DNA from: a virus
Strand: one strand, 5' to 3'
IMG/VR virus record: IMGVR_UViG_3300025326_000086
Span: 1-42,274 of that record
DNA: 42,274 nt
Shown: positions 1 through 42,274 of the stretch, one piece after another
Numbering within the stretch: the first letter of the stretch is position 1
Layout of the letters: every line of letters begins with the position of its first letter
Notes under the pieces: model-generated
Told to the model about the DNA's origin: nothing
Seen by the model: the letters and a program-made list of their open reading frames with translations, nothing else
Database searches by the model: none
Position numbers and translations under genes: made by a program

Positions 1-39
1 AATAGTTTTTGTGTCGCTCAAAAGGAAATAAATGACTGA
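1..39 (+). CDS. 3' end of the gene that starts at 41933 (if the ends are joined)
   Basis: Bases 1-36 read in frame 1 give 12 residues, then TGA at 37-39. Joined to the open frame at 41933-42274 this makes one 126-residue protein whose end overlaps the start of the next gene (ATG at 32) by 8 nt, the overlap style seen throughout this genome. The residues after the junction include F-C-V, which fits the F-x-V that follows the D-S-x-G-x-P stretch in this protein family as I remember it. The call depends entirely on the window being circular. Confidence 0.5.
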   Translation, partial: NSFCVAQKEIND

Positions 40-844
40 CCAAACCAAACCAACCAAAGAAATTACCGAAGCCGACACAAAAACTATTGCTAAAGCCTTG
101 ACTTTAATTGAAAACGACCCGACTGGAGCCATTGTAATGCCAGCCGTTGACGCTAAAGCCGCTATTGAAGCCTGGAAAGCCTATGAAAGTTTGAAAAAAG
201 CGGTCATTACCCCAGACGACGTGCAACAAATCCAGGGCAGACAATTTCTAAAGAAGTCGTATTGGCGTAAGATTGCTACATTTTTCAATTTGTCGGTCGA
301 TTTAGTAACTGAAAAAAAGGAGGAACTAGCCAATGACAACACTACCTACCATTTCGTCTGCAAAGCTACCGCCCCCAATGGTCGATTTGCTGTTGGAGCT
401 GGCAGTTGTAATATCTACGAAAAAGCGAAATTTGATGCGCAGAAAGGCCAGTGGCTTAACTCTTATGGAGAAATTGCCGAACCAAATAGTATCCATAATG
501 CTCGGGCTACTGCTGAAACTCGCGCTTGGAATAGGGCTGTTAGTAACCTTGTGGGAGGTGGCGAAGTATCAGCCGAAGAAGTCGAAGCTCTCAAAGACGG
601 CAAAACCAATTCAGTACCAGAGAGTGACGAGGGAGGTGGCGCGCCAGATCCAACTGAGGATTGGGGAGATTCACCAGTTACAAAGACTTATGAGCCGCGC
701 AAAAGACCAGAAAAAGGCTCGCAATTAAATTGCACGGTCGATCATTCTAAATTGGGGATCTTGACTGTTAAAAAAGAGGGTAAAAACAAGGGTCGAACTT
801 TTCGAGCCTGTCAAAAATGCGACTACTTCCATTGGGAGTCGTAA
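32..844 (+). CDS. Annealing-like phage protein with C-terminal GRF-type zinc finger (copy 1 of A)
   Basis: 270 residues. Residues about 60-185 hold a phage domain with the blocks SYWRKIATFFNLS, ATAPNGRFAVGAGSC and ATAETRAWNRAVSNLVGGGE. I know similar blocks from proteins in phage recombination and ssDNA-binding neighbourhoods, but cannot assign a proven activity. An acidic linker (195-215) leads to a GRF-like zinc finger with C234, H238, C260 and C263 and the core KNKGRTFRAC...FHW. GRF fingers bind single-stranded nucleic acid in topoisomerase III and APE2-type enzymes, so a recombination or ssDNA role is inferred. AAAGGAAA lies 6-8 nt before ATG 32. A close paralogue starts at 39126. RNA ligase and RusA-like genes follow downstream. 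Confidence 0.9.
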   Translation: MTDQTKPTKEITEADTKTIAKALTLIENDPTGAIVMPAVDAKAAIEAWKAYESLKKAVITPDDVQQIQGRQFLKKSYWRKIATFFNLSVDLVTEKKEELANDNTTYHFVCKATAPNGRFAVGAGSCNIYEKAKFDAQKGQWLNSYGEIAEPNSIHNARATAETRAWNRAVSNLVGGGEVSAEEVEALKDGKTNSVPESDEGGGAPDPTEDWGDSPVTKTYEPRKRPEKGSQLNCTVDHSKLGILTVKKEGKNKGRTFRACQKCDYFHWES

Positions 845-860
845 TAAGAGGGGAAAATTT

Positions 861-1172
861 ATGAGCAGATTAGAACCAACACCACACGCCTTAGGCTTGC
901 ACTTGGGAGTCGACCATAAAAAACTTGTTATGGTTGAAAACCAATTGATCGAATGGTTGGCTGGCGAATTTTATGACGACAAGAAAATTGAGGGCTGTGA
1001 ATGTAATATCATCGGGAAAGTAATTGAGCTGTGCAAGGATTTTTGCACTATAGAGGAACTGGCTACAGCCGCTTATGCCAGCGGAAACCTGCTCGAAAAT
1101 TTAATGCACCGAGCAATTTCTATGCGAGAAAAAAGGAAAGTGGGTGGTAATAAAAAACAGGAGCTAAACTAA
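861..1172 (+). CDS. Conserved small protein, copy 1 of B
   Basis: 103 residues, no recognised family. The core HLGVDHKKLV...WLA.EF.DD.KIEGCEC is repeated almost unchanged in the paralogue at 40488. Conserved cysteines (CEC near 49-51, then two further Cys about 10-15 residues on) could bind metal, but the spacing matches no motif I know. The start has GAGGGG upstream. The stop shares a base with the next ATG (TAATG), so B and C are probably translationally coupled in both copies of the block. Confidence 0.88.
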   Translation: MSRLEPTPHALGLHLGVDHKKLVMVENQLIEWLAGEFYDDKKIEGCECNIIGKVIELCKDFCTIEELATAAYASGNLLENLMHRAISMREKRKVGGNKKQELN

Positions 1173-1477
1173 TGCCAACGATGGACACTTTTATAATTAT
1201 TGCAATTGTATTTTGGGGTTTAGCGATTGCTCTTATAATTACAAACAGAGCTCTAAAGGTTTCTGATTATCGAAGGCGAACGGTTTGGAAAATTGTTGAG
1301 TTGAGCGTGAACGAATTTGAGGACGGTAAAATGAGCCTGTCTCTTTCCAGGTGGAAGGCTTTACACAAGGTCAGTTTTGACAAAATGCTTTGGCAGTTTT
1401 GGAAACCACTAGACAAATTTTATGAGGGTTGGGATTTTAATGTTACAGACTATGCCAATAAAAAAAAGAACGCTTAA
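1172..1477 (+). CDS. Small membrane-anchored protein, copy 1 of C
   Basis: 101 residues. One strongly hydrophobic segment at about residues 6-24 is followed by a basic, aromatic-rich cytoplasmic-looking part with the blocks SDYRRRTVWKIVELSVNE and KVSFDKMLWQ.WKPL. Both blocks recur in the paralogue at 40790. The N-terminal anchor and charge pattern suggest N-out/C-in topology (inferred). Function unknown; it always lies between B and D in the duplicated block. Confidence 0.85.
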   Translation: MPTMDTFIIIAIVFWGLAIALIITNRALKVSDYRRRTVWKIVELSVNEFEDGKMSLSLSRWKALHKVSFDKMLWQFWKPLDKFYEGWDFNVTDYANKKKNA

Positions 1478-1736
1478 AAAGCTAATGGGCAAAAAATCTT
1501 GGGCCCAGAAGCGTCACGCAATTAGGCGAGCTACAGAACGCTACCAGTTTGACATTGACGGGGCGGGGCTAGCCGAAATTGTAAGAATGATCCAGAAAAA
1601 CCAAATCATAAGCTCGGAAAAACAAAGCTTACGGGTGACGATTAAAAAGCTGATTTATAAAGACCGAGTGATTAGAGTGGTTTACGATAAAATTAGAAAA
1701 ACAGTGGTAAGCTTCTTGCCGCTGGAGGAACTTTAA
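1455..1736 (+). CDS. Small basic protein, copy 1 of D
   Basis: 93 residues from ATG 1455, chosen over the upstream in-frame ATG at 1422 because the paralogue at 41477 starts at the same place (MPIKKRTLKKL against MPVKRRTLRKL) and both overlap the gene before. Blocks are a helical H-A-I-R-R-A-T-E-R-Y stretch, an E-I-V-x-M-I-Q helix, then beta-strand-like VTIKKLIYK and VIRVVYDKIRKTVVSFLPLE. This resembles small phage proteins of RelE/DUF4258-like shape, but no catalytic residues can be assigned, so toxin activity is not claimed. Its stop codon lies inside a 27-nt repeat shared with 41887-41913. Confidence 0.85.
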   Translation, partial: PIKKRTLKKLMGKKSWAQKRHAIRRATERYQFDIDGAGLAEIVRMIQKNQIISSEKQSLRVTIKKLIYKDRVIRVVYDKIRKTVVSFLPLEEL

Positions 1737-1758
1737 GCTCTTTATTAAGTAACTAAAG
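1732..1758. repeat. 27-nt direct repeat, copy 1 (end of duplicated block)
   Basis: Identical to 41887-41913. It begins TTTAAGCTCTTTATTAAG and ends AACTAAAG. Here it holds the stop codon of D and the spacer before the next gene; in the other copy it lies in non-coding DNA after the structured element at 41805-41887. It marks the right end of the duplicated A-B-C-D block at DNA level. Confidence 0.9.
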
Positions 1759-1764
1759 GAAAGT

Positions 1765-1953
1765 ATGAAAAGAATCAAACTAAAAAATACGCCTCTCTGG
1801 CTAAGTAAAAACGCTCTTTCAAAAACGAACCCATACCAGAAAATGCTTTTGATTATTGGTGGATTTTTGATAGACATTGCTTTTAGATCAATGGGATTGG
1901 GAAAATGGATATTAAGACCAGAGAAAGAAATAACTAAAGGAAAGGGAATATGA
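1765..1953 (+). CDS. Small hypothetical protein with hydrophobic centre
   Basis: 62 residues with an AAAGGAAAG ribosome-binding site directly upstream. The middle (about residues 27-42, LLIIGGFLIDIAF) is hydrophobic and could be a short membrane segment; both ends are basic. The stop overlaps the RNA ligase start as ATGA. It has no counterpart after the second copy of the block. No family recognised. Confidence 0.7.
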   Translation: MKRIKLKNTPLWLSKNALSKTNPYQKMLLIIGGFLIDIAFRSMGLGKWILRPEKEITKGKGI

Positions 1954-2627
1954 AAGAATACCACAAAATAACTACTGTCTTTAAGCGTGACCCTAAAAAT
2001 ATGCGGTTTGTTTTAGAGGGTCAGTGGGGTTTGCCAGAGTTTGAATATCTGAAAGACAATGCGTGGGTGTTCACTGAAAAGGTAGACGGGACTAATATCC
2101 GAGTGATGTGGGACGGCTTGAGTGTTACTTTTGGCGGTAAAACAGATGACGCTCAAATGTATGTTCCCCTTATGCAGAGGTTGCAGGAAATGTTTGATAC
2201 CACGCCTAAACGCCAGTTATTCAGGGAGATTTTTAATACTCCTCAAAGCGAATCAGGGAGTGAGGCGGTGTGTCTATATGGCGAGGGGTATGGTGCAAAG
2301 ATACAAAAAGGCGGTGGAAACTACCGAGCAGATGGTGTGGACTTCGTACTTTTTGATGTGAAAGTCGGAGATTGGTGGTTACAGCGTGAAGATGTCGAGG
2401 ATATTGCTGTAAAACTTGGGGTCAAAGTCGTGCCTATTGTCGGAGAGGGAACACTACAGAACGCTGTCGATATGGTCAAAAAGGGTTTTAATTCTCAATG
2501 GGGGGAGTTTCTAGCAGAGGGTCTTGTAGTCCGACCAAAAACGGAACTAAAAACAAGAGCAGGACATAGGGTAATAACGAAAATAAAAGCAAGGGATTTT
2601 GAGCCTAAGAAAGAAGTAACTGAATGA
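1950..2627 (+). CDS. RNA ligase family protein (nucleotidyltransferase domain)
   Basis: 225 residues, about the size of a lone RNA ligase catalytic domain (T4 Rnl2/DRB0094-like fold). Motif I is EKVDGTN with the predicted adenylated lysine K44; motif III is LYGEGYG; IIIa is FVLFDVKVG; motif IV is AEGLVVRP; motif V is ITKIKARDF. All motifs for ATP-dependent lysine adenylation and phosphodiester formation are present, and no separate C-terminal domain is seen. In phages such enzymes seal broken tRNA or other RNA after host nuclease attack. The aberrant tRNA at 32099 is a possible but unproven substrate. Starts with an ATGA overlap and lies in the operon with a methylase. Confidence 0.92.
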   Translation: MKEYHKITTVFKRDPKNMRFVLEGQWGLPEFEYLKDNAWVFTEKVDGTNIRVMWDGLSVTFGGKTDDAQMYVPLMQRLQEMFDTTPKRQLFREIFNTPQSESGSEAVCLYGEGYGAKIQKGGGNYRADGVDFVLFDVKVGDWWLQREDVEDIAVKLGVKVVPIVGEGTLQNAVDMVKKGFNSQWGEFLAEGLVVRPKTELKTRAGHRVITKIKARDFEPKKEVTE

Positions 2628-3205
2628 ACAACAGCGACAAAATAATACTAGACCTTTGCGGTGGCACTGGCTCTTGGTCGAAGCCCTATGTCGAGGCGGG
2701 CTATGATGTCAGACTGGTTACGCTACCTGATAACGATGTGCGAACCTACACCCCCCCCAAGAATGTTTACGGGATTTTAGCCGCACCACCTTGCGACCAA
2801 TTCAGCAGAGCAAAAACTACTGGAGAACCACGAGATATTGTTGGTGCTATGGAAATTGTAAGAGCCTGTATGGAAATTATCTGGAAAAGTCAATATAAAC
2901 TAGAGAAACCCTTTAGTAAGAAAACAAAATTAAAGTTTTGGGCTATGGAAAATCCTCACGGAATGTTGAAATACTATATGGGAAAACCAGCTTTTATTTT
3001 CGACCCCTGCGATTTTGGAGACCCTTATAGAAAAGAAACTTTTTTATGGGGTAATTTCAACGAACCTAGAAAAAATCCAATAGAACCTAAAAAAGGAGAG
3101 TGGGATATACACGCTAAAACAGGTGGAAAATCCGCTAAGACTAAAGAATTGAGAAGTATTACACCTCAAGGATTTGCAAAAGCATTTTTTAAGGCTAACC
3201 TATGA
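2624..3205 (+). CDS. Short cytosine-C5 DNA methyltransferase-like protein
   Basis: 193 residues. Motif I is ILDLCGGTGSWSKP (SAM binding, near residues 8-21), motif IV is APPCDQFS with the catalytic Cys at about 57, and MENPHG near 108-113 stands for the ENV motif VI. The end (SITPQGFAKAF) resembles the C-terminal helix of Dcm-type enzymes that packs next to motif I. At under 200 residues it lacks a normal target-recognition domain, as in other compact phage Dcm-like proteins. It may modify phage DNA against restriction, or act on a nucleotide or RNA; the substrate is unknown. Overlaps both neighbours by 4 nt. Confidence 0.85.
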   Translation: MNNSDKIILDLCGGTGSWSKPYVEAGYDVRLVTLPDNDVRTYTPPKNVYGILAAPPCDQFSRAKTTGEPRDIVGAMEIVRACMEIIWKSQYKLEKPFSKKTKLKFWAMENPHGMLKYYMGKPAFIFDPCDFGDPYRKETFLWGNFNEPRKNPIEPKKGEWDIHAKTGGKSAKTKELRSITPQGFAKAFFKANL

Positions 3206-3480
3206 CCCCTAACCAACATAAACAACCAAATCGCTGTAAATGCGAATACGGCAAAAACGGGAAACTACTCGGTCTTTGTTTGAGGTGTTTTGAAAGAGAA
3301 TTAAAATCAGCCAATAAAGCTCGACAACTCCTCCTAAATGAAGTGAGGGAGAGGGTAATTGGGGAAGATGAGAAAGTAGTACTTCTTGAATGGGTAGATA
3401 AAAAATATGTTGTGGCACAAGAAAACAGGAACGACCTACGAGCAGAGCAACGCCAAGCCCTTACAGAAATGGAGAAGTAA
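3202..3480 (+). CDS. Small protein: zinc-ribbon N-terminus plus helical 'VIGxDE' tail
   Basis: 92 residues. The N-terminus has a probable zinc site (CKC near 12-14, then CLRC about 12 residues later). The second half is helical and charged, with LLLNEVRERVIGEDE and LRAEQRQALTEMEK. Both pieces recur in the gene at 3677, so the two share a duplicated C-terminal module. I associate similar short tails with CPR bacteria and their phages, but no function is known. The start has the ATGA overlap. Confidence 0.8.
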   Translation: MTPNQHKQPNRCKCEYGKNGKLLGLCLRCFERELKSANKARQLLLNEVRERVIGEDEKVVLLEWVDKKYVVAQENRNDLRAEQRQALTEMEK

Positions 3481-3482
3481 GT

Positions 3483-3680
3483 ATGAGTTACGATTCAGCA
3501 GGAAATATCCTACACGAACCATTCTTTCAATGCGATTGTGGAAGCACTGGTGGTTGTGAGAAGTGTAGACCCACACAAACTTTAGAAGTTTCTACTACAG
3601 TTCCGTGCCAAAATGAGGAAGAACTAGAAGAAGAAATAAGAAAAATAATAGCAAAAGCAAATTATGGAAATGCAATATGA
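3483..3680 (+). CDS. Small cysteine-rich protein (probable zinc binding)
   Basis: 65 residues. CDCGSTGGCEKC near residues 18-29 gives four closely spaced cysteines, typical of a minimal zinc finger; another Cys lies in the middle. The C-terminal third is an acidic then basic helix (EEELEEEIRKIIAKA). It lies between two genes that share a tail module and overlaps the second by 4 nt. No family recognised. Confidence 0.75.
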   Translation: MSYDSAGNILHEPFFQCDCGSTGGCEKCRPTQTLEVSTTVPCQNEEELEEEIRKIIAKANYGNAI

Positions 3681-3940
3681 CCCAAACTAAACAACCAGTA
3701 GAAAAACCAAATGAAGGTTCTCTTGCTTTCTTATTGAGAACATTGACCCCTGAACAAATGGAAGCTATGCGAATTGTATCTAAGTTTGAACGCCAACTCC
3801 TCCTCACTGAAGTAGGGGAAAAGGTAATTGGGAGAGATGAACCAGACCATTATTCCACACAGGAGGTTGATATTGGGTATATGAGAAATCAAATGAGAAA
3901 AGAACAGCGTAAATCCCTTACAGAAATGGAGGGGGAATGA
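3677..3940 (+). CDS. Small helical protein sharing the 'VIGxDE' tail
   Basis: 87 residues. Residues about 35-87 match the C-terminal half of the gene at 3202: LLLTEVGEKVIGRDE, then MRKEQRKSLTEME. The N-terminal part differs and lacks cysteines. The two genes therefore look like products of duplication followed by replacement of the N-terminal part. ATGA overlaps on both sides put it in one translational chain. Function unknown. Confidence 0.78.
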   Translation: MTQTKQPVEKPNEGSLAFLLRTLTPEQMEAMRIVSKFERQLLLTEVGEKVIGRDEPDHYSTQEVDIGYMRNQMRKEQRKSLTEMEGE

Positions 3941-4107
3941 AACTATTAATTTGTTGGTTACTTGGTCATCAGATTGAAAAGGTCATTTTTCGGGAAAAGG
4001 TTGTTTATTGGAAAGAGGAAGAGTGCCAGAGATGTGAGAGTGTTTTTGAAAAGAAAAAAATAACAATAATACTCCCAAGCGGAATGGGAACTACCTATGC
4101 CAACTAG
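3937..4107 (+). CDS. Micro zinc protein 1 (56 residues)
   Basis: ATG 3937 overlaps the preceding TGA (ATGA). The product opens MKLLICWLLGHQ and carries CQRC at residues 30-33, so C6, H11 and the CxxC could bind one zinc. It ends in YAN. The next gene (4129) has the same plan (ILCWLFGH, CQRC, YAN), showing the pair are paralogues and supporting both as real. The repeated pattern and the overlapping start argue against chance. Confidence 0.7.
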   Translation: MKLLICWLLGHQIEKVIFREKVVYWKEEECQRCESVFEKKKITIILPSGMGTTYAN

Positions 4108-4128
4108 TGCAGAAATGGAGAAGAACAA

Positions 4129-4269
4129 ATGATAGCTAAAATACTTTGCTGGTTATTTGGACATAAACTACTGATTTATAAAGATTCTTTTGAAAATGGG
4201 AGAAGGTATAGGAATGGTTATTGGGCGAAAAAATGTCAAAGATGTGGAGAAAAACTTTATGCCAACTAA
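4129..4269 (+). CDS. Micro zinc protein 2 (46 residues), paralogue of the previous gene
   Basis: Opens MIAKILCWLFGH and has KKCQRCGEKLYAN at the end. C7, H12 and CQRC (36-39) are the likely metal ligands. GGAG lies about 15 nt upstream, within ATGGAG. It overlaps the next gene by 11 nt in another frame. Compared with its neighbour it has lost a short C-terminal piece. Function unknown; such proteins may be small nucleic-acid or protein adaptors (inferred). Confidence 0.68.
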   Translation: MIAKILCWLFGHKLLIYKDSFENGRRYRNGYWAKKCQRCGEKLYAN

Positions 4270-4597
4270 ACACCTATCGGAAGAACTACTAGCAGAGTTT
4301 AGAGAGAAGTTTTCAGGTAAAGTTAGAAAAATACCAGTCCAAATTCATTCAGAACTCGGTATTCCAATGGCAGAAAGTGAAACCGAAACGATTTATCCTT
4401 TAGCTGGCAATCCAAAAGTTATTGCTTGGATTAGAACAGCCCTCCAAATAGCCCGAAAAGAAGGTGCTAGAGAGGAGAGAGAACGGATTAAGTCTATGTT
4501 TACCAAGTGGACTAACAAACAATTTAAGACATTCAAATTAGACAGGTTTGCTTTACAGGATTTTGCAAATAAGCTGGAAGCCCTCAAGGATAAATGA
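4259..4597 (+). CDS. Hypothetical helical protein
   Basis: 112 residues from ATG 4259, chosen over the ATG at 4190 because GGAG lies 8 nt upstream and the longer form would lie almost wholly inside the micro zinc gene. It is charged and helical, with an ARKEGAREERERIKSMFTKW stretch typical of phage coiled-coil proteins, and begins with LSEELLAEFREKF. No enzyme motif. The stop TGA abuts the next ATG directly. Confidence 0.75.
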   Translation: MPTKHLSEELLAEFREKFSGKVRKIPVQIHSELGIPMAESETETIYPLAGNPKVIAWIRTALQIARKEGAREERERIKSMFTKWTNKQFKTFKLDRFALQDFANKLEALKDK

Positions 4598-4951
4598 ATG
4601 ACCAATAAAAAAGTTTACGATTTAGTCAAACAAATACTTGAGGTAAGCCCAGAAGCGAGGAACAGCAACAAGGTTCTTTACGTAGAATTTATGGCTAGAA
4701 TTGGTATGCCTTTGAGTCCACAAGCAGTTGCAATTATTATGGCTGGGCCAGATTATGAGTCAGTAACCCGCTCCAGAAGGCTAATTCTAGCTAATCCAGG
4801 CTACAACCACCTTAGAGGAAACTCAGCAGTAGAAAGCTTCCGAAAAGAAAAGCAAAGGTCTAAAGGAACTTTTGCCTTTAGGGAAACAATAACAATTACC
4901 GACCCGCTAACTGGAAAAAGGCAGGTCTTGAAAGGTCAAAATGAAGCGTAA
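4598..4951 (+). CDS. Hypothetical protein
   Basis: 117 residues with no recognised domain. It has an N-terminal helical region (KKVYDLVKQILEVSPEARN), a central SRRLILANPGYNHLRG stretch and a basic C-terminus. The position just before an HTH gene, with an 11-nt overlap, and the basic residues are compatible with a DNA-associated role, but nothing in the sequence shows it. Confidence 0.75.
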   Translation: MTNKKVYDLVKQILEVSPEARNSNKVLYVEFMARIGMPLSPQAVAIIMAGPDYESVTRSRRLILANPGYNHLRGNSAVESFRKEKQRSKGTFAFRETITITDPLTGKRQVLKGQNEA

Positions 4952-5429
4952 AAACTTCGATTTGGAAAATAGTAATAAGCATTGGAATATAAACGAGATT
5001 GCGTTTTTGGAGTTTTGCCGACGCAAGGATTTGAGTTATAAAGAAATTGCCCCGCTTTTGGATCGGTCATTTTCGTCCGTAACCCAGATGGGGTCAAAAG
5101 TAGGCCAATGGCAAAAGGACAAGCTTGATCCGAAGTCGCCACATAAAGCCAAAATTGAAAAAGCTATGGCGATGGAGCTGGCGGTGCGAGGTGGGACGTA
5201 CCCAGATATGCGTAGTGCCTGGTACAGCAGAATAACCAGGGCAACGGGAATTACTTATGACGTCCCGATCAGTCCGTTGGATAAGACGGCTGAGGAATTA
5301 GTAGCAGAAACCAAGGTCGACGCCCAAGTTGAGGAGGTTGCCGAAGAGGACGACACCTTTGTTTCGATCAAAATTGAGCTTGGATTTGCTCGGGCCAAAG
5401 AGTTGCTCAAGCTAATTTTTGGGAAATAA
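4941..5429 (+). CDS. HTH (SANT/sigma-region-4-like) DNA-binding protein
   Basis: 162 residues. The region W16...FLEFCRRKDLSYKEIAPLLDRSFSSVTQ (about residues 20-50) reads as a helix-turn-helix in which S-Y-K-E-I-A is the first helix end and R-S-F-S-S-V the recognition helix, as in Myb/SANT and GcrA-like phage regulators. After a basic linker come an acidic segment (about 115-140) and a hydrophobic C-terminal helix. It probably binds DNA; whether as regulator or recombination accessory is open. The resolvase gene follows with a one-base TAATG overlap. Confidence 0.78.
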   Translation: MKRKNFDLENSNKHWNINEIAFLEFCRRKDLSYKEIAPLLDRSFSSVTQMGSKVGQWQKDKLDPKSPHKAKIEKAMAMELAVRGGTYPDMRSAWYSRITRATGITYDVPISPLDKTAEELVAETKVDAQVEEVAEEDDTFVSIKIELGFARAKELLKLIFGK

Positions 5430-5788
5430 TGCCAATACTTAGGCTACCAGAGTTGGTTGATCTAAACGCTTACATTGGAGCTATGAACCGCAATCGGTTT
5501 ATGGGAGCCAAGATTAAGCGGGAAATGACTGAACTGGTGGCCTATGAGTGTATGGCTCAGAGGATTAAAAAGGGACAGAAAATCAAGCGACTGACCTTTC
5601 TCTGGAAGCACAAAAATAAACGCAAAGATCCAGATAATTTAGAGTTTGGCAAGAAGTTTATTTTGGACGGCATGGTACAAGCTGGAGTTTTAACTGGCGA
5701 CGGTTGGAAGCAATTAGGAGCAGTAGAAACGGTACACAGGCATGTCATCGACAAAAAAGACCCAGGGATCGAAGTCATTTTCGACTAG
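5429..5788 (+). CDS. RusA-like Holliday junction endonuclease
   Basis: 119 residues, the usual size for RusA. The signature KDPDNLEFGKKFILDGMVQAGVLTGDG is present as two overlapping blocks; D67, D69, D80 and D91 are the likely metal-binding acids, and a basic patch (KHKNKRK) precedes them as in the family. RusA dimers cut four-way junctions symmetrically, and in phages they clear branched DNA before packaging. The presence of annealing-like proteins in the same transcript fits. Start fixed by the TAATG overlap with the HTH gene. Confidence 0.88.
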   Translation: MPILRLPELVDLNAYIGAMNRNRFMGAKIKREMTELVAYECMAQRIKKGQKIKRLTFLWKHKNKRKDPDNLEFGKKFILDGMVQAGVLTGDGWKQLGAVETVHRHVIDKKDPGIEVIFD

Positions 5789-5939
5789 CGTTCTTGAATT
5801 CTTTGACGACACCACCATCGAGTCGTTTGTTTTTGGAGCGGGGTTTTTTAGAAGTACTCACGAGAAGGAAATCAAAATACCCAAAGCTCATAATAAAGGC
5901 AAACATGAATACAAAATCAAAATCGAACAAGAGCTCTAA
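5742..5939 (+). CDS. Possible small protein, first with the IEQEL C-terminal tail
   Basis: 65 residues if begun at ATG 5742, which lies 47 nt inside the resolvase gene and has only a poor ribosome-binding site. The frame downstream is plausible (FVFGAGFFRSTHEKEIKIPK) and ends in KIKIEQEL, the same tail as the next two ORFs. That shared tail is the main reason to keep it. It could equally be the remnant of a longer gene whose front was lost. Confidence 0.5.
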   Translation: MSSTKKTQGSKSFSTSVLEFFDDTTIESFVFGAGFFRSTHEKEIKIPKAHNKGKHEYKIKIEQEL

Positions 5940-6264
5940 GGTTTGGGTAGCTAAAGTGTCATTAAGTCTTATGGTAGGAAATGACAGAGGGCAACCAATC
6001 CCGACCCCAAAAGGAGTCAATATCTTTTTCCACCCCACCTCTTATTGTTGGTATATAACCTCGGCAAGAAGAATAAGGTTAGAAACCTATTTATTAAATG
6101 GTCTTTTGCTTCCTCCATCAGATGTACTAGAACTTCCGATTAAAGAAGTCCTTGTGGAAATAGCAAGTGACGCCTTTGCTCTTGCTGGGATATTTGAAAA
6201 AGTTGATAAAGTTGATCCAAAACAAATCAGGCAAATTAAAATACCCATAGAACAGGAGTTATAA
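5905..6264 (+). CDS. Hypothetical protein, second with the IEQEL tail
   Basis: 119 residues from ATG 5905, which has AAAGG 5 nt upstream; the open frame runs further 5' but without a better start. The N-terminus is basic and Ser/Lys/Asn-rich (MNTKSKSNKSS), followed by a compact domain (VWVAKVSLSLM...FFHPTSYCWYITSARRI) and a helical region. It ends IKIPIEQEL. It overlaps the ORF before by 35 nt and the next by one base. No family recognised. Confidence 0.72.
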   Translation: MNTKSKSNKSSKVWVAKVSLSLMVGNDRGQPIPTPKGVNIFFHPTSYCWYITSARRIRLETYLLNGLLLPPSDVLELPIKEVLVEIASDAFALAGIFEKVDKVDPKQIRQIKIPIEQEL

Positions 6265-6524
6265 TGGAACCATCAGACGATCAATACTGGCAAGACGCGG
6301 CTGAAGGGCTTATTGAAGAGCTCCTGACGACTGGAGTTGTTACAATTGGGGTTGAGGCTTGGGAAAATGTAAGGGATACTTTTATTAAAATGAAGATAGC
6401 CCGTGTGATTAAAATTATTCCGCCCAACGATGCCTCTATTCCTGGGGCCATAATTAGGGTAGAGTTACTAAAGAAACCACAAGTGGTTGAGCGAATAAAA
6501 ATTAAAATTGAACAAGAACTTTAG
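6264..6524 (+). CDS. Hypothetical protein, third with the IEQEL tail
   Basis: 86 residues starting from a TAATG overlap. It has an acidic helical N-terminal half (DDQYWQDAAEGLIEELLTTG) and a beta-rich second half (ARVIKIIPPNDASIPGAIIRVELL), ending IKIKIEQEL. The body is unrelated to the other two IEQEL proteins by eye, so only the tail is shared. It closes the upstream gene cluster just before the structured intergenic RNA. Confidence 0.75.
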   Translation: MEPSDDQYWQDAAEGLIEELLTTGVVTIGVEAWENVRDTFIKMKIARVIKIIPPNDASIPGAIIRVELLKKPQVVERIKIKIEQEL

Positions 6525-6530
6525 GGTTTT

Positions 6531-6670
6531 GGCTTCCCAGCGGATAGACAGGGCAGGTCGCAGTTGGGAAACCATAGCCCTGGGGTTGGAGGTGGCACAA
6601 TATTTGCCCATCATAGGGCACCTCTCAAGCCCCTCCATAAAAGTTATGGCTAGCTTCCCCCAGGGCTATG
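6531..6670 (+). ncRNA. Structured RNA: hairpin plus three-way junction in the intergenic region
   Basis: The 168-bp gap holds nested complementarity. 6573-6585 pairs perfectly with 6658-6670 (13 bp, CATAGCCCTGGGG/CCCCAGGGCTATG). Inside, 6586-6594 pairs with 6619-6628 with one bulge, capped by GCCC/GGGC (6606-6609, 6616-6619). 6635-6640 pairs with 6644-6649 (CCATAA/TTATGG). In front, 6531-6539 pairs with 6565-6573 with one mismatch. This makes a 5' hairpin and a three-way junction. No T-run follows, so it is not a simple terminator. It ends 22 nt before the next start codon, fitting a 5'-UTR element or processing site. It matches no RNA family I can name. The plus strand is assumed from the flanking genes. 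Confidence 0.6.
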
Positions 6671-6692
6671 TACAAAGTAAAGAAAGGCCAAA

Positions 6693-6992
6693 ATGCCAAA
6701 AGAATGGGTGTGGGTAATAAACCCCCACGGAGTTAGAGTAGAAGTTGACGCTGAGAGAATTCCCGAACTCAAGAAAAAGGGATATTCTGTGGTTGATCCG
6801 AACGACTCAGTTGCTATTCCAGGAAAACAGTTGCCAGTAAAATCGGCTCCAACGATTAGCACTGAAGTGAAGCCTGATCTTTCAATGGGTAGAAGCAGAT
6901 TAAATAAAATGGCGATCGAAGCTGGAGTGCCAAACCCCAAAAAGCTTTCGAGCAAACAGGCGGTGATCGACGCGATCAATGCAAATAGGTAG
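6693..6992 (+). CDS. Hypothetical protein with N-terminal 'NPHGVRVEV' module and SAP-like tail
   Basis: 99 residues; AAAGGCC precedes the ATG. Residues 9-36 (INPHGVRVEVDAERIPEL then GYSVV) match in pattern the N-terminus of the glycosyltransferase that follows (RNAHGMIVEIPESELE, then GFELV), suggesting a shared small beta-domain. The C-terminal 30 residues (LNKMAIEAGVPNPKKLSSKQAVIDAI) look like a SAP-type helix-extended-loop-helix motif, often nucleic-acid binding. It overlaps the next gene by 14 nt. A structural or adaptor role is possible; nothing is shown. Confidence 0.72.
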   Translation: MPKEWVWVINPHGVRVEVDAERIPELKKKGYSVVDPNDSVAIPGKQLPVKSAPTISTEVKPDLSMGRSRLNKMAIEAGVPNPKKLSSKQAVIDAINANR

Positions 6993-8109
6993 CGCGGCCG
7001 CCCTGGTTCGCAATGCTCATGGAATGATCGTTGAAATTCCAGAGTCAGAGCTTGAGTTAACCCTAAAAATTCCAGGGTTTGAGTTGGTTCGTGGTAAGCG
7101 AAGCCTTGCCAAAGGATATAAAAGCCTTGAGGAAGTGCCCTGGATGTTTCCACCCCTGACTGGCTACAGGCTAGACGGATATGGGCGTATTAACGAGTTC
7201 ATAAACGACAATTTTGTTTCGACTCAAAAGGCTGAGGCAACTTTAAGCCTGGGGGGATTACGCCATGTGACTAAACCACACGACAAATATATCCACGTTT
7301 TACTGACAATGTTTGAAGCGGATAGAATACCAGACCAATGGGTTCAGGTTTGTAATGAATGTTTTGACCACCTTTTAATTCCCTCAGATTGGTGCATCAG
7401 TGTTTTTACCGAGAGCGGGGTAACAACCCCAATGCACAAACTTCCGCTGTTTGCTACTGATTTCAAAATTTACAGGCCAGAGACTAAGCCTTTCGTATTT
7501 GGACACCAAAATGCCCTGGTAGAAGGGGCGCAGAAGGGTTGGGATTTGGTCATTAGAGCGTTCCTAACCCTGTACAAAGGAAACCCAGACGTCAAATTAT
7601 TACTCAAGGCCAGAGAACACGACTGGGCTAACGACAGGTGGTATTACGAAGAGTTGCGCAAAATTTCAAACATCGAGCTGATTGTTGGTGATTTTTCCTA
7701 TGCAGAACTACAAGAAAAGTTCTTTTCCAGAGTTAATTGCTTTGTTTATCCTTCTAGGGGCGAAGGCTGGGGCTTGCCTCCGCTTGAGGCAATGGCGCAC
7801 GGCATCCCAACTATTTTGACCGACGCTCACTCGCACACAGAGTTTTCAAAATACGGCATCCCGATTGGCGTCACAGGCGGGTCTTTTAGTTTTTATGCTG
7901 GCCGAGTCAAAGAGGTTGGAACTGGTTACTGGGTCGAGCCTAGGTTTGATGAATTGGTTAAAACAATGAGCTGGGTGTACAGAAATTACGAACCAGCAAA
8001 AGCCCTAGCAGTTCAGCGAGTGCCACAGCTAAAGAAGAAATTTAGTGGTGAAAAATTCGTCAAGAACCTAAAAAAAATTATGGGGGAAATATGCGTATCA
8101 TCTGGATAG
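6979..8109 (+). CDS. Glycosyltransferase, GT4/GT-B type, with extra N-terminal module
   Basis: 376 residues. The C-terminal half has the GT4 donor-site signature RGEGWGLPPLEAMAHGIPTI (about residues 260-279), with the E-x7-E glutamates, and upstream VEGAQKGWDLVIRAF and NIELIVGDFSYAEL as in other GT-B enzymes. Residues 1-40 are a short module shared with the gene before it. It presumably transfers a sugar from a nucleotide-sugar to phage DNA, a virion protein or a host surface glycan; the acceptor cannot be told. The second glycosyltransferase and a methyltransferase follow in the same overlapping gene chain. Confidence 0.88.
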   Translation: MQIGSAAALVRNAHGMIVEIPESELELTLKIPGFELVRGKRSLAKGYKSLEEVPWMFPPLTGYRLDGYGRINEFINDNFVSTQKAEATLSLGGLRHVTKPHDKYIHVLLTMFEADRIPDQWVQVCNECFDHLLIPSDWCISVFTESGVTTPMHKLPLFATDFKIYRPETKPFVFGHQNALVEGAQKGWDLVIRAFLTLYKGNPDVKLLLKAREHDWANDRWYYEELRKISNIELIVGDFSYAELQEKFFSRVNCFVYPSRGEGWGLPPLEAMAHGIPTILTDAHSHTEFSKYGIPIGVTGGSFSFYAGRVKEVGTGYWVEPRFDELVKTMSWVYRNYEPAKALAVQRVPQLKKKFSGEKFVKNLKKIMGEICVSSG

Positions 8110-8948
8110 CCGACTACACCATCAAAGACTATTTGGGTGGCGCTCAAATCACCAACTTGGAAATGATTACTGCTGGGGAAAAACGAGGTCATAAGATTAT
8201 TCAGATTAACCATAAAGAAATAGACGCATTTAAGTTCAGGAAAACAGATCGAGTCGTCTTGAATAATATGGCTATACTCAATCGAGATCACCACGATAAA
8301 TTGATGAGGGTTATTCTCAACACCCGATTTGTGCGCTACATCCACGATTATGATTGGGTTTACAACGACATGCACGTCAGTACCATTTCGGGTATGTTCA
8401 AAAAAGCCAAGGGTATTATTTTCCTTTCGCCCCTTCAGGCTTTAATTACCCGCGACAAGTTCGTTGTCCGAGACAGCGTTATTATTCCCTCGCCAGTTGA
8501 TACCAAGAAATTTTACAATCAACACCAGCCAAGAAAAAAGAACTCGGCCCTTTACACTGGCGAAATCAACACCCACAAGGGCATTAACCACCTGTATAAC
8601 TGGGCATTATTCCACCCAGAAATTCAGCTTGATTTGTACGGCTGGATTGCTCACCCAGGCCTAACAAGCTTGCTTCCGCACAACGTCAAGATAATTGAAA
8701 AATTACCCCACGCTGATATTACCCAGACTCTCAATCAATACGAAAAGTTTGTGCACTTGCCGATCTGGAGAGAGCCTTTCGGTCGAGCGGCCGCGGAAGC
8801 TTACTTGTGTGGTTGTAAGCTTGTGACCAACGGCAAGGTGGGCTTTCAATCGTTCGACTGGGATTACAAAGATCCCAAAGCTATTGCCGATGAAATTGCC
8901 AAAGCTCCAGACAGATTTTGGGATTATGTTGAGGAAAAATTAGCATGA
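8091..8948 (+). CDS. Glycosyltransferase, GT4-like (second)
   Basis: 285 residues, short for GT-B. It has an N-terminal Rossmann-like start (MRIIWIADYTIKDYLGGAQ), SALYTGEINTHKGINHL around residues 152-168, and the donor-site block WREPFGRAAAEAYLCGCKLV (226-245). The N-terminal acceptor domain is reduced. It overlaps the previous gene by 19 nt, so the pair are probably made together and may act in sequence on one acceptor. Not a frameshifted part of its neighbour, as both have their own donor-site motif. Confidence 0.85.
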   Translation: MRIIWIADYTIKDYLGGAQITNLEMITAGEKRGHKIIQINHKEIDAFKFRKTDRVVLNNMAILNRDHHDKLMRVILNTRFVRYIHDYDWVYNDMHVSTISGMFKKAKGIIFLSPLQALITRDKFVVRDSVIIPSPVDTKKFYNQHQPRKKNSALYTGEINTHKGINHLYNWALFHPEIQLDLYGWIAHPGLTSLLPHNVKIIEKLPHADITQTLNQYEKFVHLPIWREPFGRAAAEAYLCGCKLVTNGKVGFQSFDWDYKDPKAIADEIAKAPDRFWDYVEEKLA

Positions 8949-9211
8949 CCAAATTAAAATGCCTAAACTGCAAGCATGAATTCAAGGTAGCGGGAGAGCG
9001 AGCTTACAGTAAGTGTCCCAAGTGTGATGGCGATGCTTATTTTCTTGCCTCAAGTTTGCATGACAACTCCCCACAAAAAGTTGTTCAGCGCCCAGAAAAA
9101 GGCACAGAGCGCTGGTATAATGAAAAGTGGTACAGACGAAGCGATAAAGACTGGCATGAGGACATTCAAAGACGGGTACAAAACCCAGATGGTTCAATAA
9201 CCAGACGATGA
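8945..9211 (+). CDS. Small zinc-ribbon protein
   Basis: 88 residues. CLNC near the N-terminus and CPKC about 18 residues later form a standard two-knuckle zinc ribbon (rubredoxin/FmdB-like). The rest is polar and Trp/Arg-rich (RWYNEKWYRRSDKDWHEDIQ) with no recognised domain. ATGA overlaps on both sides place it between the second glycosyltransferase and the methyltransferase. Confidence 0.78.
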   Translation: MTKLKCLNCKHEFKVAGERAYSKCPKCDGDAYFLASSLHDNSPQKVVQRPEKGTERWYNEKWYRRSDKDWHEDIQRRVQNPDGSITRR

Positions 9212-9792
9212 TTACCAAACAACAGATTAAAGATTTCTACACCACCGAAGGCAGTATCCCCAGCACCACTCAAGAACGGGTTTACTCAAAAGCTACTTCC
9301 AGAAAAAGAAAACGTGCCGTGGAGAAAATGTTAGCCAAAGAAAAAGTAGTCAGTTTCCTCGAGATTGGTTGTGCTGAGGGGATGTACTGCGAGTTTATGC
9401 TCAAATATGCCGAGCGAATTACAGGCATGGATATTTCCCTGCCCAAAATAAACAGAGCTGGTAGCGCTAACAAAATTAGGTACATCGAAGGCGATTGGGA
9501 CGCTATTCCTTTTAGCAACGGGGGCTTTGATTTAATCCTGGCAAGCGAATGTTTGGAACATTCTCTTGATCCAAGCCATGTAGTTAAAGAAGTTTTTAGG
9601 GTTGCACATCGAGCGATATTCAGCGTTCCAATTAAAGAACCGAAATTGGCCGATCCTATGCACCACCACACTGGCCATATCCACGCTTTCAGACCCGATA
9701 CTTTCAAAGAGCTCTTCAAAGATTATAAAATAAACGACGAATACCTGGACGAAGAGACTGGGTTCATGGTCTTGGAAGTAATAAACAAATGA
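9208..9792 (+). CDS. Class I SAM-dependent methyltransferase
   Basis: 194 residues. Motif I is FLEIGCAEGMYCEFML (about 50-65), the acidic residue of motif II is in ITGMDIS, the post-motif is GDWDAIPFSNGGFDLILASECLEH, and a His-rich stretch (MHHHTGHIHAF) follows near 150-160. This is the Methyltransf_11/UbiE-like pattern found beside glycosyltransferases, where such enzymes modify sugars or lipids; the substrate here is unknown. It is part of the glycosylation-type cassette 6979-9792. Confidence 0.87.
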   Translation: MITKQQIKDFYTTEGSIPSTTQERVYSKATSRKRKRAVEKMLAKEKVVSFLEIGCAEGMYCEFMLKYAERITGMDISLPKINRAGSANKIRYIEGDWDAIPFSNGGFDLILASECLEHSLDPSHVVKEVFRVAHRAIFSVPIKEPKLADPMHHHTGHIHAFRPDTFKELFKDYKINDEYLDEETGFMVLEVINK

Positions 9793-10115
9793 TGGACATT
9801 AACGATTTAATCAACAGAGTCAGGAGTAGCTCAAAAGATATCGAAGAGCTACAAAATATAGACCTAATTGTAGTCGAGCTGATGATTAGGTCGGCGGAGT
9901 CAATTGCTGTGAAAGAAAATGATTACGCGGCGGCGTTTTTAGAAGCACTTGAACTTGGATACAAAATGACAATGCAGAAAGCCGAGTGGCAAGCAAAAAG
10001 AGCCACTGGGGGCGAGTATGACGCCGAAAAACGGCGTTTGCATGCACTGGAGAAGCTCCACACTCACATTCAGTCAAGGATTGCAACGCTTCAGATCATC
10101 GCCGATACGAAGTAG
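9789..10115 (+). CDS. Hypothetical helical protein, last gene of the plus-strand run
   Basis: 108 residues, almost fully helical by composition (KDIEELQNIDLIVVELMIRSAESIAV; EYDAEKRRLHALEKLHTHIQ). It starts at an ATGATGG overlap with the methyltransferase. Its last 20 bases overlap the tail end of the minus-strand gene 10096-10278, so two transcripts converge here with no clear intrinsic terminator. Function unknown. Confidence 0.75.
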   Translation: MMDINDLINRVRSSSKDIEELQNIDLIVVELMIRSAESIAVKENDYAAAFLEALELGYKMTMQKAEWQAKRATGGEYDAEKRRLHALEKLHTHIQSRIATLQIIADTK

Positions 10116-10278
10116 GAATTTCGTCGTCTTCAAAAATGTTTTCGCCAGCTCGCTCTCTTTTAGCGTAGCGTTCCAACCAAAATGGGATCTCACGATTGAG
10201 GGCAACTAGCACAAAAAGCCAGGTTGCAATGTAAAACCTAAATGGCAAATGAATTAGGTATTTTAGGGTGTATTTCAT
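10096..10278 (-). CDS. Small membrane protein, last gene of the late operon
   Basis: 60 residues with one hydrophobic segment at about residues 8-27 (LIHLPFRFYIATWLFVLVAL) followed by a charged C-terminus. The ATG overlaps the stop of the fibre gene (ATGA), which supports it. It could be a late lysis or membrane factor; the sequence does not decide. Confidence 0.65.
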   Translation of the reverse strand: MKYTLKYLIHLPFRFYIATWLFVLVALNREIPFWLERYAKRERAGENIFEDDEIPTSYRR

Positions 10279-11198
10279 TTACTTTTCTTGAGAGTGTCAA
10301 CCTCGGTTTTGAGTTCTTGAATAGCCCCAATTAACACGGGGATCAACTCGTTGTAAGAAATAGACAATAAACCAGCTTCGTCTTTTTTGACCAATTCTGG
10401 CAACACTGGCTTAACCTCCTGAGCAATTAAGCCAATGTGCTTTTGAGCAGTCTTGTCTTTTTTGAAGACAAACCCCACTGGATTAAGAGCCATAACTTTT
10501 TTAAGAGATCCAGCGTAAGATGAGATATTTCTCTTTAGGCGTCGGTCAGAACGACTGTTAAAGTTGAAAGCCCAGATGTCGGTACAGTCGTCAATGTTAA
10601 AGTCATTCATGTCGATATTGTTCAAAGCCCCCCATTTATTGCTTGGTGACGCAGTAAAACAACCAGAAACAGTAACACCGCCGTTAGCGTTAAGTGCTGG
10701 TTGCATGTTAAGAGTGCCAGTTGGCTGATCCCAACTTGATGACCCTCCAGAGTGCCAGATGTTAATGCGAGTAGTGCCGCCACTGTCTTTCAAATTGAGG
10801 TTGTTGCCATAAATGTTTACTGCTCCCCCGCTAAGACCACCGTTGATTGTTGAACCGTTAATGGTCACGCCGTTAATAGTGCCAGCAGTAATCGTTCCTA
10901 AATCAGCCTTAATTGCAGAAAGAGTGGAAATGGTAGCCTGGACAGCACTCAAGACGTTGGTCTGCATACGAGCCGCGGCTAAATTGCCAGCCGTGATGTT
11001 GTTGGCATTGATATTTGTAACAGAAAGAACGCTGGCGTCGATTGTCCCAGCGGTAATAGCACTAGCGTTTAGGTTGGTGACGTTGATGGTTGAACCATCA
11101 ACAGCCCCATATTTTTCCACTCCACCCACTCCCTGAGCTCCAGTGTATTGACGGCTTGGTTCGCCAAATGGGCTGTCCCCTGGAAATGTGATTGGCAT
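10275..11198 (-). CDS. Tail fibre/spike with C-terminal S74 intramolecular chaperone
   Basis: 307 residues. Residues about 35-125 are repeats of the I-T-A-G-T-I/N-I-T-A-G-N-L kind (beta-helical fibre shaft). About 130-200 is a glycine- and Asn-rich middle. From about 210, SDRRLKRNISSYAGSLKKVMALNPVGF and IGLIAQEVKPVLPELV define the peptidase S74 chaperone domain, which helps the trimer fold and then cuts itself off at the Ser of the S-D-x-R-L-K motif (family knowledge). The last 20 residues are a coiled coil. It is likely a receptor-binding or adsorption protein. Confidence 0.92.
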   Translation of the reverse strand: MPITFPGDSPFGEPSRQYTGAQGVGGVEKYGAVDGSTINVTNLNASAITAGTIDASVLSVTNINANNITAGNLAAARMQTNVLSAVQATISTLSAIKADLGTITAGTINGVTINGSTINGGLSGGAVNIYGNNLNLKDSGGTTRINIWHSGGSSSWDQPTGTLNMQPALNANGGVTVSGCFTASPSNKWGALNNIDMNDFNIDDCTDIWAFNFNSRSDRRLKRNISSYAGSLKKVMALNPVGFVFKKDKTAQKHIGLIAQEVKPVLPELVKKDEAGLLSISYNELIPVLIGAIQELKTEVDTLKKSK

Positions 11199-12284
11199 TT
11201 ATGTGCGCTTCCTCTGAAGAATTGGTTTGGTCAATTCTGCTCCAGTATTTTCTACGTCTACGATCATACCAACAACCCTCATAAATTCGTCAATTTCTAC
11301 TCGCCCACGATTGACCCTGATTTTAATGCTGTCGCCTAGGCTGTAGCCAGAAAACGGTGCTAAACCAGGGGCGAAAGCCAGAGTTAAAGTCTTAGATTGA
11401 TCCTTGTCTTGTTTGAGAACGTCTTTGGCTCGCTCGTCTAGCTCGCCTTGGGTGGTCATATCGCCGTGAACGGGCGAAAACTGATGCCTGTAGTGGGTGG
11501 AAATTGAGGTTGCGTCAGTCTGGGTGGACGTCAGAATAGCTGGGCCAGAAGTGACAGTAAAGGCTTTAACGTCGTTGTGAATAAAGCGAAAGTCTTGGAT
11601 AAAGCTAAAGTCAACAATCTCCCCGTCAAGTTCTAGCACGACGTTTGGTTTATCAGTCCCTACGTCCCGCAAGAATGTGAACGTCGGGCTTGTTGCGGGC
11701 GCAATGTCAAAGACAGTGTTTTGCGTCCACGCACCTGACGGGGAATTAGATCTGGCATAGTAAACCAGCTTTAATAACAGGGTGTAATAATCTTCATCAT
11801 AAGTGGTCAGCGTGATTGTTTTGTCAGTGGAAGTGCCCGTGGCATAAGGATCTTCGATCGTCCCCTTGGTAAACAAATCACCAGGGGCGGCACTTGTCAA
11901 AGCATCAATCGTGTCGAAAATTGGGGAAGCAATTTGAGTGCCAAGCTTTTGGGCGGTATAAGTGGTATCGAAGCCCACTCGATACCACTTGAGCGTTTCT
12001 TTGTAGTCAAGGCCATAAACAGTAGTCCCCTCGAGATTGTCTTCAACGGCGGCAACTAGACCCTGCCAAACTACAGTCCCATTGCGATAAAAAGCAATTT
12101 TGGTTTTAGCTACTTCAAAAATAGTGCCGACAATTTTGGAGTCATTATGGGGAATGGTGAAGCGGCATTTACCAACGTCATTTTCATAACGCTCCCAAGC
12201 CCGATTGGTGGCTTTTTCAAATTCGTACTGATTACCAGAGGTGTCAGTAACGATGATGGTGTAGGTCGGAGGAGCTGTTAGCAT
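11199..12284 (-). CDS. Tail/baseplate hub-like protein
   Basis: 361 residues. The N-terminal part (YTIIVTDTSGNQYEFEKATNRAWERYENDVG; IAFYRNGTVVWQGLVAAVED; VYGLDYKETLKWYRVG) follows the pattern of phage tail hub or 'Gp37-like' minor tail proteins. The C-terminal part ends with a beta domain (LGDSIKIRVNRGRVEIDEFMRVVGMIVDVE) common in such proteins. It sits directly between the Dit-like protein and the fibre, the expected place for a hub. The exact family is uncertain. Confidence 0.72.
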   Translation of the reverse strand: MLTAPPTYTIIVTDTSGNQYEFEKATNRAWERYENDVGKCRFTIPHNDSKIVGTIFEVAKTKIAFYRNGTVVWQGLVAAVEDNLEGTTVYGLDYKETLKWYRVGFDTTYTAQKLGTQIASPIFDTIDALTSAAPGDLFTKGTIEDPYATGTSTDKTITLTTYDEDYYTLLLKLVYYARSNSPSGAWTQNTVFDIAPATSPTFTFLRDVGTDKPNVVLELDGEIVDFSFIQDFRFIHNDVKAFTVTSGPAILTSTQTDATSISTHYRHQFSPVHGDMTTQGELDERAKDVLKQDKDQSKTLTLAFAPGLAPFSGYSLGDSIKIRVNRGRVEIDEFMRVVGMIVDVENTGAELTKPILQRKRT

Positions 12285-12286
12285 AT

Positions 12287-13117
12287 TTACAAAGTCCAGG
12301 CATTGTACCAGGACACGGTCACAACCGCATTGGTGTCGTTGGACACGGTAATTGTATTGTCACCAGGCACCAAACTCCACCAAGTCGTGTTTGATCCTAG
12401 ATAGGATCTCGACTCCGTCGACCCTAGCTTCGCAGAGTGTAGCCTGGTATCAATAGTGAGGGTCTGCCCATTAGTCAGGGCAGTCGTAACATAAACAATC
12501 TCGCCAGTAGTCGTATTAGTAATTGTTAGGGAAGTAGACGTAGTGCCAGAGGCAACGATGGTAATAATTACATTGGTTGACGTGTCGCCAGAGTTTGTAG
12601 CTGTTCCAGACCCAACCCTAGTTCCAAGTGCTGTGGTATATTTTCTCGGATCACGAAGCTTGAGATTGGCTTTGGTGGTCAAGATTTGACCAGACAAAGA
12701 ATCAATGGCTATTTTGGGGATTTCCACTGGCTTGAGCCAAGTTCGGTAGTTTCTAGTAGAAGCCCCAACGATTTCAGTCCAGGTGAATGGCAAGTAGCCA
12801 CCATAATCAGTGTCCTCGCCATAGGCGGCGTCAAGCTCGGCTAATTCTGGATTAAAGGTTTTTTTAACCGTTTGGGCTAGTTCGCGCATTTTAGCCTCAG
12901 TGCTAGCAAACAAACTCAGTGGCAAAACAACCGAGCCTTTGTCAAGCTTTGAGCCGTAATCAACAATACCTGGGTCAGTTGGTAAGGAGTCTTCGACGTT
13001 TTCTACTAGAACATCACTAATGCTTGTTGCGTCAAGCAAAACAAATTCGGTCGGATCTGTGGTTTGATCGTTGATTATTAGGCCGTTGTATGTGTATTGA
13101 GTTCTTGAGTAAGCCAT
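12287..13117 (-). CDS. Distal tail (Dit)-like protein
   Basis: 276 residues. The N-terminal half (YTYNGLIINDQT, a ring-domain-like GSVVLPLSLFASTEAKMRELAQTVKKTFNP, and RTWLKPVEIPKIAID) resembles Dit/Siphovirus_tail proteins that cap the tail tube and hold the baseplate. The last about 100 residues are a Thr/Ser-rich beta domain. Starts by TAATG overlap with the previous gene. Finding a Dit-like protein without tape measure or tube genes is unusual. Confidence 0.68.
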   Translation of the reverse strand: MAYSRTQYTYNGLIINDQTTDPTEFVLLDATSISDVLVENVEDSLPTDPGIVDYGSKLDKGSVVLPLSLFASTEAKMRELAQTVKKTFNPELAELDAAYGEDTDYGGYLPFTWTEIVGASTRNYRTWLKPVEIPKIAIDSLSGQILTTKANLKLRDPRKYTTALGTRVGSGTATNSGDTSTNVIITIVASGTTSTSLTITNTTTGEIVYVTTALTNGQTLTIDTRLHSAKLGSTESRSYLGSNTTWWSLVPGDNTITVSNDTNAVVTVSWYNAWTL

Positions 13118-13992
13118 TAAATAATCTCGCTACTTCCAGGGTTGTCAGCGAGCCTTCGCTTTTCTTCATTAAATTTTCGTTCAAACTCACGAGCGTGTAC
13201 CCGTAAGTTTTCAAACGAGACTTTAGTCCCCTGTTGTAGTCGCGCCCACACCTCAAAGCGCGGAAAATCATCAGCTAACCGAGTATAAGCACTCATGCGC
13301 AGGTGCAATAACACCAAGGGATCAAGTCTGGTTGGAACTTCGCCAGCGTTGGCAAATTTTTTGCTCCCTACCAAACGGATTGCCTGAGCGTTTTCAATTC
13401 CAGCCAAATCATAAAATCGTAACTGGTTGCGCTCAAAAACCCAATTGCTATTCAACACCCGCTTGAAAGTGGTCGTAATGCTGTTGGGATTGCCAATGCC
13501 GACTTCTCGAATTTCGTAGATGTTGTTTGGCACGGTGTAGATTTTAGTCTGGGTGGACGAAGTATTAACCACTGTTAAAGAAGTGTCGATTACAGTTCGA
13601 GCAAACTCTGGGTAAAGGGCTTCGATTGCTTGTTCTTTCATCCACTCTCGGTCAGCGGAAGTCCAAACGGCAGAGGAGGCGTCATTCATGGCCGCCATAA
13701 ACAAGGTGTCCCAGCGATCTTGACCACCTTGAACCCAAGGGCTTTTGTCGGTTTCCGTACTGGTGCTGGTGTTATACCAAGTGGATGCGTAAAACTTTGA
13801 AGTATCTCCAAGGGTATGGTTGTAATGGGTATAGCCTGGGTTCAGAAGATCGGCCGTTGTAGTATCAATAGTTACCGTGTTGAGAAGGGTTGCACCAGTC
13901 CCAGCAGAATCGGTGGCTTCATAAAAACGAGTTTTATCAAAGACAGCCGTCCCATCATCAGGGTTCTGAGCATACAAATAAATGACCGACAT
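13117..13992 (-). CDS. Probable virion structural protein (tail or head-tail region)
   Basis: 291 residues. It starts with a beta-rich domain (VIYLYAQNPDDGTAVFDKTRFYEATD) typical of phage structural proteins, then a region with REWMKEQAIEALYPEFART and a basic helical C-terminus (EFERKFNEEKRRLADN). It is next to the Dit-like gene in the late operon. A head-tail connector or tail adaptor is possible; no family can be named. Confidence 0.6.
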   Translation of the reverse strand: MSVIYLYAQNPDDGTAVFDKTRFYEATDSAGTGATLLNTVTIDTTTADLLNPGYTHYNHTLGDTSKFYASTWYNTSTSTETDKSPWVQGGQDRWDTLFMAAMNDASSAVWTSADREWMKEQAIEALYPEFARTVIDTSLTVVNTSSTQTKIYTVPNNIYEIREVGIGNPNSITTTFKRVLNSNWVFERNQLRFYDLAGIENAQAIRLVGSKKFANAGEVPTRLDPLVLLHLRMSAYTRLADDFPRFEVWARLQQGTKVSFENLRVHAREFERKFNEEKRRLADNPGSSEII

Positions 13993-13998
13993 ATTTTC

Positions 13999-14199
13999 CT
14001 ATTTCTTTACAAAATACACTGCCAACAAGTTTACAGCGATTGTGACCAAAGTCAAAATCGGCTCTGAAACTGGCTTTAGCTGTGGAAATGCAAAAACCAG
14101 TAGTTCAACAAGCGCCCAAGCCGCGCCCGCGGACGGGATAACGTAGCTTGCCGCTGAAGCAACATGCTCGCTCATAGTCTTTTCTTCAACTTTTGCCAT
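13999..14199 (-). CDS. Holin-like small membrane protein
   Basis: 66 residues from ATG 14199, which has AAAGGAAG immediately upstream; the longer form from TTG 14211 would place the ribosome-binding site inside the gene. Two hydrophobic segments (about 18-38 and 46-63), a short turn with KPVSEP between them and a C-terminal FVKK agree with a class II holin, although no holin family is certain. It lies 155 nt downstream of the amidase gene in the same direction. Confidence 0.68.
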   Translation of the reverse strand: MAKVEEKTMSEHVASAASYVIPSAGAAWALVELLVFAFPQLKPVSEPILTLVTIAVNLLAVYFVKK

Positions 14200-14259
14200 A
14201 CTTCCTTTCAAGTCATTATAATTTATACTATATCAAGTCCGTAAGTATCTTTTTCGTTT

Positions 14260-14289
14260 TAGCAGACAGCTCATTTTACTGCTGACGGC
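14260..14289 (-). other. Imperfect hairpin in the gap between amidase and holin-like genes
   Basis: The 155-bp gap 14200-14354 has no gene. It holds a 10-bp imperfect stem (8 of 10 paired, AGC-x-G-x-CAGC on the minus strand) with a 10-nt loop, and a strongly AT-rich stretch with TATAAT at 14215-14220 on the minus strand directly before the holin-like gene. The -35 is poor and no U-run follows the hairpin, so neither a promoter nor a terminator can be claimed with confidence. Confidence 0.3.
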
Positions 14290-14354
14290 TCTGAAATGTT
14301 TGTTTTTGTTGATCTATCCACCCTTTTGTAATCAAAAATAACGGTTATAGGCTC

Positions 14355-15212
14355 TTACTCCTTCTTTTTGTAGTTGCCTAGCTTGGTGTATCCGTCGAAT
14401 TCAACCCCATTGATCTCCCACTTAGAACCTGCACAGTCAATTTCCTTCGGCAAATCGGCAATTACAGGCGGCGTTTGGTTTTCCAGTTCATCAATTCTAT
14501 CCTGTAATATTTGGTTGTCAGATTGCAAGGTAGTGATTTTTGCCACTCTTTCGGCTTTAGCCCTACCCATTGAGGCAAAGATGCGAGCTAACATAGGAGG
14601 GTCGTTCATCAGCTCGTTGAGCTTGTGTTTGTCCTCGCCAAAATCGAGAATATCTTTATTCTTGTTCAGCTCTTCAACCAATTTTTGTCTCAGTTCTGCG
14701 TCTGTCATAGTTCCTGGCACTGGCGTTGGTGCAGTACCCATTTTGCTTTTTACTACGTCTAAAAATCGAGTCCATCCTAAATCAAGCGTTCGGTGGGGGC
14801 AGTATTTCCCTGAGAAGTCTTGGTGCTTTTTGACCTTCTCAACTCCCCAGTTCCGTTCTTTTAATAACTGGGCGATCAGTTCAGCCGCATTGTTTTCCGC
14901 TGTGGCGAATTTCTGACCGCCACTCTTAGAATAGCATATTTCAAGACCAATGTGCTTTCTGTTGCCAGCACCATTGGCTCCGTCTCCTGCATGCCATCCA
15001 TTACGATCAAGGGGAAGCCCTTGCCAAGCCTCAAGATCGTCAACAGCGAAGTGGAATGATGTCTGCAAAGCGTTGCCGACCATGTAGGAAATCTCACCTT
15101 TAGCACTAGCGTCATTAGCCGTGTTGTGGACACAGATACCGATGGGCGTCATTGGGTTTGGGCATTTGAGCGCGTACTTTGAAGCTGGAACTAGGTTCTG
15201 CTTAATGGTCAT
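14355..15212 (-). CDS. Endolysin: N-acetylmuramoyl-L-alanine amidase (Amidase_2/PGRP fold)
   Basis: 285 residues. The catalytic domain covers about residues 1-150, with zinc ligands H29 (ICVHNTAN), H130 (KKHQDFSG) and C138 (KYCPH), plus GWHAGDG and HIGLEICY typical of Amidase_2 (known to cut the bond between MurNAc and L-alanine). A Pro-rich linker leads to helical segments (165-245, including a coiled coil of about 25 residues) and an unassigned C-terminal end that may bind the wall. There is no signal peptide, so export needs a holin, and small membrane proteins lie on both sides. Shows that the host has peptidoglycan. Confidence 0.92.
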   Translation of the reverse strand: MTIKQNLVPASKYALKCPNPMTPIGICVHNTANDASAKGEISYMVGNALQTSFHFAVDDLEAWQGLPLDRNGWHAGDGANGAGNRKHIGLEICYSKSGGQKFATAENNAAELIAQLLKERNWGVEKVKKHQDFSGKYCPHRTLDLGWTRFLDVVKSKMGTAPTPVPGTMTDAELRQKLVEELNKNKDILDFGEDKHKLNELMNDPPMLARIFASMGRAKAERVAKITTLQSDNQILQDRIDELENQTPPVIADLPKEIDCAGSKWEINGVEFDGYTKLGNYKKKE

Positions 15213-15661
15213 AAAAACCTACTTAATACGCTAAAAATAGCTACTAAGGCTGAAACGATCGAAAAGAACAGGGCTGTATTTACCGCTTGTTGAGAAACCC
15301 GACCACTCTGCACATCTCTTGATTTGGTTAAATCCCTGATGTCTGTACTGGGTTCTTTCAACACTCCTGCCAAGTAGTCCTGCGTAACCCATTTTGTCCC
15401 AGCTAAAGTCAAAACATCAATCAAAGCTCGAAGCTCTTTTACATCTCTATCATAGATTTCTTTGGTAACTGAAACAGCCTGAAAACTGGCAATCCTGGCG
15501 TTCTCATGGTTGAGGTCTAAAAGTCTCCGCTCTGTTTCTCTGGCCTGTAGTTTAAGGTTTTCATCTCGGTTTTTCTCGGCTTTCTCAAACTTTTTTTCAA
15601 GAGCATCAATTCTTTGTTCCAGGTGTTCTTTGAGAGATACTTTGTCGGTTGTGTCTGTCAT
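15209..15661 (-). CDS. Coiled-coil protein with C-terminal membrane anchor (lysis cassette)
   Basis: 150 residues from ATG 15661, which overlaps the preceding stop (ATGA) and has AGGA 5 nt upstream; an in-frame ATG at 15679 lies inside the preceding gene and is not favoured. Residues about 10-60 form a charged coiled coil; the last 25 (ALFFSIVSALVAIFSVLSRFL) are a tail anchor. This resembles XhlA/haemolysin-like phage proteins that work with holins. It overlaps the amidase start by 4 nt. Confidence 0.75.
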   Translation of the reverse strand: MTDTTDKVSLKEHLEQRIDALEKKFEKAEKNRDENLKLQARETERRLLDLNHENARIASFQAVSVTKEIYDRDVKELRALIDVLTLAGTKWVTQDYLAGVLKEPSTDIRDLTKSRDVQSGRVSQQAVNTALFFSIVSALVAIFSVLSRFL

Positions 15662-15858
15662 ATTCCTATTCTCTTCCAAATCCAGGTACTAAATCCACCC
15701 ACGAAAATATACAAAACTGCCACTGCCCCCTTAGTAAAAGAGGCAAAATCTTGAAGTTTGTCAATGTCCTTTCGTTGGTCTTTTAGCTCGGACATAATCT
15801 CCCGCCTAAGGTCAGTAATGGCGTCAAAAATGTCTTTTTGAGAGATTTTTTCTGGCAT
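15658..15858 (-). CDS. XhlA-like small tail-anchored protein
   Basis: 66 residues from ATG 15858, which shares its A with the TGA of the gene before (TGATG); the open frame also allows a TTG 12 nt earlier. The N-terminal half is a charged helix (KDIFDAITDLRREIMSELKDQRKDIDKL) and the C-terminus a membrane segment (GAVAVLYIFVGGFSTWIW). This layout is the classic XhlA pattern and resembles its larger neighbour. Confidence 0.72.
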   Translation of the reverse strand: MPEKISQKDIFDAITDLRREIMSELKDQRKDIDKLQDFASFTKGAVAVLYIFVGGFSTWIWKRIGI

Positions 15859-16034
15859 CAAAATAACCAATGTACGACAATATTTGCTACTTCCAAAAAG
15901 ATGATAATTAAAGAGAGAGTTTGGAATCGGCGAGTGACAACATCACTGTTTTTTTTCATTCCAGTTATTTCAGCTCTAGCGCCCACAACCTCAACATAAA
16001 TTTCTTTTTTAGTGATTTGGTTGATTGATTTCAT
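15858..16034 (-). CDS. Small tail-anchored protein (58 residues)
   Basis: Hand-translated: ATG at 16034, TGA at 15860-15858 overlapping the next ATG. It opens MKSINQITKKEIYVEVVG and ends with a hydrophobic segment (TLSLIIIFLEVANIVVHWLF). Same soluble-helix plus tail-anchor layout as the next two genes, so three tail-anchored proteins are stacked before the amidase. The overlap and shared design make chance unlikely. Confidence 0.65.
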   Translation of the reverse strand: MKSINQITKKEIYVEVVGARAEITGMKKNSDVVTRRFQTLSLIIIFLEVANIVVHWLF

Positions 16035-16036
16035 AG

Positions 16037-16672
16037 TTACGTTTTTTGTACTGTCGCCAATTTTGGCCTCATGTTGTACGCAACAGTCTTTGGCCTAAGT
16101 ACTAGGGTAGCATACATTTCTGGTCTGACGGAATAACCGATGGAAACAGTAATCAGGTCTGAAACTGAAACCGTATCTGTGAGACGGCGACCGATTGCTT
16201 TTGCTAGAGCATCAGCAAGGCTAAGGTTATCAGCAAAGGTTCGGAAAAATTGCACAACTAAAGAAACGTGGTCTGCTCCAGTGCCGTCGTAATTAAAACC
16301 AGCTTCGTTGTAATCCAGTGAAGAGTCGTCATAAAGCTCAGTCTGCATAATCAGATCAGCCAAATTAAGAGTTAGAAGCAATCCAGCGTTTATGGCATCA
16401 GCTAGAGCCGCTGTGTCGGTCTTAGCCAGCTCTACCGCCTTACCCTGATCGTCAACGAGTATGAGGGCGGCTTCAGTAAATCCAGCCGAAATTGCCTTGC
16501 TCAGTGCGTCTGAGAGGCTTAAAGTTTCAGTCTTGGAGAGAGAAATGTCTTTTACAAGCGCGTCTGTTGGGGTTACTGAGTCAGCGGGGGAAACAGAAAG
16601 AGCGCCGTCGCCCTCATAAGTGAAAGTTGATTGGTCATATTGTCTTGTAGCATCATCGTATAAAATTGACAT
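16037..16672 (-). CDS. Probable tail/fibre protein with internal repeats
   Basis: 211 residues. Two copies of a Y-D-D-x-x-x-x-Y-x-x-x-x-F-x-Y-x-G motif (residues about 5-21 and 113-129) each begin a half, followed by repeated L-S-L-x-D-A-L-x-K-A-I units (about 50-60 and 149-160). The C-terminal end repeats RP-x-x-Y/L. The two halves look like an internal duplication. It lies in the fibre region, so a virion role is inferred. No clear Shine-Dalgarno motif precedes the start. Confidence 0.6.
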   Translation of the reverse strand: MSILYDDATRQYDQSTFTYEGDGALSVSPADSVTPTDALVKDISLSKTETLSLSDALSKAISAGFTEAALILVDDQGKAVELAKTDTAALADAINAGLLLTLNLADLIMQTELYDDSSLDYNEAGFNYDGTGADHVSLVVQFFRTFADNLSLADALAKAIGRRLTDTVSVSDLITVSIGYSVRPEMYATLVLRPKTVAYNMRPKLATVQKT

Positions 16673-16684
16673 GACATCAGTCTA

Positions 16685-17512
16685 TCACGCCAATCCTACT
16701 GCTCCTGAAGAGAAGAAAATAGGATTGCCGCCACCTGTTTCTGAGGGTGTATAAGTAATTCTGATTAAGCCATTCCCACCGTCTCTAAAGTCAGCACCAG
16801 AAGTTCCTATTCCCCCAGAACCTCCGCCGTAGGCTGCACCAGCTCCAGGTATACCATATACTCCTGGGTTTGAGACCGAAGTTCCACCTCCGCCCCCGCC
16901 ACCACCAGAACCGTGAGTAGTCCATTCTGTTCCAACACTTCCAGCCGTCGCATTATTTGCCTCAGCAGTTCCTCCAGAGCCACCAGCTCCACCACTACCA
17001 TTATCACCCTGACCACCAGCTCCACCAACTGTCGTACTGGCGTTGCCACCAGCTCCACCAGCACCATTTGGACCCGCAGCACCACCCCCCCCTCCGCCAG
17101 GTCTACCAGAAGCACCATTGTTTCCACCAGCTCCTCCTGAATACTTAGTGTCTCCAATGCTATTTGCGGCCTGACCACCAGTTGTATTGGCATTATTCGT
17201 TCCATCATAACCACCTTCAGCTCCGCAAGATGAAGCTCCCAAACTTGCTCCGTTAAAGTAGGTATCTCTACCAGTATTATGAAAGTTATTCGAAGTCCAA
17301 CCCAAAGTACCATTGCCAATTTGTATTGTAATAGAATCGTTGGGGGTAAGAGCTAAGTTAGATTTAATTGCATAAGCTCCGCCACCACCACCAGCCCGAC
17401 CATTTGGTCCACCTTCTGCGCCAGCACCAATACATTCAATCGTATTTTCAAGATCATTCCAATCTGAGGGGACAGTCCAGCTTGTGCCAGAGGTTAAAAA
17501 TATCTCAGTCAT
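16685..17512 (-). CDS. Glycine-rich tail fibre/adhesin
   Basis: 275 residues, the middle 150 dominated by glycine runs (GGGGGAY; GASGRPGGGGGGAAG; GSGGGGGGGG), with an N-terminal beta domain (TEIFLTSGTSWTVPSDWNDLENTIECIGAG) seen at the front of glycine-rich phage and surface proteins. Such regions can form polyglycine II helix bundles in phage adhesins (known for T-even tip proteins). It probably touches the host surface and may vary between relatives. Long open shadow frames on the other strand come from the GC-rich repeats. Confidence 0.72.
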   Translation of the reverse strand: MTEIFLTSGTSWTVPSDWNDLENTIECIGAGAEGGPNGRAGGGGGAYAIKSNLALTPNDSITIQIGNGTLGWTSNNFHNTGRDTYFNGASLGASSCGAEGGYDGTNNANTTGGQAANSIGDTKYSGGAGGNNGASGRPGGGGGGAAGPNGAGGAGGNASTTVGGAGGQGDNGSGGAGGSGGTAEANNATAGSVGTEWTTHGSGGGGGGGGTSVSNPGVYGIPGAGAAYGGGSGGIGTSGADFRDGGNGLIRITYTPSETGGGNPIFFSSGAVGLA

Positions 17513-17574
17513 AATTAGTCGTTATTCGTATTTACTGTGTACTCGATCTTTAAGGCGATAAGTCTAGCCACATT

Positions 17575-18579
17575 TTAATCCGAGAGCTTGGCTTTTTTAT
17601 AACGAATTAGCACGTCTATGAGGCGAGCATCGCCAGTCATGGTGTCTTCAGATACGTCACGCATAATTTCAAAGTGAACCCACTGACCTCCAGCGGGAGA
17701 ACCAGCAACGGTAACATCCCCTGACCACGCTGAAGTATGAACGTCGCCCTGAGCCAGCCAAGTATCGGCTACTTCAACCGCCGTACCTACTGCCTGATCT
17801 ATGGCATCTGAGTCGGCATAAGCCCTGGCAGATAGCTCAAAAGTGACTGTTTCAGTGGTAAGACCAGCCGCGTTAGTCCACTGATATTGAAATTGAATAG
17901 CTCCGCCGTCCCAAGACGCTGGCATTGTGAAGTTTACGAAGGCGTTTTCATCGGTGGCGGCATCGAAAGCCAGCACTTTGTAATCAATGTCGTTAGTGCC
18001 AGCTTCGATTGTTGCTGAAGCGGCACAGCCAGCAGTCGTAGTAGGAGCTAACCCGCCAAAAATTGAGACAGTACACCAGGGATCGGTGTCGTTAGCTTGA
18101 ATGTTTCCATTTGTAGGAAGATTCAAATCTCCAGCACTAAGATTGGTCTTTCCAGCGCCCTTCGGAGTCAAGGTAATGTCAATGTCAGTATCACCTCCAG
18201 AGGCGGCGAGAGTAGGAGCGCCACCTGTGGCGGCGTTAGCATAAGTCAGTTCGTTGACGGCTGAAGCTGTTGCGGTCAAAAGCAAAAGCTCGTTGCCGTT
18301 GGTATCAAGAATTGAAGTTCCGATTGCTGGAGCGGTCAGGGTTTTATTAGTCAGGGTTTGAGTGGCGGTTTTGCCAACAGACTTGTCGGTGGAAGTGACC
18401 TCAGAAAGCTTGTAGTCGTGAGAAGAAGTAACTGCCGAAGCATTGATACCGACCTTAGCTTCAAGGGCTTCGAGAATATCATTAGCGTCGGAGTGTTGCC
18501 CAGCGTGAGAAGGGCTGTTTAGCGGGTCGGTAGTACCTGGATTTGTGAGGGTATCCAGGTTTGTTGGATAGTTGACCAT
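17575..18579 (-). CDS. Tail fibre/structural protein
   Basis: 334 residues. The N-terminal motif LNSPSHAGQHSDANDILEALEAKVG is a common opening of phage fibre proteins (virion attachment). Next come SVGKTATQTLTNKTLTAPAIGTSILD and GGDTDIDITLTPKGAGKTNL, both frequent in phage fibre shafts. The C-terminal half is a beta-sandwich-like domain (about 190-330). AAAGGA precedes ATG 18579. Probably one of several host-contact proteins. Confidence 0.78.
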   Translation of the reverse strand: MVNYPTNLDTLTNPGTTDPLNSPSHAGQHSDANDILEALEAKVGINASAVTSSHDYKLSEVTSTDKSVGKTATQTLTNKTLTAPAIGTSILDTNGNELLLLTATASAVNELTYANAATGGAPTLAASGGDTDIDITLTPKGAGKTNLSAGDLNLPTNGNIQANDTDPWCTVSIFGGLAPTTTAGCAASATIEAGTNDIDYKVLAFDAATDENAFVNFTMPASWDGGAIQFQYQWTNAAGLTTETVTFELSARAYADSDAIDQAVGTAVEVADTWLAQGDVHTSAWSGDVTVAGSPAGGQWVHFEIMRDVSEDTMTGDARLIDVLIRYKKAKLSD

Positions 18580-18588
18580 CTAGTTCCT

Positions 18589-19038
18589 TTAACCGATTGT
18601 GATAGTCCAAGTGATTTGTAGGGTGTCGGAAGCGCCCTTATTAACTACGCTAAAAACGGTTCGAGCAAGCAGAGTACCAGTGGTGGCGTCATTCAAAATG
18701 CCCGCTTCGGTAATTGCGCCAGTTCCGTCTCCAGCCGCCCAGTCGCCAACATAAGTCACAACATTGGCAGAGTCGGTAAAAGAGGTCAGAGCGTTACGGT
18801 CAATTTCAGTCTCCAGCGTGGTGTCTGTGGCGTCTGCGGCAGTAGTACCAGTACCAATAGCCATGTGAGACATTGCGGCCCCAGCAGGAGCAGAGCTCAA
18901 TTGGTCGGCAATGTAATTTTTGCCAGCAGTCACAACTAGATTGTGATGCTCAATTTCTTGTTTAATGTTGCCGCTCTCATCACGAAGAACGAGCTTAACA
19001 TGGCCTGTAATGCCAACTGGTTTTTCGCTAACTTGCAT
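18589..19038 (-). CDS. Phage virion-associated protein (tail-fibre-like)
   Basis: 149 residues. The pattern VKLVLRDESGNIKQEIEHHNLVVTAGKNYIAD, then MAIGTGTTAADATDTTLETEI and beta strands to the end (LQITWTITIG), is one I know from small structural proteins in many phages, usually near fibres. A/G-rich AAAGGAAAAG lies 11 nt before the start, after the structured leader at 19068-19165. Confidence 0.72.
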   Translation of the reverse strand: MQVSEKPVGITGHVKLVLRDESGNIKQEIEHHNLVVTAGKNYIADQLSSAPAGAAMSHMAIGTGTTAADATDTTLETEIDRNALTSFTDSANVVTYVGDWAAGDGTGAITEAGILNDATTGTLLARTVFSVVNKGASDTLQITWTITIG

Positions 19039-19067
19039 AACTTCTTTTCCTTTAGTTTCAATAGTTG

Positions 19068-19165
19068 CACACTTTCCAGTGTGTGTAAAGTGTCGTTCGG
19101 TTTCTCCCCATGCTCTTGCGAGCCTCCCGCCGAAAAGGGTGTGCTGAGTATAAGAGTGAGCACAC
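19068..19165 (-). promoter_or_regulatory. Structured leader between capsid and tail genes: three hairpins, possible partial terminator
   Basis: The 152-bp gap 19039-19190 has no gene. On the minus strand it holds a hairpin at 19139-19165 (GTGTGCT/AGCACAC) followed by CCTTTT, which could be a weak terminator or a processing site after the capsid gene. Two hairpins with GNRA loops follow: GCTC-GCAA-GAGC (19112-19123) and CACACT-GGAA-AGTGTG (19068-19083). The GNRA loops exist only on the minus strand, supporting RNA structure in that direction. A weak promoter (TTAACG, 16 nt, CATAAT at 19072+100, i.e. 19172-19177) lies just upstream. Confidence 0.5.
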
Positions 19166-19190
19166 TACTCCATTATGGGCTAGTACCAGA

Positions 19191-20078
19191 CTACGTTAAG
19201 ATACGAACTGCAAAAGTGTCTCGGTATTCCGCTACTCCGTAGAGTACGTCAGCCACAACTTCGGTCGCAAGAGAGCGGATATTGTAATCGCTCTGGATAC
19301 GAACGTCTGCTTGCACAGCGGCGACAAAAGCGTCGCGGTGGAACAGTAGGTTGTGAGTGCTGACTGGCGAAGAACCAGAAGTGACCACGTTGGTGGACAC
19401 ATAGACATCAATACCGTAAATCTGCCCGAAGTAACCCTTCGGTTTCGCGGTTTGGACATCGCCTTTAGCTAAAGCGCCTGTGACGATAGGGCTCATTTGA
19501 GCCATATAGCCAACAGCATCAGCCCGAACGAACTTGTCGATCAGGAGAAGTGCTTTCATTTGAGACGGTTTAATCACCAAACTTCGCTGACTGCCAGGTG
19601 CATCGGCATCATCGAGGTATTGAATTGCAGTTAATAAATTAGCGTCGGTAATAGCACTGCCAGCAGAGCCAACTGACTGGGAAAGACCAGAATATAAGCT
19701 TAGTAAGCTCGTATCCATAGCTTTTGCCAGCGCAAAACCAGCTTTCTCGGTGTAGAGAGACATTAAATCGTAAGCGGATTGAACCTTTACGATGTCCTCG
19801 ACCTTGAAGGCCGCGTATTTGTGCTTGTCAATCAGTAAATCAGTCTTGCCTTCGGTAATAGCTTCAAAAGTGACGTCAGTGCTTGCTGATTTATCACCAG
19901 CGGTAAGATTACTGAGATCAGGAATGTGAAGAGTATCACCTTTAGTTTTGATGTCGCTTGAGAACATAGTGTTCACGCGGGGCATCATCACTAAATTGGC
20001 TTCAGTTGCTCGCTTTACGTCCTTGCTCCAAATTTCAGGGATGAAATTTGCGGCAGTAGTAACTGTTACGTTTGCCAT
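19191..20078 (-). CDS. Major capsid protein (HK97 fold, P22/T7-like)
   Basis: 295 residues. MANVTVTTAANFIPEIWSKDV is the usual opening of this capsid group; GDTLHIPDLSNLTAGDKSA, a spine-helix region (DLMSLYTEKAGFALAKAMD), KPSQMKALLLIDKFVRAD and the C-terminal LFHRDAFVAAVQADVRIQSDYN...TEVVADVLYGVAEYR follow as expected. It comes directly after the scaffold. No long N-terminal delta domain is present, in line with a separate scaffold gene. Curiously the start lacks a clear Shine-Dalgarno motif, although this should be a very highly expressed gene. Confidence 0.92.
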   Translation of the reverse strand: MANVTVTTAANFIPEIWSKDVKRATEANLVMMPRVNTMFSSDIKTKGDTLHIPDLSNLTAGDKSASTDVTFEAITEGKTDLLIDKHKYAAFKVEDIVKVQSAYDLMSLYTEKAGFALAKAMDTSLLSLYSGLSQSVGSAGSAITDANLLTAIQYLDDADAPGSQRSLVIKPSQMKALLLIDKFVRADAVGYMAQMSPIVTGALAKGDVQTAKPKGYFGQIYGIDVYVSTNVVTSGSSPVSTHNLLFHRDAFVAAVQADVRIQSDYNIRSLATEVVADVLYGVAEYRDTFAVRILT

Positions 20079-20106
20079 TCTATTTAACTAACGAACCAGA
20101 AAACAA

Positions 20107-20865
20107 CTAATCAACAACTCGTTTTTCAAGCATAGCTTTATGGATTTCGGCGCGATGCTTCTCGTATTCTGCCATAGGCATCTTCTCGATCTCGCTTTTC
20201 TTCCAAATGCGTTTAGTCGTTGCTTGCGCAGGACGTTCGGCATCGGTTGGTTTCGCGTCTCCATCTTTAGGCGTAGTTGTTTTTTCAGTGCTTTCTTTCG
20301 TTTCAGCACCATCGGCTTGCTTTGTTAAAGTTTCCAGGTAAGCGGGTAGTCGTTCTTCAACGATACGTTGGACTTCTTCCCAAGATGCGTCTGGTGTTAA
20401 ATGCTCTCTGATCCCTGGGACTAGCCAAGGAGCTGAGGCAACAACGTCTGCAAGTGGGTTGCTGTCCAAACCGTACTGCTTAATCTGAGTTCGAGCAAAA
20501 GAGGTTACTTTATCTTGATAAAGTTGCTTGCGCAGTTCTTCGTTTTCAAAAGAAAGCTTTTCAGCTTCGCTCATGTCTGCGATCCTGCGATCACGCTCCT
20601 TTTTCTGATACTCGGCAAGCTGTTTTTGTAGCTCGCTGAGTTCCTCGTCTTTAGCTTTAAGTTTTTTATTCTTTTCGCCAAGTGCGTTGATAAATTCGCC
20701 TTTAGATTTGGCATCAAGCTCAGAGCCTTCAGGTTTTTGACTTTCTGGATTTTCTTTTTCTGACAATTCGACTTCGTCTGCTTTTGGTTCTGAACCTTTG
20801 CCGCCTTTCGGTGCTTCGTCAGTTACGTCTGCATTGGACGGTAACGTGGTGTCATTTTTAGCCAT
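20107..20865 (-). CDS. Scaffolding protein
   Basis: 252 residues, highly charged. It has a disordered acidic N-terminus (1-55), a long coiled coil (about 60-115; NKKLKAKDEELSELQKQLAEYQ), a middle helical region, a second disordered acidic stretch and a basic helical C-terminus (RIWKKSEIEKMPMAEYEKHRAEI). This matches phage scaffolds, whose C-terminal helix binds the coat. It lies directly before the capsid gene as usual. Confidence 0.87.
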   Translation of the reverse strand: MAKNDTTLPSNADVTDEAPKGGKGSEPKADEVELSEKENPESQKPEGSELDAKSKGEFINALGEKNKKLKAKDEELSELQKQLAEYQKKERDRRIADMSEAEKLSFENEELRKQLYQDKVTSFARTQIKQYGLDSNPLADVVASAPWLVPGIREHLTPDASWEEVQRIVEERLPAYLETLTKQADGAETKESTEKTTTPKDGDAKPTDAERPAQATTKRIWKKSEIEKMPMAEYEKHRAEIHKAMLEKRVVD

Positions 20866-20949
20866 AATGGTTTAATTTTTTCTCTTCCCTTGAATTTACT
20901 CCTTTCCGACCAAGGGGCATTGTTACTGAGTTAAGCATAGCACACAATT

Positions 20950-23900
20950 TTACTTGGGTGTAAAGACTGGGAAATTGCTGGCCTTTTTTTGAAACTCTGA
21001 GGCCAAGTTCTCGATCTGCCTTTGGATGGCTTCGATCTTTTTTTGCTTCTCTCTCTCGGTGAGCGACTGGTCTTGGGCGGTTTTTCTGAGTTTAGACCGC
21101 AAATCTGACATCTGGAACTGGAACGACTTACTTTGAGAGTTAATGCCCGCTTCCAAATCAACTGGCTGGATTTTAAGACCCAACCCAACGTCCAACATAG
21201 TTGTGGGTAAATCACGAAGCCGACCCTGGTAATCTGGCTTTTTGAATAAAGCAGAGTAAAGTTTGTCCCAAGAATAACCACCGCGCAGATAAGCGTCATT
21301 CATCCCCATCGGATCTTGAACGGCTTGTGTGCCAGGAGCAAAGCTTGGAGCAAGGACTCGGTAAATATAATTGACAATTTTACGCATTTTGTCAGCCTCA
21401 GTGTCGGTAGATTCGTCCCAAAGGGGCTGTTTGGTGAAAGGATCGGTGTTAGTGCCAATTGCTGTTGGAATGACATAAGCAGGGTTTGAGGGCAAACCAA
21501 AAGTGGTCTGTAACTCCCCAAGGTCGCCCCAGGGCAAAAGGTAAGCAAGGTTCAAGTAGGCTGACTGCTTTTTAACCGAGCCGTCCTTCATTTTTATATC
21601 AATGTTAAAGGGTAGTCTGACATAAGCACCGTTTTTAATGTAGTCTGGCAGAGCCTCTTCTTCGTCTTTGCGCGCGTCACCTTCAATATTTCGGAACAAT
21701 TTATAGTATTTGCTCACAGCTGTTGGTCTTTTGACCGCCGCTTCAACAAATCTAGGAATTGCCTTATACGAGAAAGTAATGAAGGGAAAGCCAAATGGCA
21801 CATCCCGAAGGAACCTAACCGCCTCTGGAATGTCTGAGTAGTCAAAAAGCCACTTATTTGCATAGGCCGCCGCTTTTTGAACGCTGTCCCCAGCCTCTCG
21901 CCTCCAAACATACATAGCCATCTTGTCGGTTTCCTCGATTGCTCGATATGTTTGACCAGATTTTTCAACAACCCCCTTGATTATTCTTGAAAAAACATTG
22001 CCCTTGGGGTTTGAAGCGAAAGCACTAAGAAAGTCTTTGATTTCAGTGGCGTAGTAGGTTGTTGCTAGCAAACCAGCTTTTTGCGCTTCTTGATAAAACT
22101 TTCCTTTTGTCCTGTACTCAGTAAGCCCCTTGGTGAAATATTTGATTCCCTTTGGGGAATAAATTGGCAAACCACCAAGATCCATCAGGGCAAAGTTTGA
22201 AAGGGCGTTACGACCCTGAGCGGCGGGGTTAAGAATGACCTTCCCCACTTTCCAAGAACTAAGAAGTTTTTTGTAAAGCTGACCCAGCGGGCCAATACCA
22301 ATACCAGTAGCTCCTTTAATGTCTGAGGCAATGGAGGCAGGGACAAATTTCCCAGAGAGCAATCCAAGTCTTTTCTCAACTGGAAGCCTAACGTATGAGC
22401 CTGGGATTTTGGTGGCTGTATCAGCCCCAACAGCGAAGTGTTCTGACACCCAACGGAAGAATTTAGCTTCTTCGAGAACATTGGAAATATCGACTGATCC
22501 CTGAGCGGCAATAAAGCCAGCATCACGAATAGCTCCCATTTCTCGGCGAACTGCCTCTGGAATTTCTTTACGAGTAATCAGCCGATCCCAGACGATTTTC
22601 TCTGAGCGCTTACCCAATAAAAAGTTCATCAAGCCTTTTTTGTCGTTCACATACCTGAGGAAATACTCTGGAGCGTAAGTGCCAAGGTTATTAATAATCG
22701 TTTCAATTTGTTTACTAGCTTCTGGGATTGATTGACCAATTTCTTTAGCTAGTTCCCTAGAGAGATCATCAAGGTTGGTGCGCATTAGAGTGGCGGCCTG
22801 GCGAAGTGGCTCTTCAACCTGAGCAACTGATTTTGAGCCAGTAGCAATTTCCCAGATTCTTCCCGCCGCATCTTTGGCTAATTTGGCCTCAGTTTTACTC
22901 ATTGGGCCAGACTTCTTGAAAACAGCGGCGGCATATTCCTTGGCGTAAACATTGATCTTTTCGCCTAACTGAATGGCCTTATTAACCGCCTCACTTCGAG
23001 TAAACTGCATCATAGCCTTTTTGCTCTTATAGCCCTCTGGCAAGCTTGAAGCGCCCTTGGCGATCCAAGAGCCAAACAGGTTGGTATCAGCTAAACGCTC
23101 TGTTGCTAGCTTAAAGGTGGATTTGCCCGCTTTTGTGATGGCTTTAATCTGCTCTAGTGATTCTCTGATGGCTGGTGTACCAGTTAAGGGTCTGGCAACT
23201 TCCTGGGTCTGTCTGGTAATAGTAGAAATAATTGAGCGTAAATTTTTGGTCGCTTCTTTTTTAAGAGCTACGATTTGAGCCGAAACGTCTTTGGATGGTA
23301 AGACAAAGCTTGAGCCAAATGGCTTAGAAACGGTTTGGGGAACTCGCTCAACAGCTCGGCTAGTAGTGCCAAGTTTTACCTCTTTAATGGGAGTTCTTAC
23401 TGTCGTTCTGGAAAGTGGTTGTTCAATTGCCTCCACATCTTCAAAAACCTTTTTAATTGTTCTGGATTTTTTGGCAATGTTTGACGGGCCAACTGGTACC
23501 TTAATCGGCCCAGTCTGCAAAGCCAATGGCTCTCTTTTATTTCTCAAAAGGTCAATGATATTTTCTGGGCTTTTAGCTGGAGCGATGTCACTAAGCCTAC
23601 CTAAAGCGCTGGATTGCTCAACAAAGTCATCAATAATTGATTCAGCTCGCCATTGAGCCTCGGTTGGGAGTAGTCTGGTTAGCGCTTTAGCCTGGTCATA
23701 ATTACCAGCCTTAAACAAATCAAGCACGTCGGCTAAAACTGCTTTTTTAGTTGCTATGTCCTTAATTCCAACAATTTTGTCTAAGCGCTCAAAAACGCTT
23801 TTGCCGCCGCCTTGAGCAACATCTTCCAAAACTTCCCTAGAAAGCGGGTTCTTAGCTAAATTAGCTGAGGTTTTCAATTCCGCTTCCGTTAAACTCCTGC

Positions 23901-24426
23901 CCGCGGCCGACTCACGAAGTCCCTTGGTGGCTTCATCGCCGAATTTACCAAAAAGCTTACCAGCTCCTTCAAATAAATTCTCAAGGGGATCAATTTTTCT
24001 AGCAACCCTGGTAATTTCTTCACCTGTTTTAACCAATTTAGCCGCTTGGCTTGCCTTACCAGCCTTTGAAACACCTTTACCAATCAAGCCGATACCAGGA
24101 AGAATGTTCAATGGATCAAGTAAAACGTCAGCGGCAAAACCGAATAATTTTCCCTTGAGTGAATCATCAATTTTCCCAGAAGCTCTAAGAGCCTCTGATG
24201 GAGTGGCCGTTTCCTTAATGCCCTGGATTGCGCCTTTGCCAGTCAATAAACCCGTAGCGGCGTACTGGGGGACTGAGAGAATATCACCAACATCTTGGAA
24301 AAAGCCACCTTTCAGAAAGTCGTTTTTGTCGGCAGTAGAAACAACCTTGGTCGGGCCACTCGCTTTTTTTTGCGTGGTTGAAGGAGCCTGAGCTTTCGCT
24401 AGTACGTCTGAGCTAAATAATGTCAT
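20950..24426 (-). CDS. Very large virion-associated protein (possible ejection protein)
   Basis: 1158 residues, the longest gene here. The N-terminal 130 residues have glycine-rich hydrophobic helices (LFGFAADVLLDPLNILPGIGLIGKGVSKAG) like membrane-active or ejection-type proteins. The middle is helical. From about 735, VILNPAAQGRNALSNFALMDLGG and the following helices to RFLRDVPFGFPFITFSYKAIPRFVEA match a module I know from very large phage polyproteins (RN-x-x-SN motif). The C-terminus is a coiled coil. Position between portal-side proteins and scaffold suggests it is packaged in the capsid and enters the cell with DNA. No lytic enzyme motif seen. Confidence 0.7.
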   Translation of the reverse strand: MTLFSSDVLAKAQAPSTTQKKASGPTKVVSTADKNDFLKGGFFQDVGDILSVPQYAATGLLTGKGAIQGIKETATPSEALRASGKIDDSLKGKLFGFAADVLLDPLNILPGIGLIGKGVSKAGKASQAAKLVKTGEEITRVARKIDPLENLFEGAGKLFGKFGDEATKGLRESAAGRSLTEAELKTSANLAKNPLSREVLEDVAQGGGKSVFERLDKIVGIKDIATKKAVLADVLDLFKAGNYDQAKALTRLLPTEAQWRAESIIDDFVEQSSALGRLSDIAPAKSPENIIDLLRNKREPLALQTGPIKVPVGPSNIAKKSRTIKKVFEDVEAIEQPLSRTTVRTPIKEVKLGTTSRAVERVPQTVSKPFGSSFVLPSKDVSAQIVALKKEATKNLRSIISTITRQTQEVARPLTGTPAIRESLEQIKAITKAGKSTFKLATERLADTNLFGSWIAKGASSLPEGYKSKKAMMQFTRSEAVNKAIQLGEKINVYAKEYAAAVFKKSGPMSKTEAKLAKDAAGRIWEIATGSKSVAQVEEPLRQAATLMRTNLDDLSRELAKEIGQSIPEASKQIETIINNLGTYAPEYFLRYVNDKKGLMNFLLGKRSEKIVWDRLITRKEIPEAVRREMGAIRDAGFIAAQGSVDISNVLEEAKFFRWVSEHFAVGADTATKIPGSYVRLPVEKRLGLLSGKFVPASIASDIKGATGIGIGPLGQLYKKLLSSWKVGKVILNPAAQGRNALSNFALMDLGGLPIYSPKGIKYFTKGLTEYRTKGKFYQEAQKAGLLATTYYATEIKDFLSAFASNPKGNVFSRIIKGVVEKSGQTYRAIEETDKMAMYVWRREAGDSVQKAAAYANKWLFDYSDIPEAVRFLRDVPFGFPFITFSYKAIPRFVEAAVKRPTAVSKYYKLFRNIEGDARKDEEEALPDYIKNGAYVRLPFNIDIKMKDGSVKKQSAYLNLAYLLPWGDLGELQTTFGLPSNPAYVIPTAIGTNTDPFTKQPLWDESTDTEADKMRKIVNYIYRVLAPSFAPGTQAVQDPMGMNDAYLRGGYSWDKLYSALFKKPDYQGRLRDLPTTMLDVGLGLKIQPVDLEAGINSQSKSFQFQMSDLRSKLRKTAQDQSLTEREKQKKIEAIQRQIENLASEFQKKASNFPVFTPK

Positions 24427-24432
24427 GTGTCC

Positions 24433-26463
24433 TTATTTGAACAAGCCCACGAACTTGTTGAAAAGGCCAGAAACAGTGTCTTTGGCCTTTTGGAAGAACG
24501 AGGGCTGGCTTGAAGCCGCCGTGGTTTTGGGAATATTAAACGAGGTGCCTAAGTCTGGAATACCTGAGGTGTCAATACTGCTTGACGTGCTGGGGATCGT
24601 GGGTTGAGGCAAGTTGAAGTTGAATTTTAATTGAGGAATCTCTGGAATGGAGAGATCTGGAAGATTGACTGGCTGGCTGACAACCTCGCCACCAGCACCA
24701 AAAGTCGGGAAAGTTGGGCCAGAAAGCTTAACGTCTTTCCCTGCCAAGGATTTTTGCAAAGAAGAAGCACTTAAATCGCCAGATGCACCAGCCGAAAGTG
24801 GGGCTTCAGTTGGTTTTTTAGCCAATTGAACATCACGACCAATCTCGGAAGCTTTGAAAGTAACTGGTTTTAGAACCTGACCAGATTGAGTTACATTGCC
24901 TTCTGCATCAATCGCAAGGTTTTGTCCCTGAAGGGCTTTGGTTAGGTTCTGCCTGGCGGCTTCACCTTGACCCATGCCTAGATCAAGTTTGGTTGGATCT
25001 GGGAAAAGAGAAACGCCAGTAAACGACTGGAATAATTTATCAAAAGAGGAAGCTGAATTGAGCGCCTCGCCTGTTGCCTGGTCAAATACTGGGGCTTGAA
25101 TTTTTGGAATTTCGTTAGCCGTTACAGGTTGCTCGCTGTTATTGAGAACCTTGAAAATATCGGGCTTGCTGGTCATTAAATCCATTCTTGAAGGGATTGA
25201 AGTTAAATTAACTGGAATTTCGTTACCATTAGCGTCTTTGTCAAAGATCGTAAATGACCCGTTTTCTTCACGACGAGCACGCACCTTTTCCATTTCACCA
25301 TTGGGATTGCGAATAACCGCAGTAAAAGAAGTGTCAAGGCCAAGTTCTTTGGCTCGATTAAGGGCGGCCTGGCGAGTCGATAGGGCTGAAGACCCCTCAA
25401 CTACGTTTCCATTTTGATCGACCACTTCCCACAAACCAGTAGCAGAGTTTTGCTGGACTGGTTCGGCCATGAAATCAACATTTTGACCAGTGAAAGGATC
25501 TTTGCCGTCGATTGTGACAGTTTTCACTGAGCCGTCCTTGGAAATTACGTCAAAAACCTGCCCGTTATTGTAGGCTTCGATTAAAATTTTAGCGCTGTTG
25601 AGCATGTTCCTGGCATTTTGTAGGGCTTCCTCTTGGACATTAACCCCTTGTTGAGCCAAACTAACCAGTTCGTCATAAATTCTTTGAGCTGAATCAAACT
25701 GGGCTTCTACTCTAGTTAAACCATCGATTTCGCCAAGTTTATGAGCCTGAACGATAGTGTCCTGGTTGGCTAGTTCGTCGGCTAGAAAGAACGAAAATTC
25801 GTTTTGCAAACCAGTAGTATTGCCAGTTTGAGTAGCGCTAATAGCCTGGGCTTCTTGCTGGACTAACTGCCGATAAATCTTGCTTTCTGGATTAGCAACT
25901 GTTTTTAACTCACGAATAATAGCCAGCTCTTCCTGGGAGGTAATCCCGCCAGCCATGTATTGCTCAAACAAATCTGCTCGGCGCTGTTCAACTAACTCTA
26001 CTTGAGCGTTTTCAAACGAGTTGATGATATTTTGTTGTTGTTTGGTGTACTCAGACGTGCCTGGTTTTTCAAAGGCAAGCATTTCCGATTCAATCCTGTA
26101 ACGATCCTGCTCACTAATCAGCCCGTCGGCCGAGGCATATTTAGATTCTAATTCGGTGCGTTTCCCTTCTCGCTGGCGTCCACGTTCCACGTCCTGCAAT
26201 TTAACTAGGGTTTTCAAGGCATCAGCGCCTTCTGAGGTATTTTGCCCAACTTCTTCAACATAATCATTTACGAAATTCTTAAATTCATCAAAACTAATCG
26301 CTCCGTCGTCGTAAGCCGTAACCATGTTATTAAACCTGGCAACCCGTTCGTTCTTGATTGCCGACTGAAAAGTTGAAGCAAAGCTGGCGGCTACCCCCTC
26401 GTAGGTGGGCGCGGCCTGGATTCTTGAGCTGGAGCGTGATGGTCGTCTTGTAACTACTGCCAT
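24433..26463 (-). CDS. Large virion-associated protein, neighbour of portal
   Basis: 676 residues from ATG 26463, chosen because AGG lies 7 nt upstream and the longer form (26496) begins inside the portal gene. Residues about 15-260 are helical and charged, with repeated EF-hand-like turns (YDDGAISFDEFKNFV; ASADGLISEQDRYRIE; YMAGGITSQEELAII), each a D/G-turn followed by a helix. A beta part follows (about 310-440: GSVKTVTIDGKDPFTGQNVDF), then a disordered Pro/Ser-rich end. It is probably an internal virion protein made with the 1158-residue protein. Confidence 0.68.
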   Translation of the reverse strand: MAVVTRRPSRSSSRIQAAPTYEGVAASFASTFQSAIKNERVARFNNMVTAYDDGAISFDEFKNFVNDYVEEVGQNTSEGADALKTLVKLQDVERGRQREGKRTELESKYASADGLISEQDRYRIESEMLAFEKPGTSEYTKQQQNIINSFENAQVELVEQRRADLFEQYMAGGITSQEELAIIRELKTVANPESKIYRQLVQQEAQAISATQTGNTTGLQNEFSFFLADELANQDTIVQAHKLGEIDGLTRVEAQFDSAQRIYDELVSLAQQGVNVQEEALQNARNMLNSAKILIEAYNNGQVFDVISKDGSVKTVTIDGKDPFTGQNVDFMAEPVQQNSATGLWEVVDQNGNVVEGSSALSTRQAALNRAKELGLDTSFTAVIRNPNGEMEKVRARREENGSFTIFDKDANGNEIPVNLTSIPSRMDLMTSKPDIFKVLNNSEQPVTANEIPKIQAPVFDQATGEALNSASSFDKLFQSFTGVSLFPDPTKLDLGMGQGEAARQNLTKALQGQNLAIDAEGNVTQSGQVLKPVTFKASEIGRDVQLAKKPTEAPLSAGASGDLSASSLQKSLAGKDVKLSGPTFPTFGAGGEVVSQPVNLPDLSIPEIPQLKFNFNLPQPTIPSTSSSIDTSGIPDLGTSFNIPKTTAASSQPSFFQKAKDTVSGLFNKFVGLFK

Positions 26464-26464
26464 A

Positions 26465-28309
26465 TTAACCTGCCACTGGCGGCAAAACTGTGCCACCAGT
26501 TGAATTAGGATTTACTGCTTCTCGAGCGGTTTCTGGGGTAGGTCGTTGTTCTTCTGGTAAAGGATTGGTGGCGGATAAAGCCAAATTATTGGCATTAGCG
26601 TTGTCAGCTAAAGCTTGTTCACCTGGAGTGGGAGGAACTGGGGTTCCTGCTGGAACGGCAACTGGTTTCCCAATCTGCCCCCTCATTTTCTCAAGTTCAG
26701 CCGCGGAAGCCTCAAGCTTTTGACCAATTTCGGTCATTTGAGCTTTAGCTTTGACAATTTTCATCACCCTATCGGGCGACAAGTCAGCGTCGCCGCTCTC
26801 TTGCTTCAAATAATCAACTGTGGTGCTGGTTGCACCAAGATCAAGTAGGGCGTTGTAGCGATCAATAGCCTGGTGGAGTGAAGTTAAGTTGTTCTGCAAA
26901 CCAAGAGTGAGGTTTTGGATCTCACGGGCAACATCAACTGGCAAGTTGTCAGAGAAAATAACCTCAATTTGGTAGGTTTCAATACCCTCAATTTCGTAAG
27001 TTTGACCACCATCCAAGGGTACTTTGAAGGCTTCTGGGTTATTTTTCTTGAGGATTTTAATACCCATTTTAATAAGTTTTCTGATGGCAGTTTCCCAGTC
27101 AATTTGGCGCGATGTAACCGACAAAGTAGCGGGTTGCATGGACAATTTAGCCTGGAAGCCAGAGGTGACGTTATTGGGAAAGACGCCGCTAGCGGCCTTG
27201 GGCATTAGCGAAACGAAGTGGAAAAGATCAATTAAAAGCTCAACTTGGGCAATGAGCGGTTGAATTTGGGCTGGATTGCTTAAATATTCTAGTGCCTCGC
27301 CATTGTCAGAGCGCTTAACTGGGATTTTCTTGCCACGGATTTTCCCCAGTGATTTGCCGCTAAGGGCTTTATTATACTCAAGCAAGGGGGGATAACCAAC
27401 GTCGCGAGCAATTTCGCTAACAGCCGACAGTAGGGCATTTATTTCCTGACAAATTTGTTTCCAGCGCTTGATCTCAGAACTACCATTAACATCATTAACT
27501 AGGCGGCTATTATCAATCGTAACCAGCGGCACAAAACCAAGGCCGTGTTCCTGGCGATCAATTTCCATGCCATTGGCAACTGTGACAACGTACTCTCGGT
27601 CATATTTGCGAAAAACTGAAGTCATGCCGTCGTCAAAAACAGTAATACTTTTGGGCAAAACTCGAACTTCGGAGTCTGGAACGACATCGGCGCCATACAT
27701 GCGCTTGACTGATTCTGGGCGCATGCGCTTCCAAGTGACAAAACATTCAATATCATCGTAGTCGCTGGAACTGTAAACCACCCTGGTTGTAAATGGGTTA
27801 AGGGCAGAAATATCGAAAGAACCTTTAGGGCCACCCTCTTTTTTCTCTTTGTTCCAAAACGGGAAAAGATGGGTGTGACCAAGCATAAAATATTGACGAG
27901 CAGAGTCTTTGAATTTTTTGCGAAACTCAGCGTCAAAAAGCATTTTGTTAGCCAATGTTTCCCCATAGTCCGAAATTGCCTGATCGACTTGGTTGGTGGT
28001 GGGTGGGCGCCACTGAACCTGAGGCATGGTGTTGGTGAGCATGTAGGTGTAAAGATCAATGACGGTGGCGCCAAGATTAAAGACAAGCTTGACGTTGCCT
28101 TCTGGTTCTCCAGTCCACTGTTCGGAAATATCGCCGTCGTAAAACGATCGGTCTTGACTCATGCGATTAAAAAGCTGGGAATATTGGGTTTCAACGGAAT
28201 CCCAAATGTCAATAACTTCTTGGCCGCTGGTTCTTAGTTGGTAAGCGTATTCTTGTTCTTTGCGCTCCAAAACACTTAGGGCTTTTGGATCGTACGGTTG
28301 AGCTGGCAT
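26465..28309 (-). CDS. Portal protein
   Basis: 614 residues. Typical portal features: RSFYDGD, VKLVFNLGATVIDLYTYMLTNTMPQVQWRPP near 70-105, the WKQICQEINALLSAVSEIARDVGYPPLL crown/stem segment, and a C-terminal helical region with DYLKQESGDADLSPDRVMKIVKAKA. It forms the dodecameric DNA entry channel (family knowledge). It lies directly downstream of the large terminase, and its Pro-rich tail (last 60 residues) is disordered. Confidence 0.9.
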   Translation of the reverse strand: MPAQPYDPKALSVLERKEQEYAYQLRTSGQEVIDIWDSVETQYSQLFNRMSQDRSFYDGDISEQWTGEPEGNVKLVFNLGATVIDLYTYMLTNTMPQVQWRPPTTNQVDQAISDYGETLANKMLFDAEFRKKFKDSARQYFMLGHTHLFPFWNKEKKEGGPKGSFDISALNPFTTRVVYSSSDYDDIECFVTWKRMRPESVKRMYGADVVPDSEVRVLPKSITVFDDGMTSVFRKYDREYVVTVANGMEIDRQEHGLGFVPLVTIDNSRLVNDVNGSSEIKRWKQICQEINALLSAVSEIARDVGYPPLLEYNKALSGKSLGKIRGKKIPVKRSDNGEALEYLSNPAQIQPLIAQVELLIDLFHFVSLMPKAASGVFPNNVTSGFQAKLSMQPATLSVTSRQIDWETAIRKLIKMGIKILKKNNPEAFKVPLDGGQTYEIEGIETYQIEVIFSDNLPVDVAREIQNLTLGLQNNLTSLHQAIDRYNALLDLGATSTTVDYLKQESGDADLSPDRVMKIVKAKAQMTEIGQKLEASAAELEKMRGQIGKPVAVPAGTPVPPTPGEQALADNANANNLALSATNPLPEEQRPTPETAREAVNPNSTGGTVLPPVAG

Positions 28310-28338
28310 CGTGGTTTCTTACAATAGGTTTGGGCGGG

Positions 28339-29769
28339 CTACCGACGGTAGTCCTCTATTTCACCCATATTACCATAATCTTTCGCACCGATACTAGCAA
28401 GTGCCAGTGACATTACGCAGTCAGTGTCAATGTTTTTGTCATCCATGTTCCTCGGATACATCCGCAGTTCTTCGTGGAGCGACGGGATGTGAGGGAGCAC
28501 TAATTCGGTTTTTTCAATCATGTCTTGGAGATTATTTATAAGCTTAACCTTTTTTGAACCAGTGCCAGAAAACGAGTACGGAATAAACGAAACGTCCAAG
28601 TCACGAAGCCACTCAGACTGCATATCGCCCGCTGAAGCTGTGGAGTCAATGACCATGTCGCCGCCGTAAATTTTATAAATTTTAACTAAGTCGGCCATGA
28701 TTTCTTCCCAGCTAGCAATCCCGCCACCCTTACGATAGAAATTCACCAGAAAATAAGGTTTTTCCGTAATGTCCAGGGTAATGCAAACCGTGTAGTCTTG
28801 TTTTCGACCGAAGTCCACTCCATGCATGTAGGAGCGGCCAGTGGAAGGTTTGATTGGCGACCGCAGGTCTTCTTTTGTGCAAGCCTCAATAGCACTTTCT
28901 GGAAAAGCCATCGCCTCCTCGTCGATGAACATACCCATAACCCGCTCGCGGATTAGTTCCTGGTTTTTGCCAGCCAAATAAAGTTTGATTTTGTCCTGGT
29001 TGGCTTTGGGATTTTGACGTGAGTCAGCAAAGATCGAAAAAACTGACTTGCGGTAATGCTGATTGGCAACTCCACCGACTTCTTTGAGTCCCTCGCGGAA
29101 AAGAAGCCAGTAATCGTTCTTGCCCTTGGGAGTTCCAAAGCCACAGATTATTCCGCCCCGTCGCCATGTACGAGGGTTGAGGACTTTTTCAATACAGTGG
29201 ATTAAGTGGCGAGCGTCCGCTGGCTCGTTGATTAAAACCAGGTCATAAGCCTCCCCTTCGATGTGCTTGCCTTTGTCGTGAAGGCCAATGGCATCAATTG
29301 TGACCCCGTTTTTGAGAACAATCGTTGGGTGGGCGTTGCGACGAGTGCCAGTGGTAACTGAAGCAACCCGATGCTTCAAAATCGGCGAGTCTTTGAAGCC
29401 GCTTTCAATTGCTTCCCATAACTCAACCGCCTGTTTCTGCTCTGGCCCAGTACACAAAATTGAATAAGGGGTGTCAAGATATTCTTGATGGCTTGCCCAG
29501 GGTTTTCCTGGTTTAATTTTATAAGAAGCCATGTGCATGGCCAAGAACTTAGCCGTCCAGGTTTTTCCAGCAGAATTGCCTCCTGACATCCAAGCGTCTT
29601 CAAATTTTCCCGACTCAACGGCCCGAATAAACTTTTTCTGGTGGGGAAAAAGCTCATGTTTTTCTTTAGCCGACGGGCTAGTATAAATTTCTACGAATAA
29701 ATCTGGATCTTTGAGGGCTTTAACCCAGTTGTCTCGATAAAGGCTGGGCATTTGCTGTTGTTCGGTCAT
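28339..29769 (-). CDS. Terminase large subunit (TerL)
   Basis: 476 residues. ATPase domain: Walker A GGNSAGKT (63-70, K69), Walker B-type YDLVLINEPAD (175-185, with N181/E182 after the strand) and a coupling region SVTTGTRRN. Nuclease domain (RNase H fold): GVDFGRKQDY with D319 and D325, and MVIDSTASAGD with D375. The enzyme cuts and pumps DNA into proheads (family knowledge). Overlaps the upstream gene by 4 nt. Confidence 0.95.
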   Translation of the reverse strand: MTEQQQMPSLYRDNWVKALKDPDLFVEIYTSPSAKEKHELFPHQKKFIRAVESGKFEDAWMSGGNSAGKTWTAKFLAMHMASYKIKPGKPWASHQEYLDTPYSILCTGPEQKQAVELWEAIESGFKDSPILKHRVASVTTGTRRNAHPTIVLKNGVTIDAIGLHDKGKHIEGEAYDLVLINEPADARHLIHCIEKVLNPRTWRRGGIICGFGTPKGKNDYWLLFREGLKEVGGVANQHYRKSVFSIFADSRQNPKANQDKIKLYLAGKNQELIRERVMGMFIDEEAMAFPESAIEACTKEDLRSPIKPSTGRSYMHGVDFGRKQDYTVCITLDITEKPYFLVNFYRKGGGIASWEEIMADLVKIYKIYGGDMVIDSTASAGDMQSEWLRDLDVSFIPYSFSGTGSKKVKLINNLQDMIEKTELVLPHIPSLHEELRMYPRNMDDKNIDTDCVMSLALASIGAKDYGNMGEIEDYRR

Positions 29770-30326
29770 TTTTCTCCTGCTTTCTTGGGCTCTTGGACAA
29801 CCTCACCTTCAACGGCTCCCGATCTGATTGCTTGTTTTTCCATTATGTCAAACATATCGTCGAACTTGGTCATGCTCCCGCGGCGACCCTGTTCTCGCAA
29901 AGCCTCGATGTAAAGTCTTTCTGTCACTGGCAACTTTGGCCCAGCAACTTCCTCGCCTTCAAACTGCTCTTTTTGCCAGTTTTCCACCATCTTGTCCCCA
30001 CTGTTGATAATTCGATCCAGGGCTTCGTCAGCGTCTTTTCTCTCAAGGGTAATGTTTTTGACAATGATCTTTTGCTTACGACTTGTCTCCTTTTTTGCTT
30101 GATAAATAAAAGACGAGTGGCGCTTCAAGTGAGTTTCGATTTGCCTGGGAGAAACAAACACGCTTTCGCCTTTAGCCCAGTTTGAAATGTCAATCAGCGA
30201 GTCGCCAGCAATGAATTTAGCGTCAAAACTGTCGCGAAGAGGATCGCCCTTGGAGTTTTGAGCCAGGCAAATAATACATTTTTTGGAAACCATGTACGAT
30301 GGGCGGGTGATAGTCAATTTTCGCAT
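29766..30326 (-). CDS. Candidate terminase small subunit
   Basis: 186 residues. Called from position, directly before TerL with an ATGA overlap. The N-terminal part has CIIC (18-21) and a likely HTH region (DISNWAKGESVFVSPRQIETHLKRHSSF, with H69 and H72 available for zinc), followed by a helical middle and a disordered end. This is compatible with a DNA-recognition plus oligomerisation layout, but no TerS family is recognised. The start could also be M12. Confidence 0.6.
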   Translation of the reverse strand: MRKLTITRPSYMVSKKCIICLAQNSKGDPLRDSFDAKFIAGDSLIDISNWAKGESVFVSPRQIETHLKRHSSFIYQAKKETSRKQKIIVKNITLERKDADEALDRIINSGDKMVENWQKEQFEGEEVAGPKLPVTERLYIEALREQGRRGSMTKFDDMFDIMEKQAIRSGAVEGEVVQEPKKAGEK

Positions 30327-30356
30327 GAGCTTACTTTACCACAGGGCGAAACCAGA

Positions 30357-30638
30357 CTAATCTCTGTAAATGTCTTCCTCAACTGACGGAGTTTCCTCGG
30401 GCTCTGCTGGAGGTTCGGGCTTTTTGGCTGGTTTGCCTGGGTCGGTTCGTTCAACTAGCGAAAAATCTGGGTGATTGGGCTTAAATTTGCGTCTGTTTTT
30501 CCATAAATTCAAGAATTCACCAGCCTTTAGAACAACGTCTTCGTTAAATCGGATGGCCAGCATGTCCTCGTCGTACTTGGTGCGCCTAATCCAGGCCGCG
30601 GCGATCTGTTTGTATGTTGGTTTGGAGCTGTCTGTCAT
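30357..30638 (-). CDS. Hypothetical protein of the packaging cluster
   Basis: 93 residues. The N-terminal 60 residues may be a small helical DNA-binding domain (YKQIAAAWIRRTKYDEDMLAIRFNEDVVLKAGEFLNLWKNRR); the remainder is Pro/Glu-rich and disordered. It lies between the zinc-ribbon gene and the putative small terminase and could itself be part of the packaging complex. No family recognised. Confidence 0.68.
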   Translation of the reverse strand: MTDSSKPTYKQIAAAWIRRTKYDEDMLAIRFNEDVVLKAGEFLNLWKNRRKFKPNHPDFSLVERTDPGKPAKKPEPPAEPEETPSVEEDIYRD

Positions 30639-30639
30639 G

Positions 30640-30864
30640 CTATTTTTCCTCTACTTGATTAAGTGCTACTTGGATCTTTTTATATTTTACTGCTTGGTCG
30701 CGCATAATGGAAATTAGGTCTTCAGTGTACTCGTAAGTGGTAAACCGCTGGTCGCAGTATTCGCATTTATAACGTCGGTAGCGGTAATAAGGGTCGTTGG
30801 GAAGCCCAGGGCGCGAGTCAATAACGCGCATCTTGTGTAAATGTGGGGTTTCTTTTTGAGCCAT
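30640..30864 (-). CDS. NrdR-like zinc-ribbon protein without ATP-cone
   Basis: 74 residues from ATG 30864. The run VIDSRPG, then YRYRRYKCEYCDQRFTTYEY closely follows the NrdR zinc ribbon (V-x-DSR...RRR-E-C-x-x-C-x-x-RFTTYE), but the first CPxC pair is replaced by H-x-H (PHLHK). The ATP-cone that senses dATP/ATP is absent. NrdR represses ribonucleotide reductase genes; a lone ribbon may bind NrdR boxes or other DNA. First gene of the late strand, behind a good promoter placing the start almost at the 5' end of the mRNA. Confidence 0.75.
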   Translation of the reverse strand: MAQKETPHLHKMRVIDSRPGLPNDPYYRYRRYKCEYCDQRFTTYEYTEDLISIMRDQAVKYKKIQVALNQVEEK

Positions 30865-30872
30865 ACCCAACC

Positions 30873-30901
30873 AATATGGGCTAGAAACTAATGCTTGTCA
30901 A
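30873..30901 (-). promoter_or_regulatory. Sigma70-type promoter of the late operon
   Basis: On the minus strand, TTGACA (30896-30901, perfect) is followed after 17 nt by CATATT (30873-30878, 4 of 6). The expected transcript start (about 30866) is only 2-3 nt before ATG 30864, so the zinc-ribbon mRNA may be leaderless. The promoter lies between divergent genes, the right place to drive the late operon. Confidence 0.55.
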
Positions 30902-30907
30902 TGGACA

Positions 30908-31132
30908 GTGGTTGGTGCTAACATTGACCACAAGATGCCGAGAAAGAAAGTGAAAATCCTAACCCCCAGACGATTATTAAATAAAAAAGGCGGGAGCTTT
31001 GTTTACTTTTCAGCCGCCTCCCCAATGCACCGAACCCTTGCTTTGACCGTTCCTTTTGAGCGCCTCAGTTCAGAAGCCCAGATTAAGTATTTACAAATGT
31101 TCGGGCCAATAAAATTCGAGAGGTGGTACTAA
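30908..31132 (+). CDS. Small basic hypothetical protein
   Basis: 74 residues if begun at GTG 30908 (GGA 4 nt upstream) or 65 from ATG 30935; the start is undecided. Residues include a basic front (MPRKKVKILTPRRLLNKKGG) and an aromatic C-terminus (IKYLQMFGPIKFERWY). It is divergent from the late operon and one base from the next gene. No family recognised. Confidence 0.6.
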   Translation: MVGANIDHKMPRKKVKILTPRRLLNKKGGSFVYFSAASPMHRTLALTVPFERLSSEAQIKYLQMFGPIKFERWY

Positions 31133-31133
31133 T

Positions 31134-31325
31134 ATGCCAAAATACCGAGTCGTTCTAGTCGAAACCTTTGGGACTGAGGTAGAAGCCAAAACCAGTGACG
31201 ACGCTGGCGAGTTGGGTCGTAAAACCATCAACCTTAATCCCAAAAAACACCACTTAGACGAATACGTCAGAGTAGTCAGAGTTCGAGAAACAACCAAAAA
31301 TGAAACCCCTGCCAAAAAAGATTAA
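31134..31325 (+). CDS. Small hypothetical protein
   Basis: 63 residues; starts right after the previous stop. The beta-rich front (KYRVVLVETFGTEVEAKTSDDAGELGRKTI) looks like small phage proteins of unknown function with one alpha/beta domain. It overlaps the metallopeptidase-like gene by 26 nt in a different frame, suggesting tight coupling. Confidence 0.65.
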   Translation: MPKYRVVLVETFGTEVEAKTSDDAGELGRKTINLNPKKHHLDEYVRVVRVRETTKNETPAKKD

Positions 31326-31596
31326 GTTTGCTGGCTTTACCTACAAAGTCAAAATGACCGATGACCTGGATGGTGGAGATAGTTGGGGCAGAACCATGTT
31401 TGCCAAACAAGAAATTTACATTGAAAGAGGGCTTTCCATTGAAAAACAGTGGGAAACCCTGATCCACGAAATGCTCCATGTCGCTTTGCGCCACACTACT
31501 GGCCTAAAAGAGTTCAAAGACGAGCGCGAGGAAGACGTTACCCGAGCTTGGAGCATGAACATTTTTGGCATCTTGAAGCAAAACGATATAATTTAA
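31300..31596 (+). CDS. Small HExxH (zincin-like) protein
   Basis: 98 residues. A beta-rich N-terminus (KIKFAGFTYKVKM...QEIYIERGL) is followed by the helix KQWETLIHEMLHVAL with H56-E57-x-x-H60 and a downstream acidic helix (EREEDVTRAW, E77/E78) that could give the third zinc ligand. This matches small phage-encoded SprT/ImmA-like zincins. Whether it cleaves a host regulator or only binds metal is unknown. A second, unrelated HExxH occurs in the VWA protein at 36621. Confidence 0.8.
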   Translation: MKPLPKKIKFAGFTYKVKMTDDLDGGDSWGRTMFAKQEIYIERGLSIEKQWETLIHEMLHVALRHTTGLKEFKDEREEDVTRAWSMNIFGILKQNDII

Positions 31597-31601
31597 GACC
31601 C

Positions 31602-31787
31602 ATGTCAACAACACCTTCCCGATACCGAAACCGCAAAAATGGGTATTGGGTTTACTATTTTTCCAAATCCCAGAAAACCTTTGGCATTAACTCGCCATAC
31701 GAAGACCTGCCAGCCAAAGATCGGCTAATCATTGATGAACAAGCCCAAGAGGGCGATAAGCTTGTTTTCTCCAGCTACAAAAAATAG
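31602..31787 (+). CDS. Small hypothetical protein
   Basis: 61 residues from ATG 31602; an earlier in-frame ATG at 31449 lies deep in the HExxH gene and is not favoured. It is basic and aromatic (RYRNRKNGYWVYYFSKSQKTFG), ending in SSYKK. Its stop codon lies in the left arm of the terminator hairpin 31782-31809. No family recognised. Confidence 0.6.
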   Translation: MSTTPSRYRNRKNGYWVYYFSKSQKTFGINSPYEDLPAKDRLIIDEQAQEGDKLVFSSYKK

Positions 31788-31853
31788 CCCGTCGTGAAAC
31801 GAGCTATTTGCTTTGAGTTTTCATCAGTATTCTTGCGGGCAACCAATGAAGGT
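31781..31853 (-). ncRNA. Possible small RNA between an extended -10 motif and the terminator
   Basis: On the minus strand TGTGGTATAAT (31860-31870) overlaps the last codons of the small basic gene and is identical over 17 nt to the promoter at 33493-33509. A transcript from about 31853 would run only about 73 nt to the terminator, with no ORF. This is either a small RNA gene or a chance likeness in the 3' end of the coding sequence. Confidence 0.3.
31782..31809. terminator. Bidirectional intrinsic terminator
   Basis: AAATAGC (31782-31788) pairs with GCTATTT (31803-31809), continued by CGT/ACG inside. On the minus strand the hairpin is followed by GGGCTATTTTTTG, a six-T run, so it works best for the minus operon 32574-31781. 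On the plus strand it is followed by a weaker TGCTTTGAGTTTT and ends the four small plus genes. Confidence 0.75.
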
Positions 31854-31860
31854 CTTGATA

Positions 31861-32085
31861 TTATACCACAGTATAGGTGGGAGTCAAGACTTCCTGCCAT
31901 TTTTTAATAGTCCTGGGAATTTGATTGTTCTTGGGCTGGAGCTTCAAAAGCCTGGTTAATTTCCTGATTTTATTGCGTTCTCGCCGTTTCCTGGCTTTGT
32001 AAAGCGCACATTTGACCTTGTCACGCCCATACTTGCGTTTGCCGCCATGACCCTTCCTGCCGCCCTTGCGTTTTGGATTAGCCAT
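31861..32085 (-). CDS. Small very basic protein
   Basis: 74 residues, with about 40 per cent Lys/Arg in the first two thirds. It opens MANPKRKGGRKGHGGKRKYG and has CALYKARKRRERNKIRKLTRLLK, a pattern (C-x-x-Y-x-x-R-x-x-R-E-x-N-K-x-R-x-L) I know from short basic phage proteins. Likely nucleic-acid binding, perhaps ribosome- or DNA-associated. AAAGG lies 6 nt before the ATG, and the tRNA-like gene ends 13 nt upstream, so both lie on one transcript. Confidence 0.75.
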   Translation of the reverse strand: MANPKRKGGRKGHGGKRKYGRDKVKCALYKARKRRERNKIRKLTRLLKLQPKNNQIPRTIKKWQEVLTPTYTVV

Positions 32086-32098
32086 GGCTGGCCTTTAG

Positions 32099-32170
32099 TG
32101 GACTGGGTGGGACTCGAACCCACGTTAAAAAACCACTTAAAGAAGTGGCCTTTACTGCCGATACCAGCCC
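32099..32170 (-). tRNA. tRNA-like gene with aberrant D/anticodon region
   Basis: 72 nt. Acceptor stem GGGCTGG/CCAGTCC (7 bp, one G-T) with discriminator A, and a perfect T arm GTGGG-TTCGAGT-CCCAC. The 40 nt between them do not fold normally: no 4-bp D stem is possible, and the best anticodon arm is GCCAC/GTGGT with an eight-base loop TTCTTTAA. Read as T32-T33 then CTTT and AA, this would be a Lys-like CUU anticodon with an extra base, as in +1 frameshift suppressors. CCA is not encoded. It could be a working odd tRNA, a D-armless form, or a decayed tRNA. Confidence 0.6.
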
Positions 32171-32218
32171 TGAAATAGAAAAAGAAATTAAATTGGCGTT
32201 TGGGGAAGTATAACACAA

Positions 32219-32259
32219 GAAGCTCTCGTAGGTGGCGCAAGGCTCGCCTCGAGAGCTTC
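32219..32259. terminator. Strong hairpin with T-run (plus orientation)
   Basis: GAAGCTCTCG (32219-32228) pairs with CGAGAGCTTC (32250-32259), 10 bp, with a further AGG/CCT inside. GTTTTTAA follows on the plus strand, so it would stop plus-strand transcription. On the minus strand it lies between the 51-residue membrane protein and the tRNA-like gene with only TTGTG after it, where it may act as a weak terminator or processing site. Confidence 0.6.
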
Positions 32260-32276
32260 GTTTTTAATATACACCC

Positions 32277-32432
32277 CTATTCTTTACTCAGCCACATCAA
32301 CACACAACCAACAACCATTAAAACAGCGCCTACCAGCACTAAAAGCGGGCTTCCATTAAGGCCAAAAGCGCTTAAAACTGGCAGTAAAGCCATCGACCAA
32401 GTCAGACCAGTCCACATTAGTTTAACTCCCAT
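32277..32432 (-). CDS. Small two-helix membrane protein (51 residues)
   Basis: Hand-translated: ATG at 32432 with an excellent AAAGGAG ribosome-binding site 7 nt upstream; TAG at 32279-32277. Two hydrophobic stretches (about residues 5-23 and 28-47; LLPVLSAFGL and PLLVLVGAVLMVVGCVLMWL) with a short N-G-S turn make a hairpin membrane protein, ending SKE. It could be a holin-like or superinfection protein. First gene of the minus operon driven from 32574. Confidence 0.75.
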   Translation of the reverse strand: MGVKLMWTGLTWSMALLPVLSAFGLNGSPLLVLVGAVLMVVGCVLMWLSKE

Positions 32433-32439
32433 AAATTTG

Positions 32440-32462
32440 CTCCTTTCTAGGAAAAATCCTAG
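32440..32462 (-). promoter_or_regulatory. Ribosome-binding site next to a perfect hairpin
   Basis: The AAAGGAG site (32440-32446) abuts a perfect 6-bp hairpin, CTAGGA-TTTT-TCCTAG (32447-32462). The stem ends exactly where the ribosome-binding site begins, so stacking or melting of the stem could tune translation of the 51-residue membrane protein. Confidence 0.5.
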
Positions 32463-32466
32463 CAGA

Positions 32467-32539
32467 AAACAAAGCCCCTCGTCAATGCGAGGGGGAGCGG
32501 AATTTGAACATGGTAAGCAGACTCCGCAGGACTTTGTTT
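32467..32539 (-). ncRNA. 73-nt three-way-junction leader RNA
   Basis: On the minus strand AAACAAAG (32532-32539) pairs with CTTTGTTT (32467-32474). Inside lie GCGGA/TCCGC (32523-32527 with 32497-32501) and CCCCTCG-CATTGA-CGAGGGG (32475-32494), the latter directly next to the closing stem. The 5' base of the closing stem is the predicted start of the promoter 32546-32574. The second hairpin followed by CTTTGTTTTC could also act as an attenuator. It matches no RNA family I know. Confidence 0.6.
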
Positions 32540-32545
32540 ATAAAA

Positions 32546-32574
32546 ATCATAGCAAATTTCTCTTGTACTGACAA
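32546..32574 (-). promoter_or_regulatory. Sigma70-type promoter of the small minus operon
   Basis: TTGTCA (32569-32574) and TATGAT (32546-32551) on the minus strand, exactly 17 nt apart, each 5 of 6 matches to consensus. A palindrome AGCAAT-ATAA-ATTGCT (32574-32589) touches the -35, a likely operator position. It drives the leader RNA, the 51-residue membrane protein, the tRNA-like gene and the basic protein. Confidence 0.75.
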
Positions 32575-32618
32575 GCAATATAAATTGCTCTACCAGATGC
32601 AGGGATTGATTTATCGTA

Positions 32619-32655
32619 CAAAAACCCCGCTTGACTGTGGAGTGCAAACGGGGTT
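32619..32655 (-). terminator. Minus-strand intrinsic terminator
   Basis: AACCCCG (32649-32655 on the minus strand) pairs with CGGGGTT (32623-32629), followed by TTTTTG. The 19-nt loop is long. It would stop transcription coming from the right (32660-33500, minus strand), which implies a transcript there or protects the operon promoter at 32574. Confidence 0.6.
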
Positions 32656-32717
32656 AATGTATTACTGCTTATGTAAGTGGCAACATTTTATCCCCACTTT
32701 CCCAAATAAGCAAATAT

Positions 32718-32902
32718 CGCGCCTAGACGCGAGGTGACTTTAGGCTACTGATAGCCTCACACACACCACAGCCGCAAAGGAAAAGGCTTAAAAATACCAT
32801 GTGTGAATAATCAGGCCCGAAAGCTGAAAAACAGCGGGCAGAAGCGCGAGGACTAGTCGTTACGCATTATGCGACCCTCCCTTCCAGAGCGAAACGCCCT
32901 GG
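32718..32902 (-). ncRNA. Chain of hairpins, possible minus-strand non-coding RNA
   Basis: The stretch 32656-33546 (about 0.9 kb) has no credible gene. Its left part holds CGCG-CGCG (32718-32731), GGCTA/TAGCC (32743-32756), GCCC/GGGC with GCTG/CAGC inside (32815-32839), an 11-nt palindrome CGCATTATGCG (32863-32873) and CCAG...CTGG (32884-32902). The last one pairs fully only on the minus strand, where a G-U replaces an A-C mismatch, and a minus-strand terminator follows at 32619. No promoter was found, and it fits no known RNA (tmRNA, RNase P and 6S features absent). Confidence 0.35.
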
Positions 32903-33325
32903 CTTGGAATAGATAATTAGCTTAGTTTACCTGGGGACAAATCCAGATTTAAGTAAACGATACCACCCTCTTTATTTAGCCCTCTTGCCTCTTCCAATAG
33001 GCAGAATTAGGTTATTAAGATGCCTTACGGGTAAACCCCCCCATTTAGGTAATGTTAAGAACCACTTTCTAGTTTCTAAAAAGTTTACTTTGTGTGGTAG
33101 ATGGTTAAACAATAATAAAACGGGTTGGCCTAATCTAAATCCCCCACCCACTATTACGTCGTATAAAATAGATTGTGCGACACAGTAGCTCTTCTCAAGC
33201 CCTTATCTGGTGGAAAATAGCCCTTAAAAGCTAATGGTGCCTAATAATGGCCTTACTAGCGGTCAAATAACGGGTTATTAACTGATGAACCAAGCCAAAC
33301 ATCACGGAAAAGGGTGACAGATAGA

Positions 33326-33441
33326 TTAACTTACATCAAGACAACATCTTAACCTAATGATCTTTACTTAATAAGTAAAGCTTTACTTCACACTATATAA
33401 GTTAACTTACCTAATCTTTACCTCACTAATTATCTTTACTT
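33326..33441. repeat. Iteron-like array, candidate replication origin or control region
   Basis: AT-rich DNA with four direct copies of CTTTAC(T/C)T (33362, 33381, 33416, 33434), one of them in a 9-bp inverted repeat CTTTACTTA-A-TAAGTAAAG (33362-33380), and two copies of TTAACTTAC (33326-33334, 33402-33410). More TTTAC-type matches are scattered to the left. Iterons of this density suit an initiator or regulator. It lies directly upstream of the promoter that starts the plus-strand gene run. No dnaA-box consensus seen. Confidence 0.45.
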
Positions 33442-33492
33442 ACTTTTGGCCCCGCTTGTTTTTCAACCTCTTTTGATACTACCTATATATTT

Positions 33493-33509
33493 TATACTGT
33501 GGTATAATA
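33493..33509 (+). promoter_or_regulatory. Extended -10 promoter of the plus-strand gene run
   Basis: TATACTGTGGTATAATA contains TG-G-TATAAT (33500-33508), a perfect extended -10; the -35 is poor, as allowed for this class. Start is expected near 33515, 32 nt before ATG 33547. The same core TGTGGTATAAT occurs at 38699-38709 and, on the minus strand, at 31860-31870. Confidence 0.65.
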
Positions 33510-33546
33510 CAGGTATCTTAGTAGCCAAATAATAAGAGAAGGAATT

Positions 33547-33690
33547 ATGCAAATCTCAATCAGTTTACAAAAAGGCTTTTACCTTATCAAGCTTGGTGCC
33601 GAGGTAATTGCTACCGCTTTAACTCACGCCAAAGCCCTGGCGTTAGCCAGCAAGTATCGCCAGATTATCAGGCAAGTGGAGGCCAAATAA
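33547..33690 (+). CDS. Small hypothetical protein (47 residues)
   Basis: Hand-translated: ATG 33547 with GAAGGAATT upstream, TAA 33688-33690 overlapping the next ATG (TAATG). It opens MQISISLQKGFYLIKLGAEV, with a helical, alanine-rich second half (THAKALALASKYRQIIRQVEAK). The leader GAAGGAATTATGCAA is identical to that of the gene at 34451. First gene after the promoter. Function unknown. Confidence 0.7.
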   Translation: MQISISLQKGFYLIKLGAEVIATALTHAKALALASKYRQIIRQVEAK

Positions 33691-34046
33691 TGCAATTAAC
33701 CAATATCTTCTCGCTCAATCATCAGGTGGCCGTTTACGTTCCCTCAACCAGTAATGTGAACCAAAAAGTCACACCAGAAGTACACCAGGCTAGGGTGAAG
33801 GAAGTAGCGGAAACTCTGACTGGCTTGTTTGGCGGGGCCACTAGCTACAAAGCCCAGGGCTATTACAAGTCAAACAAAGGCGCTCTAGTTATCGAAAACG
33901 TCGGGATAGTCTTAGCCTTTACTAATGACGAAACCCTGGAGGCCAAATCGGAAGAACTAATAAACTACGTTAAAGATCTGGCGGCCGAGTGGTCGCAAGA
34001 GAGTATTTTGCTTAAAATCGACGACAAGGCGTTATTTATCGAGTAG
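33690..34046 (+). CDS. Conserved phage/plasmid hypothetical protein
   Basis: 118 residues. VAVYVPSTSNVNQKV near the front, then LTGLFGGATSYKAQGYYKSNKGALVIENV is a pattern I have seen in small proteins of mobile elements, without a known role. It is followed by a helix with acid/basic repeats and an end strand. Starts by TAATG overlap. Probably cytoplasmic. Confidence 0.75.
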   Translation: MQLTNIFSLNHQVAVYVPSTSNVNQKVTPEVHQARVKEVAETLTGLFGGATSYKAQGYYKSNKGALVIENVGIVLAFTNDETLEAKSEELINYVKDLAAEWSQESILLKIDDKALFIE

Positions 34047-34095
34047 TAGTAGGTATCAAGTAGTCTGGGGAAACCCCGGAGGAAGAGTACAAGTT

Positions 34096-34374
34096 ATGAA
34101 ATCAGCGGTCAAATTCGATCATAGGGCCGACAACCTGCGCGTCGCCAGTGGTGTTTCCAAAGAGGCCACGGTTAAAATAGCCAAAGCGCTAGCTATTGAA
34201 GACTGGAATAGCCCCAGCCAATTACTAGAGTTAATTATCAAGGCGGCTAAAAACGTCAATGAGGTGGCTTTTATAGTGCACGCCATAACCCGCGATATTG
34301 AAGGGAAAAAGGCGCGCGGCGGTGACGAGCGCGACCAGCAAGTTACTGTTGAAGTTAAAAGGACTTTGAATTAG
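34096..34374 (+). CDS. Hypothetical protein
   Basis: 92 residues, GGAGGAAG upstream. Helical: VSKEATVKIAKALAIEDWNSPSQLLELIIKAAKNVNEVAFIVHAI, then a charged, arginine-rich end (GKKARGGDERDQQVTVEVKRT). No family recognised. It is followed by a GC-rich hairpin. Confidence 0.7.
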   Translation: MKSAVKFDHRADNLRVASGVSKEATVKIAKALAIEDWNSPSQLLELIIKAAKNVNEVAFIVHAITRDIEGKKARGGDERDQQVTVEVKRTLN

Positions 34375-34385
34375 TCGCTAGCGAC

Positions 34386-34406
34386 CCAGGCCGATACTCG
34401 GCCTGG
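34386..34406 (+). terminator. Perfect 9-bp hairpin without T-run
   Basis: CCAGGCCGA-TAC-TCGGCCTGG between two small genes. No T-run follows, so it is more likely an mRNA-stabilising or processing hairpin, or a Rho-independent-like pause, than a full terminator. Confidence 0.45.
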
Positions 34407-34450
34407 CGCGGTAGTGAGTAATAATAAGCCAAGCTACCAGGGAAGGAATT

Positions 34451-34669
34451 ATGCAATTTTATATAATGGCGCAAGCCACTGACAACCAGAGCCAGCCCGA
34501 AGTGATCGAGCAAGCCGTGAGTCGTAAAGAGGCCGAGTACCTGGCCGATCAGTACCAACTGACTTATCCTGATTGTAAAATCTGGGTGATGCCCGACGCG
34601 CCAAGCGAGGAAGAGGCCGCCGAGTTTTATATTCACAAGTACCTAATGCCAGAACGGAAGGTGGCCTAA
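34451..34669 (+). CDS. Hypothetical protein
   Basis: 72 residues. The beta-alpha-beta-like layout MQFYIMAQ...VSRKEAEYLADQYQLTYPDCKIWVMP resembles small phage proteins of unknown role; the C-terminal helix is acidic, then basic. Identical ribosome-binding leader to the gene at 33547; overlaps the next gene by TAATG. Confidence 0.72.
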   Translation: MQFYIMAQATDNQSQPEVIEQAVSRKEAEYLADQYQLTYPDCKIWVMPDAPSEEEAAEFYIHKYLMPERKVA

Positions 34670-34860
34670 TGTTAGTCGATCAAATAATTGCTTACGAACA
34701 AGGCGATCTTGATGATAGAGCGACACTAAAATTATTCGCTAGCTTAATAAAATCTGGTCAATGCTGGTCGCTCCAGGGCCACTACGGAAGAACAGCCCAA
34801 GCCCTAATTGAGAGCGGCTACATCGACAAGAGCGGTAAAATTATCAAGGGCGCAAACTAA
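34669..34860 (+). CDS. Small conserved phage protein (DUF7417-like)
   Basis: 63 residues. The sequence IIAYEQGDLDD, LFASLIKSGQCWSLQGHYGRTAQALIESGYI is a very widespread small phage protein, usually near early or replication genes and without an assigned function. Length is normal. TAATG overlaps on both sides. Confidence 0.85.
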   Translation: MLVDQIIAYEQGDLDDRATLKLFASLIKSGQCWSLQGHYGRTAQALIESGYIDKSGKIIKGAN

Positions 34861-35288
34861 TGAGCTACACACCTCATCGCAAAATTGCCGACGCGATTAG
34901 ATCGCTTGTGCCGTTTAAAGGGAATAGCTCTTGGGCGGTCAGATCGACGGGGGCCGCAAAATCGTCTTACTCTGTTTGGAGCTATTCGACCAAGATATTC
35001 GAGATCTTTTTTGACACTAACGGCAATAAAACTTTAATAGAATTTAATAACAGCGCCTATAGCAGAACGACCAGCAAATTGCAGAATTTAATCATCAATA
35101 GCGTCTTGGCTAGTCCCGCCTCCCCGCATCTGGTTAAATGGTTGCCTTCCTATCGGCGCGATAATGCGCTTTACATCTGGGACAGTCAAGGAAAAATTGT
35201 TAGTAAAGACGATATATCAGAAGAAGACCAAGAGGAAAAAGTGCCAGACAGCCGAGTAATAATTATTCCAGTGGAGCAAATCTTATGA
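34860..35288 (+). CDS. Hypothetical protein ending in PVEQIL
   Basis: 142 residues. Beta-rich first half (SSWAVRSTGAAKSSYSVWSYSTKIFEIFFDTNGN), helical middle, acidic linker. It ends IIIPVEQIL, similar to the IEQEL tails of the three ORFs at 5742-6524. No family recognised. It overlaps the next tiny membrane protein by 4 nt. Confidence 0.72.
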   Translation: MSYTPHRKIADAIRSLVPFKGNSSWAVRSTGAAKSSYSVWSYSTKIFEIFFDTNGNKTLIEFNNSAYSRTTSKLQNLIINSVLASPASPHLVKWLPSYRRDNALYIWDSQGKIVSKDDISEEDQEEKVPDSRVIIIPVEQIL

Positions 35289-35407
35289 CCAAAAAGTTTG
35301 AAACTTTAATTGCCAGCTTACTATCGGCAATCCATAACCCTATTTTGTGGTTTGGTTTGCTGATCTTATATGGGATTATTCGAGTAGTAATAAGTAATAA
35401 AAACTAG
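35285..35407 (+). CDS. Tiny membrane protein (40 residues), upstream flank of the MoxR/VWA pair
   Basis: Hand-translated: ATGA overlap with the stop before, GGAG 9 nt upstream, TAG at 35405-35407. One membrane segment (about 17-36, HNPILWFGLLILYGIIRVVI) with a lysine-rich N-terminus. Its length and layout (short charged head, H-x-P, then L-rich segment) match the tiny protein at 38131 on the other side of the ATPase/VWA pair, and they may be distant paralogues. Confidence 0.65.
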   Translation: MTKKFETLIASLLSAIHNPILWFGLLILYGIIRVVISNKN

Positions 35408-35422
35408 CCAGAGAAGGGCACA

Positions 35423-36619
35423 ATGCCAGCAAAAAGATCGGCCGTCAAAGCGGCTAAAACCAGTAGTAAAAAATTCGTCAAGTTCGGCGGCCTTCAAATT
35501 CCAATGTGGGAAGGCAAGCATCACCCGCTAATTCCAGAATTCGGCGCTGAGATCTGGTATCCAAAAGAACAGATGAAGGCAATCGCCACGGCTTTACTTG
35601 GTAATATCTCGACGTTACTGATTGGCGAAACTGGCACTGGCAAAACCAGCCTAATTCGCCAGATCGCGTACTTGCGCCAACAGCCTTACGTTCGGGTTAA
35701 TTTGCACGGCTACACCAGCCCTGATGAATTGATCGGGAGCAAGTCGGCGGCCAATGGGAGCACGTTTTTTGAAGACGGGGTAATAATCCAAGCAATGCGT
35801 ATGGGCGCTATTCTAGTGGTTGATGAGTTAAATGCCGCGACCCCCGATTGTATGTTTATTTTTCACGCCTTACTGGACGACGAGCGCAAAATTACCTTGC
35901 CAACGGGTGAGGTTGTTAGACCGCATCCTGAATTTCGTTTTTTTGCGACGATGAACCCTGATTATGAGGGCACCAAGTCGATCAATCGGGCTTTTCTCGA
36001 TAGGTTTGGCGTTGTTATCGACGTGGAAACCCTAGCGCCAGCCCTGGAAGAAAAGTATTTAATGCAAAAGGGCGCTAGTAAAGAGGACGCTAACAATATG
36101 GTGTTATTCGCAAGCGCTTATAGAGCCGCTTACCGCGACGGCAAGACTCTGACTTTTTGCTCGACTAGAACCTTATTGCAATGGCTTGATCTTATCCAGC
36201 GGGGGTTTGCTATGGAAAAAGCTTTTTTGTTTGCGGTTCTAGGCAAGTCGCGTGCTGAGGAAAAGCAAGCAATGGCCGATGTATTCGAGGCACAAGTTAA
36301 AAAGAACCTGAAACTCACCAGCCGCGACAAGTTGGTGGTGGTTAAAAAGTCGGAGCTAACTAAGGCCGAGAAGATTGCAACAGATATGCAAAACAAGGCT
36401 AGCGACTTGGCGATCGAACTTGATCGAGCCAAGGCCCACGCTCAAGCTCAAAACAACTCCAGAGCGCAAGCCGTGGCTGAGCGCGACCAGTTACAGACTG
36501 CTATTACTGAGCTAACCAGTAAAATGGAGAGCTTTACACAGTTAAAGCGGGTGCTAAAAAAACTTAAAGACGAAGGTATTATCGACGCCAAATCAAAGGA
36601 AGACGAAAACCCGTTCTAA
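35423..36619 (+). CDS. MoxR/CobS-like AAA+ ATPase
   Basis: 398 residues. Walker A GETGTGKTS (68-76, K74), pore-loop area VNLHGYTSPDELIG, Walker B ILVVDELNA (130-138, D134/E135), sensor 1 in FFATMNPD (N178), arginine finger near FLDRFG (R194) and a lid domain to about 290. From about 310 a long coiled coil extends to the end. MoxR-type ATPases act as chaperones that insert metals or remodel complexes together with a von Willebrand A partner, which is encoded 2 nt downstream. In this phage the target is unknown. AGAAGG upstream. Confidence 0.9.
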   Translation: MPAKRSAVKAAKTSSKKFVKFGGLQIPMWEGKHHPLIPEFGAEIWYPKEQMKAIATALLGNISTLLIGETGTGKTSLIRQIAYLRQQPYVRVNLHGYTSPDELIGSKSAANGSTFFEDGVIIQAMRMGAILVVDELNAATPDCMFIFHALLDDERKITLPTGEVVRPHPEFRFFATMNPDYEGTKSINRAFLDRFGVVIDVETLAPALEEKYLMQKGASKEDANNMVLFASAYRAAYRDGKTLTFCSTRTLLQWLDLIQRGFAMEKAFLFAVLGKSRAEEKQAMADVFEAQVKKNLKLTSRDKLVVVKKSELTKAEKIATDMQNKASDLAIELDRAKAHAQAQNNSRAQAVAERDQLQTAITELTSKMESFTQLKRVLKKLKDEGIIDAKSKEDENPF

Positions 36620-36620
36620 T

Positions 36621-38129
36621 ATGCTAACAGCCAATCGCGAATATATCGAAATAGTGGTGGCCTCACTCTCAGGAACGACGGGCGTTAAAGTTGCCGAGGG
36701 TGAGCGCTGGGCGCTTAATATGGACGACAAGACACTTATTTATAACCCCGTCGATCTAATCGAGCGCCCGTTCTATCAGATCAGGGGGCTAGTCTTGCAC
36801 GAAATGGGGCACTTAATGTTTACCCAGACTGTGCCTGGTAGTAAATTATTTAATCAATATCCCAGATTAGAAGAGGCGTATAACGTCGCGGAAGACCAGC
36901 GAATTGAAACAAAGCTTTTCGCCCAATTCGGTCAATTCGCCCGTGAGAGCATATCGGCGCTTAATATCGACGTAATTGCTAAAACTTTTGCACCCGCCAA
37001 TTTAGCCCAAAATGACCCGCTACGCCAAGCGCTTTTAATGATAGCTTTTTTACTTGAAGAGCGCAAAAACTACGAACTGAGCCACTATGAATTCGATCTT
37101 GCAAAAAACGCCCTGCACAAAGACGCCCTAGAGGCAATCCTGGCTATTGAGAGGCAGGGTTCGAGTATACTTGATGATTGGTGGGTTACTATTCGCGACG
37201 CCAAATCGTTCGGGGAAATCCAAGCCTTTGTAGATGCTAAAGTTTTTCCGTTTATTGAAAAGTTATTAAAAAATAATCCCAAAAAATCAGATCAGGGCGA
37301 CGAAGAGGGCAAGGGCAAAAGCCAGTACAGTAAAAACAGGGCGGGCGCTAAACCAGGTCAAGCCCAAGTAACAATCCAAAGTGATACGTCGGGCGGGCTA
37401 AAGGCTGGCACGGGTAGCTCCCCCGATCGGGCAATTCCAATCCCCGATTATAAGTCGGCCAGCGCTCTAATGAGGCCGTTTTCCGACACCCTAGCCAATC
37501 GCTTACTGGACGTCTTAAAAGAAAAAAAAGCCGTCACTCACTCAGGATTATATAAGCGGGGGAAATTACTAAGCCGCAATATCACCAAGCTAATGACCAA
37601 TGAAGAGCGGATGTTCTCTAGACGCAATAATCCCGATACACCAGACTATAAAGTTTACGTTGTTATTGACCGCTCAGGTTCTATGGACGAAGAGCAAAAA
37701 ATATCTTACGCTTATCTAGCGGGGGTTATGGTTTACGACACGGCGCTCAAGATGAAGATGCCCGTTGAAGTGGTATCGTTTAATGAAGATGTGGAATACA
37801 TCGCCGACAATCAGAATAGGACGCCAGATTTTGAACAGTTTAGCACCAGCGGCGGCACTGACGACGCAAATATGGTTCGTGAACTAGCAGACAAAGTCAA
37901 AAAAGATCAAGAGGAAACCCTGGTTTTTATTATCGGCGACGGGGAAGGTACGAGTTTACCTTCCGCTAGCCTAGCTTACTTGCAAAAAAAGGGTTTTCTA
38001 ATGGGGATAGGCGTTGGGGAGGGCACGGAGCGGGTCGCTGAAGCCTATCCAAATGGGGTGACTGTAGCCTCACCAAAGGACGTGCCAAAAGTAATAATTC
38101 AAACCCTGCGCGGGTTAATCAAAAGGTAA
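36621..38129 (+). CDS. HExxH plus von Willebrand A (CobT-like) partner of the AAA+ ATPase
   Basis: 502 residues. N-terminal zincin-like region: GLVLHEMGHLMF with H60-E61-x-x-H64 and then NVAEDQRIE (87-95), the 'EDxRIE' block that regularly follows HExxH in VWA-linked metallopeptidase-like domains. The middle (about 215-275) is a disordered Lys/Gly/Ser linker. The VWA domain has a complete MIDAS: DRSGS (348-352), T411 in SGGTDD, and D438 in IIGDGEG. It likely binds Mg2+ and a partner in a MoxR-driven cycle; whether the zincin cleaves is unknown. Confidence 0.9.
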   Translation: MLTANREYIEIVVASLSGTTGVKVAEGERWALNMDDKTLIYNPVDLIERPFYQIRGLVLHEMGHLMFTQTVPGSKLFNQYPRLEEAYNVAEDQRIETKLFAQFGQFARESISALNIDVIAKTFAPANLAQNDPLRQALLMIAFLLEERKNYELSHYEFDLAKNALHKDALEAILAIERQGSSILDDWWVTIRDAKSFGEIQAFVDAKVFPFIEKLLKNNPKKSDQGDEEGKGKSQYSKNRAGAKPGQAQVTIQSDTSGGLKAGTGSSPDRAIPIPDYKSASALMRPFSDTLANRLLDVLKEKKAVTHSGLYKRGKLLSRNITKLMTNEERMFSRRNNPDTPDYKVYVVIDRSGSMDEEQKISYAYLAGVMVYDTALKMKMPVEVVSFNEDVEYIADNQNRTPDFEQFSTSGGTDDANMVRELADKVKKDQEETLVFIIGDGEGTSLPSASLAYLQKKGFLMGIGVGEGTERVAEAYPNGVTVASPKDVPKVIIQTLRGLIKR

Positions 38130-38130
38130 T

Positions 38131-38253
38131 ATGCTGGAAAAACTAGAAATTATTTTAACGATTGCTGTATATATGCTAAGACACCCTAAAATTTTACTGG
38201 CTTATTTACTGCTATTATGGGAGGGCGACAAAATTAAAATCAACCTAAAATGA
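38131..38253 (+). CDS. Tiny membrane protein (40 residues), downstream flank of the pair
   Basis: Hand-translated: ATG one base after the VWA stop, AAAGG upstream; TGA overlaps the next ATG (ATGA). It has a hydrophobic stretch at about 7-14 and a second at 19-30 (HPKILLAYLLLLWEG), ending in a basic KIKINLK. Same size and similar H-P-x-x-L-L layout as 35285-35407. It may anchor the VWA protein at the membrane (inferred). Confidence 0.62.
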   Translation: MLEKLEIILTIAVYMLRHPKILLAYLLLLWEGDKIKINLK

Positions 38254-38462
38254 GAAAAATAAAAATATATTTAATTAGCGCCTATGTTTTTTTAAGTCTT
38301 TGCGTAGCACTCACTATTTTTATTTTTGGCGAAACTAAAAGGGAGGTTGCGCGTTTTGAAGAGCGCCAGGAATATGTTTTGCGGGAGCTTGGCGAAATGT
38401 GTGCTAGAGGAGCTTATCGCATAGGATACGACGGGGAAAATTTTTATGCACTCTGCAAATAA
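38250..38462 (+). CDS. Small membrane-anchored protein
   Basis: 70 residues. N-terminal membrane segment (about 6-27, YLISAYVFLSLCVALTIFIFG), then a charged helix (ETKREVARFEERQEYVLRELGEMC) and a small end domain (YRIGYDGENFYALCK). Resembles Rz/spanin-like or Cox-like small phage membrane proteins in layout only. Overlaps both neighbours. Confidence 0.7.
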   Translation: MRKIKIYLISAYVFLSLCVALTIFIFGETKREVARFEERQEYVLRELGEMCARGAYRIGYDGENFYALCK

Positions 38463-38673
38463 TCGATCAGTCAAACATAAATTTAAGCGCTTGGTGGGTT
38501 ACATCAGCCCTTCAAAAAAATATATTTATCAATGCACTTGCGGGAGGACAGTCGAAGGCTGGAACCAGTCTGATGCCTTCAAAAACCACGCCGCTGAATT
38601 GCTAAACACCCCATTTAATTTAGCCGATCACGAAGACAATTTTGCCAACGAGAACACAGAAGCCGACTTGTGA
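38446..38673 (+). CDS. Hypothetical protein with CxC
   Basis: 75 residues. Basic front (NNRSVKHKFKRLVGYI), then YIYQCTCGRTVEGW (a half zinc finger, with H at about 48 as a possible extra ligand) and an acidic end. The start overlaps the preceding gene by 17 nt; a closer start is not available. No family recognised. The gene ends just before the palindromic promoter. Confidence 0.65.
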   Translation: MHSANNRSVKHKFKRLVGYISPSKKYIYQCTCGRTVEGWNQSDAFKNHAAELLNTPFNLADHEDNFANENTEADL

Positions 38674-38681
38674 TCGAACTA

Positions 38682-38709
38682 TTGCATAACCACAAGTTTG
38701 TGGTATAAT
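38682..38709 (+). promoter_or_regulatory. Extended -10 promoter with an embedded palindromic operator
   Basis: TG-G-TATAAT (38701-38709) with TTGCAT (38682-38687) 16 nt upstream. The spacer holds a perfect 7-bp inverted repeat ACCACAA-GT-TTGTGGT (38689-38704) that runs into the -10, so a bound dimer would block the promoter. The HTH gene that follows is the obvious candidate repressor. The core TGTGGTATAAT is shared with 33498-33508 and 31860-31870. Confidence 0.65.
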
Positions 38710-38728
38710 ATCTGGGCAGGAGTCAAAA

Positions 38729-38965
38729 ATGAGAAGTCGATTAAAAATAATCCACGAACTAGAAGCCAAAGATATGTTGGAGCGCTATGTAAGTGGCGAT
38801 CCCCTACCTGAGATTGCACAGGCTCACGGCATTGAAAGCCCCAAAAACGTCTATTACTACATTAACAAGTATCAGGGTCATATTACCGACGAACAACGGA
38901 TTAAGAGGTATAAGGCGACTCTGAAGCGCAAGCGAGAGGCGGATGTAGCAACGAAAGACTTTTAA
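38729..38965 (+). CDS. Small HTH DNA-binding protein, likely autoregulator
   Basis: 78 residues. KDMLERYVSGDPLPEIAQAHGIESPKNVYYYINKY (about 15-50) forms an HTH in which LPEIAQAHGI is helix 2 and the turn and PKNVYYYINKY the recognition helix. The C-terminus is basic (KRYKATLKRKREADVATK). GGAG lies 7 nt before the ATG. It directly follows a promoter with a palindrome in its spacer, suggesting self-control and possibly control of the duplicated block downstream. Confidence 0.75.
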   Translation: MRSRLKIIHELEAKDMLERYVSGDPLPEIAQAHGIESPKNVYYYINKYQGHITDEQRIKRYKATLKRKREADVATKDF

Positions 38966-39126
38966 TGAATTTAACCAGAGCAATGAGGGCTTTATTCATC
39001 ACAATGGCGTTTCTAGGAATACTTTTTATTGTTATTGGTTTGGTTAAATTGATAAGGGAGGTAGCGCAATCCAGATGTAACCAAAGTCCGTGCGTAACAA
39101 GAACCATAATTTTGAAAGGCGAATAA
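38965..39126 (+). CDS. Small membrane protein (53 residues)
   Basis: Hand-translated: TAATG overlap at both ends (ATG 38965; TAA 39124-39126 overlaps ATG 39126). One membrane segment (about 9-29, ALFITMAFLGILFIVIGLVKL), then a short end with two Cys (CNQSPC). It fills the apparent gap between the HTH gene and block A. Function unknown. Confidence 0.68.
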   Translation: MNLTRAMRALFITMAFLGILFIVIGLVKLIREVAQSRCNQSPCVTRTIILKGE

Positions 39127-39929
39127 TGACTGACCAAACTAAACCAGAAGCAAAAACCACCAAAGAGATAACAGAAGCCGATGCCAGAGTTATCGCCAAA
39201 GCTCTGACTTTAATTGAAAACGATACGACTGGTGCAATTGTAATGCCAGCGGTGGACGCCGCCGCCGCAATAGAAGCCTGGAAAAGCTATCAAGATCTTA
39301 AAAAAGCGGTGATTTCCCCAGATGACGTGCAACAAATCCAGGGTCGGCAATTTTTGAAAAAGTCTTACTGGCGCAAGATTGCCACATTTTTTAATTTGTC
39401 GGTTGATTTAGTAACTGAAAAAAAGGAGGAACTGGCCAATGGCAACACCACCTACCACTTTGTCTGCAAAGCAACCGCCCCCAATGGTCGATTTGCTGTT
39501 GGAGCTGGCAGTTGTAATATCTACGAAAAGGCGAAATTTGATGTTGAAAAAGGCCAGTGGCTTAACTCTTATGGAAAAATTGCTGAACCCAATAGTATTC
39601 ACAATGCTCGGGCTACTGCTGAAACTCGCGCTTGGAATAGGGCTGTTAGCAACCTTGTGGGAGGTGGCGAAGTATCAGCCGAAGAGGTAGAGGCAATCAA
39701 AGACGGTAAATCAGAGGAAGTTGATACTACCCCAGATCCAACCGATGAATGGGAAAATCCCACGACCAAAACATACACCCCCCGACCTCGACCAGCAAAA
39801 GGTTCTCAGGAAACCTGCGCAGTCGATCACTCAAAGCTAGTTATTTTAACAGTTAAAAAAGAGGGTAAAAACAAGGGTCGAACTTTTCGAGCCTGTCAAA
39901 AGTGTGACTTCTTTCACTGGGAGTCATAG
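39126..39929 (+). CDS. Annealing-like protein with GRF-type zinc finger (copy 2 of A)
   Basis: 267 residues from ATG 39126 (TAATG overlap; same start as the paralogue at 32). Residues 60-185 and the GRF-like finger (C-A-V-D-H, then KNKGRTFRACQKC and FHW) are nearly identical to copy 1, with long identical DNA runs (for example near 39600-39655 against 489-545), while the linker (about 190-220) has diverged and is shorter. Both copies keep all cysteines and open frames, so both are probably in use. Single-strand annealing or ssDNA binding is inferred from motifs and neighbours. Confidence 0.9.
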   Translation: MTDQTKPEAKTTKEITEADARVIAKALTLIENDTTGAIVMPAVDAAAAIEAWKSYQDLKKAVISPDDVQQIQGRQFLKKSYWRKIATFFNLSVDLVTEKKEELANGNTTYHFVCKATAPNGRFAVGAGSCNIYEKAKFDVEKGQWLNSYGKIAEPNSIHNARATAETRAWNRAVSNLVGGGEVSAEEVEAIKDGKSEEVDTTPDPTDEWENPTTKTYTPRPRPAKGSQETCAVDHSKLVILTVKKEGKNKGRTFRACQKCDFFHWES

Positions 39930-39938
39930 AAAGAAATT

Positions 39939-40481
39939 ATGGTTCAAACACTAACTTTTAACGAAAATAAATCTGACTCAGTAATGGAAGTTTTCGGCAT
40001 CAAACCTAAAAAGTTTTTTGAGTTAGTCAAAGATATGGGGTACTTTTTTATTAAAACTAGTGGTGATGAAAAGTTTAAGACGAAGACCGATACCTTACAG
40101 GGATTTTTCAAAAGTGAGGATTTCAAAAAATTCGGGCTGTCGCTTGCAAATCCAACCCATACTTTTATTCTTGGAATTGCCTTCAAACTTATGGGTGAAG
40201 GACTACAAGATGCAAACAAAAACAAGGGTAAAAAAATAATTGAGGCTCTCAGGGGAATGGAGGCTGTAGAAAAAGTGTCTGAGGTCGCCGTTTCAAGCGT
40301 TGCCGAAGCTAAAGAATTACTCAGGGATATGCAAAAAGAAGTTGGCTCAAGGGGCAAGCTTATTGCCATATCCAGTGACGGGGAAGTGATAGACGGCTCT
40401 GAAGATGAGGGGGGCGAACAAGATCGGGGGCTAACGCCCAAAAATTGGAATGGTGGGTTAGATCCAAAAATTAAAAACTAA
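39939..40481 (+). CDS. Hypothetical protein specific to block copy 2
   Basis: 180 residues with no counterpart in block copy 1, where A is followed directly by B. Basic, helical front (GIKPKKFFELVKDMGYFFIKTSG), a central hydrophobic region (PTHTFILGIAFKLMGEGLQDANKNKGKKII) and an acidic end (DGSEDEGGEQD). No family recognised. It may have been inserted into copy 2 or lost from copy 1. Confidence 0.75.
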   Translation: MVQTLTFNENKSDSVMEVFGIKPKKFFELVKDMGYFFIKTSGDEKFKTKTDTLQGFFKSEDFKKFGLSLANPTHTFILGIAFKLMGEGLQDANKNKGKKIIEALRGMEAVEKVSEVAVSSVAEAKELLRDMQKEVGSRGKLIAISSDGEVIDGSEDEGGEQDRGLTPKNWNGGLDPKIKN

Positions 40482-40487
40482 GGCAAA

Positions 40488-40793
40488 ATGAAAAAACAAA
40501 ACGCAGGGCATTTAATCGGAGCGCACCTAGGGGTAGATCACAAAAAACTGGTGATTATCGAACAGCAATTACTTGATTGGTTGGCGACTGAATTTTTTGA
40601 CGACACTAAAATTGAGGGCTGTGAGTGCGACATTATCAGAAAAACCATTGAGCTGTGCAAAGAAACTTGCACGACCGAAGAACTGGCAACGGCCATTTAC
40701 GTTGCTGGTAACAGGATTGGCGACCTTGTGGAGCGCGCCCTCGAGAAACGACACAATATGCAGATGAGTAATAAAAAAGAGGAGGTAAATTGA
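40488..40793 (+). CDS. Conserved small protein, copy 2 of B
   Basis: 101 residues, clear paralogue of 861-1172: HLGVDHKKLVIIE, LATEFFDDTKIEGCECDII, ELCKETCTTEELATA match block by block; the Cys pattern (CEC, C, C) is kept. The stop overlaps the next start by 4 nt, where copy 1 has one base. Unknown function. Confidence 0.87.
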   Translation: MKKQNAGHLIGAHLGVDHKKLVIIEQQLLDWLATEFFDDTKIEGCECDIIRKTIELCKETCTTEELATAIYVAGNRIGDLVERALEKRHNMQMSNKKEEVN

Positions 40794-41074
40794 TGCAATT
40801 ATTTATCTTAGTGTTTGAGTTTGCGGTTTTAATTTTACTAATAGGATTAACGCACAGAACTTTAATGGTAGCTGATTATCGAAGAAAAATTATTTGGAAA
40901 ATAATTGAGTTGAGTGTGAACGAAGGCGTCCACGGTAATAAAATGAGCCTGTCTAAAGCCAGGTGGTCGGCCTATCGCAAGGTTTCGTTTGACAAAATGC
41001 TTTATCAAGCTTGGAAACCACTGAGCGAGTTTTATAAAGGGAGGGATTTTAATATCAAGGGGAAAGAAAAATGA
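40790..41074 (+). CDS. Small membrane-anchored protein, copy 2 of C
   Basis: 94 residues, paralogue of 1172-1477. The membrane segment (LFILVFEFAVLILLIGLTH) has a different sequence but the same place; DYRRKIIWKIIELSVNEG and KVSFDKMLYQAWKPL are kept. So the soluble tail, not the anchor, is under constraint. Function unknown. Confidence 0.85.
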   Translation: MMQLFILVFEFAVLILLIGLTHRTLMVADYRRKIIWKIIELSVNEGVHGNKMSLSKARWSAYRKVSFDKMLYQAWKPLSEFYKGRDFNIKGKEK

Positions 41075-41502
41075 AAAAAGAAAATTGGGTTTGGCAACCA
41101 CACCCAGGACATTTAATAGTAGGTGACGATTGTAGGTTTCATCTAAACACCTATGTGGGCGGTTACATTGTTTCAACCGTTGGTGAGTGGTGGCCAGACA
41201 GACAGGTGAGAGAAATCCACGCAAAAATATTTGACCCAAAATGGTTTAAGAAAAATAAAAACCTAAAAGGCGACTCTTTTAACTATGCTTATTTTAAGAA
41301 ATTTGGATTTATGGAGGTTGGTTCGAATCGAACTTACGAAACTATGGTTTTCAAAGCTGAAAAATCTAAGGAAGCTTGTTGCCCTTGGACAGCAAGCAAT
41401 TGGAGTGAAGTGGATTTTGATGGGTATGAAACGGCTGGAAAAGCCTTCAGGGGCCATTTAGAAATGTGTAAAAAATATGCCAGTAAAACGAAGAACGCTT
41501 AG
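41071..41502 (+). CDS. Hypothetical protein specific to block copy 2
   Basis: 143 residues, inserted between C and D relative to copy 1. It starts with WVWQPHPGHLIVGDDCRFHLNTYVGGYIVSTVGEWWPDR, then REIHAKIFDP and FGFMEVGSNRTYETMVFKA, with CC near 110. This pattern (WxPHxGHLIVGxxCRFHLxTxVGxxiVSTVGE) recurs in many phage proteins of unknown function as I recall. Overlaps C by 4 nt and D by 26 nt. Confidence 0.8.
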   Translation: MKKENWVWQPHPGHLIVGDDCRFHLNTYVGGYIVSTVGEWWPDRQVREIHAKIFDPKWFKKNKNLKGDSFNYAYFKKFGFMEVGSNRTYETMVFKAEKSKEACCPWTASNWSEVDFDGYETAGKAFRGHLEMCKKYASKTKNA

Positions 41503-41767
41503 AAAACTAGGGAAATCTTGGGCGCAACAAAAACACGCGGTTAAGCGAGCCTCTGAGCGCTACGAATTGGCTATCACAGCCGATGAGTTGGCTGAGATCG
41601 TAAAAATGATCCAACATAACCAAATTATTACCTCAGAAAAACAGAGTAACCGAGTGACTATTAAAAAATTGATTTACAAGGAGCGGATAATTAGGGTTGT
41701 TTATGACAAAATTAGAAAAACAGTGGTGAGTTTTTTACCACTGGAAGGACTAAATGAACCTAATTAA
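41477..41767 (+). CDS. Small basic protein, copy 2 of D
   Basis: 96 residues, paralogue of 1455-1736 (KSWAQQKHAVKRASERYE; IVKMIQHNQIITSEKQSNRVTIKKLIYKERIIRVVYDKIRKTVVSFLPLEG). The C-terminal half is almost identical, including at DNA level. The end is extended by a few residues compared with copy 1, because the downstream sequence diverges before the 27-nt repeat. Confidence 0.86.
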   Translation: MPVKRRTLRKLGKSWAQQKHAVKRASERYELAITADELAEIVKMIQHNQIITSEKQSNRVTIKKLIYKERIIRVVYDKIRKTVVSFLPLEGLNEPN

Positions 41768-41804
41768 ACAGCAAGAAAGGTTAAAGAATATATAGAGGGT
41801 TTTG

Positions 41805-41887
41805 ATCGTGGTTGATGTTGGTGCAAGTCCAAACAAAATATGCTAACTGGCTTTATGCCTTAGAGCAATGTATACCGCAACTACGAT
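41805..41887 (+). ncRNA. Structured intergenic element after block copy 2
   Basis: The 165-bp gap 41768-41932 holds a 10-bp closing stem, ATCGTGGTTG (41805-41814) with CAACTACGAT (41878-41887), with one G-U on the plus strand (A-C on the minus), so a plus-strand RNA is favoured. Inside lie TTGG-TGCAAGT-CCAA (41818-41832, seven-base loop) and CTAA..GGC-TTTAT-GCC-TTAG (41843-41863). It stands where copy 1 of the block has nothing, directly before the 27-nt repeat. No known family recognised. Confidence 0.5.
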
Positions 41888-41913
41888 TTAAGCTCTTTAT
41901 TAAGTAACTAAAG
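41887..41913. repeat. 27-nt direct repeat, copy 2
   Basis: Identical to 1732-1758. Here it follows the structured element and comes before the partial gene at 41933. Together with paralogy A-B-C-D it fixes the extent of the duplicated block. Confidence 0.9.
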
Positions 41914-41932
41914 CCGAAGGGCAGAAAGCATT

Positions 41933-42274
41933 ATGAAAATTTGGAAATCTATAACTTTGGGGACTAAAACTAGAGCTCAACTTCTCAAAGAAGTTAGATC
42001 TAAATGTAGTTATATCTCCTCTTACGCTGAGGACTTAATTAAAAAGACCACAGTTCAAAAGAAAAAAGAAACAATAGATGTCTGTGTGTGCCAAGTTAAA
42101 GATCTTGGGTTTACTCAGATGCCTACAACCACAGAGCTTTATAAAAAAGTAAAGGAAAAAGGCGATCTTGTACCAGCAGAGGTAGCTTTACACGCCCTTT
42201 TGGATTTCAAAGAGGATTACTGGATTACATTTTTACACAAGTTTATTGCTGACTCTTACGGCGATCCGAACCTG
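41933..42274 (+). CDS. Partial gene at right edge: widespread hypothetical family (KxWK...PAEV)
   Basis: 114 residues, open to the end of the window. MKIWKSITLGTKTRAQLL, then VCQVKDLGFTQMPTTTELYKKVKEKG, PAEVALHALL and ADSYGDP match a small protein family I remember from many bacteria, often CPR (pattern KxWKTIKLGTG...V.ELGF...YERA..LGL.L.PAEV...L...Y...SDG.P). Its function is unknown. If the ends are joined it continues for 12 residues into bases 1-36. Confidence 0.75.
   Translation, partial: MKIWKSITLGTKTRAQLLKEVRSKCSYISSYAEDLIKKTTVQKKKETIDVCVCQVKDLGFTQMPTTTELYKKVKEKGDLVPAEVALHALLDFKEDYWITFLHKFIADSYGDPNL

Follow-up and report, generated by a model that had tools for sequence, protein, structure and literature searches.

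What does a virus do with an AAA+ ATPase whose gene adjoins one for a VWA protein carrying an HExxH motif? Such a pair is found in the 42,274-nt virus record IMGVR_UViG_3300025326_000086, which was analysed over its entire length and is called the window here. Our results indicate that the two genes represent a divergent version of a gene pair widespread among viruses, and that their likeliest function is that of a predicted ATP-driven metalloprotease rather than B12 synthesis. The kind itself is already known, since jumbo phages were reported in 2021 to carry a MoxR/vWA pair that includes an N-terminal metallopeptidase domain. The features of the locus are as follows.

35285-35407, + strand: upstream 40-aa membrane-type ORF (maximum 19-residue hydropathy 2.05; not in the nearest relatives)
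35423-36619, + strand: MoxR/CobS-type AAA+ ATPase, 398 aa (ORF; AAA_5, phrog_249 and PDB CobS matches)
36621-38129, + strand: VWA partner protein, 502 aa (ORF directly 3' of the AAA+ gene)
36621-37271, + strand: N-terminal zincin-like domain, residues 1-217 (model; selecase profile match; Foldseek)
36798-36812, + strand: HEMGH motif, residues 60-64 (HExxH in 72 of 72 complete partners)
36891-36908, + strand: EDQRIE motif, residues 91-96, candidate third zinc ligand (E91 and E96 invariant)
37284-37433, + strand: flexible linker, residues 222-271 (pLDDT <50 over these residues)
37449-38126, + strand: AAA+-coupled VWA region, residues 277-502 (Foldseek midasin/NorD; MIDAS invariant)
38131-38253, + strand: downstream 40-aa ORF, borderline hydrophobic (maximum 19-residue hydropathy 1.55; not in the nearest relatives)
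38250-38462, + strand: 70-aa protein with one N-terminal hydrophobic segment (maximum 19-residue hydropathy 2.53)

The AAA+ gene and the small ORFs around the pair

The AAA+ protein contains Walker A GETGTGKT (residues 68-75), Walker B DE (134-135), sensor-1 N178 and arginine finger R194; every motif named for it in the initial annotation was thus present, and these residues are invariant in the alignment of relatives. Its C-terminal tail is coiled-coil-like. The AAA_5 match (E 6e-29), together with these motifs and the adjoining VWA gene, places it in the MoxR AAA+ family. It also matches phrog_249 (E 4e-46), PDB CobS 9ujv (E 1e-27) and the CobS model TIGR01650 (E 3e-27), the last with a score of 95.7 bits that does not reach the cut-off of 558.55. 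The bpMoxR match, at 23.1 bits, is below the cut-off of 27.

The initial annotation had framed the pair with tiny membrane proteins, two 40-mers sharing an H-x-P motif and a 70-mer, as a five-gene set. The three ORFs do exist and are tightly coupled to the neighbouring genes, and the first 40-mer and the 70-mer are clearly hydrophobic, but the second 40-mer is borderline. It has R-H-P where the shared motif was claimed, and the likeness of the two 40-mers is not significant (block-shuffle p = 0.19). Relatives carrying the pair without the small genes were what that annotation itself took to speak against its set, and all five nearest relatives are of this type, with only the two large genes in common with the window. 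No relatives of the 70-aa protein were found in the viral scan. A membrane-tethered five-gene set was therefore rejected; the tiny membrane proteins lie outside the conserved unit and are not required components. Further small membrane-type ORFs are located nearby at 38965-39126 and 40790-41074.

The VWA protein and its zincin-like domain

The 502-residue partner contains the HEMGH, the EDQRIE and the full MIDAS first noted for it. The model of its N-terminal domain is confident (pLDDT 85.9, pTM 0.84) and has zincin topology: helix 6-20 is followed by strands 23-26, 31-33 and 38-41 and by helix 51-67, which bears H60-H64. In this model, a small beta sheet and a backing helix precede the putative active-site helix that bears HExxH, as in a zincin or gluzincin. 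The following helix (83-103) bears E91 and E96, both invariant in relatives, and either is a candidate third zinc ligand. The selecase (minigluzincin) profile matches the domain at E 3.9e-4 with the HExxH in register. Minigluzincins, with ArdC and Spartan, also form the top rows of the Foldseek (E about 0.4, not significant) and VIA (Z <=6.4) searches, values within a range reachable by chance if taken alone. The closest folds and profile matches are thus the minigluzincins selecase MJ1213 and projannalysin, along with Spartan, Wss1 and ArdC. Unlike the window protein, none of these is coupled to an AAA+/VWA pair.

In the C-terminal VWA region, the MIDAS is complete (D350, S352, S354, T413 and D440) and invariant in aligned relatives. 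The best structural matches are midasin (Foldseek E 1.4e-8) and NorD (E 1.4e-6), and the conserved loop 303-341 may be a pore finger. NorQ/NorD and midasin/Rea1 are likewise AAA+-coupled VWA systems with a MIDAS and a pore finger, but they have no zincin domain.

Single-protein viral scans found no close relatives of the window proteins, and the terminase relatives, which lack the pair, are uninformative about it because they are fragments of only 10-19 kb. Relatives were drawn by AAA+ similarity, giving 77 loci with 72 complete partners (47 clusters at 90%). Wherever a contig end did not truncate the locus (72 cases), the partner ORF adjoins the AAA+ gene, and each complete viral partner in this sample (72/72) has HExxH followed 22-37 residues on by E[ED]xx[IVC]E. 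Zincin motif, MIDAS and gene order are kept in every complete relative of the sample. H60, E61, H64, E91, E96 and the MIDAS are invariant across 26 partners with 15-33% identity to the window protein. Considering that an HExxH within the first 150 residues has a chance of ~0.0035 per protein, this conservation of the named residues is not due to chance. Loss of HExxH or MIDAS residues in close relatives, which had been named as counting against the initial reading, was not seen.

Among further lineages, HExxH is intact in 16 of 19. The three without it are SSU5-like, namely Nican01 (SEISK), an A. baumannii phage-plasmid (QEVAK) and ANB28 (REVST), and indicate that some pairs work without the zincin motif. 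In Methylobacterium pAMS5a, the zincin part and the VWA part are encoded by separate genes. Elsewhere the two genes go by the labels CobS/CobT, 'porphyrin biosynthesis' or 'peptidase'. Matches to the P-SSM7 'peptidase' were obtained in 463 phage records, and matches to SSU5 CobT in 970 plasmid records.

Relation to CobS and CobT

Aerobic cobaltochelatase CobS/CobT (TIGR01650/TIGR01651; PDB 9ujv, 9uka) also consists of an AAA+ protein and a VWA partner, and CobT is recognisably related to the window protein in its C-terminal VWA domain and in the second helix of its N-domain (..EQARVE). However, the window protein has no TIGR01651 match at E 1e-3 or 0.1, PF06213 is not listed at E 0.1, and no genuine CobT was among the Foldseek matches listed. 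Cellular CobT has the matching segment, but HExxH is absent from it in 41 of 41 proteins. In the tree, cellular CobT is grouped together with relatives from phage-plasmids, and HExxH is kept in some of these. The direct comparison of viral and CobT N-domain profiles is weak (hhalign probability 23%, E 9e-4); the main link between these domains is SSU5 CobT, with a PF06213 match at 2e-37 and an intact HEVAH.

The viral cobST genes of tailed phages and haloviruses, including a cyanophage 'peptidase' with CobS, are the same gene pair and the same two proteins as those of the window. Liu et al. 2021 read them as cobaltochelatase and called the 'peptidase' label a mistake (PMC8651126), whereas conservation of the zincin motif speaks in favour of that label; the P-SSM7 'peptidase' keeps HEVGH and EDARIE. 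What is new here is that the 'CobST' and 'metallopeptidase-VWA' literatures are joined and that CobT is read as a decayed zincin. As a tentative extension that we consider somewhat short of probable, viral 'cobST', in phages and phage-plasmids with bacterial or archaeal hosts, may be an ATP-driven zincin protease not serving B12 synthesis, with cellular CobT descended from this mobile lineage by loss of the zinc site.

Proposed function and its alternatives

The proposal of a remodelling or proteolytic machine, made up of a MoxR-type AAA+ protein and an HExxH/VWA partner, gains support from the conserved zincin motif, MIDAS and gene order. We consider it probable that the pair is a two-component, ATP-driven zincin machine. 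The AAA+ hexamer would hold the VWA domain via a finger in the ring pore, ATP hydrolysis would pull or twist the VWA domain relative to the zincin domain, and the zincin would cut a particular protein that the MIDAS binds.

The suggested action on the host envelope or on defence found no support: nothing points there, and PADLOC gave no convincing match to defence systems. Clustering of neighbours across loci revealed no conserved third component. No cluster besides those of the AAA+ and VWA proteins extends over the whole set, and the other neighbour clusters cover at most 43 loci, none including the window. With two genes common across loci, the third component or effector (VMAP, iSTAND etc.) of a MoxR-vWA ternary conflict system was not found. 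HMM comparison lent no support to a family of small soluble helical proteins that had been suspected next to the pair, and a search for RNA families in 33-42 kb gave nothing convincing.

It is unlikely that the pair is a chaperone only, in which the zincin-like domain, perhaps with a bound metal, serves structure or binding and does not cut while the machine remodels a complex or inserts metal like NorQD and CobST. Where the function of a MoxR-VWA pair is known, it is that of a chaperone or a metal-insertion system (PMC13036017; PMC9976466), and the domain persists even when HExxH is absent, as in cellular CobT and the three phage lineages. However, catalytic-type residues including the general-base E61 are kept in 72 of 72 partners despite deep divergence, which would be needless in a pure scaffold.

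We regard as improbable a virion-assembly machine that folds and processes structural proteins. This role was proposed by Iyer et al. 2021 for the same architecture in group 2.2 jumbo phages (ASV44729/ASV44728; PMC7824862), tailed phages in which a MoxR-type ATPase is adjacent to a vWA cochaperone that carries a fused metallopeptidase domain at its N-terminus. In the window, the AAA+ gene likewise adjoins the vWA gene, and a metallopeptidase-like domain is predicted at the N-terminus of the vWA protein, albeit in a 42-kb record rather than a jumbo phage. In Acidianus two-tailed virus, p618, a MoxR-type ATPase and virion component, binds the VWA protein p892 (PMC4124505), which resembles the window pair in gene types; p618/p892 have no peptidase domain (PMC7824862), and their concluded role is in tail development. 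The genomic context of the window does not favour virion assembly. There, and in most named relatives, the pair is not part of the structural module and often adjoins polymerase, clamp, primase or ligase genes, and it is found among replication genes in SSU5, ICP2, P-SSM7, HTVC008M, Nican01, ANB28 and T5S1. Given that many phages have the pair near their replication genes, and that it is apart from the structural genes in the window, the substrate of the predicted protease is more likely an early- or replication-phase host or phage protein than a virion part, as judged from gene context only.

Least credible, and very improbable, is the published proposal that viral CobST works with the CobN of the host to increase cobalamin output (Liu et al. 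2021; PMC8651126): the AAA+ protein does resemble CobS, but its score is far below the CobS cut-off, the VWA protein matches neither CobT model, viral partners keep a zincin site missing in the 41 cellular CobT proteins read, and no CobN (PF02514) was found in the window record, five relative records or two pair-carrying MAGs, of which the viral records may be fragments and the MAGs incomplete.

In summary, this pair is present in hundreds of phage and phage-plasmid records and has mostly been treated in published work as an auxiliary B12 gene. Should the partner prove to be a zincin protease, the B12 annotation would mislead, and a machine common among phages could be put to the test. If CobT did descend by loss of the zinc site, this would partly explain the origin of aerobic cobaltochelatase, in which a proteolytic AAA+ system without its cutting site would have become a metal inserter.

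Window layout and the two genes

In this viral record of 42,274 bases (GC 44%), structural and lysis genes, including those for terminase, portal, Dit and amidase, occupy the minus strand at ~10-30 kb, and the AAA+/VWA pair lies in the plus-strand arm at 31-42 kb, its two genes separated by one base:

35423-36619, plus strand, AAA+ ORF (398 aa)
36621-38129, plus strand, VWA ORF (502 aa)

All the motifs claimed for these ORFs in the initial annotation were found on reading both of them. The AAA+ protein matches Pfam AAA_5 (E 6e-29), PHROG 249 'porphyrin biosynthesis' (E 4e-46), and NCBIfam CobS (E 3e-27, far below the model cut-off). Pfam matches to the VWA domain of its partner are all sub-threshold, and thus the domain assignment required other evidence.

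Immediately past the small-gene cluster beside the pair, a 267-aa protein (39126-39929) has a GRF zinc finger in its C-terminal part (PF06839, E 4e-7). An RNA ligase gene (phrog_548) adjoins a DNA methyltransferase gene (phrog_757) at 1950-3205. The glycosyltransferase and methyltransferase genes at 6979-9792, with an uncharacterised gene in between, possibly form a cassette for surface or nucleotide modification. At 20950-28309, beside the portal gene, two minus-strand ORFs of very large size (1158 and 687 aa) show no match in PHROG at E 0.01.

Relatives and the conserved unit

In 2021, group 2.2 jumbo phages were described as carrying a MoxR-vWA pair with a metallopeptidase at the N-terminus, for which a role in virion assembly and processing was proposed (PMC7824862); the window pair therefore belongs to an already described kind. 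A viral scan with the AAA+ alignment, a sampling that brings no bias towards the zincin motif, yielded 77 loci (47 clusters at about 90% similarity). The VWA partner is complete in 72 loci, and the remaining five end at a contig edge soon after the AAA+ gene. Every complete partner (72/72) contains HExxH, E[ED]xx[IVC]E 22-37 residues downstream, and MIDAS.

The five nearest relatives (40-48% identity to the window in AAA+, 28-32% in VWA) have only these two genes in common with the window (blastp, strong E-values). The tiny membrane genes beside the pair (two of 40 aa, one of 70 aa), which had been proposed as members of the set, are missing from all five. No neighbour family besides the AAA+ and VWA clusters is general across the loci; the rest are clade-specific and without a window member, and thus the conserved unit is two genes. 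Terminase relatives in IMG/VR (L167-L170, fragments of 10-19 kb, 56-100% identity) indicate that close kin of the window phage are present in metagenomes.

In cellular genome bins, the nearest matches lie on one Woesearchaeota and one Staskawiczbacteria MAG contig (L091 and L092), each with an AAA+/zincin-VWA pair and with matching neighbour genes. Both probably stem from related mobile elements or viruses whose hosts have tiny genomes, and they may be misbinned viruses.

Domains of the VWA protein and a possible mechanism

A model of residues 1-225 built with 48 natural homologues (pLDDT 85.9, pTM 0.84) has a helix, a small sheet, helix 51-67 (H60-E61-H64), and helix 83-103 (E91, E96). Against 177,635 PDB sequences, a profile of 27 viral N-domains matched selecase, a minigluzincin, with HExxH in register (E 3.9e-4), followed more weakly by Wss1 and projannalysin. 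Foldseek, independently, placed selecase and jannalysin on top with probability up to 0.97 and a non-significant E of about 0.4. The VIA scores (selecase Z 6.4, ArdC Z 6.2) could by themselves reflect a common arrangement. Taken together with the invariant candidate ligands, these matches make a zincin-type fold likely, and catalysis by the N-domain is inferred.

The full-length model (pLDDT 77.6, pTM 0.60) consists of the N-domain, a disordered linker (222-271) and the C-terminal VWA, which in the PDB matches best the MIDAS domain of midasin/Rea1 (E 1.4e-8) and, from the NorQD complex, NorD (E 1.4e-6). Both of these are VWA domains that work with an AAA+ ring. The finger of the NorQD VWA enters the AAA+ pore, and the linker is twisted by ATP hydrolysis (PMC13036017). 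By analogy, the loop at ~303-341, which has low model confidence and, among close relatives, invariant G314, L316, L317, R330, F332 and S333, may be a pore finger. On the best reading, the AAA+ ring would power a zincin anchored by the VWA domain. The neighbours of the pair in named phages are mostly replication genes, a context that favours a target of the early or replication phase rather than virion assembly.

Relation to cobaltochelatase CobT

Viral versions of the pair have been published as CobST and auxiliary cobalamin genes, a reading that recurs in PMC9503304. This is weakened because the CobT and CobS cut-offs are not reached, because CobN was not found in the viral and MAG records searched, and because viral partners conserve a site that the real enzyme is without. 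Salmonella, the host of phage SSU5, makes B12 via the anaerobic CbiK chelatase and is not known to use CobN for this.

The CobT model matched in 90 of 299 Pseudomonadota genomes, 79 above its cut-off. HExxH is absent at the homologous place from all 41 cellular CobT and five paralogues that were read: the CobT segment is RGLGDSMALKRACHD...DAVEQARVE, where the window's relatives have RGLLLHEIGH...NAFEDxRIE. SSU5 CobT matches PF06213 (E 2e-37) and retains HEVAH, and it bridges viral partners and cellular CobT. In the tree of VWA domains, the cellular CobT sequences form a single clade (100/99) within a group (98/95) that includes SSU5, ICP2, pAMS5a, Nican01 and the Acinetobacter element, and the HExxH label needs three changes versus a shuffled mean of 14.5. 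Since this tree is unrooted, loss of HExxH in CobT is its simplest reading, not a proven one. In the open literature, with most subscription journals outside it, nothing was found linking the jumbo-phage metallopeptidase-vWA to viral CobST or to the cellular CobT loss.

Methylobacterium plasmid pAMS5a (L166:1064-3492) encodes the zincin part (346 aa, HEVGH) and the VWA part (462 aa) in two genes side by side, and the annotation of the zincin gene names a sigma-factor-like helix-turn-helix protein.

HExxH is lost in three SSU5-like lineages, reading SEISK in Nican01, QEVAK in the Acinetobacter phage-plasmid and REVST in ANB28. In these phages and phage-plasmids (loci L162, L165 and L174), both histidines are naturally lost and the glutamate position is kept, and they form a ready-made set in which to compare dependence on catalysis.
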